Shown here in pieces: positions 1-64,000 of a DNA stretch of 64,000 nt. Origin of the DNA: Pseudofabraea citricarpa (Eukaryota; Ascomycota; Leotiomycetes; Helotiales; Dermateaceae); NCBI GenBank assembly GCA_029641185.1, contig JAPWGK010000005.1:2046001-2110000 (forward strand), written 5' to 3'. The notes below the pieces were generated by a model. The model was not told the origin of the DNA. It saw only the letters and a list, made by a program, of their open reading frames with translations, and did no database searches. How positions within the stretch are numbered: the first letter of the stretch is position 1; every line of letters starts with the position of its first letter. The position numbers and the translations under genes were made by a program.

Positions 1-3000
1 AGGAAGTTAAGCGAGCATACCTTATTTTCGTCCACACACACCGTAAGTCGTCTTCTCGCAACTCTGAATACTATAGCTTCCCTCACAAGCAGTATCCCAA
101 TGTCTTAACCTCTACCAAGGAGGATAAAATAAGGCTCGAAAGTATGAAAAGTAACATATTTTGTCTATCTACTACCTCTTATTCTTAACAGATGAATCTC
201 AACCCAACTCTATCTGTCTTCCAGCCCTTTCACGCTCCCAAGCCCATCCCAAAGAACGACCAAAAGCAAAAGCCAAAGGTCGGATAAGAAGAAGAAAGAC
301 AGGTGTAAAACCAAGCAAGCGTGATGGAAGGGATAAGGCACAAAGCCGACGAGTAAGTAAGTGCGTGGACAGATGGAATATACTCTAATTCATTTAACAT
401 AGAGTGAAGATCATCCTATCATTTTCCTCTTCTCTAAGTCCGAGTCAACACGCCCGCCCCTAGAAACAAGATGCCAATCAACTTTATTTCGAGATTATAT
501 AATGAAAAAACCGAGCCGAGTTATTAACAGCCATCCTGTGTACTGGACCGTGGATAAAAAGGCTTCGTAGCAGACCTAGAAAAAAATAAAAAGTAGTAAA
601 ACGTAATTTGTGATACCTAGGTACCAAGTTACATATGAGACGACATACTAACGCTAGGAGGAAACATTCATTGAGATTGGAATCCAGCACCTACCATCTC
701 GCTGCTCTGCTCACAATAGGTATGATATGCCGTAAAAGACAACAAAGCATTAGAGGAGTAAGACCGAGAGAGAAGTGTGAGGAGACGCCTGGGCGAAAGG
801 GGAAGGTCTATCAGAAGAGACAACCAAGATAATACGTACATCTTTTCGGTGCCCGTTTCATAATCTTGCGATGTGTACAAAAATATATAGATTCCTTGAT
901 TTTTCATGTGCTCGTTTAACAGATGAAATGGAAGAGGTCTAGAAATATACCAACCAGGAATATATCATAACGGCTAACGGTGGTAAATTAGGAGACCAGC
1001 AATTCGAGCGTTATTTATTCCCTGTAACCTTTTTATCTGAGCTTTGCTTGAGATGATTCCCGACGTTTGTTTGACTTCCCCATCTCATTCGGCCCTATGC
1101 AGAACATTCCTTGAATCCCTGTATGCGTGTGTGCTCGATCTTCATAGCGCAATAATATCAGAATCTTTCTTATGACAATCCTTAGAGTCAGAGGCCATAA
1201 AAGACTTGTGTTAAACTTCCTAATGCGGAGTAATATCGAACATCTCATGTTTGCTTCCAAACCAGCATGCACGCCACATTAGGTTGCAAGCAGACAATGG
1301 ATGGGAGGTTCTCTAACCGGGGAATTCGGGATCTCGAAACGAGAAGCTGAAGGAAGAGTCACCGATGTACTGCATCAACCGGTCCTATTCTCTTTTCCCT
1401 AAGCCATGATACCGGAACAACAAGGGAATGGTTCCTAGCAATCGGAAATATTTCTGTTCCGGATTGCCATACTTTCTTCACATACACTTTGCTACTACTG
1501 TACGTCTTGCCCCTTGCTCGTTTGCCAGCAGTCAAGGCCAATGCTCGCAACGTTCAAGAGGCAGGTAAGCCAGTCCTTGCCTCGCTTAGGATCATCTGCT
1601 TTGCTCACCATCAAGCACTTCCTATTACCTGCTGCAAGGAAATTTACACGAGCAAAGAAAACATGGATGGCAGCGTTTTGGGAATGGAAGGTGCACGAGG
1701 GTTCATCGCTACAGTACCCAGCAGCAAGCTTCTGGAAGGACTGGGCCAGCTGACGCAAATCACTAGATTCGTTTCACCATAGCCTTATCTCCCACAGCCG
1801 TGATCTGAAGGCACTGAGCACTGAGTGGTTCGTATTTGGCCTTGATCACTAGATGGTTTCAGCGTCATGTTATGTTGATCTCCCTTCTTATCTTTATTAC
1901 TGTATGAACCCAAATGCGAAGTCGTCAACAGCCACTACTCTGAACTTTAAAAGCATCATTGAAACCAGGTTAGCAAGGTAGATCATGGAGAAGCTTGAGC
2001 GCTTTCATTTTTAGTGATTGGTTGGGAAACAAGGAAGATGCTTGTGCAGAGCTGAATCCCCTCTCGTCGACACACAGGTGGGGTCAACCCGCCTTGCACA
2101 CGCACTGATTGAAGAACAGAAGAAACTGAAGTGCCGTGAACGCCATTGCAGCCTTTTTTCTTTCTTGCAGTAGCTTTTGGACATAGCGCCTTGTGCAAAG
2201 CCGCAAACGACCTGACTTCGGATTCCGTTCGGGAACCTTTTTAGAAGCCTCGTAAGCATTCTTCCTTAGGGCAACTCCACGAAAGGGCTGACCCGACGCT
2301 CGGCCGAGTGGGTTGCCCCCAAGTGAAACTAGAAACTCATCACTAGATCTACTTTGTTTCCTCAAATTGCCAACAACAGCGCCGAACCTTCAAGACGACG
2401 CCCCGCTGTGGCGGTAGACGCTCTCTGAGAATGGGTAAAGTCTCTTAATTAGAGGTGAGATCAGAAGATTTGACGTGCGTTGGGTAGGTATACAGATGAA
2501 CCTGGCAGAGGTTCACGGATCGATATTTGTTCAGTGCTGTGCAACCTCTATCGAATCTCTAATGGTAAGAGATCCATGAATCCACCACCCAAGGGATAAT
2601 ACTGCGACTCTATCTTCCCAGAGCACCAGACCCAAGGTGCCAACTGGGAAACCAGATCTTAGGGTGAAGCTACAGTAGCACTGTACAGGAAACGAGATTG
2701 AAATGATCAGAGACAGAGGACGGAGATGTTTCTGTATCTGAAAATAGAGTTTCGGGTTGTGGAACGAGGGCGCACCTCTGCTGATATCAAGGCTTCGAGC
2801 ACTGTACTTCGGTACTTGCTAGTAGCAATCAGCTAAGCACGCCCTGCACTTTTTTCCCGTGCGGAGGCCCAACCCTTCGATGGCGTAGTTGGGCGGGTGC
2901 AAATCACTTCCAGATACTACGTATTCTCATTGCTGTTGTTCTAATTTGGACGTGAATAATTGTAGGTCCCGTACCCGCAGCTTACTCGCCATTGACAAAG

Positions 3001-4761
3001 CACCCGCACGGCACACATATCGAGGGCGAGTGTCAAGGTGAACGGAGATGAAACATCATGCCATCCTTCTAGAAGGCCCCTTAATGCTTCTAGCGTGCTT
3101 CGATGCCATGATTGCCATCTGTGCGGCGGACAAGGCAGCCCAGGGCCCAAGCTGGTTGGTGCTCAGAAGTGAGAGGTCAGAACAAATGATAATAATTATG
3201 GAGTCGCATCGTCAGTGCAAGCGATGCGGTCGCTAGAGTGGGCAGTGGGCAGAGAGAGAGGAAAGTCGGGCAATAGGTTTGTGGCAGAGGCTTGTTGTTG
3301 ATCTGGAAATTCCCCCGCAGCATCAAACCCGTTCAGCCACCAGGGGCCAGTGGTTAACCAGGAACAGCGCCCCCGACGTCCTGAAAGGGGACATGGTCGG
3401 TTGTAGAGACAGATAATGTACATGGGGCGGACATCTCGAGTGTGTCGAGCATCGTGATTTATTTTTGCGTGCGACGTGCACTCACCGTCGCCAGGCGTGC
3501 ATTGCTAGGAGATGGGGATCGTCGACGACAGTTCCCCGTAGCGCGGCGTGTTCGTGATATCGGCCATGGCGGAAGGAGAGGCTTGATTGTTGGTTGTCTG
3601 GCAGTTGTTGGTGGTGTTGATGGTGGATGCATGGATGGGCCACGACCACGACGACGCTGACGCTGACTACACACCCACAACCACAATCAGAACCACCACA
3701 ACCACAACCACGACCACGACGAACGGGAGGGCTCAGGTCTCAAGCTCAGGGCTCACCGTTCGTCACGGCTGAGCGATAACATCAGTAATAATCTGTTTGC
3801 AGCATGATGGTCGGAAGTCGAGTAGACTCGAGTGGTTCGATGTAACGTCGTTATGTTATGGAAGCAAAGGAAGAATCATGGAACAAATTAACACTCGGGC
3901 CTCTCAGTGGCACCAGGTGGTACCTTTTCCTGTCGGCCTTTTACCCAATCGACGGAAGGCGATCCAATGCCATGAGAACGGAATTAGATCTGACGGACGT
4001 CGACTGGGATCCCACGTTGCACGGCCGCCCCTCTGCCTTATCCATGCCCCTCGCAGATGATAGGCATACTCTGCTTTTCTGCTTTGCCTGCTGTGGTTGT
4101 CGCTATGGGGCTACCGGATCGAGTACGTTAGCTGGCAGTAGGGAGCTTGGGAGGTTAGCACATACAGTAGCTTGGTAGACAACGGCAGAACGGGCTGCTA
4201 GATACTCCGTACGGGAACGAGGCTGTCCGAGCGAGTCAGTGGTTCGGATTCTGATTTTGACTCTAGTCGTGACAATTTGACAGTATTGCCAATTTCTGAG
4301 GTGGTAATTGAATCGGATTGAATCATGGCAGACTGGAACTGATCGATGGTGGTATTGAGGGCAAGCGAGACGAGACACCGACCACACACCCCGTGACCAC
4401 TGACACTCGTTGACGACGAGCGGTGAGTGGTGTCCTGTGCGGAGCCCGAGAGTATCAATCCATGCGGCGTACCTGTATTGCCACTGTTACCAGGCAGAGG
4501 GGCTCGAGGGCAGTACCAACACACCAACACACCAACCACACCAACACACCAATACACCACACCTCCAGCACTGATGTATCCAAGGTCATAGCTTGTCATC
4601 TGCCCTGACCATCCAGCGCCCAACCAGAATCCTTCGCTGCCCATCACTTGAATTTCCCGGCTCAAGCTCATTCGCATCAAGATCCAGAGTGCACTGTGCA
4701 GGCGTGCACAATGCTGACCAGGACAACCCCATCACCGACTTGTTCATCCTTCGAGCCTTTC

Positions 4762-4765
<4 letters not shown>

Positions 4766-4792
<27 letters not shown>
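4766..4792. repeat. (CA)n microsatellite
   Basis: A perfect CA dinucleotide run of about 13 units, in noncoding sequence. Confidence 0.95.
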
Positions 4793-5810
4793 CCACCAAT
4801 GGCAAACTACCCAACCCAGACGAGTCAACCAACACGGCTGGCCGCTGGCCACTGGGAACAGCCCAAGATAATTATTGTGGACGGGTGGACAGCCACGCAA
4901 CCAATTTCATGCCATGAGATCACCTCTCACGTCAACACGCTGGCCTGCTCTCCAGCACGGTCCCGGAATCGCATGGCAGCCATGCACAGCGTGCATAGGG
5001 GTCCGGCATCAGACCTTCTAAGCGCCTTCTAGTCGATTTCCTCCCGGAAAGGCAAGCCAAGGCACGGCAGGTCAGGTCAATGGAAAGCCAAAATCAAGTC
5101 ATTGTCAGGCCAGTGGTTCCCGCGAACTCCACGGCCACGGAGTAGGATGAGACGCCGCCGTGATCCAAGAATCCCCTTTGATATCCCATCATACAGTACA
5201 GGACAAACGGTACAACTTGAATGCATTCTTCGCCCAGTGGCTCAGTCGTTGCGCCCAGTCTGTGGCAGTGGAGCTCCACCCACCACCATACTTACAGTAC
5301 TGCCAGGGACGGCTTCCACCGCTCTCCCATCGTCGATCTAGCTGGGGCTTCATATCCCTCTTCTGCGTGTGGCATTTCGGAGAGCTCCACATAAACTCAG
5401 TCTGTTCTATCCTAGGCAGTGCGGACGTTGATCCAAAGTGGATGCTGGACAAGGATGATCTTACCTTATTTTTGCAATGGGACTAATTTGCCGGTAGACG
5501 CTTTGCTTCAGGTTCCAGGAACAATTTTGTAACCAGCCCTGCAAACTCTGAATGGATGGCACATGACCACTACTCGCTGTCACCATGACTCAGCTCACAA
5601 GAGGCTCCTGGTGTTCTGAGGCTGAGAGATGGCCATCGCAAGCATATCGAGACTTGAGAGACCCATCTGAGACCTGGTTTGATGGGATGCCAGGTATGGA
5701 CAGAGCAGGCAACAATTGCCTGTGTGGGGGCCTGAGTCTTGGTGTCTATCTTACCCAAACAGTGGTGAAAAGTGCTGGTGAAAATCAGTGTGTGTGGAAT
5801 TGGCTCTGTT

Positions 5811-5834
5811 GGCAGGGCAGGGCAGGGCAGGGCA
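5811..5834. repeat. GGCAG pentanucleotide tandem array
   Basis: About four to five tandem copies of GGCAG, the last one interrupted, in sequence with no supported gene. Confidence 0.9.
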
Positions 5835-7499
5835 AGGTTGGAAAGTATATTTTTCTTTGTGGGCATAGTATCCCCATATCACGAAGCCCTCATTTCAATA
5901 TCCATAGCTCGGTCCGAAGGAGGTCTGTACCGTCACCCGTGGCCCCAGCTGGTGTGTGTCCTAACTTACTCCTCAGTGCTAGAAGGCTGGAAGGCCTGTA
6001 CCGGATGCTCTCCCGCGTTCCACGAGGAGGAGCCCTTTGGTGTACCGTGTTCAGCGTTCTAGCAGATGTTCTGAGATTGCGCATCTCATCATGCACTGCA
6101 TTAGCAAGTGCCATAGGCCGTCGTCTCTGCACATGGCTGCCAGCCTAACCGCATCAACAGCCTCCCCCCCGCCTGGTGGCTTGCCTAGCTATCCTGTCAG
6201 GGCCGGCTGATGCTCTGCTGTTGGGCTGCAAGATGAGAGATGCGCTGCCGGCCTGTACGGCCCTCGTGGCAATGGGAATGGCAATAGGGATGGGGATGGC
6301 GACGGCGACGGTCATGATGCGTCGCCTTGGTGATTATTGCGAGACCCTTACAGTTCAATGACTCGTCTAATTTCGCTCGAAACAAAGCTACTCGGCGGCG
6401 TACTCCGAGTGACTGAGGGCCTGGAGAATCACTGCCCATCCATCAATCATCAAGGGGCTCTGCGTCGTTGATCTCTCTGTACATCCCATCGCAATTATCA
6501 ACAGCTATTACAGGCGGAGGATGAAATCAAACCGGCCTCGGCATTTAGCACTAGGACTGAGCTGCAGGCACCTGACGACGTCGGCCAGCCCTCTCATTGG
6601 CATAGGCCGTGGTAATTAGGGGAGAGTCGCACTGTAGGAGCAAGCTAGATGCAGCCTTTAACAGGAGAGAGATTGTAATTCCATGTTTCGAGTGTCGCGC
6701 CTGAAATAGGTTACCTTGAAACAAAATGAGCCCTGTCATGAAGCCACACTAGAAGGCGTCGAGAAGGACGTTATCCCTCTCGCAGACCTTCCAAACCAGG
6801 GTCTTTGCTTCTAGAAGAATGTGTATCCTAGCGAGCTGGCGATGGGCGATGGGAGGTGGGAGCTGGGAGGTGGAGTGGAGGAGGAGGGTGGAGGGTGCAA
6901 GGTAGTGTGGAAAGCATTGTTCATGCCAAAGCTCTCTCATATACATCACCACGCACCAAGCAAGCAAGCAAGCTCCTATTATTATTATTGCGACACTTAA
7001 ACCCAGCCCTGCCCACCGTAGTAGTAGGAAGAGACCTTTTGCCATTCGGAAGCTGTTGTTGCCCTTTGCATTATTATCATTATTGCCATTGTCATTTCTG
7101 CTGCTGGCCCCGTTACTGTTACTGTTACCGTTACCGCTACCGCTACCGCCATCCATCATCATCAGCATCATCACCGTTACCCTACCCTGTCCGGTCCTGC
7201 ACTTGCCCTGGCCCTCTACCACCACCCCCTTCCAACCTTCCAACCAACCATCCAACAACATCCCCCAGCTGCAGCAGCAGCACCACCACCACCACAACCA
7301 CCACGTCTCGTCTCGTTGTCGTCTGGTAATATACTCAAACATTTCGACAACCTAGGACTGACTCTCCTCTACCTTCCCTTGCGAAGAGAGAAGCATTTCA
7401 GCACAGCCTCGTTTTCCACCGGCCCCTGGTCCTCAAACGTTTGGGGTTGCTCTAGCGAACTCAGGCACCCTGAACACTGAAGACCGCAGGTAGCTGCTT

Positions 7500-9357
7500 G
7501 TGAAAATCGTCCCCACGCTCCCTGTGTTATTCTTGTCCGCGCGCTGCCGACGCCGACGCAAAAGCAACAAATACCAGCACAAGCGACCACGACTCCCATT
7601 CCTCTCTGCCCCCGACCACGAACTCTATCTCCCGCCGGCGACGACGACGACGACCACCACCACGACCACGACCCGAGCTCCTTCACAAATCCTTCCGCCG
7701 TCCGCACTGCCACCTCTTGAAAAAGACCATCGTCAAAGCCCTGACCACGATCGTCTACAAGTAAGTAATACATACACTGCCTATCCGCCCAACAACCCTG
7801 AGCCCTCTACCCTCTTCACCGTCAACCTAGACACGCCCAGCCTGCAGAAGATCCCACGCTTGGTTCCGAGGCCCACGCATCTCGTGCTACCTCAAATTCA
7901 CGTCTGCTCAAGCTCAACACTGCGCGCAAGGTCGACAGCGAGGTCGAGGGCATGTTTAAGAAGGGCGTTGCGCTCTGCAAGACTCGTGCTGACTAGTAGC
8001 AGTTGATTCCACTCTTTTAAGACCTCCACAGCACCCGCGTGCGTGCAAACTCTGAATCGCGCCCCTTTCTACAAGACAGGGCTAAAGTACCTCAATCTCG
8101 AGCACCCTCATCACTCTGGTCGCCATTTGAGAAGTTTCATACAGTCTTCGTCCAGCCGACACACACGAGTCGTTCCCGAGTCAAGTCCATGCGCAGACCC
8201 GACCCGAACAGCAGGAAACATCTCATTTGGGAGCAGAAGGAACAGCGAACAGCGTCGACGTGCTGCTAGTTCTCGACATTGTCAGGGAGGATACTGAGAT
8301 TTGAGTGTCGTCACCATTAGCTACGCTGCTCGTACAATTGGCGCGATCACTGCGAATCATCACTGCATCAGACGAAGTGCTGAGCAGAATTTTCACCGTC
8401 ACCACAGCTTCCCGCCGACGTGAGTCCGCCTTCGACCACACACGCACACACCCCGATAGAAATCTGAGACCATCTTACTCTGATTGTGAGTGGCAGACAC
8501 AAGAGTAGAATCAGCCTACTCTATACGGCACAGCTGCAGGTACCGTTGCCCGAAATTTGTCGGCCCCTTCGAAACCTCGGATCAAGCAAAGTCAAAACAC
8601 ACAGTCGTTGACCTTTAGACTTTGGGCCCTCGAAGCTCGTCGGCCTCAACCACCACATTTGGAAACCCAGGAGATCAAAGAGTTTCGAGTTTCTTAGGAC
8701 GCAACAATTTTAACCGCGGCAGGGTGGTCATTGACATTGACTTGCCCCGTGCGTTTTGACACTTCCCGCAGCCCCGCGAACCCGGCATCCGCCCTGGCGG
8801 TTCATTCAGTGAAGCTGGAAATCAACCCCTTAGCGCAAATTTGAGCTCCGACCTAGGTGAGCACGCCCCATCCAACGCATGTTCCCACTTGCACCTGAAC
8901 CCAACCTTCTTGACCTGTGTTTTTTTTTTCTTCTCCCCCACGTCTATTGCCAGACCCAAAATGGCGGTGAACTACTCTGTTTGACTACAGACATCACTAC
9001 ATTTGCCTGATCTATGCACGCTGTGCTTCAAACCTATCTTATCAGAAAACTAACTGGCCATTTCCAGCAGACCTGTACCTTCACTACGGACCCGTGAACA
9101 AGAGACTTCTGACGCATCTAGCTTGATTTCTGCACCTCGAGTGGCTCAGATTCATCTCGACATTACGTCAAACACGTCTTGAGCGTATCCGGTCCAGCAG
9201 CCTCCCGTCGATATTTCCCGAGACGTCGAAGGCGACCTCCTAACGTGTCACTTTTACGAACCATTTAAAGTAGCTGGAGGAACGCCTGATCCAAGCGTTT
9301 CGACGTTCTACTTGTAACTTCTCATTCATTCTCAGGCCATTACAACTGCACGCAAAG
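7500..9357 (+). promoter_or_regulatory. Probable promoter and long 5' leader of the C2H2 factor gene
   Basis: The sequence before the C2H2 start codon is pyrimidine-rich and has several splice-like signals but no ordinary gene. A GTAAGT donor lies at 7761. A candidate leader intron runs from 8857 (GTGAGC) to 8953 (CCAG after a T-rich tract), and is followed by a 7-codon upstream ORF at 8961-8984. One frame at 7850-7996 stays open and ends in a basic stretch containing FKKGVALCKTRAD, but no start or partner exon is certain. I read the region as promoter plus leader with uORFs, which would put the regulator under translational control. This is inference. Confidence 0.4.
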
Positions 9358-10797
<1,440 letters not shown>

Positions 10798-13700
10798 TGC
10801 AAAGACGAAAGGCCTACAAGAACTTCCTGTACAGATATCACGCGACGATGGTTTTCCTACTATTTTAATCATACACCGAGCTCGATTTTCTTTTATTGTC
10901 TTCGATACCCTGTATTCAGTACTACGTACGCCCACATTGCATCAACTTTTATTTCTTGTTCCTCTGATTAGAGCGCTGCATTATACATACAGAGGTCACC
11001 GGTACCCGAGATTGGCGTTTTCTTTTTATTTCTTTGCTATCACAACCTTATACACCTAAAAAGCGCCCAATCACTGTTTTTACATGTTCGTTCAGCTGTT
11101 TGTTGAACTTCGGCACGAACATGACGCGTTATGAATTTTTTGTTTGTGCTTTCGTCGCTTGCTGGGATTGTCATTTGCTTTGGTGGTACCTCCCTGATTT
11201 GGGATTCGGATACGGATATTCTTGTGTTTTTTTGCTTCGCTTGGTTTTTCCTTTTCAGCGCTGGAGGGGGGAAATATGGCAGGCAGGCAGGCACAAAACA
11301 AGAATGGAATGGTATGGACAATGCGTGTAAATAAAAACTTTTTTAACTGGCCCCGGCTCTGTCTTCTCTCGAGATATCCCGGGGCAGGATAGGATGGCTG
11401 GAGATGTCGTCACGTATGACCATACCATAACCAGAATCCCTTATTTTCTCCAGAGTTCTCTCTGTCTCTCTATCTCTCTGTCGCTTGCTCTCTCTCTCGC
11501 TTACGAGACTAATAATCAGAATGAAAAACTCTATACCCTCTCGTATGTCCGATGATTCTGTACAGTGACTGCTCTTTTGTGGGCGTGATTGTGATTTGTG
11601 CTTGCTATTGGCGAGAGAGGGGGGGGGGCTTGTATCTGGGGTTCGAGATGGTCATGTAGACTCGATACCAAGCCACATGTTGTACGCATTTGATGATACT
11701 GACTGACCTTGGTGGTTAGCAGTCCCCTGCTTCTTTGTCCCTGTTCCTCCATTACTTGTTATTTCTTTCCTTTCTCTTCAAAATCCCATGCATGCGCGCC
11801 GGCCGTCCCAGCAATAGCAATAGCGAGTACGCGGAGGAAGTGTGCGCAGCGTGGAGGGTCTAGTCTCGAGACGAATCCTCTTATATCTAGAGCCGCCCGT
11901 GCCCATCTTATTCCTCGCTCTCTACCCCACAAGTGCTTCGCAGATAGTCTCACAATGCAGGCCATCTTATAAGAAAGAAATTGGTCCGTCTTGTCCTCGT
12001 CGCCCTTTTTCTTTTGCTTGTCTTCTCCAATGACTCGTCGTGTCGTGCGGCGATGGTTCGCTTGAAGATGGATATTGGCGCTGACAACGAATGGGGGGTT
12101 GGCAACGAGGATGGGAGATGGGAAAGATGCGCATGGGTGGTGATGTAAGTAAAGCAAGTGTTGATGCAGATGGAGTGGTGGGATCTGTTTAGTGCGATTC
12201 AAGACCGCTTGATTCCTTTTGCTGGCTTTGGGATTGCTTAAACCTGGACTCTCTTCCTTGAGCAGACTGTTGGAGAGAAGAGGGGAGAGTAGGCGGGTTT
12301 TGCTCTTGTTTTATATGTCGCATGTGGGATGTTGCATGTTGCATGTTGCATGTCGGATGTTGGATCTTTGGGAGGATGGAACGTATTTTAGCTGGTTGCT
12401 TGGATGGTATGATATTATATGGTATGGATGACCGAATTGATGATTCATGTAAGCTGGCTGTATAAGCGGTGAGCTAACCTGAGTTCTTTTGTCTTTCTGC
12501 TCATTCCATACGACGAGCGATTTAAGTTCCTTTTTTTTTTCTTTACTTTTTTCTTTTTGAAGAAATCTTTTTTTGATTCGGGCTGATTAGATTGAGCGAG
12601 ATGAGATGTGAGGAAGTACGAACCGCGGCCTATAAATACTCTTTCCCTCATCGAATATTATTCATACTCAGGGGTTTTCTTTTCCCTAAGCGTCAAGTTC
12701 TACAGGACCAGGATAGTGTCACTTGACGTCGCGGCAAACGCGATTGAGGCTTTGGAAATCTGGACTCGTTAGCAAACCCCCATGCAGTTGGTGAAAAGGG
12801 GAAAGATGAAGGGGCAATTATGGATCTGAGAACGAGAATGGAGATGACAACAAGATGATATAGTGAGGTTGGATTGTTGTTTGGATACCCTCGAGTGGAG
12901 TTGAACCTCGACAGCTGAAGTGATTTGGGCAGAACGCAGGGTGCTCGAAAGTATAGCAGGCTCTTTTTGTGGTCGTCCCGGTGATAGTCAAGTTCTGGAA
13001 CTTGGTAAGCTTGAGATTATGAAATGGGCTTTCCCTCGTGTAGATGTCTGTTATTTATACCTACTCCTACCTGTAGAACGATGAGAAGACTCAATTCAAT
13101 TCTGGTTCTCCTTGTCAACAGAAGTCAGTCCACAGTTTGTAAAAAGAACAGTCGATCGAAAGGTCGCACTATTAAACTTCTAAGGATTAGTCTTTAGTTA
13201 AAACAACAGCTCTTGGTGATTATCTGCTTCGTGCTTCTCGGAACTTGGGGGAAGTCCGTTTTCAGACTCAAAATATCTGCTCAGATTATGTAAAACCCCT
13301 GCTTATTAGCCGCTATAAGTTGGTACTTCCATTCAGAAGGAATCGATCTGGTTCTCGGCTTCTCAACTTCGCATAAGCATTCACTTGCAGAATTCATGCG
13401 CGAGCCAGTTGAAGCGTAAACTATATTAAAGGTTCTCGGATTATATAGCTATACCATGTATTCACCATAGAGCATATGAGTTACAGAGGATCATCTATTC
13501 TCTCAGGTCAGGTGAGGTGACTTTAGTGGTAGCTAAATTTCACTTGTGTAACTTGTCAGATTTCATAGCCTTCTTATGGTTTGCCGTTATCGTTTGGTCA
13601 GCAGAAGCGTCCGAAAGCTCGCCAGTTCATAGAGTCGTAAAGTACTAGGACAATTATGAATACAACCAATTAAGCCTCTAGATCCCTCTACTATTATAAA

Positions 13701-14186
13701 GAAATATTTTCACCCTTGACCAAATGAAGATGAAGATGGGTAAGTCTACAGATTCGTTTGATTTGTTTCTATTAAGACGAAGTTATGGTGCCAGAAAGCG
13801 CTTTTGATTATTGAGGATGCCTTGTTAGACGGATTTGGCAACTGGGTGGCGAGATATATATATCGCGTTTCTTTTTAGATTTGTGGTTTGTCGGGGGGTT
13901 TTAATACGTGGTATTCTTTTCTGGTCCAAGGAGAGTGAGTGAGAGCTGATGGTGGCCCACTGGCTCGCTTAAAATTGTGAAAGAAAAAGGGGGGAGGAAG
14001 GGCCCGTGATCGCCTGACTTTTATGTTGCTTTATTACTTGACATGTACACATGGTACTACGCAATACCGAATCAGAAGAAACTCTAGTAAAACCATGAAT
14101 ACTGTTCAGATGAATGATACCCAAGTTGATTTGAAGAGCAAAATCCAAATATCAAATCTCAAGGCTGGTTTTACCCCGGTAGCTGC
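10798..14186. other. Long intergenic region with simple repeats
   Basis: There is no supported gene in 3.4 kb. The first few hundred bases are T-rich and probably hold the 3' UTR of the C2H2 gene. Simple-sequence tracts include CT-rich runs near 11455-11505, a GTTGCAT array near 12329-12363 and T-runs near 12530-12575. Open frames here are short and of biased composition. Confidence 0.6.
12329..12363. repeat. GTTGCAT-like heptamer tandem repeat
   Basis: Three near-perfect heptamers followed by two degenerate copies, in noncoding sequence. Confidence 0.85.
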
Positions 14187-14619
14187 CTAAGCATTTTCTT
14201 CAGCTACAGATCCTTCAGCAACAGCTGCTGTATACTCAGCATCCGGTTCTTCCACTTCCTCTACTGCTGATGTATCATCCTCTAATGTTCCTCCCTCTTC
14301 GTCTGGTTCCGAGGCACAGATTCGTCCACAATCACTGTCACAATAGCAGTAACCTCGACAAATGTTATTGCCGGTGTGAAATCCCCCATTGTAATCACAC
14401 CAGGTGTTGTAATCATAAACACAGATATTTCTCCACGCATAGTCGCATACCAGGAAAGAGGAACGTTTAGAGATTGCATCCTCGATCGGAGCACCCGAAA
14501 CTTGTGAAACGAGGGCAAGCCCGATGGCTACAGTAGAGAACTTGGGAATTTCGAGTCAGCGGCGATCAAAATAAGCTACCTAGGGAGTCCAAAAGAAGTC
14601 GACTTACACCGAGTTTCAT
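14187..14619 (-). CDS. Small secreted cysteine-rich protein (effector-like)
   Basis: Exon 1 is 14619-14608 (4 codons), followed by a 67-nt intron (14607-14541; GTAAGT donor, CTGAC branch, AAG acceptor) and exon 2 (14540-14187). The product is 121 residues. The N-terminus MKLGFSTVAIGLALVSQVSG is a clear signal peptide, followed by APIEDAISKR, a short pro-segment ending in a Kex2-type KR site. The mature part has eight cysteines in about 50 residues, including a C-Y-C pair, and then an acidic Glu/Ala/Val-rich tail of about 45 residues. Eight cysteines suggest four disulfides. This is the architecture of fungal effectors, antimicrobial peptides and other apoplastic small proteins. I do not recognise a named family. 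Gene status is supported by the clean intron and the coherent secretory layout. Confidence 0.75.
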
Positions 14620-15586
14620 ATTTGGAAAAAGAGTCCGACTGATGATTGTACAGCGTGGGATGGTCTTCAAGTCTTCAAAATCAATTTGACATTGTATTAT
14701 TTCGACCGGATAACAGAGGGCTTTTATACAAGCTGGTCTAGTGTTTTCTTTACAAGAAAGGAAGGTTGTTGGAAGGCATACGAGACATGCAAAATCTAGA
14801 CTTGTAAACTACCCCGCGACTAAGAGGTAATTACGTGTTGCTTTAGCTTGAATTTCACCTGTATAATCTATAGCATCGAGGTTCTTGCTCAAATAAGATA
14901 GATAATATCATGACTGGTAATATTAAATTTGGTTTAATTTAATCTAAGATAGATAATTACAAGATTATTGCATATACTATAATCTTGATCTGTAAATATA
15001 TTACAGAGGCTTGTTAAACAGTATTTTCCGAGCACTATGTTTGTCAGCGTAGCTCGTAAAATTCAAACTAAGATCAACCAACCGGTTATGTTGCTAAAGT
15101 TTCCACAAAAGATAACACAACAGCATCATCATCCATAAGCCTGGCGTTTTGCAGATAAGAGCCTAATATAACATGCTACAGTACCATTACACAAAATGTT
15201 GGATATTCACCACTACCTTCCTAACAGCCAAAATACCCCGCTCAATACAGTCTATTGCATACTTGTGCCACTGCCAAAATGTCTCATACAATATCAAGAT
15301 AAGAAAAAGTTAAATGTTGGATATCCACTGCCAAGTGTTGGATGTTTACGGCCGACTTCCTATTAAGTAAGGAGGTGCAGCAAGAGGGAAGAAAGCAGTT
15401 CCAGAACCCCCTCTTTGCTTTTCATAGCCTAATTCTGTGCAGGATATTATCTACAGATCTTTCTAGACGTGCCATAAAGTCTTAGAACAATCAACCATTT
15501 TCTCATCTGCTACTCGTACTCCCTAAAATCGTACTCTAAGACGTGTTTCGCTCTCAAGTCTAAATTCCCACACTTTACTCGTAATA
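14620..15586. other. Intergenic, AT-rich, divergent promoters
   Basis: This AT-rich spacer lies between the minus-strand secreted-protein gene and the plus-strand 140-residue gene, so it should hold both promoters. A short motif with GTTGGATAT is repeated near 15199, 15316 and 15337. No gene seen. Confidence 0.55.
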
Positions 15587-16009
15587 ATGATAAACTGGGT
15601 CAGATGGGACGAAAAATACAACCGTCCAACTGTTGGCGGCAAAGTCGAGAATCCCGAAACCGGCGAGGTTGAGGACGTGGAATCGAAGAGCTTCGCTTCC
15701 GGCCCGCCTTCTGTCGATGTCATATGGCATAACATAGACACCAGATCCAACTTCTACACGGTACGCAAATCATTCGATACCACAGTCGATGAGGTTTATC
15801 TGGAGATTGCCAATCATATCCGAGACAAAGTCTACAGCATCGTTAGCATAAGCGCCAGCGCGTACTCATTTGTTATTGTTTGCTCGACCGAGAAGTCAAT
15901 CGACGAGTTCCGCGAAGCACTTGCGCGAATGAGGGATACTATTTACAACCTTCCTCCTGGCGGTGGCGATCCACCGCCACCAAGGAAGCAAGCAGAGGAG
16001 ACACCATGA
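15587..16009 (+). CDS. Hypothetical 140-residue protein
   Basis: A single-exon frame from ATG to TGA encodes 140 residues beginning MINWVRWDEK. I do not recognise the family. No signal peptide or membrane segment is visible. The middle alternates beta-like and helical segments (VDEVYLEIANHIRDKVYSIV, then YSFVIVCSTEKSIDEF), which looks like a small globular alpha/beta domain. The C-terminus is a Pro/Gly tail. Codon use and composition are ordinary for the neighbourhood, and the frame is far longer than the local background, so I take it as real. It converges on the AAA+ gene downstream. Confidence 0.65.
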   Translation: MINWVRWDEKYNRPTVGGKVENPETGEVEDVESKSFASGPPSVDVIWHNIDTRSNFYTVRKSFDTTVDEVYLEIANHIRDKVYSIVSISASAYSFVIVCSTEKSIDEFREALARMRDTIYNLPPGGGDPPPPRKQAEETP

Positions 16010-16407
16010 TGTGTGTATTCTGGAAATAATTTGTTGGTGTTCCTGTACTAATCTTATACACCTCAGCAGGAACAATGTTGATTTTTATTTTAGTCTCCAC
16101 CCTGACTGAGGATTTGAGTCGCGCAACTGCTGATGAATTTGATACTGGTTTTATCTGATCGTTGAGATTGTGGTATTCATGATATTTAAATATGTAGTGA
16201 ATGATCATTATTTCTCTGCGTTCAATATCTATATGCCCTGAAGTCTTTAGCTATGTTCATTATTAGTTAACTTTCGTACGTTTAATGCTCTTTGCAATCT
16301 CTAAAATATTCAAGTCTTCTCTCGGCCTACAAACATTTACACTGTTGATATGAATGCAAGGTTCAGAATCAAGTCAAGCAATTTAGAAAAGAAATTGTAC
16401 TGGAAAG
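16010..16407. other. Convergent intergenic spacer
   Basis: A 400-bp AT-rich spacer between two convergent genes, presumably holding both 3' UTRs. Nothing else seen. Confidence 0.6.
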
Positions 16408-18543
16408 CTAATATTTAGGACCTGAGAAATAATCTTGCTTCATCCTCAAAGAACCCCTCTCATTGTATGCACTGAACTCCACGGTAATGTTAAGCATCTC
16501 TTCAACATGCTGTATTGTTACCCATGGATGGTCTTCATCACTTGCAGCCAAGCTTTCAGCCATCATAACCACATTTCTGATTTGCCGCCCATTCAACTTT
16601 TCTTGCGACCATTGAGGGATTTTTTTCAACAGCGAACTTTTGTGAGCTGCGAGCATATCCATACTTTCGATGAATCCCGACCAGATCTTCTCTCTGTTCT
16701 CTCTGCTAAGCCCAGGAAAATGGACTGAGCAACTTATTCGAGACTCAAAAGCATCATCAATACAATCGACCATATTCGTGGTTAGTATTATTAATCCTTT
16801 AAAGTACTCGAGCTTCCGTAAAAAAACTGAATTTTAAGTTAGGCTTGCCGTTGAACACAGATATTTGACTTACCAGAAATCCAAGCGTTTTGAGTTAATC
16901 TTTCGTATGTTCTTTTCTCAAGCACTATCTCAGCTTCATCTATAAGCAAAATAGCATTCCAGCTCTCTGCGTTGAAAAACACCGTCTCAATACATTGCTC
17001 CCATTTTCGATGATTTGCAATCTTTCCAAGATTGACTTTAAGCAACGGTCGTTGAGTAATTTCGGACAAGACCTCGGCAGTTAGCTGCTAATTATCAGCA
17101 ATATCCCATAAAATTTCCGGTGTCCTTACAGTCTTGCCGACACCAGGCGGCCCATAAAGTAGAAAGACAGTACCGATACCTTTGCCCTTCACGACATCTT
17201 GAGTCTTGGACATGCTAAGCGTAATTGAGTTGCTTTGTGCAAGCTTCCTTAATCTTTCTTTGTGAGATTGATCTAGCACTAATCTCTGAAAGATTTCTGG
17301 CCGCCAAACTTTCTTCTCAAGCATCGAGACAATGCCCATGTACCATTCATCATCCTCAGGACTGAACATGATTGTGGTTCTTGAACATATGATATAATCC
17401 TCATCAGAAAAGTCTACCACAACCCGATCGTTGTATGACTTGTGTGATCGCATTTTCGCTTTGTCGTCTATCCTTTTCCCACCAAGATCGCTAGCCACTT
17501 CGGTTTTTGCTGCTCCATCTGGATCAAATATAATGGTTGTGGATAGCTGTATCGTTAAATTTCATGAAATTACTCTAGGCTGTGTTACTGACCTTGAGTA
17601 GATTTAATCTTGGCCTGTTACTAAAATCAAACTTTGGAGAAAACGGCCCTTCCCTTGTATCCGGACATAGAATCGGTAAGGCAGGTCCATTGTAGCTCAT
17701 CACCTTTGGTGTTCCCAAATAAAGCTGACGATATTCTTTACCACATATTAGAGCCTCATGTTTCAGGGCATCGATGTTGCTGGAATTGGCTAAAGGGCAG
17801 ATTTCGAGATCTTGAATCCTTTTCAAGCCTTGGAAACGACGAATCGACACTGTTTCGGAATAATCAACAAAATCCATGCCACTCCAAACAATTCGCCCCG
17901 TTGCAATGTCCCAACCTGTAGACTTACGAACTCCCATGACTCTAACGGCTCTAATTCTTAGTAACTCGAGATGCCCAAGAACATTCTCCCGAACTGCAAG
18001 TTGTCCAGGTTTGAACAGTGCCCAAAGGTCATCATGAGTGATGAGTCCTTCAGCCATCTTTCGGTTTGCGTTCTGATATATTTTGGATGGCATGCCTTCT
18101 CGAGCAAAGTAAAGCAAGGCTTTCATGTCATTAATATCTTTTTGAGTAGCGCCAATATCTTTTTCGACGCTAAGCATCATTTCATCGACATGGTAATACA
18201 AAGGAACAAAGGGAGAATCAAGAAGTATCTTATTAGCTTGAACGACAATGCCATCATAATTCTCAATTTCGACAAACTCCCGAAATTTGGACTGCAGATA
18301 GGGAGACTGAACAGAAAGTACAACTCTCTTAAAGTTGTCTTTAGTTAATACGAGAGCTTTTGATTCAGCTGATTTATCATTTTCAAAAGTCTTCGCAGTC
18401 GTACGTGTTAATGTCCCTTTGGAATCTCGTATTCGAAAATGAAAGAATAACTCCCAATTCTCATTCGTACATATGATATCTTGCAAATTGGGAGTTTCTT
18501 CAGATAGACTCTCCTGATCTGAACTCGTGAAACTGGAGTCCAT
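16408..18543 (-). CDS. AAA+ ATPase with DUF7025-like N-terminal region
   Basis: Four exons (18543-17593, 17546-17130, 17084-16874, 16826-16408) encode 665 residues. The three introns are 45-47 nt. The C-terminal third is a classical AAA+ module: Walker A GPPGVGKT at residues 449-456, Walker B ILLIDEAE near 501-508, sensor-1 region LIILTTN, and arginine-finger region DDAFESRI. A lid region follows (SQEKLNGRQIRNVVMMAESL). The approximately 300-residue N-terminus matches the layout of the fungal DUF7025/AAA family from memory; no further motif is visible in it. These proteins are probably ATP-driven remodelling factors with no established substrate. The start is the first ATG (MDSSFTSS). The gene is divergent from a STAND-like gene 556 bp away. 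Confidence 0.88.
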
Positions 18544-19099
18544 CGATGCCACTTGAAATAGGTGAGTATGTTGCTAACTTGTTAAAAATGCGATCGCGGT
18601 AACTTTTGCCACAAAAAGGAAAGGATCAGTAGGGCAAAAGTTTGTTGAGTAGGGGAGAGGGAAATGCAGAATATAGGGAATGATTACAAGCTCATTCTAA
18701 GCAAGGCGATGAGGGATGCATTTATGTGTCTTGAGACCGACTGCAGCCTTGAATGGGCGCCAAAGAGACGATAGATACCCCGCAGTGCATGCGCTGTAAA
18801 TGTCCGACGGCAGTCTACGACTATCTAATGAATTTGGAGTTACCATGGTACAACGAAAAAAGTGAGGCTGTGAAGTCACATGGGTAGGTAGTCTCACCGA
18901 GAGAAGCTGAGCTCATTTGCTAGAAAAATTACGTTCCCTGTTGTGGAACTTGCGATCACGCTGAGCTTTCTAGATTGATGAACAGTGATCTAGATTTCAA
19001 GTCACATCAAACTTGCAATCTAGGTCTTTATATTGCTAATATAAAAGTGCTGAGATCAGGAAGAAATTTTCGCACTTAACAGTAGATTTGGGGGCCGTG
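18544..19099. promoter_or_regulatory. Bidirectional promoter region between the AAA+ and STAND-like genes
   Basis: The 556 bp between two divergent start codons must contain both promoters. No operator could be assigned by eye. Confidence 0.5.
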
Positions 19100-20967
19100 A
19101 TGGCACAAGAGACATTTTCAGTGGCAAAGGCCATTCTAAAAAGCAAAACAGCGAATCAACACGTCCAGCAGTATCAGTTGTAGGTGACCTCTGGTTCCAA
19201 ATTGCCTTTTCTCCCTCAGGACAAACAACTTATATATTCTACAGTACCTTGAAATTTATGGTTGATGCTTGTTCAAAAGCTGCTAGAGATCTCCAATATC
19301 TCGAAATTACTGGACATGAGCAAGAGGTATTAGATCGTACTCGAGATGTTGAAATTGCAGAAGTCTTTGTGTCTCAATACATCCAAGAGATAGAGAATCG
19401 GGGAAAGCAGAGTAGTCATTGGAAAACCGCCTACAATGTGTCAAGGGTTGCCAAGCCGATTGTAGAGATCTTCAAACAAGCGAACTTCTCGCCAGAATGC
19501 TCTTTGGCGCTCGGGCTGGTAGGGTTGTTCTTGATACAGGTATGTAGTTATAATTTAGGTATTGAGATAAAGCAAACTGACCTTATAACGAGCCGTTGCA
19601 CAACAAATCGGAAATCGAAGAGAGGCTAAGTGTGGAAACAGAGAAGCTGCACGAAGTGATTTCTCAGGTCAAATACACAAAGTCCAACTTGTCGTCTCCA
19701 GAAGTAGAAAATGAAGTACAGGGACTATGTGCAGCTATTGTAGACTTTCTTATCCATGCACTCAAGTACCAAAAAAAGTCTGGAATTGGCAAGTCGCTGT
19801 CTCTAAGAGCTGTATTAACACGGGCTGACCCCACATTTTAGTCAAGATACTTGGAGGAGTCATTAATGATTTTGAGCGAAGATTTCAGAGCTTTATAAAC
19901 AAGATAAAAAGCCACTCAATGAAGATTGATACTCTGGCCCAGCGATCTTGTACCACATTGATGCTCGATTCATTCAAAACTTTAGACAAGACCTCGTCGA
20001 GTAAGCAGACAAACAAACGATAATGTAACACAGCTGATTGTATGAAAGTATTAAAGCAACTCGATGAAGATTCGAGGGAACAAACAACATCGCTAAATTC
20101 TAGACTTACAAGATTCGAGATGAACTTGAGTTCTTGTCAGGAGTCTATTGAGAGTAAGTGCCGACGTAGCACTTATCCAGTTATTTTGTTGACCATTTCC
20201 GATTAGGTTATATCCGCTTTGGAGGTATCAAATATGTTCATGAACTCTCCGCCATATTTTTTGAGCATCCATTGAACCCTTTGAAGGAAAAGAAATTCGT
20301 AAGGGACCAAGAGAAAAAATTAGCGCCTAGAGAACGATGGGAAAACCACATCCCATTACTTAAATTTCCTGGGTGGCTGAAAGAAGACCCACGGTCGATG
20401 CTCTGGATTGGTGGTCGGCAGAATTTACGTTGCGTCTCATGGGTGTCTTCTTTTGTCGTCGACTTCATCGAAGCTCTGGATCTAGAACGAGGAACGGACG
20501 TCATTTACGTGCTTTGTCAAAATGGCGACCAAACAGAGATATCGCCGCTGATAATTTTCAAGAGAATCATCATACAGTTACTTACAGCTCAACCCGAGTT
20601 GTTGATAGCATCAGATATGCTGGGCAAAATTTCAGCACAGAGATTCAGCCAAGCAAATGATTCTGTTGAAGAAATCTTTGCTATTCTTGAAGATGTATTG
20701 TTTGGTTTTGAGAAACAGTGTTTGGAGCGAAGCCACGAGCTTTTTATCATAATAGACCGGGTCGACCTTGTTCACAAAGAAAGTTCATCACAGCTGAATA
20801 GATTTTTTAGAGCTTTGCACCAGCTTGGCACGAAATATTTATCGATACGGATTATGTTCACCAGTCAAGTACCACTGGCTGAGCTGGGAGAGTTTAGAGA
20901 AAAGTATGGCATCTCAGAGATTTGGGTGGATACTACCCGACCCTCCGCTATGTATTCTCGTCAATGA
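19100..20967 (+). CDS. DUF7708-type STAND/NLR-like protein, P-loop not canonical
   Basis: Six exons (19100-19179, 19245-19539, 19593-19788, 19842-20000, 20049-20153, 20207-20967) encode 531 residues. The N-terminal helical region (LALGLVGLFLI; later IVDFLIHALKY) resembles the DUF7708 domain found at the front of fungal STAND proteins. A coiled linker follows, then a nucleotide-binding-like core: MLWIGGRQNLRCVSW sits where a P-loop would be but lacks GKS/GKT, while ELFIIIDRVDLV resembles Walker B. The protein stops soon after the core, with no WD40, ankyrin or TPR repeats. Intron 3 must use a GC donor (GCAAGT) to keep frame. This is either a natural short family member or a truncated immune-type receptor. 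The multi-exon model is hand-built and exon edges could shift. Confidence 0.65.
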
Positions 20968-21184
20968 TTATTATGATATCTTCCGAGTGAGAGAGTTCAC
21001 ATACTTGCTATGCAATATGTCTGTGGGAAATTTCCCAATGATGTTTAGTTAGTTCCATTTAAATTTCTACTTACCTTAACGCAACAATGAAATTAATAAC
21101 CTATGAGTTTAATATCCCAACTTCGTATGATATTAGAATCGAAGCATTTAACAGTCTGGCTTGTGTAATCATCACAACATAATA

Positions 21185-21939
21185 CTATATCAAACTATAT
21201 AGTGTGGCGAATGGGTCTAAACCTGGATCCGTATGGCGGTTATACTCCATCCTATCTGCGATGCCCTGTGAAATATCTCGACCATAAACAGCCTCTATCC
21301 ATGCGAAGGTAACATCAATACCAGCACTTATTCCCGAAGATGTCCAGACATTCTCATCGACCACCCAGCGTGCCTGAGGAACCCATTTCACTTCTGGACG
21401 AAGCGCAACGGTTGCTTCCCACGAGAGCTTGTTGGTTGTTGCACGCTTCGCATCTAAAACACCTGCACGCGCGGCAAGCCCAGATCCGGTACAGATCGTA
21501 ATTAGATATTGAAGTGTGGGAAAAGTTTGCTTGATATAATCAATAGCAGTGGTAACCCCTGCTGTGCGGGTTCCTTGGCCACCTGGGACAATAAGCACAT
21601 CTAGTGATGGTGCAGTCTTGAATGTGTGCGTCGGCACGACAGACTGTCCAAAGTCTGACCCAATTGGTTGTTTCGTGCCTCTCAACTTTGTCGACACAGG
21701 TTCTAGCGTTTCTGCTATTATATGAAGATTCATTTTGTAAGATCGAGCTAATATATTGAGCGCGTCTAGCGGACCAAAAACATCAAGTGCTTGGAAACCT
21801 GGGAAGAGGACAATCCCAAATTCGATGGGTTTGGCTGTTCTTGTAAATTAGAATTTGTTATTTCTGGATGGAAAATGTATTGTACGGCGTGGATAATTTC
21901 AGAAACTAACGGTTACTAACCAGTGGTAGAGTGAGACAT
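21185..21939 (-). CDS. DJ-1/PfpI family protein, isonitrile hydratase-like
   Basis: Exon 1 (21939-21921), an 86-nt intron and exon 2 (21834-21185) encode 222 residues. The fold is a class-I glutamine-amidotransferase-like sandwich. FGIVLFPGFQALDVFGPLDA carries the conserved Asp (D24), and the nucleophile elbow ITICTGSGLAARAGVL puts the catalytic cysteine at C121, followed by KRATTN. This matches the InhA-type isonitrile hydratase branch (isocyanide plus water to N-formyl compound) better than chaperone-type DJ-1. In fungi such a gene (XanA) sits in the A. fumigatus xanthocillin cluster (established knowledge). Two isocyanide synthase genes lie 6-10 kb away, so a role in isonitrile turnover or detoxification is likely. 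Substrate is unproven. Confidence 0.82.
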
Positions 21940-22422
21940 TCTTAGCTGCTGCCGAAATATTGAAGTCGATGAGTTACTATGCCTTGATGAAAATGCAATG
22001 ATTCGTTGTATCTTAATCATATTCCTCCTGTTTAAAGAGTAGGATCAGAAGTGGGGGTTGTAAGTATAGATGAGGAGGGGATTCGCAATATATACCTAAA
22101 TTTCGCGATATTTGCGGATGACTAATGGCAATCAAAATTAAACACACATCAGTTCCTAGTTTGAGCGCATCATACTAGTGTATAAAAAATCCAGGTATCT
22201 TACTTCAAAGCCCTATATAACTCAAGAAATAACGTAGAAGTATACAGCTTCAGCCGTCTACAAAGGTGAGGTAGATTTTCTTATTATTTGTGTAATAATC
22301 TACTGGAACCAATTTCCTCACGGAATTACTGGCTAGCAGTAGTAATATTACAAGTAGAAGACCTTTTGATCATTTGAGGAAAGACCAAGAGAGACACCTA
22401 GCTACTCATATTTGACTTGTAT
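21940..22422. other. Intergenic
   Basis: Upstream of the DJ-1/PfpI gene and downstream of the MFS gene, both on the minus strand. AT-rich; no gene seen. It should contain the DJ-1/PfpI promoter. Confidence 0.5.
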
Positions 22423-23783
22423 CTATCTCTCTCGCTTTAAAGCCGCTGCAGTATAGACTATGCAACCAGCTAACAGTGCAAACCCTCCGAATAGCTGCGA
22501 ATACAAATAATTTCCGTCATTGATTGCTATAAGTCTGCCCCCAATTGGAGGACCTGTGAAGGAAGAAATGCTGACAACGCCTAAAATCATGCCCACTTTT
22601 GTCCCGACTCGAGTTGGATCTGTACTAAGGGCACCGACAGCTGCAGGAAACAAACTCTGGGTGGCATTTGCAGCAATCCCGTAGATTACTGCCCATCCAT
22701 ACAAGCCAGTAGTAGAAGTGACACCAATCCATCCCAACAAGAGAACCCCAGTAATCCCGACAGCTGGTATCAAGGTATTTAATATTCCAAAATATTTGTC
22801 GGCAAGCATGGCCGGAATGACTCGTCCAAAAATCCCAACGCCATTCATAACAATGATTACAGTCAAGGACTGTTTCAAGGAGAAATTGAGTGTTACTCGT
22901 CCAAAAGTTCCAATCTATTTGTGTGAGTTGTGTGGATGAAAACGATGATCGTATATACTTACGTAGAAATACGCAAAATATATCCCCCAGAGAATAAGGA
23001 AGGATCCTATTGCAAACAAAGTGTATGGCAACTCCATAAATGCACGGAGGTCGAGGAGAGATCTGGCCTTTCTTGCTTTCACCCGAGTTTTGGTAAAAAT
23101 AATTATCATTGTTGCATTGAAAGCGATTACGAATCCCATGATCGTAACAGTCCATTGAAAGCCCAATCGGTCCATTGATGTGTAAGCTATAGTAGGAAAT
23201 ACCATGCCACCTGTTGCTGCTCCACAAGTTGCTATTGAGACAGCTAGCGCTCGGTTCTTCTTGAAATATGTTGGAAGAATAGAAACTATAGGTGCAAATA
23301 AAAAGCCATGCCCAAGTCCACTACAGACGCCCTGTGCAAGGAATATTTGCCAGTACTCCGTGGCTAGAGATGTCATAAATACGCCAAGAACCTGGAAAGT
23401 ACAGCCTATGATTAACGCATGCCTAAAATATCCCAGATCAACAGCGCGGCCAGAGAAAATACCAACGAAGTTCAACAGAAACATCTGCATAGACCCGATC
23501 CAAGAGATATCTGAAGCTGACTTATTCAACTGCTGTATATAGTACTGCTGAAAGAAACCAAACCTTGGGCACAATTAACTTTCCAATATCTGAGTGTTAG
23601 AAGCTTGTTTACATCAACTTACGAAGTTATGTAACCCCAGCTATTGAATATCACCAAATGACCCATAGCGACTTGTGTCCAAGCTACAAGACCGCCCTCT
23701 GGAATGCTTTCAGGATCGGACTCATCAATCTGCATTTCAAGCGTTTGCCTCAATGCTACCTCTTGAGTTGTTCCCTCACCCAT
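22423..23783 (-). CDS. MFS transporter, monocarboxylate (MCH/MCT) type
   Basis: Three exons (23783-23623, 23563-22963, 22914-22423; introns of 59 and 48 nt) encode 417 residues. A short cytosolic N-terminus rich in acidic residues leads into LVAWTQVAMGHLVIFNSWGY, the usual start of fungal MCT-family transporters, then FGFFQQYYIQQL and about 12 hydrophobic segments. A charged cytosolic loop (KTRVKARKARSL) lies in the middle. The second half includes MNGVGIFGRVIPAMLADKYFG. Family members move monocarboxylates or unknown metabolites across the plasma membrane, and many lie in secondary-metabolite clusters as exporters. Its place between the isonitrile hydratase-like gene and the isocyanide synthases makes it a candidate exporter. 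The substrate is inference. Confidence 0.85.
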
Positions 23784-25056
23784 TGTAAAGAAACTTATAG
23801 TTATGGCAGAAAGTCAAAGGTGTCCTGACAGGATATATGGATGAGGAAGAGATTATTTGCCAAGAAAGCATTGGAGTAAGTCAATGGGTGAACAAAAGAG
23901 AACTCGAAGTGATACTGGCGTGGCGTGCTATGGTGGATAGTGTCCCAAATTGATGATTGCCTTTACCGGAGGCGTTGGACGAAGACCAACTAATCCAAAG
24001 TTCTCCATTAGCCCGTGCTGGCAGTACTATCCACTTTTCATCTTCCCCGCCTGAAGGATGATTTTTGTACAATATGCCAAGGAATGAAGCAATTACCTTT
24101 CGCAGGGGGCGGCTAATCCCGTAGTTAAATCTAATAGCACTCACCGGAGCTAGGAAGAACTTCGTCTAAATTATTGCGGGTCGTCTGATGAACTACCCAC
24201 CCCCACCTTAGTATTCATCCTGTCCACAGTTTCCAAGTAGCGTATAGAACTCTCTGGGGGCCTTTGCCTCATACCTTGCACAGAGAACTTATTGTGGCAT
24301 CTGATAAACCAAGGTTCATTAACCTTGATATTCAAACTTGGGGTTAAGCAAGGTCAGTTTTTTATTTGTTTAGGTAAGTATCTGTTGATTTTGATATGAG
24401 TACCTATATTATGTATTATTTTACAATAACTAGAATATTACCATTCAACGTCTAGATTTCTATCTAAGTCAAGAAAAGCAAATGTATTATTTTGAAGCGT
24501 CTTTCATCACTTGTCTATAAGATACCTGACAATAATATCAGCACACTTAATATTTAGATTACTTATGAAATGGTCAAATTCTTCCCCAGGTACCTACACT
24601 TCTTAATTGAACTAAGAACTAAAAATAAAAATGTAGTCTATTTAATAAATTCCAACGAATACCTAGGCAGCATTTTATATACATATAAATACCTAAACTT
24701 GGCTTATGAATAGGTGCTAGCTTGAAATAAAAACCATTTAATTCTCTAAACCATTTTCAAGAGGATCCACAACCATCCCCACTTGAGTGCCGTAGGATCG
24801 GACTAATAGAAACCGAAGTGCATGATCATATTATCACGTCTTAATGCAGACAAAGACGAAAGAAAATCCTAGCTGAATCGGTATATGAAAAAAAAAGCCA
24901 ATTAGGCTCAAGAAAGAAATTTCTGCCCAGGACAAATTTCCAGTTAGAAATACGAGTATTTAGATAGATTGCTCATGGTAAATTTCTACAACAGATATTC
25001 GGCTTGAGTTGGTCCAGTGAAACCTCAACGCAGCCTTTTTGTTTGGGCCTCTAATT
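23784..25056. other. Intergenic, AT-rich
   Basis: A 1.27-kb spacer between the divergent MFS and amidase genes. Sequence near 24370-24760 is strongly AT-rich. An 87-codon minus-strand frame at 23881-24144 lacks a good start and has no recognisable motif. No supported gene. Confidence 0.55.
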
Positions 25057-27087
25057 ATGGCGATACAATCGATAATTTTGGCCATAGTCGCTATCATAGC
25101 GAGCTGCACCGAGATTCAGGCACTTGATGCCACTGGTTCAAGCACTACCATAGGTGGTGTCCATTATTGGATTCCTCCAGATTTAGTAGGAGTTATTAAC
25201 AGCACAATTATTACCCAAACACTCCATGATTACGCGTTAGATGCTGGAGGTCTTTTGCCTCTAACTATTATTCATGATACATTTGGTAATATTACTGCGG
25301 AGGGAATCTCTCAGACTTTTACGCGCTTCAAGGACTTGGACGATGTGTGGCAAGATGAGTTTTCAAAAGGTATGTGCACTGCGTATGATCCAAAAGCTCT
25401 TTTAATAAGAATGCATTATATTTAGTTAGCTATATTTTGTCGGAGGCTGGGGAACATCGTAGAAGTGAATACAACTTTACGTCGGGCCTACGAAATAGCC
25501 ACGTGTTGTTCGCCGAGTTTGAAAATAGAACTGATCATCAAATTCCCGAGGGCCCTTATATCTTTTCTTTGTTGGGGCTCCATCGCGTATATCGATTGTA
25601 CCCGGATCATCAAATGGCGTTCAGCGAGTCTATGTACACCAACACCAGTGGTCAGCATTCGGTTCTGCCTGCAAGCACACCGGGCCAATCTCTTGCCATA
25701 GCAGTTCCATCGCGTCTTTACTACAAGAAAACGCCCGAAAGCCCACTAGCAGGTATTCGTCTGGGGGTAAAGGATATATTTGACATATCATCAATAAAGA
25801 CTGGCAATGGGAATCGTGCATGGTATAATTTTTATCCCAATGCAAATTCGACTGCGTTACCAGTCCAAAAGCTCATTGACGCAGGAGCTATTGTAGTCGG
25901 TAAGATGAGAACCGCTCAATTTGCCAATGGAGAATATTCCAACTCAGACTGGATCGACTATCAATCCCCGTTCAATCCTCGTGGCGATGGATATCAAGAT
26001 CCAAACTTTTCATCAGCGGGACCAGGCGCTGGAATTGCATCTTATCCATGGTTGGATATTGCGCTAGGATCAGACACAGGCGGAAGTATTCGAGGACCTG
26101 CTCGAGTGCAGGGTCTTTATGCCCTTCGACCATCGCATGGACTGGTACCTCTGACCCATACTACACCCTTGGCTCCAGAGCTCGATACAGCCGCTCTTAT
26201 AGCACGAGATCCTTTACTGTTGCGAGATAGTGCGGTAGTGATGTACGGACAAAGCAGCCATACTTCAAAGCACTATCCTTGGAAAATACTAACTACAAAA
26301 CTTCCAGATAACCTAAGCATTGAAAGCATTGCAACCTTGAACAGATTCTTGGATGACTTGAAAGCTTTCCTGAGCATTCGAAATACCACCGAATTCGATA
26401 TCAATGCAGCATGGAAAAACTCTAAGCCTCAGACCGCAGCTGAAAGTTTGACTGTCTTGTTAAATATAACTTATCCAGTACTGATAGCTCAACGCCAGAC
26501 TGAATTAGTACGAGATCGCTTTTACGCCGACTATGCTAGAAACCACGATGGAAGACATCCTTTCATCAATCCAGTTCCGTTGGTACGCTGGGGCTACGGA
26601 GACAGCCTCCCTCGGACCTTCTCGGATGATGCAATAAAGAATAAAACTGTGTTTATGAATTGGTTTCAACAGCATGTACTCAGTCCAGACACGGAAGCAT
26701 GCTCTAATTCTATTCTTACCTACATATCTCCTCCGCTTGTTACGTATCGAAATACATACAGAAGCCCTCCAGTAATTCCATTCGGATTCACCACCGGATA
26801 CTGGAGTGTTATGAGTGAGACACCAGACTTAGTCATTACAGGTTTGTTTCCTTCTAACACAACGAGAATCTTCGCTCACTAATTTTGTTATCGCAGTTGG
26901 CCAAACAGCTTACCATTCAGACATAACAAATCACACAGAATATTTGCCAGTCACTATAAATCTGATGGCTGCAAAAGGATGTGATTCAATGCTCTTGAAC
27001 TTGGCTGTTGACTTGGTTGATGCTGGTATTTTGCATAATGTGAAAACAGGTGCTTCTGCCATAACCGGGGGCGAGATTTTATTGTAA
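25057..27087 (+). CDS. Secreted amidase-signature enzyme with Arp1-like N-terminus
   Basis: Three exons (25057-25369, 25426-26841, 26897-27087) encode 639 residues. [20 protein letters not shown] is a signal peptide. The next 90 residues resemble the Arp1-like N-terminal domain found on one group of fungal amidases. The amidase-signature fold follows: catalytic Lys in GVKDIF (about K220), cis-Ser in [11 protein letters not shown] (about S300), and nucleophile Ser in [14 protein letters not shown] (about S325). The C-terminus [17 protein letters not shown] is the usual end of the family. Several NxS/T sites fit secretion. It should hydrolyse an amide or ester, substrate unknown. Lying between the MFS and isocyanide synthase genes, it may tailor or release an isonitrile-derived product, but extracellular housekeeping use is equally possible. 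Confidence 0.88.
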
Positions 27088-27955
27088 AAGAGACGAAATG
27101 CATCTGAATAGATATTTAGACATGGGTTTATCAACAAATACCTTAATTGCTATCTGCCAAGAGGTTTACATGAATTTACCATGCTTGCTTATATAATGTG
27201 CTCTAGAGTGGAGAGTGGAAATGTTATGCGGATTGATGTCTTGGCTGCTGAAGAAACCTATCCATAATGCAGCATACTCTATATGGAGTTCCGGAATAGC
27301 CCGCACTTCCCGACCTTGGTACTGTCTTCCGCGCCATTAATAGAGTTTAGTCGTCATTTTTTTCATTGTGCTGGTATCCATGTTGTTGCATTAGCGAGCG
27401 CTATTGGTACGAGGTATGGGCGAGTTTCTTCGGTCCAACCCGCTCGAAGCGAGCAGCCAATCAAACCCTACTGTAAGCTGCTTGTTGCCAAGTCAAATAG
27501 AAAGTACGTGCAGTTATAATGTTTTGGGACTGAGACCGAGACGCTCCACTCAGATCACAAGACGACCTTTCACTTCTTTTTTTGTTCCGCTGGAACGCAT
27601 TAGTTCTATTGACATTTTCCCTTGGCACCCTATCCACCTATCCACCTCGCCTTCGTATGTCTACCAAATAAGAGTCATTAAAGAATTTGCGGGGACGATG
27701 GCAGTACGAAAGGGGCTCTTAGAGATTTAGATACTTTTTATCAGAGTAGATAAGTTAGAGAATATCTACAGTTATGATACATGGACTAGGAAACACTATT
27801 GCACTAATTTTGTTTATTCCTACGTTCATTTGGTGCATTGGATATAAGCGATATTCTTTTGAGAACCTAGAAGTATTGATATTGATGGGAAGTAAATAGT
27901 AGTCTGGCCTTGGGGAAATCACAAAGTAAAGCCTAGTAATGAGACTTAAAATTAC
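27088..27955. other. Convergent intergenic region
   Basis: Between the 3' ends of the amidase and the first isocyanide synthase. Short overlapping frames at 27283-27730 show no motif or splice logic. Nothing else seen. Confidence 0.55.
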
Positions 27956-29223
27956 TTAGATATCAAGAGCAAATCCACGGACTTGCACCCCACCAAAGAG
28001 CAATGCCAGGTCGGCGAGCTTCTGCTTCTCATCCTTGCTGAATATTTGGTGGCTCTCAGTTGCAGTGTTTACCACTACTACTTGACCACCATATTCATGG
28101 TAGATTTTGACGTGTGCTGGCCAAACGAAGACAAGATGTCTCTCGCGTAGACAATAGGGTTTTCCATCTTTCATGATAAGTTCATAGACATCTCTATCAC
28201 TGAAATCTCGCGAATATCCTGTGCGATACTGGCCTTTTGCGGTGACTATGACACAGGAATGCCAAGGCATGAGCCCGAAGGAAGCTGGTTGTGGAATCAA
28301 TGGCAGTGAGATTTTGGCTTTGCCCGTCGAAGAATGTATAGAAAGTCTGATAAAGCCGGCGTATTTAGCCTCCAGAGCCCTCTCATATGCCTTTCAGATG
28401 GTTAGAAATTAATATTGGAGAGAAGTTAAATCACTTACAAGTAATCTTTCAGTCATGCGTTTGGCAATTCTAGTGGTTTCTGCAGCATACAATTCAGCAT
28501 CCTGCTTGATTACCGGATTTAACTCAGGCCCCCAAAGTAGATCTTCCCTGGCAGATCTGACATACTTTTGATATGTCAAGCCAGTGTCCTTGTTCCTCTC
28601 AATTTCGTGATCAAGGTTGAACTCCGGGCCGAGGTATCTCGATTCCATTTGGACCCGGCAAGTCTCAGCCATTGCCAAGTAGTTTTCTTTTGTACTACCG
28701 TCTGCATCTCCTAAATCCAATACATCCATTAAGCGACGGAACTTGACGTGTAAGAATCCCTTTTGCTTGGCCATATCACGCAATTCTACTCCATAATCGT
28801 AAAAGTCTGCATCAGAGATCCCAAGAAGATCTGAAAGATGCAAGTCAGCCTCCGGAAGTTGCCATGGAATGGCCTGTGAACAATACCGTTGTAGACAGGG
28901 CCATCAGCAATGAGAGTAATGTTTCCTCCGCATTCGTAAACTTTTCCGATTTCCTTACAAAGGTGGTCTAGCCTCGCTAAGGCAAGCTCCTCGCCTAAAT
29001 CGGGATTGCTGCCAAGGACTTTGTCGGTATTCGGATTCTTCCAGGGAAAAGCTGGCAGTAGCATGGAGATTGGTTTTCGAGAAGCATGGAATCCCTTAAT
29101 CTTGGATACAATTGTTGCTTCATAGGTGGTGGTCTGAGTGGATGTTGTTTGGCCCTCATAGCAGGAGAACTGTCGGAAAATAGCCAAAATCCTGTCAATA
29201 TCTGGTTGGGTAATAATCTGCAT
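27956..29223 (-). CDS. Isocyanide (isonitrile) synthase, copy 1
   Basis: Three exons (29223-28887, 28830-28439, 28390-27956; introns of 56 and 48 nt) encode 387 residues of the pyoverdine/dityrosine biosynthesis family (PvcA, IsnA, yeast Dit1, XanB). Motifs in order: [30 protein letters not shown] [42 protein letters not shown], a helical middle, [23 protein letters not shown] and a C-terminal [13 protein letters not shown]. Characterised members turn the amino group of an amino acid into an isocyanide using ribulose-5-phosphate. The start is the first ATG; the N-terminus is shorter than copy 2 by about 80 residues, and an upstream exon is possible. Both intron positions match copy 2, showing duplication. 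No PvcB-like oxygenase is nearby. Confidence 0.9.
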
Positions 29224-30243
29224 GTTGTCCTTGTAACTGAAGATGATGCTTTCGATGGATCTCCTTCTATCATTCAGTTTTATTAAATGGCGGGTGTTGC
29301 ATTTATTATGATTCTCCGCATAAGTGTTGCGAATATATCATGCCGGCTGAAATCATATCCAGTTAAACTACGCACGATAGAACGGCATGGTTTTTTAGAG
29401 CCCCACAATTTGCTACAGGTAGTAACAACATTTTAAGTTCGACGTGCTATCTGCATAAAATAAAGCTGCAGCGATATCTTGGCAACAAGGACCTCGCTTC
29501 CAATCACACATGGATTGTTGGAAGAACTCCTGTTTACCCGTGAACATACCTGCAGACTAGTACCCACAGGAGATTGAAGCATATAAATGGGTCTGAAATA
29601 TACCGAGCACAATCTAACTGGGACTACTGAGTTCTGATAAGCCACCTACTTGTTGCATTCAATACGCCATTGATTATAAAACCTCTAGAACTTGAAACAA
29701 GCTTCTTAAATCAAGAAATTGGCACTAAGCGCAGTTCTAACCTCAGGGTAACTGACACTATACAACAGTTATTACCAAGAGATGCTAGTTCTTAGTTTGA
29801 CAGGGTTGTATTACTATAATAGTAATTGGAAGCAGAATGCAGAGCTTATCGACATATAGTACAGGGCTTTCAGAAGTCAGGTGGGCAGAGAAGCGCGCAA
29901 AACTGCCTAATCTAGTTCTGCTCTTATCGATGACCAGCAACGAGAACAATATTACGTGATAATATCCCCGCCACCTTCGTATAGCAATTTATGCGCTCGG
30001 TCTCATGGATTTTGGGATTGGATGCCGCATCTACCTGGCCTGATATGCATGATTCTAGGTTCCTCGAGCGCATAAAGAGACCACGTAACTAAGCAGCTAA
30101 AACCATCTAGCCACTCACTTATCACAGACTTTCCAAATTCTCTAGTAATTTTTGAGTGAAACGTCTCTATTTGTCTATATCTGATCTTGGGATCAGCTTA
30201 TTGTCTCGTCTGCTTTGTCCCTTTGTTTTTGTCCAGATTCTAA
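29224..30243. promoter_or_regulatory. Shared upstream region of the two isocyanide synthases
   Basis: About 1 kb between the two divergent synthase start codons. It must contain both promoters and is a natural place for co-regulation. An ACGTG core occurs near 29953. No further operator can be claimed by eye, and no gene is seen. Confidence 0.5.
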
Positions 30244-31735
30244 ATGGCTCCTTCAGCAACTGAAGACTACTCTGCTGGAACGGAAATTAGCTACCAGAAG
30301 AACGTTAAATTTTTGGAGCTAACCATAACCCACCAGAAAAAGCTGAAAGCTTTTGATGCCAATGAAAATAGCGAAAGTCAGAAATCATTCGAGGTTCAGG
30401 ATGTCCATGAAATCGACTGTGTTTTGGGTGGCCGAGGCAAAGTTGCGGTGGAAGAAACCCCTGGGATTGAAGAAAATGTTAGTGTAAAAAGAAAAGTCTC
30501 ACGATATGAGAAAACTGTTACGGATATCGTGGATATCATCGAAGCTTTTAGTTTACATCAAGCGGAGAGCAACTTTTTAGGGAGGGCAGTGTTCTCGCCT
30601 CGAATTAGGCGACATGTTGTTGAAGGGCGAAAAATTCCGATGGTACTTCCAGCATTTCCAGCCAAGAGCATAAACTGCCTTGACAAAGTCTTAGGACCAC
30701 TGCCGGACCTAGGAGAAGAATTAGCTCTAGACAGGCTAGATGATCTTTGCAGAAGGATTCAAAGCGTCTACGCGCCAGGTGCAACGGTATTAATTGCTAC
30801 CGATGGTGCTTGCTACAATGGTATGACGGACTACTCTGGCTATGAAGGAGTTGACTAACAGACATGAAAGATCTTACTGGGGTCACAGACAATAACCTTT
30901 GGGAATATGGCGTGAGGCTCCGTGAGATGGTTGCTGCTAAGGGATACACTTCAATAGAATTCGTACGTCTCATGAACCTTCTCGGATTATACACCGACTC
31001 GAAGATCACAAAAGAAATGTTTGTAAACCTCCTCGAACCATCAAGAAAGGAACTTGAAAGCAAGTATGGAGAGCCTGGCTTTGATGCTAAAGCCTGTATC
31101 AAAAATGATCCCGATTACAAGATGACTTATGATGGGTATGCCAAGTTCTTGAAGAAAGACCTAGCCCATGGCATCATCCGATCGTCTGTTACAAGCGGCA
31201 AGAAATATAAGGCGAAGGTTCATGAAACTGCAAAGGCAATGATCGCTAGAGGAGTGGTAAGACTAATTATTGCATTGAATTGTACACAGTGCTAACATGC
31301 ATCCCAAAGGCATTTTCGAAACTTATACTTGAGAAATATCCCGAGCATGTACGACTTTCAATACATCCATCTACTGGAAGAACTAAGATTTCCATGCCAT
31401 TGATTCCTTCGACTGGAACTTTCTCAATGACTCCATGGCATTCAGTGGTTGTCGTGGATATTTATGGCAATTTTAGAACGACACATGTTGCTGGGTTACG
31501 AAGTACACATGACCTCGTATACAAGAATGGTCATCCTTACTACTTCAGAGAACGTTCAAACCTGTTTCAATGGGAAGCTAAAGTGGAATTCGAGCATTTG
31601 TACGGCGGTGGTTTGGTTGTGCATAATGTTGGAGGAACAGAACAGACAAAGTTCTCTTTAAGCAATTCTGACAAGGAAAAGCTCGCGACGCTTGCTATCC
31701 TACAGCGCAATATTCACTTGAGGGGGTTTACGTAG
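30244..31735 (+). CDS. Isocyanide (isonitrile) synthase, copy 2
   Basis: Three exons (30244-30820, 30862-31256, 31310-31735; introns of 41 and 53 nt) encode 465 residues. About 90 extra residues precede the catalytic region. Family motifs are [81 protein letters not shown] and a C-terminal LATLAILQRNIHLRGF. Two copies aligned by eye are alike over the whole catalytic region but clearly diverged, so they may use different amino acids. Intron 1 splits the same codon (YN-D) and intron 2 falls before the same A-(Y/F) residue as in copy 1. No frame damage is seen, so both appear functional. Product and amino-acid substrate are unknown. Confidence 0.92.
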
Positions 31736-32281
31736 ATACCAAGTTACATGCAATATTTTTCTTTCAATAAAACGGACGATGGATTTCTCACTTTAGCTTC
31801 TCATATGCTTGCAAATGATAATAACCCAAGCTAGCAGATTTTCATACACACCTACTAAATTACTATGATTTGCTAAGAAAGACACTGTCAAACACTGCCA
31901 TGAAGTAGAAAACACCTCGAGATCATTTTATTACTGGGAGGTCTCATCTACAAGGGCGAGTATTCCGAATTTGTAATCAAATAATAAATTCATTTGAGTA
32001 CTAGGTAGCTTATACTAGATAAATATTCAGCCTATCATTATCAGCGATTCTTGATATGTTGCTTTTTACCCTTCATTTAACTGCGTGGGGTACGCAGACC
32101 CCTCGGTGGAATTGATCTAGGATTTATCGGCGAAGATTTTAGAGGCCCCAAAGGATATCTGCCCACGTAGGCAGATAACAGGCCAAGACCTAACGTGTAC
32201 AGTGCCAACATGTTCGCCACGGCATATTCCTACTCTCAACCACATCTTATTTCATCTCATCTATCAAAGCTATCACCTATC
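31736..32281. other. Intergenic, AT-rich
   Basis: Downstream of isocyanide synthase copy 2. No gene seen. The last 60 bases, with repeated ATCTCATC-like words, resemble the upstream regions of the 148-residue gene family that follows. Confidence 0.5.
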
Positions 32282-32512
32282 ATGCCTGATGATCCGAGAA
32301 CCAAACTGGCGAAGTCCAAGATCGAAGGTCAACGGATAAACACGAATACGTCCCCATGGCCTTCACTTACGGCGCGGGTATTTTCATGTTTATTTTACCG
32401 GTGGGATAGTTGGATTTTTGGGAAGACTAGGAAAGGAAGTCGATTGTGGTGTTTTCTAAATTCATGGCTTCTTGTAGCCAGAGAGGAATGGCAAGGCTTA
32501 GCTGCTCCGTGA
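32282..32512 (+). pseudogene. Truncated copy of the 148-residue gene family
   Basis: The first 27 codons (MPDDPRTKLAKSKIEG, then NTSPWP) match the intact relatives at 32718 and 44603 almost exactly. After SPWP the homology ends abruptly and the frame runs 49 codons into unrelated sequence. The 5' flank also resembles the other copies. I read this as a duplicated 5' fragment, probably from ectopic recombination, rather than a working gene. Confidence 0.7.
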
Positions 32513-32717
32513 TGGAATGTAACTCGGGGCCAGAAGCACTGTGATGACAAGACAGTGAAGTGGGAAGGCTTGGAATAGATGCGATTGGCCCAGTCCAAAG
32601 CGTGTTGGTCCATCACATGACCCATCCCCCGCAAAACACACCACTTCTCCGTCACATCTCGATTCATCTCATCCCATCTCGTCCATAAGTAATATCGCTA
32701 CATCTGCACTATCCACA

Positions 32718-33164
32718 ATGTCCAATGACTTGAGGATTAAACTGGCCAAGTCCAAAATCGAAGGCCAACAGGAAAACACCTCACCATGGCCTCCAGGAGT
32801 CTGGGCGGCCGCCCACGCAGCATATAAATCGGGATGGACAATGCCAGAGAAGCGACATCCAGTCGTCATCAGTCCAGACAACCTAGACAACCCAGACAAC
32901 CCAGACAGCCCAGACAATCCCGTCTTTACTCGCGAGAAGCTTCAGGAGCTGGCTGGTCTACCATTATTGCCCGAAGTCATGACGACGACCAAGACTACTT
33001 TATCCGGCAAAAACACAGATAAATTTAAGTCTGAACTGGTTCAGATATGCGATATCAACTCAGATCAGCTCGAGAGACTCAAAGAACGCACCGATGGAGA
33101 GACGATATACGTCTGGTTCAAGGAAATACGCCGGGCTGCTTGGTTGGTGCGGTCGGTGAAGTAG
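32718..33164 (+). CDS. Unknown 148-residue protein, family copy A
   Basis: An intact single-exon gene of 148 residues. The N-terminus LRIKLAKSKIEGQ and the block GVWAAAHAAYKSGWTMPEKRHPVVIS are shared with the copy at 44157-44603. The C-terminal block is charged and ends in AAWLVRSVK. Between them is a tandem run of Asp-Asn/Ser-Pro triplets encoded by near-perfect 9-bp repeats (32874-32922), absent from the other copy. No signal peptide or membrane segment is present and no known domain is recognised. Conservation of reading frame between two copies argues that the family is protein-coding. Confidence 0.7.
   Translation: MSNDLRIKLAKSKIEGQQENTSPWPPGVWAAAHAAYKSGWTMPEKRHPVVISPDNLDNPDNPDSPDNPVFTREKLQELAGLPLLPEVMTTTKTTLSGKNTDKFKSELVQICDINSDQLERLKERTDGETIYVWFKEIRRAAWLVRSVK
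32874..32922 (+). repeat. 9-bp coding tandem repeat (Asp-Asn-Pro)
   Basis: Five near-perfect copies of a CAACCCAGA-like nonamer inside the 148-residue gene, encoding Asp-Asn/Ser-Pro triplets. The 9-bp period keeps frame, so copy number can change without destroying the gene. Confidence 0.9.
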
Positions 33165-33461
33165 TAATAGCAAGGGTCAGTCATATATGAGGTGGTTGAA
33201 ATTGAGAATCAGCATTTGAGCTGGAGACTGTTGGCGTTATATTCTTGTCTTGCCTTGAGTTAGAAAACTATTCCGTTCAGGAACTTTAATTCAGAGCAAT
33301 GCTAAAGCAAGAGATTATCCTGACTCCTCAGAAACCAGCTTGATGAAATTATCACAGGCCTGTAGAAACGTGAAGGCTACATTGAATTGATACCTGAGAC
33401 CCAGCCTGCCCGCCTACCTAGGCAAATAGCTTGCGGGACCAAAAATTAAGACTGGTTGACT

Positions 33462-35370
33462 CTATGCATCTTGGTGCTCTACATGTGCTAAATCTCGGAT
33501 CTTTTTATCTAGGTCCTGATGGCCTTCTAGTACCCTACTACTTGCTCTGGCCTTGGTTTTGTCTCTTCGATGTAGGAATTGCCCAAGCGAAAATACTGCC
33601 CAGAAAGTACAGACGAAAATGGTGTTCACAGTATACCCCTTCCTCCATTTAGGCGCTATTAAAAATTAGAGCTATGAATAACAAGCGGCTCGATGTCAAC
33701 TTACCCTCAACTACGGGAAATACTGTAATGGGATAAAATGAGAAGAAAGCCCATCCCATAGTCATCTAATAAGGAGAACAGTCATTGGAATCATTTTAGA
33801 CTGCAGAGGAGATTTCAGAGGACTTACCATTGCACCTGTCGTGAATGCTCTTGCCTCTGCATCATCTTTCATCACAATGTTTACCCAAGGAAATAAGATC
33901 GGCGTTACAGCAGATGTCAAACCAAGCAGATAGTTTGCTGTGACTATAGTTCTCAATCAGCAGGGCCTTTCGAAAAAGAAAAAGAACAAGAAAAAAAAAC
34001 TGCGATGTACGGAACAAATCTTACAATGTAAACCCGTTGGAATATTCCAAACCAGCAAAACAATGTTACAGAACAGGAGAATAAATGATACGATTGAAAA
34101 TATGATCCACAAAGGATAGATCATACACAGAGAGGTAGCTAGAATTGCCGAGACTATTGCGACTGCTTGAACTCCTGTGGGTATAGTATTGATCTGAGCG
34201 ATAGTGTATGTTCCGTGCTTTTTTGCTTCATCCTTGAGCCAGAGCGCCATTTGTCCCGTTGGATAAGACGAACATTGAAAACTGGCAATTTCAGTCAATA
34301 CGAATCAAAAGTCTAGGAGAGGTTCTTACAAGACGTAGGCAAAAACCGCAACATAAAAATGCCACCTTGTAAAGACTCTCTTCAGCATCGCTTTCCCGAT
34401 CTTCTTACTCGGCTTGACCCCGTCATCGGCCATACGCTTTCTGGCCAACTCGTGCTCTCTATCTGTGAGATAGAACGGCTTTTTACTTGCTGGCAGTCCC
34501 GGGAATATGAAGAAACTTGCAAAAGCGATCGGCAAGCTAATGCAACCATCGATTATGAACAACCATCTCCACCCTGCCATTCCATGAACCCCGTTAAGGT
34601 TATTGTAGGCTGCTGCTTGTAGATAACCGCCAAACATGGAGCCTACGTTACTTGACACGTACCAAACACCACACCTCTTAAATAGTTCATCTGCCCGATA
34701 CCAAGATGAAAGTATGTAAAGAGATCCAGAAGAAGCTGGTGTTTCAAGAACTCCAAGGAGGAAGCGAATACCGTATATATCGCGCTCGTTACGGAGGCGA
34801 CATTGAAGGAAGGTTAGAACCGACCAACAGACTTCCATCGATGGTACATACCACCGAGTGAATTGGGGTCGAGAGAGAAGCATCATGGACGGGATTTCGA
34901 ATAAGAGGTATCCGAGGTTATAGAAAGTTCCAAATAAGGAATACCTAATTCCTGGTAAGCTAGTTTCTTGTACGGTATCTTGAATGCAGTACTAACTGAT
35001 TGCCGTTCAGTTTCAGATCTTCTCTCATTCCTGATACGTAAGCATTATTGATGTTGGATGAGTCAAGCCATTTCAAAAAGACTAATCTCGCTGTTAGAAC
35101 CCAAGTTATGCCTATATGAAATTCCATTTACTAACACATCAAGCAGCAAAATGGCATCAGTGTGTAATCAATTTTCTTGAGGAGTTTTCGTTCCTCGGCC
35201 GAGTAATGACTGGGGTACCAATCGAACATATACAGCCATGCTTTCCATAAAGACCTGACAGGTGGTTTTGTCGTGGTAGAGCTTGGAATGATCTCTTCAT
35301 CCTTGAGTGCTTCGGTTGTCCGAGCCTCAGCGATGGCCTTGTCAGCGGTTTCGTTCCTTGTGTCGGTCAT
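33462..35370 (-). CDS. MFS transporter, Dal5/Tna1-type anion:cation symporter
   Basis: Seven exons (35370-35136, 35081-34997, 34944-34330, 34281-34025, 33943-33828, 33765-33705, 33655-33462) encode 520 residues. An alternative ATG at 35424 would add 18 residues. Family features: [20 protein letters not shown] then [64 protein letters not shown] and [11 protein letters not shown]. About 12 membrane segments are visible. The group carries allantoate, nicotinate, and other organic anions, and bacterial relatives carry hexuronates. It is divergent from the GH88 gene (613 bp), which makes a uronate or unsaturated oligouronide a reasonable substrate guess. Confidence 0.88.
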
Positions 35371-35983
35371 TTTTGGATGACGGCCACTTCTTAAAAAGCT
35401 CGAAACTTGGCTGGTATGATTCATAATAAATCGCCCTGTGGGAGCAAGAGGCTACGTTAAGTAGATTTCGGATTAAGACATGCTGTTTTGTCGTGACTAT
35501 TCAACTGGCGATCAAAATCTGTTGAAGACTGGTCTCTACCACAAGGTTGTGATTACCCCACACTCAGTAGAGGTGGGGAAGAAAGCCGCGGATAAATTGC
35601 AGCGGTAAATGGACTACATTAGGGTGTGATCTGCATAAGTCAACTAGCTTCAATGTTCTGTCAAGAGTCAGCAGAGATAGTGAGGTTGCAGCTTCATGTG
35701 CTCTCTCGGACGGCGGGGTATTGGCAGCGGATATAGAGCCGAGCGGCATTTGACTTTGGTTTAGCGACAGCATTATCCTGTCTGGTTTGTTGTACATAGT
35801 ACATGAATGTGAATTTCCCCATTCGAGTATAGTGCCAAAGTCCTGCTCCAAGATATGGTGCAATTTTACATTTGCCATATTTAGGGCTTTAAAAATCTAG
35901 TCAATTTCATTCTCTGAGCACTACTTGCAATAGACACACAAAGTCATTCTAGAACAAGCAACTAGAAAATTTCCAGCAGAAAC
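35371..35983. promoter_or_regulatory. Divergent promoter, Dal5-type MFS and GH88
   Basis: The 613-bp spacer between two divergent genes. It contains a dense group of CGG triplets near 35706-35745, including the nonamer GGCGGGGTA at 35712-35720. The same nonamer lies at 40793-40801 in front of the Zn2Cys6/DUF2264 pair. Zn2Cys6 factors bind CGG triplets, so these are candidate sites, although its eight-base core also occurs elsewhere in the window by chance. Confidence 0.35.
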
Positions 35984-37560
35984 ATGGCGCAAGTACAAGT
36001 TCGGTATGGCCATGAAGAAATAGCTTCGGAAATCGAACTCATGCCCAAAATTATCAGTCCCAACCAGATTACGACAATACCTCCGGATTGCATAGTTTCT
36101 GTTACCACGACAGTGCCTGGGCGTTTCTTTACAGCGAAAGATGTTGAGCTTCAGGAACTTTTTGCAGAAAACATCTTTGCAAAAGTTTGGCGCACTGCGA
36201 ATCGAGATTTAGACATGAATGTAGGTAATATATTGCACTCCCCATACCATGTTTCCTGCTTAGGCTGAGACCAACGATCCATTAGAATATTAAAACAGCA
36301 TTTCCCGAGTACGTGCCCCAAGAAGGTGCGGATCGAGGCAAGTATGTTCTACGTGAAGCTCAGTTTTGGACTTGTGGATTTTTCCCAGGCACACTCTTTA
36401 CATTATTGGAACGAGTAATCAAATATCCAGAGGCTGTGGAATTGGGGCAAGGATCTAGTCCAGCATTCAAAGACCATCTTCTTGTTCTCTGTAGGGCATG
36501 GTCAAGTTCCCTTCATGATATGGCTACACGAACAGATACTCATGACCTGGGATTCATTGTTGAGCCTGCTCTGCGTCTTGATTGGGAAATTACAGGCAAC
36601 GGACAAAGCCTGCAATCTCTCATTAAAGCCGCGCATAGTCTCGCAAGTCGATACGATGCAAGAGTGAGAGCCATTCGCAGCTGGGACTTAATTAACAAGA
36701 AAGACGTCAAGATTGTTTCTATGGAGGAGAATTTCATCGTCATAATCGACAGCCTTTGCAATCTCAACCTTCTATTTTACGCTGACGCACATTCAAAGGA
36801 TCACACACTTCAAACCATTGCCAAAACACATGCTTTGACTTTACTGCGCACTCATCTTCGACCAGAATCACGGCACATGGCATCCAAGACTGGGTATCAG
36901 GGTCAGATCTTTTCAACGTGCCATGTTGCAAATCTCGATCCAAGAACGGGCTTCATCAAACGGCGCATGACAGCTCAAGGCTATTCCGATGACTCGACTT
37001 GGGCGCGTGGACAAGCATGGGCTATTTTAGGTTATGCACAAACCTATATGTGGACCAAAGAAGAAATGTTTCTTGAGGCAGCTTGTGGCCTGGTGGAATA
37101 TTTCCTGCAGAGACTAGGAGATGGCTGCAAGGTACCAGTCTGGGACTTTGATGCGCCTATTGAAGAGCCTGATAATCCAGTTCTGGATTCTTCCGCCGCT
37201 GCCATAGCTGCAAATGGGATGCTTTTGATTTCGGAAGCTTTATCTGCACTTCAAAACCCCGGACTAGCCGAAGGCTTTAGAGATGCAGCAATAGATATGG
37301 TGAAAGACCTTCTCACCTACTCACTTTCGGAAGAGAAAGCCAAATTCGAGATCAGTAATCATACCGGCGGATTAGAAGACAATGATAGATTGGCAGTAAA
37401 AGACGTGGAGGCTGGAAGATCTTTCGATGCTATTCTCAAAAATGCAACTGCCAACAATAACGTGGGTGCAAATCGCAGGTATCGAAACCATGGTCTAGTC
37501 TACGCAGATTACTACCTTGCTCAAATAGGCAACCAACTTTTAAGAATGGGATTAGTTTAA
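35984..37560 (+). CDS. GH88 unsaturated uronyl hydrolase
   Basis: Two exons (35984-36224, 36299-37560; 74-nt intron) encode 500 residues. The (alpha/alpha)6-barrel family motifs are present: FWTCGFFPGTLFTLLER, HDLGF (Asp about 163), IIDSLCNLNLLFYA (Asp about 230, the catalytic pair with D163 by family comparison), and GYSDDSTWARGQAWAILGYA. Known members remove the 4,5-unsaturated glucuronyl or galacturonyl residue from oligosaccharides made by polysaccharide lyases. No signal peptide is visible, so it should act in the cytosol on imported oligosaccharides, which fits the divergent transporter. The C-terminus has RRYRNHGLVYADYYL, typical of the family. Confidence 0.9.
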
Positions 37561-37722
37561 TGCGAGTAAATTGGTTTTCACTCATTTTACTTGTGTTCAA
37601 CCGGTTCTTTCAAGACCGAAAACGAGAAGTATCAAAGAGTGTTTATTCACTCAAGATGCCAATGGATTGATTGTAGCTACCGTAGAACCTAGATTATACA
37701 CCAAACAATAGATGTTCATCAT

Positions 37723-40670
37723 TCAACTGTCTTGATCCCACCAGTCCATGTTTGCAGTAAACATACCATCATCATAACTAATTACACGATCCATGTCGAA
37801 GAATTGTTGATCTAGGAACATTTGTGAAATGGAATTCAAGTCATCTATTGCGATGTCGTTGTCTGGGAGTACAGGAACCCCTGCGGGTACAACAAAGTCA
37901 TGAGGAATCTCGTTGGATATATATCCAGGTGTCAAATTGATCGCTGAAGATATATAATTGTCTTGGGTCTGTCCAGATGGACCACCTAAGCTTGGAGTTG
38001 AAAGTCCTGTGGGCAGAATACTGGCTTCGCGACTATTATCAGTCGTTTTTCTATTCAATTGACTGGTCCCCCAACCGGCAACGAGTTCCTCCCTCTGCTC
38101 CAAAGTGGTTGATGTCTCCTGAGCCTGAACTTGGCCTGGGTTTTGTTTCGTTCGTCGACGGACATTTCTGTTCGGCTGTGGCAGCTCTACTGTATGCTCA
38201 GTCATAGTGTTATATTGATCCATGGTAGAGTGCCTTAGACTGCCGAGACCAGTATTATCAAGTTCATTTGAGTACGCGAGAACGTCAATCCGAAACTCCG
38301 CTTCATTGATACATTTCTCGTGCATGTGGCGTAGCCGGCTTGCATACTTAGCTGACAGGCTCGCCTCTTCCTTATAATTTGTGCTCGAGCCACCTTCCCA
38401 GCGGCTAGAAAGAGATTCAAGACTACTGATAAGTGTGAAGAATTCGGGTAATGGAGCAGCGTCCCTATAATATTTCCAATGAACTACTAGATTATTAATA
38501 AATTTTAAATTAGAGGAGAGCGGATTCATTTCCAGATATCTTAGGGGGTAAATTACCTAGTAACACCCTAGCGGCGACAAAGACACAGAAAGTAAATTGC
38601 CCGTTGACTATTTTGCTATTTGTTGGACTTTTGAGGTACTTCTCAGTTATACTTGATGTCTCCACAGCAGCAACTTGACATGTGTCAGCGCTGCAGCGGC
38701 TTGGCAGTCGACTTGCCCAATCCCAATCTGTTGGTGGATATGCAATCAATTGATGTAAAAGTATCATGGAAGCATTATGGGTGATATGAGCGAGTGTCAG
38801 GTTAGGGTCCATCACAACCTCGGTTGGCTTTCGAGAAATGTTGGTGTCTTTCCATTTCTGGGGTAGAAACATTTTCCAACTTGCAGAAATATGTTAAAAA
38901 AGTCCAGTGCAGTTTTTGGTGCGGATATGTGTCAGGGCACTGGAAACTAAATTGCAAACACAATTCTAGAAGCAAATTTGAAAAAGAAGATTGGTGTGCT
39001 TACTGTACAAGACGGAGGTCTAACTCTTTAAATCGAGTCAACCACCTTCCAATTTGCTTTTGATCGTGCAAGTTGACCTTTTGTTGAAGAAAGTAAGTTG
39101 TAACACGGCTCATAGATTCTGTGGCTTCGATGGCATAAGCGAAAGCTCCAATGGAAGACATTTCCTCTGTCTGTGCGCTATTTCCAGGATCTGAACTCAT
39201 GGTCGGACTCTGGTGGTTTTCATCTGCTGGTAGGAATGTGATTGAGTTTCCTATCCTTCCTGCAGATTTGTCCCAGATTCCGAAGTACGGAGCAATGACT
39301 GGTTGTTGTTTGCGCCACAGTGCTCCATCTACGGGTAGACGTCTATGCACATCATCAGATGTGAGGCTGGTGTTCCATCTTTATACAATATTAGTACGAT
39401 CCATTTAATGATACTGAAAGTGTACCCAGTAATGACCGAGCAAAATCTGTATTGTGTGTCAATAAATTAATCGAGATATTTCTAGTGAAGTCCCAACTCA
39501 CCGATCCAAATTGAAAATGTTCCAGAATACTCTTCGTCTGGTTTCCATTTCGGTCCAATTTTTATGTGGAGGAAGAGAAGAACAAGGTTTGAGTAATGGC
39601 TGCTCGTCGTCTTCTTCAATCTCCACACTTAATTGCACATATTCCACCGTGCGAGTGAGAGATCCAACAATTGGCCAGGCTTTTACAACATCGCCTTTTC
39701 CGATCTGCGTAAATTAGAAATTTAACGAATTCCTTTGGCTTTCTCAACCTACATCATCAAAAGCAATGATTTGCAAAGCCTGTAAATTTTCGACTGAGAG
39801 TGAATTCATTGCATGTAACATCACCCAGTCTCTGCATCTTTTCGCTGAAAGAGCTTTCACATTAGATGTGGGCATTGAAGCTGTATTAACAAATCTCACA
39901 GCCGCAACAACCATAGCATACAGTATTACCTCAACCTTTTCCATGTAGACTTGCTCTGTGAACTGCTGTCTAAAATTTGCCTCATGCAAAATGGGAAGCC
40001 ATGGATGAACTTGTGAGAAATAATTGTCCAAAACGGCGTCAAGTAATTTTGCTGGAGACAAATTGAATTCTATACCAGGAGATTCCAGGTTGAATACAAG
40101 TTCACCCCAGTCAAAGTTTTCCGCTGAAGTCAATCGTTTCCGTTTTGCCGGAATACTAGAAAGATCTGGTGATCGGTTATCATCCTCTGTGTCCTCAATT
40201 GAAGCCCTTGACCTCTTAGACGAAGTATTTGCTTCATCATGGCCCATGGTTCTAAATTCTTTCATTTCTCTCTCGAACAAACTTAGGAGGTCAGATGCTG
40301 TTCGCGGACTAGGATTGCTGTCTCTCAGGGAAGTGCTTGACAAAGCTGTGTTGGTCTGTTGCTGTAACTGTTGTAGAAGCAGCTCAATCTTGTCTAAAAT
40401 ACTCTCAGCAACTAAATCTGGTCGTATCCTATTGTTACAACACTGATATATACTGACCCACTCTTCTATTTAAATTTTCTACTGCTCCAGATTTCAATCC
40501 TGGCTTTTCTTTCGCTTCATAAACGCACTCGGCGCCTGGTTTGCTCTTCATTAGTGGCGAAGAGTAAAATCTATGGAATAGTTCTCACTCAATCTCCTAC
40601 ACTCCTTGCATGATGGTAACTCTTTCGTGCAACCCAATTTCCGCCTCCGACACTCGGTGCAAGCAGGCAT
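37723..40670 (-). CDS. Zn2Cys6 transcription factor with fungal_trans domain
   Basis: Eight exons (40670-40589, 40535-40458, 40417-39753, 39704-39502, 39446-39426, 39378-39004, 38879-38557, 38486-37723) encode 836 residues. The DNA-binding cluster sits at the N-terminus: C4, C7, C14, C21, C24 and C31. Its last Cys is only in frame after splicing intron 1. [15 protein letters not shown] is the usual linker before the dimerising coiled coil ([11 protein letters not shown]). The middle is a fungal_trans region ([24 protein letters not shown]). Exon 5 is a 21-nt microexon. The C-terminus is acidic and Asn/Asp-rich, like an activation domain. It is divergent from the DUF2264 gene and next to GH88 and MFS genes, so it is the likely pathway regulator of this uronide cluster. 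Confidence 0.87.
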
Positions 40671-41151
40671 GTCGTTTTGTTCATCCAGTAATATCTCTGT
40701 TGATACTTGGCACTAGAATAACGTAAGCCGATGATGGTTGTTAGCGATAGTTCCGTTGGCAAAGAAATTCTAGTTTCATTCGTGAGCTCTCTGGCGGGGT
40801 ACATTCTATAAATGCCGCTGGTCTTCACCCGCTCTCCGCTACAATTAATGCGAAAAGCCGAACCCCGCATCCCCTTGTTTCCCCGCACTTGTATCCCGCT
40901 AACCAAATATTTGTGTGATTCTTAACTTACTACCGAGTAGATTGGGTCACAGAGACCCAAATTCTGAAACAATCAACCTGTTGGTTCGCCTGCTCTTACA
41001 CTAATAACGAGTTTGCCGGCCATCGTTTTAAGCGAGCAAGTCTTGGAATCATTATTTGGCTCTACCTTAACCACCAAAGTAATTGCGCTGATAACAAGCA
41101 AGTTTGTATCCTCTCGAAATATATTAGGCCATTTAACGGCGACTTCAAGGC
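40671..41151. promoter_or_regulatory. Divergent promoter, Zn2Cys6 factor and DUF2264 gene
   Basis: The 481-bp spacer between divergent start codons. It contains GGCGGGGTA at 40793-40801 (shared with the MFS/GH88 promoter) and several CCG/CGG triplets. It is a candidate site for autoregulation by the Zn2Cys6 protein. Confidence 0.35.
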
Positions 41152-43401
41152 ATGCCGCCACTCATAGGCTTCTCCGAAAATCAGTTTAAATCTCGTGACG
41201 ATGTATTACGAGCAGCAGCATCCCTCATAAAAGCTTTGATGCCTTACAAATCATCTTCTGGCGCCAGAGTCAAGCTATCCACAGCAACTGGTGCTGGATT
41301 CGATGAGATTGCTGCTCAACTGGAAGGGTTTGCGAGACCTTTATGGGTTGTTGCGGACCTGCTAGCACTCGAGTCCACAGAATCTGCAGAGTTTTCTAAG
41401 ATTGCAGATTTGGATCTTGATTCATGGGTCCGAGGGCTGGAAGCAGGAGTTGATCCTGAGTCGGATTCTTTCTGGGGCCATCTGGGTAACCACGATCAGC
41501 GAATGGTTGAAATGGAACCAATCGCATATGGAATTTTGTCAGCACCTTCAGTCTTTTTTCCTCCAGGTCCGGACTCAAAAGTAGATCAAGAGAGAATGAA
41601 AAAGATCACCAGTTGGCTGTATTCTATCAATACTAAAGAAGTCCCCCCGTCAAATTGGCGATGGTTCAGAGTTCTTGTAAATCTCGCTCTTGTCAAATCT
41701 TGTGGCATATCTTACCACGAAGTCAAACCATTCATGGATGCAGACTTGAAGCTTCTAGACTCCTTCTATCTCGCAGATGGATGGTCAAGCGATGGACTGT
41801 GGTCTGAAGATAAGAAACAAGCAGATTACTATTCAGGTAGTTTTGCGATTCAATTCTCTCAGTTGGCCTACGCAAGATTCGCTGGCGATCTTGATCCTGA
41901 AAGAGTACACCGTTACCGTGTCGAAGCGGGGAAATTTGCAGAGACTTTTTGGAGATACTTTGATACCAATGGTGAGTTTTTCACGATACATAGCTTTTTC
42001 ATCCTCTTCCTTGCTTATCTGACAGTTTGTTAACGAAAAATAGGCGCTGCTATTCCTTTTGGTCGAAGTTTATCATACCGTTTTGCGTTCGCAGCATTTT
42101 GGTCCGCAGTTGCTGTTACAGATGTTCCTCTTCCACCACCATTAAATCATTTAGGTGTTATAAAAGGGTTACTGTTACGACATCTTCGTTGGTGGGCAAG
42201 TAAGAAAGATATCTTCAATACAGATGGAACTCTTACGATCGGATACACATATCCCAACATGTATATGAGCGAAGACTACAACTCGCCTCAGTCGCTTTAC
42301 TGGTGCCTAAAATCCTTCTCTGTACTTGGATTGACGGGAGATCATCCGTTCTGGACATGCGAAGAGCTTCCTCACCCCTTAGCAGCCATTAGCGGGCCAC
42401 TTTCTCATGGGATTGATCTTAGAGACGGCAGTGAAAAGCTGAACGACATCGGTCTCGTTTCCCCTGCCGTGCAGATAATCTGCAGTTCTTTACAACATCA
42501 TTTTCTTCTCTCCTGTGGGCAGTTCACCAAGAAAACTCATAAAGCGCGAGAAGCTAAATATAGCAAGTTTGCATATTCATCCGCTTTTGCGTTTAGCGTC
42601 CCGACCGGACCTTTGCTCGAGCAGATGGCACCAGATAGCACTCTATGCATAAGCAACGACGGAGGAGAGACGTGGAAAGTTCGGTGGGAGCCAATCGCAG
42701 CTCGCATCACAGAAGTGAGACTTTCAATTAGAGGAAACGGAGAAACTGAAGCGACAGAGATGACTTCGTCGGCTTTGGTTAGTGCGTGGCGCCCTTGGAA
42801 AATGTCCGATATACAGATTGAGACTATCCTTATCCCTCCTTTGAAAAGGTGGCCAGGCTGGCATGTTCGGGTTCATAAAATCAATTGGCAAACGCAGCAG
42901 TCAAATCAAAGATTAACTTTAGTTGATGCGGGTTTTGCAATCGCAAGTCAAAGTTTTAACGGTGGTCTTCTGCCGAAGTTCAATTCAGCTCTAAGTGTGC
43001 AAGACCAAATCGAAAACACGCGCAAGAGTGTGCATTCTAGCACGGAAGGTGTTTGGGAAGGAGATTTAGACTGCTTGGTCGTGTCTGGTGCAGGAGCTAG
43101 TGGTATAGCTCAGATCTCAAACAATTACCAAAAAGGATTATTCGCATACCAGAAAAGTATGCAATATTTGAGCAGAGGCTACGTCCTCAAACCTAATGCG
43201 AACACCAACTTGGTAGCTCAACGAACAATTATTCCTACGCTTTATCACGAATTTAACTCAAATAGCTCTCAAGATACAGGCGAGGTGTGGTTTGTCACTG
43301 GAGTATTCGCTGTTGCAGCTCCGGCGGCACTTGAACTCACTAGCATTAAAAGAATGTGGCAAGATAAACCTAGTTTGGAAATCATAGAAACAGATGAATA
43401 A
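41152..43401 (+). CDS. DUF2264 (GH154-type) glycoside hydrolase family protein
   Basis: Two exons (41152-41971, 42044-43401; 72-nt intron) encode 725 residues. The N-terminal half matches the DUF2264 (alpha/alpha)-barrel: RPLWVVADLL, QRMVEMEPIAYGIL, NWRWFRVLVNLAL, YLADGWSSDGLW, QADYYSGSFAIQF and GAAIPFGRSLSYRFAFAAFW. The C-terminal half is beta-rich. DUF2264 proteins have been connected with GH154, whose studied bacterial member is an exo-beta-glucuronidase (from memory). No signal peptide is present, so it is probably cytosolic. With the adjacent GH88 enzyme it would complete removal of normal and unsaturated uronic acids from imported glycans. The exact linkage is unknown. Confidence 0.85.
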
Positions 43402-43750
43402 AATGCTTCCTATAATTCAAAAAGGTATAATATTATAGTGATAATAAACTTTAGTAAAATGAGAAAAATTATTTCGAGTAATAAAGGAGCGGAACTTAGT
43501 CAAATAACCAAAGTAAACTATAAAATAATTTAAGTATCATTTAAGTAATTCGATTTTAAATTTATATTTATATGTATCTAAAATAAATTTATTTACTTTA
43601 CTTAAACGCGTATAAACAAGTGAATTTATATTATTTTATATATAGAGCTATAGATAGTCACCTATCGATCACTGGGTACATATTATAAGATAGTATAAGT
43701 ATATAAACACTAATTAGTTTGTCGGCTTTAGACTAGCTAGATATAGAATC
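43402..43750. other. AT-rich island
   Basis: Very AT-rich noncoding sequence, immediately before a mutated fragment of the F-box gene. No frame is open. The composition fits RIP-affected DNA. Confidence 0.6.
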
Positions 43751-43752
43751 GA

Positions 43753-43893
43753 ACCTCCTCATACCTGAATTAATGCCGCCAACTTAGCAGTGAACTTTTA
43801 GTCTAGAACCCTGAATATGTTACAAACCCTATCAGGATGCACAGAATTAAAGAGTCTCAGTTCTTTATACCGTGGGATATTTAAGCAGCTTGG
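43753..43893 (+). pseudogene. RIP-mutated fragment of the F-box gene 3' end
   Basis: This stretch is a reverse-orientation copy of the last codons and downstream sequence of the F-box gene at 48319-49299 (source about 48228-48360). PELMPPT is still readable, and the arginine codon CGG of the intact gene is TAG here. Most differences are transitions of the RIP type, for example CGG to TAG, CTGG to CTAG and TTGC to TTAC. Homology stops on both sides within about 140 bp. Confidence 0.75.
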
Positions 43894-44156
43894 GTCTGAG
43901 GATCAGATGTTCAATCAATACAGCCTTAAGATTTATGTACGGGCTAGACCTGTGACATTTTCTTTTGCATTGTGCTGAATCTAATCTTCCTGAATGCATT
44001 TCTCATCTTAGAAGGAGATTGTTCTTCAATCCAAGGCAAGTCGTGCTGCGCTTGTGTTCTCCCACCATTTGTGATACAAGTAGAAGGCCAGCAGTCTCCA
44101 GATCATATGTCGTTTCCCAATTGCAATCACCCGACTCGACTTGTCGCTAACTCTTC

Positions 44157-44603
44157 CTAATAGACTAGACGCACAGGTGTCTTCCTCACTGACCGTACCA
44201 ACCAAGCAAGCCTCCTTGAATCCTGAAATCGAATGTAGACTTTTTCTCCCTCGGTGTGTTCCTTGAGTTTGACGAGTTCAGGCCAGTCGAGATCGCATAT
44301 CTGAATCTGAATCTGTTCCTCTTTGGCCCGATCTTCATCCGTATCAAACATAGTAGTCTTAGTTGTCGTCGTAACTTTAGGTAGTAATGGCAGATTGACG
44401 AGCTGCTGTAGCTTCTCGGGGGAGGAAATAGGGCTATCTGGGCTGATAATAACAGGATACCGCTTCTCTGGCATTCTCCATCCAGACTTGTATGCGGCGC
44501 GCGCAGCCGCCCAGACACTCTCAGGCCACGGTGACGTGTTTGTGGTTGTTCCTTGACCTTCGATCTTGGACTTCGCCAGTTTGGTTCTCAAATCATCAGG
44601 CAT
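44157..44603 (-). CDS. Unknown 148-residue protein, family copy B
   Basis: An intact single-exon gene starting MPDDLRTKLAKSKIEGQ. It shares SVWAAARAAYKSGWRMPEKR, the PLLPKVTTTTKTT block, and WLVRSVR near the end with the 148-residue gene at 32718. It lacks the Asp-Asn-Pro repeat of that copy and instead has an EEQIQIQICDLDWPELVKLK stretch. It lies in inverted orientation relative to that copy, on the far side of the uronide cluster. No known domain, signal peptide or membrane segment. Function unknown. Confidence 0.7.
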   Translation of the reverse strand: MPDDLRTKLAKSKIEGQGTTTNTSPWPESVWAAARAAYKSGWRMPEKRYPVIISPDSPISSPEKLQQLVNLPLLPKVTTTTKTTMFDTDEDRAKEEQIQIQICDLDWPELVKLKEHTEGEKVYIRFQDSRRLAWLVRSVRKTPVRLVY

Positions 44604-45575
44604 GATGGTAGTTGTAGTGATAGATGAGAGGGATGTGGTATGATAAAGGATGTGATAAGAGATGCAGGTGAGGCGAATATATGGTGGTGAACACCTGGTG
44701 CCTGGGCACGCGCTTTGGATCATGTGATAGACCAACAGATGTTATGGAAGCCTGACCTATCGGCTTATCAAGACTAAGCGCCTACCATCACCAAATCCAT
44801 CACCAAATCCATCACCAACGCATGCGAGAAAAGTAGGCATTTCAAATTCCAATTAAATATCGCTAGGCAGTATTGTTAAGTTAGAATTGGCCTGACAATT
44901 AATGGCTATTTAGTAAAGAAACTTGGTAGAGGAATCTACTACCACTGCATTAGCTAATATTTCCCCAGGAACCCAGTATAGAAACCTAGCCTTGAGTTTT
45001 GGGAAAGCGGTAAGAGATGTTGGAGAAAAATAACCCCGGGATTTGAAACTTTGCGTTGCCATAGGTCCTCAGGTAGCTAAGCCTGAGAAATGGCCATCAC
45101 GTTAAGGGTCAGCGCTTCAAGCTCAGTCATGGAACAGCAAAACCTCAGGATTCCTCGTAGACGCTAAGAAGTGGCCAACACGTCGAGGAAAAGCGTGCGG
45201 GAAATGAAACAGTGACTCAGCCCTTCAACCTGGTAATTCAAAACTGGTCCCGCGGTCGTTGGGATCGTTTCAAACAGTTACCTGATTGTCCTGTTGGGTT
45301 TCTACCTAGCAATCATGGTACCCCAACTATCCCAACTATCCCAACTATCCCAACTATCTAACCTGGAGGCTGTGAGTGTGATAGCCTCAACTTCTCAGCG
45401 GCAAAGAAATGAGCTTGCCTCAGCCTACCAGCGTTTTATGTATAAATACAGTCATTGGGCCAGCTTCAATCATGTCAATCACCAGAACAACAGCTCATTT
45501 TCATCTCATATCGTTCCAAAGCAAGTAGAGCTCTCCGACTTTCACCATAACACTTGAACATTTTTATCAAGCATC
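44604..45575. other. Intergenic with short tandem repeats
   Basis: Between the divergent 148-residue gene and the amidoligase gene. It holds three copies of a 12-mer (ATCACCAAATCC) at 44785-44820 and about four copies of CCAACTATC at 45322-45359. No gene seen. Confidence 0.6.
45322..45359. repeat. CCAACTATC 9-bp tandem repeat
   Basis: Four perfect or near-perfect nonamers in noncoding sequence about 220 bp before the amidoligase gene start. Confidence 0.9.
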
Positions 45576-46830
45576 ATGTCTGGTTCAAAGAATCCTACAT
45601 CATTTATCTTCGGCGTTGAGATAGAACTCCTGGTCAAGCCAAAGAACACACCAGAGATGTCAAAGGGACTGGCCAACTGCGGTTGGGACAAAACCGGGAC
45701 GCAATCAACCAAGAGCAAGAATCGACGTGCTCTGCACACAGCTCTTGCGAGAATCCTAAGCGATGAAAATGTCCCGACAAGTTTAGCCACGGAAGATTAC
45801 ACAGCGTGGACCGTGGCCGATGAACCATCACTCGACGAAATTACTGGTTACTGTAAGTCTCCTCCATCCTCCGAAAACCTTGAAACCATAAATACTGATA
45901 TATGAATCTTGATAGGGAGGCTTGAGCTTGTCTCCAGAGCCATGTCAACTGATGACCTGTGGCAAGATGAAATTGACACCGTATTCAGTACTATGGACGA
46001 ACACTGCGAAATTGCACTCACCCAAGGGTGTTCAATGCACGTTCATATTTCCCCCGGCCTCAGAGGCCAAGAGCTGTTCTCAATGGATAATCTTAAGGGA
46101 ATCCTGAAGGGAATGGCATACTATGACGAGGCCATAACTCGCATGATGCCAGCAGACCGGAAAAAGAGTCCATGGGCTATGTCCAATGTGCAAGGAAAGG
46201 AGGCTCCTTCAGTTCTGAAGAATGCCTACACTTTAGTCCCAACATCGTCCTGGGCGCCTCTTTTTCAGGTGTTTGACAAAATTAATCAGAAGGCGGTTAT
46301 CTTGCTTACTTTCAATGGGAACCGGCACTTTTCCTGGAATTTCAGCCACGTTACATCTGCATGCGGCACGGTAGAATTTAGACGTCCGCCTGGGGTCAGA
46401 ACTGCAACAGAGGCAAAACATTGGGCTACCTTTACCATGGGTTTTGTTTCTCAGGCAATGGCATCTAACTGGAATGAGGTAAAAACTTCGAAGGTCTACC
46501 CCAGCGTCAACCAAGCAGCATCATTCATCCGGTCCGGGCTTTCAAAACTAGTGTTGAGGCGCAAAGGTACTCTACTACCAAATATGATGAAAGAGGACCT
46601 TTCAAGTCCAGTTGTTTATTCTACTTCTGAACTTGAAATCATCAAGCAGAAGAAGGCTAATAAGGCAAAGCAAGAAAGTCCCTTTGTTGAAAAGGTTAGT
46701 TATATACGCCTGCTGGCTTTCTAAACAATTTCGAATCAAAGCTAACAGATCGGTTTTACTACTCTAGGCTAACTCGCGGCCCAATACTCCGAGATCTCGT
46801 TCATCAACTCCAGGTCGTTCGGTACGTTAA
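45576..46830 (+). CDS. Putative amidoligase (Amidoligase_2 family)
   Basis: Three exons (45576-45852, 45916-46694, 46768-46830; introns 63 and 73 nt) encode 372 residues. SFIFGVEIELLVKP is the family's opening Glu-rich strand, and CSMHVHISPG and ACGTVEFRRPPG match the metal/ATP-binding His and Glu/Arg blocks expected of ATP-grasp-like or glutamine-synthetase-like amidoligases. The family is predicted to form amide or peptide-like bonds (known from domain analysis; few fungal members have been tested). The last exon adds a Ser/Arg/Pro tail. No signal peptide. It is not in an obvious operon-like group, and lies between repeat-rich segments. Function in the fungus is unknown. Confidence 0.78.
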
Positions 46831-47232
46831 AGATTTAGGATATATGATCATGTATTTGAGGCCAGGATTGAGCTAGTACTAAAGAAGGGTTATAAAGGTA
46901 GCCTCAATACAAGTTAAATAGCCTTCAATCATGTGATATCAGACTTTAAATCTGAGGTGTGACACGCAAGTCTAGTACTAAAGATATATGTATTAACATA
47001 ATCATACCATATAAAACTACACTATATATAATTTTATTACCTATATTTAAATTGTACGATTATACACGTGATAGTTTACTTTATATAGTGTAATAAATAA
47101 ATTTAACTGATTTATGTTTTAATAATGTTTAATAGTATTATGTAATTAATAACCCGTTATTTAATTAAGCTTCGCCTTTCTACCACTCGAGAAAAAAATC
47201 TTATTCTACTAAAGTTTATATCACTATCGTAC

Positions 47233-47397
47233 TATTGGAATAATAGTTAAACAAGGCACGTGGAACGCTAGTGCCTATATAAGGCCTCCTCTTGTAGCTC
47301 CTCTTCTAATTAAATAACCATCTTATAACTACTATAATATATTATTATAGTAAATAGAACTATATTAACTATATAGTAACTAAGGATACTAATACTA
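47233..47397. repeat. Direct repeat, left copy (more RIP-mutated)
   Basis: About 165 bp that pairs with 48035-48199. The left copy differs from the right almost only by T for C and A for G, so it is the more heavily mutated one. Both include GGCACGTGGAACGCTAGTGC. The pair could be terminal repeats of a small nonautonomous retroelement; no primer-binding site or target duplication could be confirmed. Confidence 0.7.
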
Positions 47398-48034
47398 ATT
47401 AGTAGACGTACAGATTAGGAGACTTTATTGCGAATACGCTTGGAACGCTATTTGTCGTATTAATCTCTGTTAAAGAGAGAGGAGGTTCTATACCGGGAGC
47501 TTGATACGTTATAGTTTATTACCGCTTCCGTACTATTTTTAAGGAGGAGTTAACTTTGCTAATATTATAGCTAGTAGGAAGGTTCCGAAATTGACTTAAA
47601 TTACTTTTTCGCCTTACCTAACTACTATATATTATTATTACTAATACGAGGATTCCGAATTAGACTCAAATTACTTTTTCGCCTTATCTAACTACTAGCG
47701 TATCGAGTCGCTAAGGACTATTTACCGAATATAGATCTGACCTCTTAACTAAGCCTGTTAGATTAACCATATAAAGGAGCGCTAGGGAACTACAAACAGA
47801 AGAAGAAGAAGCTATACCGCAGGCTCAGGTACGATCTGCTTACCCACGCGCGTGGGAAGAGCGAATCCTACTTAAGGACCGTAATACGCTAAACTTCGGT
47901 TTTTCTAGGGCGATAAAGGCAAGGAATAAGGAACAAGGAATACGAGAGGATATATAGGAGGGATAGAAAGGGAACAGATAAGGCTATTTAGAGAATACTA
48001 GCCTGCTAAATCCAGCTTTCTAAAGTTAGCCTAG

Positions 48035-48199
48035 TATTAGAATAATAGTTAAATAAGGCACGTGGAACGCTAGTGCCTATATAAGGCCTCCTCCTGTAGC
48101 TCCTCTTCCAATTGAATAACTATCTTATAACCACCATAATATGCCACTGCAGTGAATAGAACTGTATTGACCATATGGTAACTGAGGATACCGACACGT
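48035..48199. repeat. Direct repeat, right copy
   Basis: Partner of 47233-47397, offset by about 802 bp. It retains C and G at most positions where the left copy has T or A, and its right end is about 30 bp from the segment duplicated with 43753-43893. Confidence 0.7.
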
Positions 48200-48318
48200 A
48201 CCTTCTTAGATTACAAGAAATATTCTATTAAGTAGCCCACGGTATAAAGAACTGAGACTCTGTGACTCTGTGCATCTCGACGGGTTTTGCAACATATTCA
48301 GGGTTCCAGACCAAAAGT

Positions 48319-49299
48319 TCACCGCCGAGTTGGCGGCATTAATTCAGGTGTGAGGAGGCTATCATCATCATGCTCTTCTACCTCGATCTCGATATGTTGA
48401 AAATCTTCAGATCGAAATGCTGCATCAAAAGCTTCGACATCAGCAGGATCTCGTGCATTTGGTGGTCCATCGGAAACGTGACAGAATTCAACAGTAATAA
48501 ATGTCTGTTTCAACATGATCTGAGAGATTGTCCGCTTGTAATCACTTAGGAATGGCGGGCGGGGATGGCACCACGATACGCGAAACAAAACCGAGTTGCA
48601 CTCATGATGGCCGGCACGATATTGAACAATATCATACAGTTCACCCATTCGCAGGCCCGCGGCCGATCCGGATGCGAGTGTCTTTGACTCCACGAGGGCT
48701 ACTGAAAGTTTATCGGCGCCTAGATCTTTCCACCAGTATCCCAGTGATAGTGGTGGAGGTTGCGATACTAACATACGCCTCCAGCTGGCACCGCTCCGAG
48801 TGAAGCATCGCCTGCCCGGGGCAGCCTCAGTATCCAAGTTTGGGTCTTCCGATTCATCGTGTTCTTCCTTTGATACCACCAGCGCGTAATCGATGGCTCT
48901 CTGGGACCAGGGGAGTCTGGCAAAGGAAGTTGAACGGTGTTTCCCTTGGCGACTGCGCCTGATATCAAAGAAGCAATATCCGAACTTCTTCTCCAGCAGT
49001 GGATTAAGAACTGGCCAGCTACTGTTGGTATTGTGATTGTCGCAGGTTACTTTGCTATAACGGACTTCTGGAACCCGGGATTTTGGTGAGCTGGATGTTG
49101 GTGGACGTGGACCCGGTATGAAGAACAAGGCCCGTTGTATTGCTAGGGAAGTTGTTATGAGTTTGTTCCAGTCCTTGTTCACTCGTGAAGCAGATATAAG
49201 TAGTGTCGCCATATCAAGATGAAGAAGTATGGCCTCGAAAAGCTCTTGGATAGAGAGCACTTTCTCCATCGCACAATTAGACTTGGCCGCGTTTATCAT
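48319..49299 (-). CDS. F-box domain protein
   Basis: A single-exon gene of up to 326 residues; a second in-frame ATG at 49269 would give 316. The start region EKVLSIQELFEAILLHLDMA followed by TLLISASRVNKDWNKLI is an F-box, the Skp1-binding part of SCF ubiquitin ligases. The rest lacks LRR or WD40 repeats but has Trp/Arg-rich segments and an acidic stretch EIEVEEHDDDSLL before the end. In fungi many such F-box proteins are lineage-expanded with unknown targets. Its 3' end has been duplicated to 43753-43893, where it is RIP-damaged, while this copy looks intact. Confidence 0.8.
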   Translation of the reverse strand: MINAAKSNCAMEKVLSIQELFEAILLHLDMATLLISASRVNKDWNKLITTSLAIQRALFFIPGPRPPTSSSPKSRVPEVRYSKVTCDNHNTNSSWPVLNPLLEKKFGYCFFDIRRSRQGKHRSTSFARLPWSQRAIDYALVVSKEEHDESEDPNLDTEAAPGRRCFTRSGASWRRMLVSQPPPLSLGYWWKDLGADKLSVALVESKTLASGSAAGLRMGELYDIVQYRAGHHECNSVLFRVSWCHPRPPFLSDYKRTISQIMLKQTFITVEFCHVSDGPPNARDPADVEAFDAAFRSEDFQHIEIEVEEHDDDSLLTPELMPPTRR

Positions 49300-50346
49300 T
49301 TTCCAATACAACGTGCGAGTTGTTGGAGTTGGGCATTGGGTATTGGCGAAATGCTTCGTTGCTCTGGGCTCCAAGGCTCCAAGGCTCCACGCACTTAGCC
49401 GGTCACATGGCCATCAGGAATACCACTGGGCGAAGCTTGAATGTTTGACCCTATCGATAAGTTTTGGTTTAAAATCAATGTTCAAATATAATACTGACAA
49501 GATTTCTAACCATGTATCACACCTTGACCTGACTAGGTATAATTGAGCTGCATGGTCACGTGATTTGGAAATAAATTCCACAGGGTACGTAACTTGGTTC
49601 TCCAAAACGCATAAAGTGAATATTCTTTAAATGTCTCTAGCTAACCAAAATCTCAAAGGAATACAAGAGAGTTAAGAAAAATCGATGGCTTCGAATTGTC
49701 ACCTGATGTCATTAGCTTTTAAAATATCCATTCTTACCTCTTTTCCAGCCTCGTTATTATTATCTGAGATTTCCTAGTAGCTCTGACATATGTGCTACTC
49801 TTCTAGTGTTTTTATTGTGGGTAGAATAAGCTTCTTTTTCTGCCACATCGGTGGGACCCTATTATCAGCAGAAGCCTTGAGAATCATGAAGGTAGGGGGA
49901 TTACTATGTGATGAATCAAGCTATAGTTAGCTTCTATATTAGCTTCAATAAAGTTTCCACAGCAAGCTTTGGCAACTAATAACACTGGTCCGAACTATAG
50001 GGGCAGGCAATCACTTAAAAAGTCCGAGTAGATTCGGATGACTCCCAAGTCTCTAGCTTTACCGCGTAACAGTCCTTCAGCAGCTTCGGAGGCAATCAAG
50101 CCGCTGTCAGAGTCTCAGATATACAGTTATACATCATCGCCTAGATCAGAACCATGGAGGGCAACGATATCCTCATCAAGCGTATCCACCACGATCACGA
50201 CCCAGAAACCATCAGGCACTCAAATGAATTTAAGCGATCGCTTATCCTAAATGTTCGCCATTTGAAATAGAAGAATACAGATTCAAATTGTTAAGTCTCT
50301 CGGCTTCCAAAAGCCTAGTATTTAAAAAATCTCTCTAGAATCCCGA
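49300..50346. other. Intergenic, with a possible gene remnant
   Basis: No intact gene. A frame at 50154-50270 reads as an ordinary protein segment (MEGNDILIKRIHHDHDPE) for 38 codons, and the same frame upstream is coherent but broken by stops at about 50068 and 50144, so 50030-50270 may be a decayed gene. The family is not recognised. Confidence 0.4.
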
Positions 50347-53300
50347 TCATGTAATAATCTGAGGTTCGACACTTGTCAACGTTGGTCTTACTGGCTGAAT
50401 CAAGCCAGTTTCGAGATCAAAACTAATCTGATCAATCGTTGTTTCACGTCTGAACCCTCCTCCGCCTGGCATGGCAAAACGGTGGTAAACAATGTACCAA
50501 TCATCCGTGTTAGGAACTTTGAACATCGAATTATGACCCGTGCCGAGGATACCTTGAGAAGGGTCCTTTTCGAGGATATCTCCGTGATATTCCCATGGCC
50601 CAACAGGATTGGCCGATGTAGCATACCCAACTCGATAATTCTCAGAGCCTGTGTCATCAATTGAATATGTGAGATGATAGAGACCCTCTCGATACACAAC
50701 AAAAAGCCCTTCTCTAAAATCCACCAGCCCTTCCATTACTTGGGCTGTCTCCCACTTGAGCGAAATCATGTCCTCATTGAATTCTGCAACCAGTGGTCGG
50801 CTGTTTCCCCAGAAAAGATAGTAGATGCCCGATACGGGATCCAAGAACGCGGCTGGATCAATTGCTTGCGAAGCAGTGACTGCCTCGTTGTTCAATATCA
50901 TTGCATTTGGCTGAGCAGTGAAAGGTCCTTCAGGGGCGTCCGCAATGGCTACACCAATTGTTTTGGTATTGTATGTTGGGTTGTGACCGCTGAAATAGAA
51001 GAAGTACTTTCCGTCTCGTTCGATTATTGTCGGTGCCCAAGCATTTCCGCTTGCCCAAGGCACATTGCCATTCTCTCCATCTAGTGTCAGAAAAGGTTGC
51101 TCTCCGCGTACCCAGTCAACGAGATCATTCGATTTCCACACATAGAATTCTTTTCCACCCCATCCAGCAAAACCGTCTGTTGTAACATAGATATAATATG
51201 TTTTGTTGAAGACCACAGCATTCGGATCGGCGTATAGACCTGGTAAGACAGGGCTGCGCATCTCGACAGCTTTCATGGTCCATTCTGCGATTTCAGTGGT
51301 TCCTTGGCTCAGCACATACGTCACATTCGAGCTCAAATCGACGACTGTGCCAGATACGGGTGAAGATGCGACACCCTCAGTTGTAGAGAAAGTTGGAGCC
51401 AGGGCGGTAACGTCGCTACCTGGCACAACTGCAAATAAAACCTGTTGTAAATCTGCATCAACAATTGGATCTACCTTCAGTACGGATGAATCTATTAGAC
51501 TTATTTCTGTAATGGCAGCAATATTTCCAGATCTTTGAAGAGCTTCGGCAGCGTCAAATGCTCTGCTGTAGATGGCGAATTTGCGCATCTCGCCTTTCAG
51601 ATACCTGTCACCAGAATATAACGAACGGCCAATGTAATTTGCTGTAGTCTGGCCATTTCCAATGTCGCCTGGTGTGACGGAGATATCCTGACTCTTAGCT
51701 ACCTCGTAGCCATTGAGATAGATGATGGCTGTGTTTCCTTCAAGAGTATAGACCAAGTGAACCCAGCTACCAAGTGGTAATTGAGACCCAGAAGATACAG
51801 TCTGCTCTGTTGTCCAATTACCGGTTGCAATACTTGTTCGATATGGACTTCCGGTTGTAAAGATATACCCATTACCGTTACTGGAGACTGTATTTCCAAT
51901 TCCAAAGATGAAGTACGGTGTCTGCTGTTTCTGGTCAAGCTTAACTTCAACTTCAATCGTAATATTGGCCACCTCCGCAAGTAGGTCGTTTGGCAGTTGA
52001 ATGTAATCATCCGAACCATCGAAAATAATGGCATTTTCATTTGTGGCCGCGTTACCAAGCACCAAGGCATGCTTGCCGTTACCTGAAACGTCCAGAAGTT
52101 GATCTCCATTTATTGAAGTGAAATCGTAGCTCACGATCACGCTCTCTACGTTAACTTCTCGAGACACAAGAGCATTTCCGGTAAGGGAGGTAAGCTCAGC
52201 AGCTGTAACAGGTATGACTGTACCGTGACGCGGGCTCGCAGGTAGGGCAAATGAACTCGGAACAGTCCAATTTGGATTGTCTATATCAGTAGTTTCCAGC
52301 GGAATGTAGCCACGACCAGTATATTCATCAACAAAAAGATAAAACTTCTCTCCATTCACGTCGCCCTCGTTGGACTTGAAAGAGGTCGGGCCCTCAACAT
52401 TACTGGTCCCTGCTTTCCGGCCTATACAGCTATCAACTATGGTCCATGATGGTAAGGTAGCGCGGAGAGAATCTGAACGCTCCTGGATAATGTCGCTACA
52501 GCCAGTTCCGCTGGCTCCTTCGTCTTTCGTAAAGCGAAAGTAAATTTCATCTGCCTTGATTACAGTTGAATCAATTCTTGACATACCGGCATCCTGCCAG
52601 GTTTCTGGACTGGTGAAGGTGACGAAATCCCGAGTGGTTGCATATAGCATTCGATGATACGTGCTTCCGGTATGATTTGTATCGCTTTCTTCATAAAGAG
52701 ATGACGCCCAGAATACCACATAAGCTCCGATTTCTTCGTCGTAGAATGCTTCTGGTGCCCACGTGTTGCCAGCTGTTGAAGGTGAAACCAATACATGCCT
52801 TTGCTCTGACCAAGTCTTGAGATCATGCGATTCCCATACCTCAAGATAGCGACTTCCGATACGTACAGCATCGGTCCACGAGGTTCCAGATCCAATAGAT
52901 AAATCCGTGGCAATCAAGTAGAAGGTGTCACCTTCCGGCGACCTAATGAGAAACGGGTCACGTAGTCCTTTTGTCCCTAGAGACGAAGTAACAACAGGTT
53001 GGCGACCGTTTAATTCGCTCCATTGTAATGCATTGTTACCAACGCTAGCTGCAAAAAATATGTTCTCGCCAGCCCTGGAATTGTTGGTGAAATACGAGAA
53101 GGCATATCCTTCAAACGGGCCAATGTTTGCGGCTTCTCGAACCGAAGCGATGAGCTCACGCTGTTGTTGGACCCCTTCATATTCGATGGACGCGGTCAAG
53201 ATGACGTTTGTGTCGACAGCCTGTCTGTGCACTACCCCGTCGCTAGTAATAATTGTTGTCTGATCGCTCTCCCAGGTGACAGGTAAACCATCTGAAACGA

Positions 53301-53451
53301 CTGGTAAGAAGAGATTGCCGCGAACATCGTCGAGATTCGATACCACAATAGCATCAATTGCCGTTTCAATGCGTTCTGTGTTGTTACTCGCACACTCCAC
53401 AATTGGAACAACCAAAAGCGCGAAGGAAAATATCAAGCGAAGAAGATACAT
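50347..53451 (-). CDS. Secreted two-domain GH43 protein with LamG module
   Basis: An uninterrupted 1034-residue frame. Residues 1-21 form a signal peptide. About 22-110 is a small Ig-like domain (VSDGLPVTWES type). The first GH43 five-bladed propeller spans about 112-420 with candidate catalytic residues D165 (GLRDPF), D294 (SRIDSTV) and E353 (NVEGPTSF). A LamG/concanavalin-like module spans about 440-635 (VSYDFTSINGD, then FDGSDDYIQL). A second GH43 propeller spans about 735-1020 with D742 (YADPNA), D865 (AIDPAAF) and E914 (DFREGL). Both active sites look complete. GH43 enzymes release arabinose, xylose or galactose from plant cell-wall hemicellulose and pectin. The lack of introns in so long a fungal gene is unusual. 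Confidence 0.93.
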   Translation of the reverse strand: MYLLRLIFSFALLVVPIVECASNNTERIETAIDAIVVSNLDDVRGNLFLPVVSDGLPVTWESDQTTIITSDGVVHRQAVDTNVILTASIEYEGVQQQRELIASVREAANIGPFEGYAFSYFTNNSRAGENIFFAASVGNNALQWSELNGRQPVVTSSLGTKGLRDPFLIRSPEGDTFYLIATDLSIGSGTSWTDAVRIGSRYLEVWESHDLKTWSEQRHVLVSPSTAGNTWAPEAFYDEEIGAYVVFWASSLYEESDTNHTGSTYHRMLYATTRDFVTFTSPETWQDAGMSRIDSTVIKADEIYFRFTKDEGASGTGCSDIIQERSDSLRATLPSWTIVDSCIGRKAGTSNVEGPTSFKSNEGDVNGEKFYLFVDEYTGRGYIPLETTDIDNPNWTVPSSFALPASPRHGTVIPVTAAELTSLTGNALVSREVNVESVIVSYDFTSINGDQLLDVSGNGKHALVLGNAATNENAIIFDGSDDYIQLPNDLLAEVANITIEVEVKLDQKQQTPYFIFGIGNTVSSNGNGYIFTTGSPYRTSIATGNWTTEQTVSSGSQLPLGSWVHLVYTLEGNTAIIYLNGYEVAKSQDISVTPGDIGNGQTTANYIGRSLYSGDRYLKGEMRKFAIYSRAFDAAEALQRSGNIAAITEISLIDSSVLKVDPIVDADLQQVLFAVVPGSDVTALAPTFSTTEGVASSPVSGTVVDLSSNVTYVLSQGTTEIAEWTMKAVEMRSPVLPGLYADPNAVVFNKTYYIYVTTDGFAGWGGKEFYVWKSNDLVDWVRGEQPFLTLDGENGNVPWASGNAWAPTIIERDGKYFFYFSGHNPTYNTKTIGVAIADAPEGPFTAQPNAMILNNEAVTASQAIDPAAFLDPVSGIYYLFWGNSRPLVAEFNEDMISLKWETAQVMEGLVDFREGLFVVYREGLYHLTYSIDDTGSENYRVGYATSANPVGPWEYHGDILEKDPSQGILGTGHNSMFKVPNTDDWYIVYHRFAMPGGGGFRRETTIDQISFDLETGLIQPVRPTLTSVEPQIIT

Positions 53452-54909
53452 GTCTCAAGTCGCTTAAAGCTTGTGAGAGCAACTCTCGATTGAAATTGAG
53501 GAAGACAGAAACATTTTATATACTGGGTTTCGTCCATCAAACCTGCCCGGATAAATATCAATTTACCTTTTGGATGAAGACACATGACGTTTGATACCAT
53601 ATGAAGCAACAAAATCCACATAGGCAAGTTTTTAAGGATCACTCTGGGCGCAACCATTTACACCGAGAGCGAGTTAACGACTGTCCGTACCGAGCTTCCC
53701 CGAGAAGTTGCACCTGACACCACTTTTACCCCACAGACCCCACGATAACAGGTCTAGCTGTTTCTTGGTTTTGTGCTTGTGGGGACAAATAGCCGGCAGA
53801 GATCTTATTGAAGAACTAGTTTATTGAGAGATGCAATGCCAAGATTGTCCTAAACTTTAATTACGCGCTCAAATGAAAATATGTAGTCGCTCAAATGAAA
53901 ATACGTAGTCGAGTCAGTTGATAAGTAAGGAGAACCTGCAACTTCCACGAGAAAAGCCGGAGGATTGTTTTCAGCCTCTGTCCTTTTATCATAAGCAAAT
54001 CAATAGCATAGATTCATTTACAAAAGTATCGGCGATCGAATAGAATATTCCATTCAAAAAGGATAGAAAAAGAACAACTTCCCCCTTTTATATAAAAGGA
54101 ATCAAGTACCCACATCAAAATTTGAAAAAATGAGGTGTGATTCAATTGAGATTTAGGGTATCTTTTCACACTTTCAGTTCGATGTATACGACTAAAATAA
54201 ATAGGAGCATGCACTGGCGACACACGTGACTTTAATTATGAGTATAATTCATTTGCCTTCCACCTTTAAAAGTATATCCTTCTTCCTCTTTGACTGAAAA
54301 ATAACTGCTTATCTCCCGTATATTGGAAAAGTCGAAGTAGAAGATGAAATGAAATATTTAACGGCGCATCTGGGCATTCTTAAGCGACTAAATATGACTT
54401 GAATGTCCTTCAATTTGCCTGCTCCTTCTCGTTTTATTCTATAGGAGGGATCTTCTCAGAGCAAAATGAGCTTTTGCAGTATAGCTGAGAATTGCGACCA
54501 AGGATTAAAGATAAAACAGTGACGTGTAAGCCGCGTTTAACTATGCTGATTTGTCCTCGTCTTTTTTCGGAATGAATTTAGCTTATTTTGGACAAGGAAC
54601 CGTACAACTTTGGGTCTGGTTCGCAACTTCGGTGCCGCTTGTGTTGATATCTTACATTGCTCTTGCTTGGCTAGGTGGGAAATGGATTTGATTAATCGCG
54701 CTTGTTTCATAGTTGTAGAGACTTTGTACGAACAGAGCACCAAGGGAAGGCGGTACCGTAATTTAGGATTTGTTTCCGCTGTAATAGGCACCAAGCTAAG
54801 TCTGGATCTTGAAGCAACTTTGAAGTCAAGAACTCAGATATGTATATGAATCCTCACAGCAGTCTTTACATACCTCCAACTCGGTCTGAGACTCATCGAT
54901 AATGTTACA
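53452..54909. other. Intergenic with a short hydrophobic frame
   Basis: Between the GH43 gene start and the amidase gene end. No normal gene. A 39-codon plus-strand frame at 54572-54691 (MNLAYFGQGTVQLWVWFATS) encodes one membrane-spanning helix and looks like a loose transmembrane exon; see the separate entry. Confidence 0.5.
54572..54691 (+). other. Short ORF encoding a single hydrophobic helix
   Basis: Thirty-nine codons from ATG to TGA. The sequence WVWFATSVPLVLISYIALAW is a plausible transmembrane helix, similar in flavour to the C-terminal membrane segments of CorA-like proteins. It is either a micropeptide or the relic of a larger gene. No adjacent coding sequence supports it. Confidence 0.25.
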
Positions 54910-57318
54910 TCAATTCAGACCAGTGAATGCCGTTTTGCCCGTAAGCACTTTAGTTGCACGTCCACTGCCTTTCAAGCTTTCGATTGCCCATTGGATCAAC
55001 TCCATATCAGAGTGTGGAGCGCCCATCAGCGACACAACTAGGGGGATTTTCTCTTCTTTGTTCGTAATGCGTGATTCATATGATAGCTGGGAGACTGGTT
55101 GAAGCTATTAGTGTCCGGCCATTTAACAGGCTTGTCAAGTGTGACATGATTCGAAGAGTACGTACTTGGTATAGCCAGCTCAGGGGCCCTTAAGATAGGG
55201 CTCAAGAAAGTAGCTCGCAGACCTGGAACCTCTGGATTGTCGTCTCCTGGATATTCGTCACGGTATTTAGGTGCTACCTTGTCAATATGGAGTGCGAAAA
55301 GCTTGTTGTTAGCTCCGTTCAATTGGTAATGGTCGATGAACCAATCTCTGAAGATCTCGAACCGGGCCATGATTTCTTCGTGCTGTTCTTTTGTCACTTC
55401 GCTCCCCAAAGACCTGTCACAAATTAGTCCCGGATGGCTTGTTTGGACGGCATACAGTACCAGTACCACCTCACAACTTCGGTTACAAACGGACTATGGC
55501 CATGAGCTTTGTCGTAATCATGCCTGAATTGATCAAAAGAATGGTAGGCAGAATAGTACCAACCGTGGCCTGTTGTCTAAGCAGCAGTTAGCGAGTGGTA
55601 CACTAGTTAAGTGATGAGCTCACATGATAAAGGTATTGGTCTAAGTCTTTTTCATCAACTGGGGCAGTCATCTGCCAGTCATCTTTGATAGACACTTTCC
55701 GCCATGTGCTGCCTGTGGCAGAGGTTATATCAGAAAGGAAGTTTTCCATTGCCTGTGTCTGCTCAGGACTGTCGTCCGGCACGAAATCGCCCGGGTATAG
55801 GATTTCAACTGGTAATGATGTAGGAGACGTCTGCGGTTCTTTCATATCGAGCGACAAGGTGGCGAGTACGCGAGGGAAGTCTTCAATATTTTTCCCGAGC
55901 CATCCAGGAGTATCCATTGCTGCCCAAGCATGTACAAAACCATCATCCGATATGGTACTTGTGGATGGTCGGAAACCAAAAACTCCGTTCTGAAAGGCTG
56001 GAATTCGAGCACTTCCAGTCGCTGTGTATGTGAGCAGAGTTCCAGGCGCTTCAAAACTCTAGGAATATGATAACTTACTATCACTGCATAAAGAAATGTC
56101 TAGCCATTCGTATGCTGCAACCGCGGCAGCGCTTGCACCACTACTTCCACCTGCTATCAGATACCCGTCCCCCCGAGGATTGAAAGGGGCTTGATAGTCG
56201 ACGCTTTGTGTGGGATGCTCCATCATTGCGAAAGAGCTAAGGTGGACTTTACCAACAATTTGAGCCCCTGCAGCTAGCAGCAGGGACACCGCTTCGGCAT
56301 GTTGGTCCTGGATGGGATAGGTCTCATAATATGCTCGGTTGCCCAGGGATGTTCGCGTTCCCCTAACATGGTAATTGTCCTTGATTGAGAATCTTATACC
56401 TGCTAGAGAGCTGTGTTTATAATGGGTATGTTAGTGTATTGGGATAACAAAGATATATTCTTATTTCAAGACAATGGGATTAAAAGGATGCCTTACCCGA
56501 AGGAAGAATTGGAGGAGAGGGGAGAGCCAGAAGCTTGCGAGTATGACCTTGGCAAAACAGCGATTCCATGCCCTCGATAACCGTTACCTGCCGCATTTGT
56601 CTGTACAAAAGTGACAGGACTAGATTGTTCAGTCTTTGTCCAGGTACAATTCCATTCTGGCAATGTCTCTTGGGTTGCTGGCCATAAAGCTTGCACAAAG
56701 GCTAGCTGGTAATCATCGTATACCTTCCAGACAGAATGAAGTACGCCTTCCGAAATATAGTAAGGGCCGTTGGGGACGTCCAAATGAGGTTGGTATAAGA
56801 CATCTTGAGTGTTCCACGCTGCAAGTAGTTCTTGTGCATCGCTTGTGAGATTTATGGCGTTGGAGTCAACCCCACAAAATACAATCTGAGAGAGAAATGC
56901 GGGGTCAAATACATCGTCTCGGTCCAGAAACTCTCGCCATTCTCCCAAGATAGTGGCGTTGACGGCTTGATTCTTCTGGGCCTTAAAACAAGTTGCCGGT
57001 GAAGGCTCACTTTGGTCTTGGATGACAACGGCCTATCGACATTAATTTCCCTATTGACGAGACTGATGGGGTAATATGACATACACAGTTCGTTCCTAGC
57101 TGCGTCGCAAGATAGTCGGTGTTGAGTCGAAAGCGGATGACGGGGTTTGGACTGGCCCAATTCTCCATATTTTGTGGTGTAGCGTCGCTGAAGAGGGTCT
57201 GAGGGGAAGACGCGTAGCTTAATATTTGAGCAATTGATGCGAAATGCATCACGGAAATCGTTTCAAAGCTTGGCACTTTTGAAGGACTACGAAGTAGAGA
57301 AAAGGGCGATGTCGGCAT
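54910..57318 (-). CDS. Amidase-signature enzyme, seven exons
   Basis: Exons 57318-57085, 57032-56497, 56410-56079, 56021-55624, 55576-55467, 55413-55166 and 55094-54910 encode 680 residues; every junction keeps frame. Catalytic residues of the amidase signature are all present: Lys in FSIKDNYH (K267), cis-Ser in AGGSSGAS (S347), and nucleophile Ser in [12 protein letters not shown] (S371, the codons joined across intron 3). The C-terminus follows the family ([29 protein letters not shown]). The roughly 250-residue N-terminal extension with [17 protein letters not shown] matches the Arp1-type amidases and the enzyme at 25057. Unlike that one it has no clear signal peptide at this start; the true 5' end could lie upstream. 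Substrate unknown. Confidence 0.85.
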
Positions 57319-57495
57319 CAACAACAGAGGGGAGGGGGGGGTACTTACTTAAAAACACAGTGCCGTTCTGCCTCAGGCACACCATGCCATGCATCGAGAG
57401 AGCCTGACCACGACCACGTCACAGAAGCTCGAAGGGCATATAAGCAGGCTGTCTCGTCAACCCTTCAGTTTTCACGCATTCTGTACACCACCAAG
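57319..57495. promoter_or_regulatory. Short bidirectional promoter between two amidase genes
   Basis: Only 177 bp separate the divergent start codons, so the two amidases almost certainly share regulatory sequence. It contains a G-run near 57335-57341 and overlaps splice-like signals (GTAAGTACC on the minus strand), which leaves open a further 5' exon for the minus-strand gene. Confidence 0.6.
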
Positions 57496-59472
57496 ATGCC
57501 GACAACCACAGCTGCCGCATTCAATGTTCTGACTGCTGACGTGAAACTTCTGAAGAATATCCTTGAGAAAGGCACCTTGAAGAGCACTGATCTAGTTAAT
57601 CGGTATCTCGACCAAATTGAAAAGCACGATGGCTATCTTCATGCTATGCTGTCCAAGCCAACGCGCCAGAGCCTGCTAACTATTGCTTCGTCTCTCGATG
57701 AGGAACGCAAGGCAGGGTCCATTAGAAGTCCCTTGCATGGTATACCCATCATAATCAAGGTATGATTATGTTTGCCAATTCTGATCCCAGGAGTAATTCC
57801 CGCAGGATAATATCGCTACTCATCCAAGCCTGGGTATGACTACAACGGCTGGCAGTTTCGCACTCCTAGATTCAAAGCCTCGTGAGAATGCCCCTGTTGT
57901 TCAAAAGGCTAGTTGAGATAAGTCCCCGAGTTGTACAGAAGAACTGACTTAGAGAAAGCTTATTAATGCTGGATTGATTATTCTGGGGAAGGCCAACCTT
58001 AGCGTTCGTATTCCGTTCATCCCACTCGGCCAACTTCAAGCTCTGGCTGACAGTTATCACAGGAGCTGTCAAACTTCAAGTATACCATGATTCGAAAACT
58101 TCTTTTGTTACAATCCATTTCTGACTGGTAATAGAGGAAAAGATCTTCCCAGTGGCTGGTCGGCTGTTGGTGGCCAAGGTCAATCTCCTTATGTTCGTGA
58201 AGGGGTCCAGCTGGATGATTCGAAAGATGGACACAGTGTGAGTCAAGACATACCATTCATCGCACAACTCTAATAGTGAATTCAGATGCCTTCGGGATCT
58301 TCTTCAGGCTCAGCTGCAGCTGTCGCCGCTGGTTATGCTCCATTGTCTATTGGCACTGAAACCAATGGGTCTCTTGTGTGGCCAGCAAGTCGATGCGGCT
58401 TATTTTCGATCAAGCCCACCATCGGTCTCATATCGTCAAGTGGCATTGTTCCCGTTTCACATAATTGCGACTCTGCTGGTCCCATGGCTAAGACGACATT
58501 TGACCTTGCCCTTCTACTCGACCAGATCCTAGACAACTCTCCAGCACAAAGCTTTACATCCAACTTAACGGACTCTTGGTCCGGGCTAGCTATTGGTGTT
58601 CTTGACTATACTGTTTGGTGGCATAATACCAATTTCTTGAAACCAGTTCCAGAGGCGACCACTCAGATGGTATCAGCTTGTTCACACACCTTAGTAAATT
58701 TACGTAGCTGACTCAATATTAGTATGTAGCGTTTCAGAAGGCGTATGACACTATCAAAGGACTTTCCAAGAAGTTTGTTATGGATCTGCCTCTGATCTCT
58801 CAAGACGATTTTGAGCTCGATGGAAGAGACAGCTTACTAACCATCCTACGTGAGTTCAAATCTGCTGCTTCCTCCTAATTGCTGACAATGTAGTGGCCGA
58901 CTTTCACATCGACTTCGAGAAATATCTAGGTGGGTTGGAATATACAACTTTGAAGGATTTTGAAGCTTTGAGAGACTTCAAGATCGATGATAAGATCCGG
59001 TCACATTTTCCACCTAGTAAGTCGGTTCGCACTGCACTTTCGAGCATCGTCGATTAAGGCTTTGACAGATCACAATCAAGGACGAGTAGAAGATGCCGCA
59101 TCTATCAAGCTTTCTCCAGAGGAATACGAGGCCCACTTGCAGAGTATTCACGACCGCGGAAGAACGAAAGGAATTGACAAGATCCTGAAGGAATTCGAGC
59201 TTGATGTGATTATTGGTCCAGCGGATAGCCAAGTCACCAAGATCGCTGCTGCTGCAGGTGAGATACGTGTCCTTGATTACTTTGCGGAATTGACCATGTT
59301 AGGCTACCCCATTGTATCCCTCCCTCTCGACTATCTCGAGTACAATGGGAGAGCATTCGGAATGGTTGCCATAGCAGGAGCTAATGGTGAGGCTAAGTTG
59401 TTTGAGCTTATGAGCGCCTGGGAGAGCACTTTCAACCCGGTCAAGCCCCCACCTCTGTTGTTGGAGAATTAG
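57496..59472 (+). CDS. Amidase-signature enzyme, ten exons
   Basis: Exons 57496-57759, 57806-57907, 57959-58003, 58063-58079, 58135-58237, 58286-58669, 58738-58849, 58894-59016, 59069-59257 and 59303-59472 encode 502 residues. Catalytic Lys is in IIIKDNIATH (K88, spliced), cis-Ser in PSGSSSGSA (about S183-184), and nucleophile Ser in [13 protein letters not shown] (S206). Exon 4 is a 17-nt microexon supplying ELSNF, needed for the family motif GKANLSELSNFK. Intron 2 appears to be GC-AG; exon 7 could start 15 nt earlier. The length and motifs fit intracellular fungal amidases that cleave small amides. No signal peptide is seen. It is divergent from the neighbouring amidase, implying co-expression. 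Confidence 0.85.
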
Positions 59473-59929
59473 GGTAGAGACTCAGCACTGTTTCAAGATG
59501 GGACTGACTGCAAATGGGTCAGTCCGAGCAGCAGTTCTTTGAACGGACACGATCCTTGGAGCTTCCTCCGATTGCGTTCACGTTTCTTTAGTCACAAATG
59601 GCGGCATAGCTTGAGGTCCGTTTGCTCAATTACCTATATATTACATAGCTTACTCATATTTAGGGGTTATTAAATAAAACCTCCCTGCCTATCGCAATTA
59701 ATCCGATGCCTCTCACTTTGCAAACCAAAAAAGAAAGACGAAAAGGAAAGGAAATGAGACCGCGTGGACTCTGATAATGAGAGGTTAGATCTGAGTCAAA
59801 ATAATGGCCTTGCTCAAATCCATAAACATCAAATAGAAAAAAAGTGCGGTACTTTCGGTCGGGGCATTACCGTATTCGATGCATCAAGTAAGTGATGAAT
59901 ATCCAGCCAGTGTTGAATAACTATGGCTA
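59473..59929. other. Intergenic
   Basis: 3' flank of the ten-exon amidase and AT-rich spacer. No gene seen. Confidence 0.5.
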
Positions 59930-60199
59930 CAGACAGCTAGACGGCCCTGTGATTTGCAGTTTGCTACAAATAAGACTTGAGCAACATAGCAGTGTGTATG
60001 GCGGAGTTTGAACACAACTTCTCAAAATATGCATTCTGTATGCCGGACCATATAATGCCAGAGAATATAGGCCAGAAAGCGCTTCGGATGAACGAAAATG
60101 ATTATCAATCTGTTGAAGGATATTTTCACGACCAAAGAAACGCAATTTTCTCGGAATGTGGATCTTGTGACAAGGCAAGGTAGCCATTCTGGATTGCAT
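59930..60199 (-). pseudogene. Relic of an NB-ARC (STAND) gene
   Basis: From 60187 the minus strand reads PCHKIHIPRKLRFFGRENIL, then QQIDNHF and LYSLALYGP, which is the standard lead-in to an NB-ARC P-loop in fungal STAND proteins. The expected GGxGKT is missing, the frame then shifts (AYFEKLCSNSAIHTAML continues in another frame) and stops by 59964. The rest of the receptor is absent. It is a decayed fragment. Confidence 0.6.
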
Positions 60200-60802
60200 C
60201 TATAGAGCTACAGCATTGTAATACTAAGAAAGATCGATTATTTTTGATTAATTGTTAGTAGTATTAGTGACAGTGCACACTACCCTGTACTAATTTCGGG
60301 CTGTCAAACTGCCGGGCAATATATCAGCAGCATGCCCATCTTGCGAATTATCGATCTAAGTAGTCTATGTACATTGAATTTCGATAACGCTGGATTCTTT
60401 ATGGGTGACAGCATTAAGACTGGCTCTAGCAGACGAAAAGCCACGTCGGAATATTGATCCTAGGCAATGAAGAGCATGCTCAACCAGCCCAGATATGCAA
60501 ACAGAAGATGATTCTGGCTATATAAAACTGGTTCATTGGCACCTCGTTGGAGTATCCCTGTTTGGGGGCGTTACCTTATGGCAAGTAACTGTTGCGCAAC
60601 ATCAGATAGTAGGTATCTAGTGAATTTCGCACGTGCATCGAGATTGCTTTTCAACATACCTAGTGAATTTCATGCCTGGTGAATTTATGCGGTGAATCCA
60701 TGTTTGGCAATCTGGTCCGTATAAATTCAAATCTTTCAGCTGGCCTCATCTGCTGCTCTTTTGCACCTCCTCGTTATCCTTCAGCCAGCTCAATTCACCG
60801 CC
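60200..60802. other. Intergenic, promoter side of the GNAT gene
   Basis: AT-rich; no gene seen. GTGAATTTCGCACG and related GTGAATTT words recur near 60620-60690. It should contain the acetyltransferase promoter. Confidence 0.5.
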
Positions 60803-61663
60803 ATGGCGAAAATCACGATTCGTAACGCCACGATACAGGACTTTGACGCAATTGTCAAGATTGAGATCGATGTTACTCCCCAGCAGTCGGTAATTCTATA
60901 CCAGTGCCCGTACATCGACCGCTTTCCCCAGGATTTCTATCGAGCCACCACAGAAGATACCAAACGCTTCTTTGCGAATGCCAGTTCATTCACCGATATG
61001 CTAGTCATGGTCGCCGAAGCCGAAGATGAGAAATCCCCTACTGGAAAGACCATCATTGCGTATGCTGTCTGGGATCTCATGGCTTTGGGCCGAAAGACGT
61101 CTGCGGTGCGACCTATTCGGTCTATAGACTCTATACGCCAATCAGGTATCTATTTTCACCGCCACATAAATACTAAGATCTATTCTAACCCTCTCTTTTT
61201 AGAAGCAGACATTAAACAATTCTATGCCGAGAATCGGCGGGATGCTTCCTGGGATCGCCTCGAATTCTCCAGCGATATCATGATTGAGATAGAGCAGAAG
61301 TATCTCGAGCCAAGCGACCGCATAGCCCTTCCCAGGACAAACGTTCATCTGGTTAGATTATCGACCGCTCCTGCATGGCAGCGTCATGGTGCTGGAACCT
61401 TGCTGTGTAATTGGGGCATCGAACTGGCGCAGAAGCACTACATTCAAATTGGGTTATTTGCAAGTCCATCCGGCCACGGGCTATATACCAAGCTAGGCTT
61501 CCAGGAGCTCACAGTTGCACATATCCAGATGCCAGAGGAAAATGAAAGTGTTAGTATACCAGCAATGAAATGGTATCCGAAACAGAATGGGATCGTTTCT
61601 CAGGTGTTGGAGGGCATCTACGAATTGGAAAGAGTGTTAGGACGGGCACTTAATACGAAGTAA
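60803..61663 (+). CDS. GNAT-family N-acetyltransferase
   Basis: Two exons (60803-61145, 61203-61663) encode 267 residues. The start is the ATG with a CCGCC leader, giving MAKITIRNATIQDFDAIVKI, the usual opening of the GNAT fold. The acetyl-CoA-binding region is VHLVRLSTAPAWQRHGAGTL (Q/RxxGxG type), followed by LFASPSGHGLYTKLGF. The 57-nt intron is a multiple of three and has no stop, so the frame reads through it, but GTATCT...TTCTAACCC...TTTTTAG is a strong intron and the retained peptide breaks the fold. It transfers acetyl groups from acetyl-CoA to an unknown amine. No cluster context. Confidence 0.85.
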   Translation: MAKITIRNATIQDFDAIVKIEIDVTPQQSVILYQCPYIDRFPQDFYRATTEDTKRFFANASSFTDMLVMVAEAEDEKSPTGKTIIAYAVWDLMALGRKTSAVRPIRSIDSIRQSGIYFHRHINTKIYSNPLFLEADIKQFYAENRRDASWDRLEFSSDIMIEIEQKYLEPSDRIALPRTNVHLVRLSTAPAWQRHGAGTLLCNWGIELAQKHYIQIGLFASPSGHGLYTKLGFQELTVAHIQMPEENESVSIPAMKWYPKQNGIVSQVLEGIYELERVLGRALNTK

Positions 61664-62500
61664 AGCAAGAAATAGGTCCAGAAGCTAGATGCTAGTGCTC
61701 TCTCCCTTAGCCAATCAATACATCTGAACTCTTACAGACATCCCTATCTCTCCAGTCATTTAGGCGATGCAATGGCCGATAGACGCATGCAAGTACGACT
61801 TTTTCTGAAAAATCATGAGATTCATGGACTTAGAGGCGTTCATATTTGTTCAACTTGACCAATGATCTAAAGAGATTAAAATAAAAACCCTGGTATGAAA
61901 ACTAGCTCGGGACTCAAAAAACATGACGATATCAGAAGGCACCCTTGAACCAAGAGTTGTGTGGTATGTATTCTATGATCATAACACTCTAATTTAATTT
62001 GAAATTTTGAAATGTTATGATAATTGAATTCTTCGCGTGGGGGAAAACAAATTATAGTTGCCTAGGTAAGTACTTAAATCACCTCTTAAGCTATGCATAG
62101 ATAGCGAACAACTTAGTTAGGTATCTTTTTTTGCTGCCGAGCCTGGACATTCGAACGCTAGAAAGATCCTATATACTGCATCTTATCTCCCAAGGCATTC
62201 AATTGAACACTTTAATCCTGCTATACAGTGCTAGCAAGGATAATTATCAGGCGCTGCTGGTTATCACGCCGCATCATGCATCTATGGCTTATGTTTGCCT
62301 CACCAAGCCTGCACTTACACTTGGAGATAGATTGGACAATGAGGGTGTTTTTAGAGCTGCGGGTTATAGTTTTACCTGTCATCCGGCGTACTCTTCACAT
62401 TTGAACAATTGGTTAATTGATCTTTGAGATCTTTGAGATGGGTAGAGACAAGGGGCAAGAGACAGTTCTTCTTTTCGGATATCATCTATGACTACTGGCA
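61664..62500. other. Intergenic, with one unassigned 98-codon frame
   Basis: The frame at 62131-62427 has no ATG at its 5' end. It looks moderately protein-like (LLVITPHHASMAYVCLTKPA) but has no recognised motif and no partner exon was found. It may be the end of a decayed g ene. Nothing else is supported. Confidence 0.35.
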
Positions 62501-62718
62501 TTATCTTTCGTCATCTTCCGTTGTCTTCGGGTTGATAATCAGTCTCCCTCGATAGGCTTCTTGCCCTTTTTTTTTATTATTTCTGGATCTTATTCTTCTG
62601 TACTCGCTTCTTATCCTTTTTCGCAGGTCTGCCTCGAATTCGGCTACTATCTGCCTTGTCCAACATTCCCTTTTAATTATAGCGTTAGGTTCGATCATCT
62701 TAATTGATTCAGCACACT

Positions 62719-63843
62719 TTATCTCACCTTGACTATTTTGGAAATATCAAATTTCATTTTTCTCTTCCTTGTTGCCCTTCGCTGGCTTGAACCAAACTGA
62801 ACCGACATGGTTTCTCTTTGTGTTTGATTGAAATGCATTTTCGAGAAATTGAATCTCGGTTTATCAGACTGTAACAAGCACATCAGCATTTGGATTTTTA
62901 ATTGATGGTTTGAGTTACCTGCCTTAGCATCTTCCTCTAATTCTTTGTGTGCCAGTTTCCTCTGAATCTCCGGGTTTACTGCTAGCCAATGTGGTTGTCT
63001 CATAATTAGTTTCGACAATACTTTCTTAGAACGCTATAATAGTCAGCCTTGAGAATTTGCTCACTGAGGGTCGACTCACTATCTTGGCATATCTTTCTGT
63101 ATCTTTCTGGCGCAAGAGCTCTTCCTCCCTCTTCTCGTCTCTATACTCTCCAAGAGACGGTTGTGGGATGATGCCTTTCTCAAGATAAGCATCGTAAACA
63201 GCTTCTGCCTTGTCGTATGTGTCTTGAATTCTTGGATTACAAGCATATGAGGAGCATAGTGTATCGAGAGGGCGAGCTTGCTTGACTAGCCCGGCATCAG
63301 ACATACTTCGAGTGTAGATGAGGAAGTCGAGGATTATTCTTTCGATGAGAGGGCTGTTGCCCATTTGCTGAACAGTCCAGTCAGCTGCGCCTCTTTCAAG
63401 TTGATGCTCTCGATCTGAAAAGTCGAGTGTATTGCATGGTACTCGATCAAGTCTTTCTCTGAGTCTGGAAAGGTATTGCCGGATTGAGCCAGCTGAGTCA
63501 AAGTCCACCCCTCTGAACATGCCGGTCATTGTGTAAACCATCTTCCTGTGCTCGTAGTCAATATTTGCGTTGGCTATTTCAAGATGAGACGGAATCCTGC
63601 GAAGCGGATATATTCATAGGTATGAACGGCTTACAGTTTGTAGATCGGCCACAAGGCGGGCTGGTAGCGCGGGATATCGAGCTCGAATATGCGACTCTTT
63701 GAAATGACAAATCGGACCGAGATGTTTGAAATGATTTCGTTCTCGATAATCGATCTAAATGATCGGCCAAGACTCGAATATCTGCTGAGTTGTAGATCGA
63801 GATGAAGTATCCATTGTGATCGTTTTGTTCTCGTGTTGCACAA
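62719..63843 (-). CDS. Unknown multi-exon protein, 5' end unresolved
   Basis: Three frames join in phase: up to 63635 (ending ELDIPRYQPALWPIYKL), 63596-63080 (IPSHLEIANANIDYEHRKMV and KQARPLDTLCSSYACNPRIQ), and 63033-62719 (MRQPHWLAVNPEIQRK). The middle exon is coherent and helical, with many charged residues near EYRDEKREEELLRQ. The first intron would be only 38 nt. A further frame at 62501-62698 (rich in Arg/Lys) could be a last exon, but the gap would be an impossibly short 29-nt intron, so I exclude it. No ATG is certain at the 5' end, so the gene could be degraded. No family recognised. Confidence 0.4.
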
Positions 63844-64000
63844 ACTGTTGCCTCCTCGCCTGCCGCACTAAGCGAGTAAGCGATTAAGCGAGCTCCCCTG
63901 AGCATGCTGTAGCATGTCGTAGCATGTTCACTTGTATGGGCCAATATACCAAGACATTCATGCTAATGTCAAAGTTCCCCAGTAACCGTTAGTAACGTTC

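Follow-up and report, generated by a model that had tools for sequence, protein, structure and literature searches.

Isocyanides are reactive, metal-binding molecules. Two isocyanide synthase (ICS) genes lie head to head in the window, the 64,000-nucleotide stretch of Pseudofabraea citricarpa DNA analyzed here, and genes for a DJ-1/PfpI protein, a transporter, and an amidase are found beside them. This arrangement raises the question of whether the five genes work together in isocyanide biosynthesis and, if so, whether the cluster is of a known kind. We favor the interpretation that the locus is a five-gene isocyanide biosynthetic cluster whose two monodomain synthases represent an old type of arrangement and that it probably belongs to the family GCF 1, and assign a probability of roughly 0.7 to this scheme as a whole.

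Gene Content of the Locus

Five spliceable genes, all with GT-AG introns, occupy the interval 21185–31735 of the window (Table 1), at the same positions as in an earlier sequence-only reading. That reading described two full-length PvcA/DIT1-family synthases arranged head to head, which is borne out by the PF05141 matches and the strands of the two genes, as well as a DJ-1/PfpI protein with an ICTGS elbow near the synthases, which is likewise confirmed by the PF01965 match and the presence of C121 in the elbow. The locus was also described as having no P450, bZIP, NRPS, or PvcB-type oxygenase. Consistent with this, Pfam revealed no P450, dioxygenase, NRPS, or bZIP between 21 and 33 kb, where the six ORFs of at least 90 residues outside the five genes have no Pfam match.

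Table 1. Features of the isocyanide synthase locus (positions within the window)
Feature	Position	Strand	Details
DJ-1/PfpI protein, InhA-like, candidate isocyanide hydratase	21185..21939	-	2 exons, 222 aa; PF01965 2.6e-16
MFS transporter	22423..23783	-	3 exons, 417 aa; PF07690 3.7e-26
MFS/amidase divergent intergenic region, putative shared promoter	23784..25056		1,273 bp
Amidase-signature enzyme, signal-like N-terminus	25057..27087	+	3 exons, 639 aa; PF01425 8.8e-29
ICS-B, monodomain isocyanide synthase	27956..29223	-	3 exons, 387 aa; PF05141 1.6e-82
ICS-B/ICS-A divergent intergenic region, putative shared promoter	29224..30243		1,020 bp
ICS-A, monodomain isocyanide synthase, N-terminal extension	30244..31735	+	3 exons, 465 aa; PF05141 1.7e-87

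A PF04082 fungal transcription factor (39.7–40.5 kb), a second MFS gene (34 kb), and a DUF2264 gene (41–43 kb) were considered for cluster membership and rejected by judgment. Together with a GH88 match at 36–37.6 kb that falls below the cut-off (E 0.022), these genes look like a separate catabolic neighborhood.

Linkage of the Five Genes

The numbers of genes expected within 10 kb of the synthase pair are small for each of the three partners: 0.004 for a DJ-1 gene (at least 9 matches in the genome), 0.017 for an MFS gene of this type (at least 32 loci), and 0.028 for an amidase (at least 52 loci). Recurrence of the linkage was sought in other genomes for ICS-A, ICS-B, and DJ-1, and was read from locus tags and from contigs of equal size, where equal size stands in for identity of the contig but, when contigs reach megabases, gives no measure of closeness. 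Based on locus tags, two or three of these genes are located at most three genes apart in five other fungi: Fusarium decemcellulare (g5974, B; g5975, A), Pestalotiopsis fici (08075, B; 08076, A), Lecanicillium saksenae (g5213, DJ-1; g5215, B; g5216, A; contig size 16,362 for all three), Alternaria panax (00702, DJ-1; 00703, A), and Penicillium brevicompactum (010673, A; 010676, B). The contig comparison drew on the best 120 of 160, 310, and 2947 rows, with shared sizes counted by eye. Among the matches listed, 11 of the 25 A-type rows with at least 59% identity equal a listed B-type or DJ-1 row in contig size (6 with B, 7 with DJ-1, and 2 with both), and the remaining 14 have no equal-sized contig with any listed row of either type. 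One further DJ-1 row and B-type row (P0253 and P0030) are on contigs of equal size (44,596), and in Dactylonectria the contig of the B-type synthase differs in size from that of A and DJ-1.

With 9 DJ-1 matches found in this genome and parts of the linkage recurring in relatives, it is extremely unlikely that the locus is a chance neighborhood of unrelated genes, and the small expected numbers argue in the same direction. The upstream regions are the evidence that would fit such a neighborhood, as they have no promoter motif in common. No 9- or 10-base words common to the three upstream regions of the cluster were found, and the two 8-mers that are common to all three are an ordinary number, at least equalled in 60 of 200 random draws. 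One Mac1-like copper site was found in these regions versus 0.48 expected, and GATA, CreA, and zinc-cluster sites were tried there without result. Co-regulation therefore has no sequence support. The linkage, previously proposed from proximity, is now supported by the partial linkage in relatives and by the Colletotrichum fusions described below.

The Two Isocyanide Synthases

The DIT1_PvcA domain is full-length in both synthases, with scores of 277.5 and 293.9 bits (Pfam cut-off 26.4) and matches that span positions 1–268 and 1–267 of the 273 positions in the PF05141 profile. In an alignment of 213 ICS sequences, from which homologues shorter than 300 residues (10 of the 220 listed) were dropped, ICS-A and ICS-B each keep 44 of the 44 near-invariant columns, and a pseudoenzyme reading of one synthase gained no support from this comparison. 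In a tree of 56 hand-chosen rows, a branch with a support of 100 separates the A-type from the B-type synthases, and Penicillium/Talaromyces rows are found beside each type. Across 12 genomes the A distances correlate with the B distances (r 0.894, with 0 of 5000 permutations as high), and the correlation in the 8 genomes outside Penicillium/Talaromyces is 0.66 (14 of 5000 permutations as high). Because the two clades co-diverge, ICS-A and ICS-B are, as judged from their sequences, an old pair. These co-diverging paralogues have six positions that are fixed differently between the two types, which could be taken to suggest that one synthase is degenerate and that the pair forms a heterodimer with a single catalytic subunit; the retention of all near-invariant positions in both proteins argues against this idea and makes it very unlikely.

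In the favored five-gene scheme, each synthase would combine the amine nitrogen of an amino acid with a carbon of ribulose-5-phosphate to form an isonitrile. Given that neither synthase shows signs of decay and that their divergence runs in parallel, the likeliest arrangement would be that they use different amino acids or supply the two halves of a single product.

The DJ-1/PfpI Protein

The DJ-1/PfpI protein resembles InhA in belonging to the DJ-1 family and in having the catalytic Asp and Cys in place, as D24 and C121 align with the residues that function in catalysis in InhA, Asp17 and Cys101 (PMC10971408). These side chains are not hydratase-specific, being kept in 124 of 127 (Asp) and 126 of 127 (Cys) rows of a DJ-1 alignment from which rows shorter than 200 residues (4 of 120) were dropped. 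The protein scores 124 bits against 3mgk, a ThiJ-family protein of unstated function, and only 66 bits against InhA. The branch leading to InhA is very long (4.37) in the DJ-1 tree, which contains no characterized fungal hydratase and from which L022 and most rows beyond P0285 were additionally omitted. The ICS-linked DJ-1 proteins do not form one clade in this tree (5 changes across 6 rows, a number no higher in 58 of 500 shuffles). As a candidate hydratase, the protein may add water to the isonitrile to give an N-formamide, in a step that would serve either self-protection or maturation of the product. In NCBIfam, no match of this protein, the amidase, or ICS-B reached the cut-off.

The MFS Transporter and the Amidase

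The MFS protein has about 10 hydrophobic segments in a simple hydropathy scan and is proposed to export the product. The previous description of this protein as an MCT-type MFS transporter stands with respect to the superfamily (PF07690), whereas "MCT-type" was a label of the sequence-only reading itself, as Pfam gives only MFS_1. MFS genes of the same kind are located near three of the four ICS loci of the genome (chance probability about 3e-6) and adjoin two of the three outside the window (2e-4 when the window locus, where the association was first seen, is left out). Within the genome, the closest paralogues of the window MFS protein are not the ICS-adjacent ones.

Enzymes of the amidase signature family use a catalytic triad made up of Lys, cis-Ser, and Ser. 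In the window amidase, K220, S300/S301, and S325 line up with the GatA and biuret hydrolase motifs. The enzyme had been called a secreted amidase, of which the amidase part is supported by PF01425 and secretion is suggested solely by the hydrophobic N-terminus. A fragment of an amidase of the same type (46% identity over 114 aa) is present at about 56 kb. Two Colletotrichum gene models (P0052 and P0020) fuse an amidase that is 66% and 61% identical to that of the window to ICS-B. The amidase and ICS-B are on the same strand in the Colletotrichum models and are convergent in the window.

These results bear on the possibility of a smaller core limited to the synthase pair and the hydratase, in which the MFS gene would be a bystander or the amidase an unrelated enzyme secreted for scavenging. 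Amidases are common in this genome, and the window itself holds the same-type fragment, as such a core would allow; however, the two Colletotrichum models in which amidase and ICS-B are joined and the similar MFS genes adjoining other ICS loci of the genome make the smaller core unlikely.

Proposed Pathway and Alternatives

In the five-gene scheme, the amidase, if secreted, would cut an amide bond of the product, possibly the N-formamide itself to release an amine and formate. An alternative is that the end product is not a free isocyanide but an N-formyl amino acid derivative, as in yeast dityrosine formation, with the hydratase acting in biosynthesis and the amidase trimming or coupling the product at the cell surface. 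The signal-like N-terminus of the amidase is consistent with this route, as are the published descriptions of the hydratase homologue XanA as the proposed source of N-formyl groups and of yeast Dit1 as yielding N-formyl tyrosine (Lim 2018, PMC5974471). However, a Dit2-like P450 was found neither among the five genes nor among the six other ORFs of at least 90 residues between 21 and 33 kb, and the genome has an ICS gene beside a P450 at another locus (C9); an N-formyl end product is considered unlikely.

A further reading, which we regard as speculative and distinctly unlikely, is that the cluster is a conserved "make and convert" cassette, wherein the isonitrile is an intermediate from two synthases of different specificity, the DJ-1 hydratase converts it to an N-formamide, and the amidase, secreted and inherited together with the other genes, takes off the formyl group or a different acyl group extracellularly. 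If so, amidase-signature enzymes would be a new kind of isocyanide synthase partner. To our knowledge, no product has been assigned to the family whose clusters carry two monodomain synthases. The locus offers a small, testable system, as it is a compact five-gene member with two apparently intact synthases and an amidase that is beside ICS-B in Colletotrichum too, and such a system would allow the long retention of two synthases together and the role of the amidase to be addressed.

Comparison with Known Isocyanide Synthase Clusters

GCF 1 is among the families with monodomain synthases, has a broad and discontinuous distribution, and contains two synthases per cluster that belong to two distinct clades ascribed to ancestral duplication (Nickles 2023, PMC10153163). 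The window is similar in that it has two monodomain synthases of two distinct clades. Based on the published description of GCF 1, rather than its sequences, the window cluster is probably a member of this family. According to the same article, 21.1% of ICS clusters contain a hydratase and about 60% an MFS gene, and the word "amidase" is absent from its main text, with the accessory genes of GCF 1 being given in figures and supplements (Nickles 2023, PMC10153163).

The A. fumigatus ICS4G cluster has two ICS genes, icsA and icsB, and the article describing it marks ThiJ/PfpI hydratase homologues, transporters, P450s, and C6 factors for three clusters jointly (Lim 2018, PMC5974471). ICS4G is like the window in having two ICS genes in one cluster and differs in that its IcsB is an ICS-dioxygenase, whereas both window synthases are monodomain. 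The xan cluster is described as encoding the hydratase homologue XanA, the ICS-dioxygenase XanB, the putative methyltransferase XanE, and the Dit2 homologue XanG (Lim 2018, PMC5974471). It resembles the window in combining a synthase with an InhA-like hydratase; in contrast to the window, it has a single synthase with a dioxygenase domain, along with a P450 and a methyltransferase, none of which was seen at the locus (21–33 kb). The xan cluster also has a bZIP regulator.

The sequence-only reading considered the layout perhaps undescribed. As far as the published descriptions go, this novelty is weakened by the two-ICS cluster in Lim 2018 and by GCF 1 in Nickles 2023; the amidase is the part for which our literature search found no description as an isocyanide synthase partner. 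Elsewhere in the genome, an ICS-TauD gene (C15) groups with XanB-type proteins.

Organization of the gene block

The block at 21185..31735 is a real isocyanide cluster. All five genes proposed in the sequence-only reading are present, are spliceable with GT-AG introns and belong to families backed by a Pfam profile match, the gene models being predictions built manually from sequence. Both the introns and the top matches are of fungal character. A 1,273-bp region lies between the divergent MFS transporter and amidase genes, and a 1,020-bp region between the divergent isocyanide synthase (ICS) genes, ICS-A and ICS-B. The functional linkage proposed from proximity has good support for the two synthases and the DJ-1/PfpI protein and fair support for the amidase, while support for the transporter comes from within the genome only.

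Features of the window and of other ICS loci in the same genome (C9, C12 and C15 are contigs; L numbers are gene loci)
Feature	Position	Strand	Content
Gene pieces directly past DJ-1 gene	17578-20964	-/+	DUF7025 match (-); NPHP3_N (NACHT-like) match (+)
DJ-1/PfpI	21185..21939	-	
MFS	22423..23783	-	
Amidase	25057..27087	+	
ICS-B	27956..29223	-	PF05141 (PvcA/Dit1)
ICS-A	30244..31735	+	PF05141 (PvcA/Dit1)
Outer genes	33900-43400		Second MFS gene; GH88 match below cut-off; fungal transcription factor match; DUF2264 gene
Open frame	50350-53454	-	1,035 codons; GH43, laminin-G-like and bacterial Ig-like (aBig_2) domains
Further amidase-signature gene	~55600-57000	-	<30 kb from cluster; a piece is of the cluster amidase type (46% identity, 114 aa)
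Further amidase-signature gene	57300-59500	+	<30 kb from cluster
C15 locus (L001, L009, L010)	628-634.5 kb		ICS-TauD fusion, 708-codon frame; MFS gene; adjoining FAD-binding oxidoreductase
C12 locus (L012)	1218-1226 kb		Fourth ICS locus; MFS gene; FAD-dependent hydroxylase-like gene
C9 locus (L015)	872-877.5 kb		Another ICS gene adjoining a cytochrome P450, like the dit1/dit2 pair

The isocyanide synthases

The PF05141 match spans profile positions 1-268 and 1-267 of 273 in the two synthases, and no second domain family was matched in either by Pfam. When ICS-B was used as the query against solved structures, it matched PvcA (3e59) and tyrosine/tryptophan isonitrile synthases (9dhm, 9dh4). ICS-A and ICS-B share 38% identity over 378 aligned positions, and each keeps all 44 columns in which one residue reaches at least 93% in an alignment of 213 sequences (210 of 220 listed homologues, of at least 300 aa, plus ICS-A, ICS-B and the C15 paralogue).

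The relationship between the synthases was probed with a rapidly built tree, supported by SH-aLRT values only, in which 56 hand-picked homologues were joined by ICS-A, ICS-B and the C15 paralogue (59 rows). A branch with support of 100 splits 12 rows of the ICS-A kind (A-type) from nine of the ICS-B kind (B-type); the A-type rows fall in a 13-row group (support 100) and the B-type rows in a 10-row group (support 98), each including one unlabelled row. Penicillium and Talaromyces carry both types, each beside its own group. Read without a root, the tree gives no order of the splits. Six positions are fixed to different residues in the two types. A-type and B-type distances are correlated across 12 genomes (r 0.894; reached by 0 of 5000 permutations). 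With Penicillium and Talaromyces taken out, the eight remaining genomes give a weaker correlation (r 0.66; reached by 14 of 5000). Such a correlation can also be obtained from shared species ancestry and is no proof of joint function. Judged by these sequence comparisons, ICS-A and ICS-B are an old pair.

Linkage in other fungi

Linkage elsewhere was read from locus tags and equal contig sizes in protein tables, covering the ICS-A, ICS-B and DJ-1 types. Locus tags place B- and A-type genes together in Fusarium decemcellulare (NM208_g5974, B; g5975, A) and Pestalotiopsis fici (PFICI_08075, B; 08076, A), and three apart in Penicillium brevicompactum (N7541_010673, A; 010676, B). In Alternaria panax the DJ-1 and A-type genes are neighbors (G6011_00702 and 00703), and in Lecanicillium saksenae all three types occur together (NLG97_g5213, DJ-1; g5215, B; g5216, A), with a contig size of 16,362 for each. 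Dactylonectria is a counter-case, with A-type and DJ-1 genes on contigs of equal size and the B-type gene on one of another size. Of the 25 listed A-type rows with 59% identity or more, 11 match the contig size of a listed B-type or DJ-1 row and 14 do not.

In Colletotrichum, an amidase and a B-type synthase are fused in two protein models, P0020 and P0052; the amidase parts share 61% (282 aa) and 66% (407 aa) identity, respectively, with the window amidase. In each, the amidase is missing its end and ICS-B its start, and both models are probably chimeras made by gene prediction. Even if chimeric, they indicate that amidase and B-type synthase genes are adjacent on the same strand in Colletotrichum.

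Clusters with two ICS genes have been described. The Aspergillus fumigatus 4G cluster contains icsA and icsB, which were silent under the conditions used, and a figure legend of the same study marks ThiJ/PfpI hydratase homologues in the drawn clusters (Lim 2018, PMC5974471). Among 3,800 ICS clusters, MFS genes are found in ~60% and isocyanide hydratases in 21.1%; the monodomain families include GCF 1, a gene cluster family whose two synthases are attributed to ancestral duplication (Nickles 2023, PMC10153163). Compared by description, the window cluster, with two monodomain synthases, fits GCF 1 and is probably a member. The earlier suggestion of an undescribed layout is thereby weakened: the kind of cluster is already known, and the amidase is the point worth pursuing.

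The DJ-1/PfpI protein

The characterized isocyanide hydratase InhA aligns with residues 10-204 of the DJ-1 protein, in which the Asp and Cys are present (D24, C121). In InhA, Cys101 is the nucleophile and Asp17 is essential (PMC10971408); in the InhA chain both are numbered three higher, an offset taken as the tag. D24 is kept in 124 and C121 in 126 of 127 family alignment rows, so these residues do not single out hydratases. The top solved-structure match, 3mgk, is annotated only as a ThiJ-family enzyme. In the DJ-1 tree, which included seven other family members from the host genome, the window protein stands apart from these paralogues and falls in a 50-row group (support 97) with all six rows marked as ICS-linked; the group also holds many rows without such a mark, and the six do not form one clade. 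The protein, a candidate isocyanide hydratase, is likely to have this activity.

Chance proximity and the MFS transporter

The host genome (44 Mb in 43 contigs) holds at least nine DJ-1 matches, at least 52 amidase loci and at least 32 loci of the window MFS type, the latter two counted after matches were merged. Computed from these minimum totals, the numbers expected by chance within 10 kb of the ICS pair are 0.004, 0.028 and 0.017, respectively. On both C15 and C12, the ICS gene has an MFS gene of the same kind ~1 kb away, and one is found within 5 kb at three of the four ICS loci of the genome (chance about 3e-6; 2e-4 for two of three with the window locus excluded). The window MFS is 48% identical to a paralogue on C28 vs 37% on C15 and 35% on C12; with closer paralogues away from ICS loci, the association looks repeated, not copied. 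On C12 the ICS exons are followed by a TauD match, and the gene there is probably another ICS-TauD fusion like the one on C15.

The amidase

The first 20 residues of the amidase are strongly hydrophobic. Its Pfam match is confined to residues 192-379, with no Pfam match on either side, and the amidase signature residues (Lys, Ser-Ser, Ser) are present. Weak structure matches include ClbL (8es6; 5.4e-07), by name a colibactin biosynthesis amidase, showing that amidases of this type are able to serve natural-product pathways. The products of isonitrile hydratase are N-formamides, and N-substituted formamide deformylases exist; the known enzyme belongs to a superfamily other than the amidase signature. 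A literature search pairing "isocyanide synthase" with "amidase" found no ICS-cluster amidase. Neither of the two ICS-cluster studies cited above uses the term amidase in its main text (PMC5974471, PMC10153163).

Upstream and outer regions

The three upstream regions have no 9- or 10-base word in common and an ordinary number of common 8-mers; one Mac1-like site was observed vs 0.48 expected. The outer genes beyond ICS-A look like a separate catabolic neighborhood and include, 8 kb from this synthase, a match to a transcription factor.
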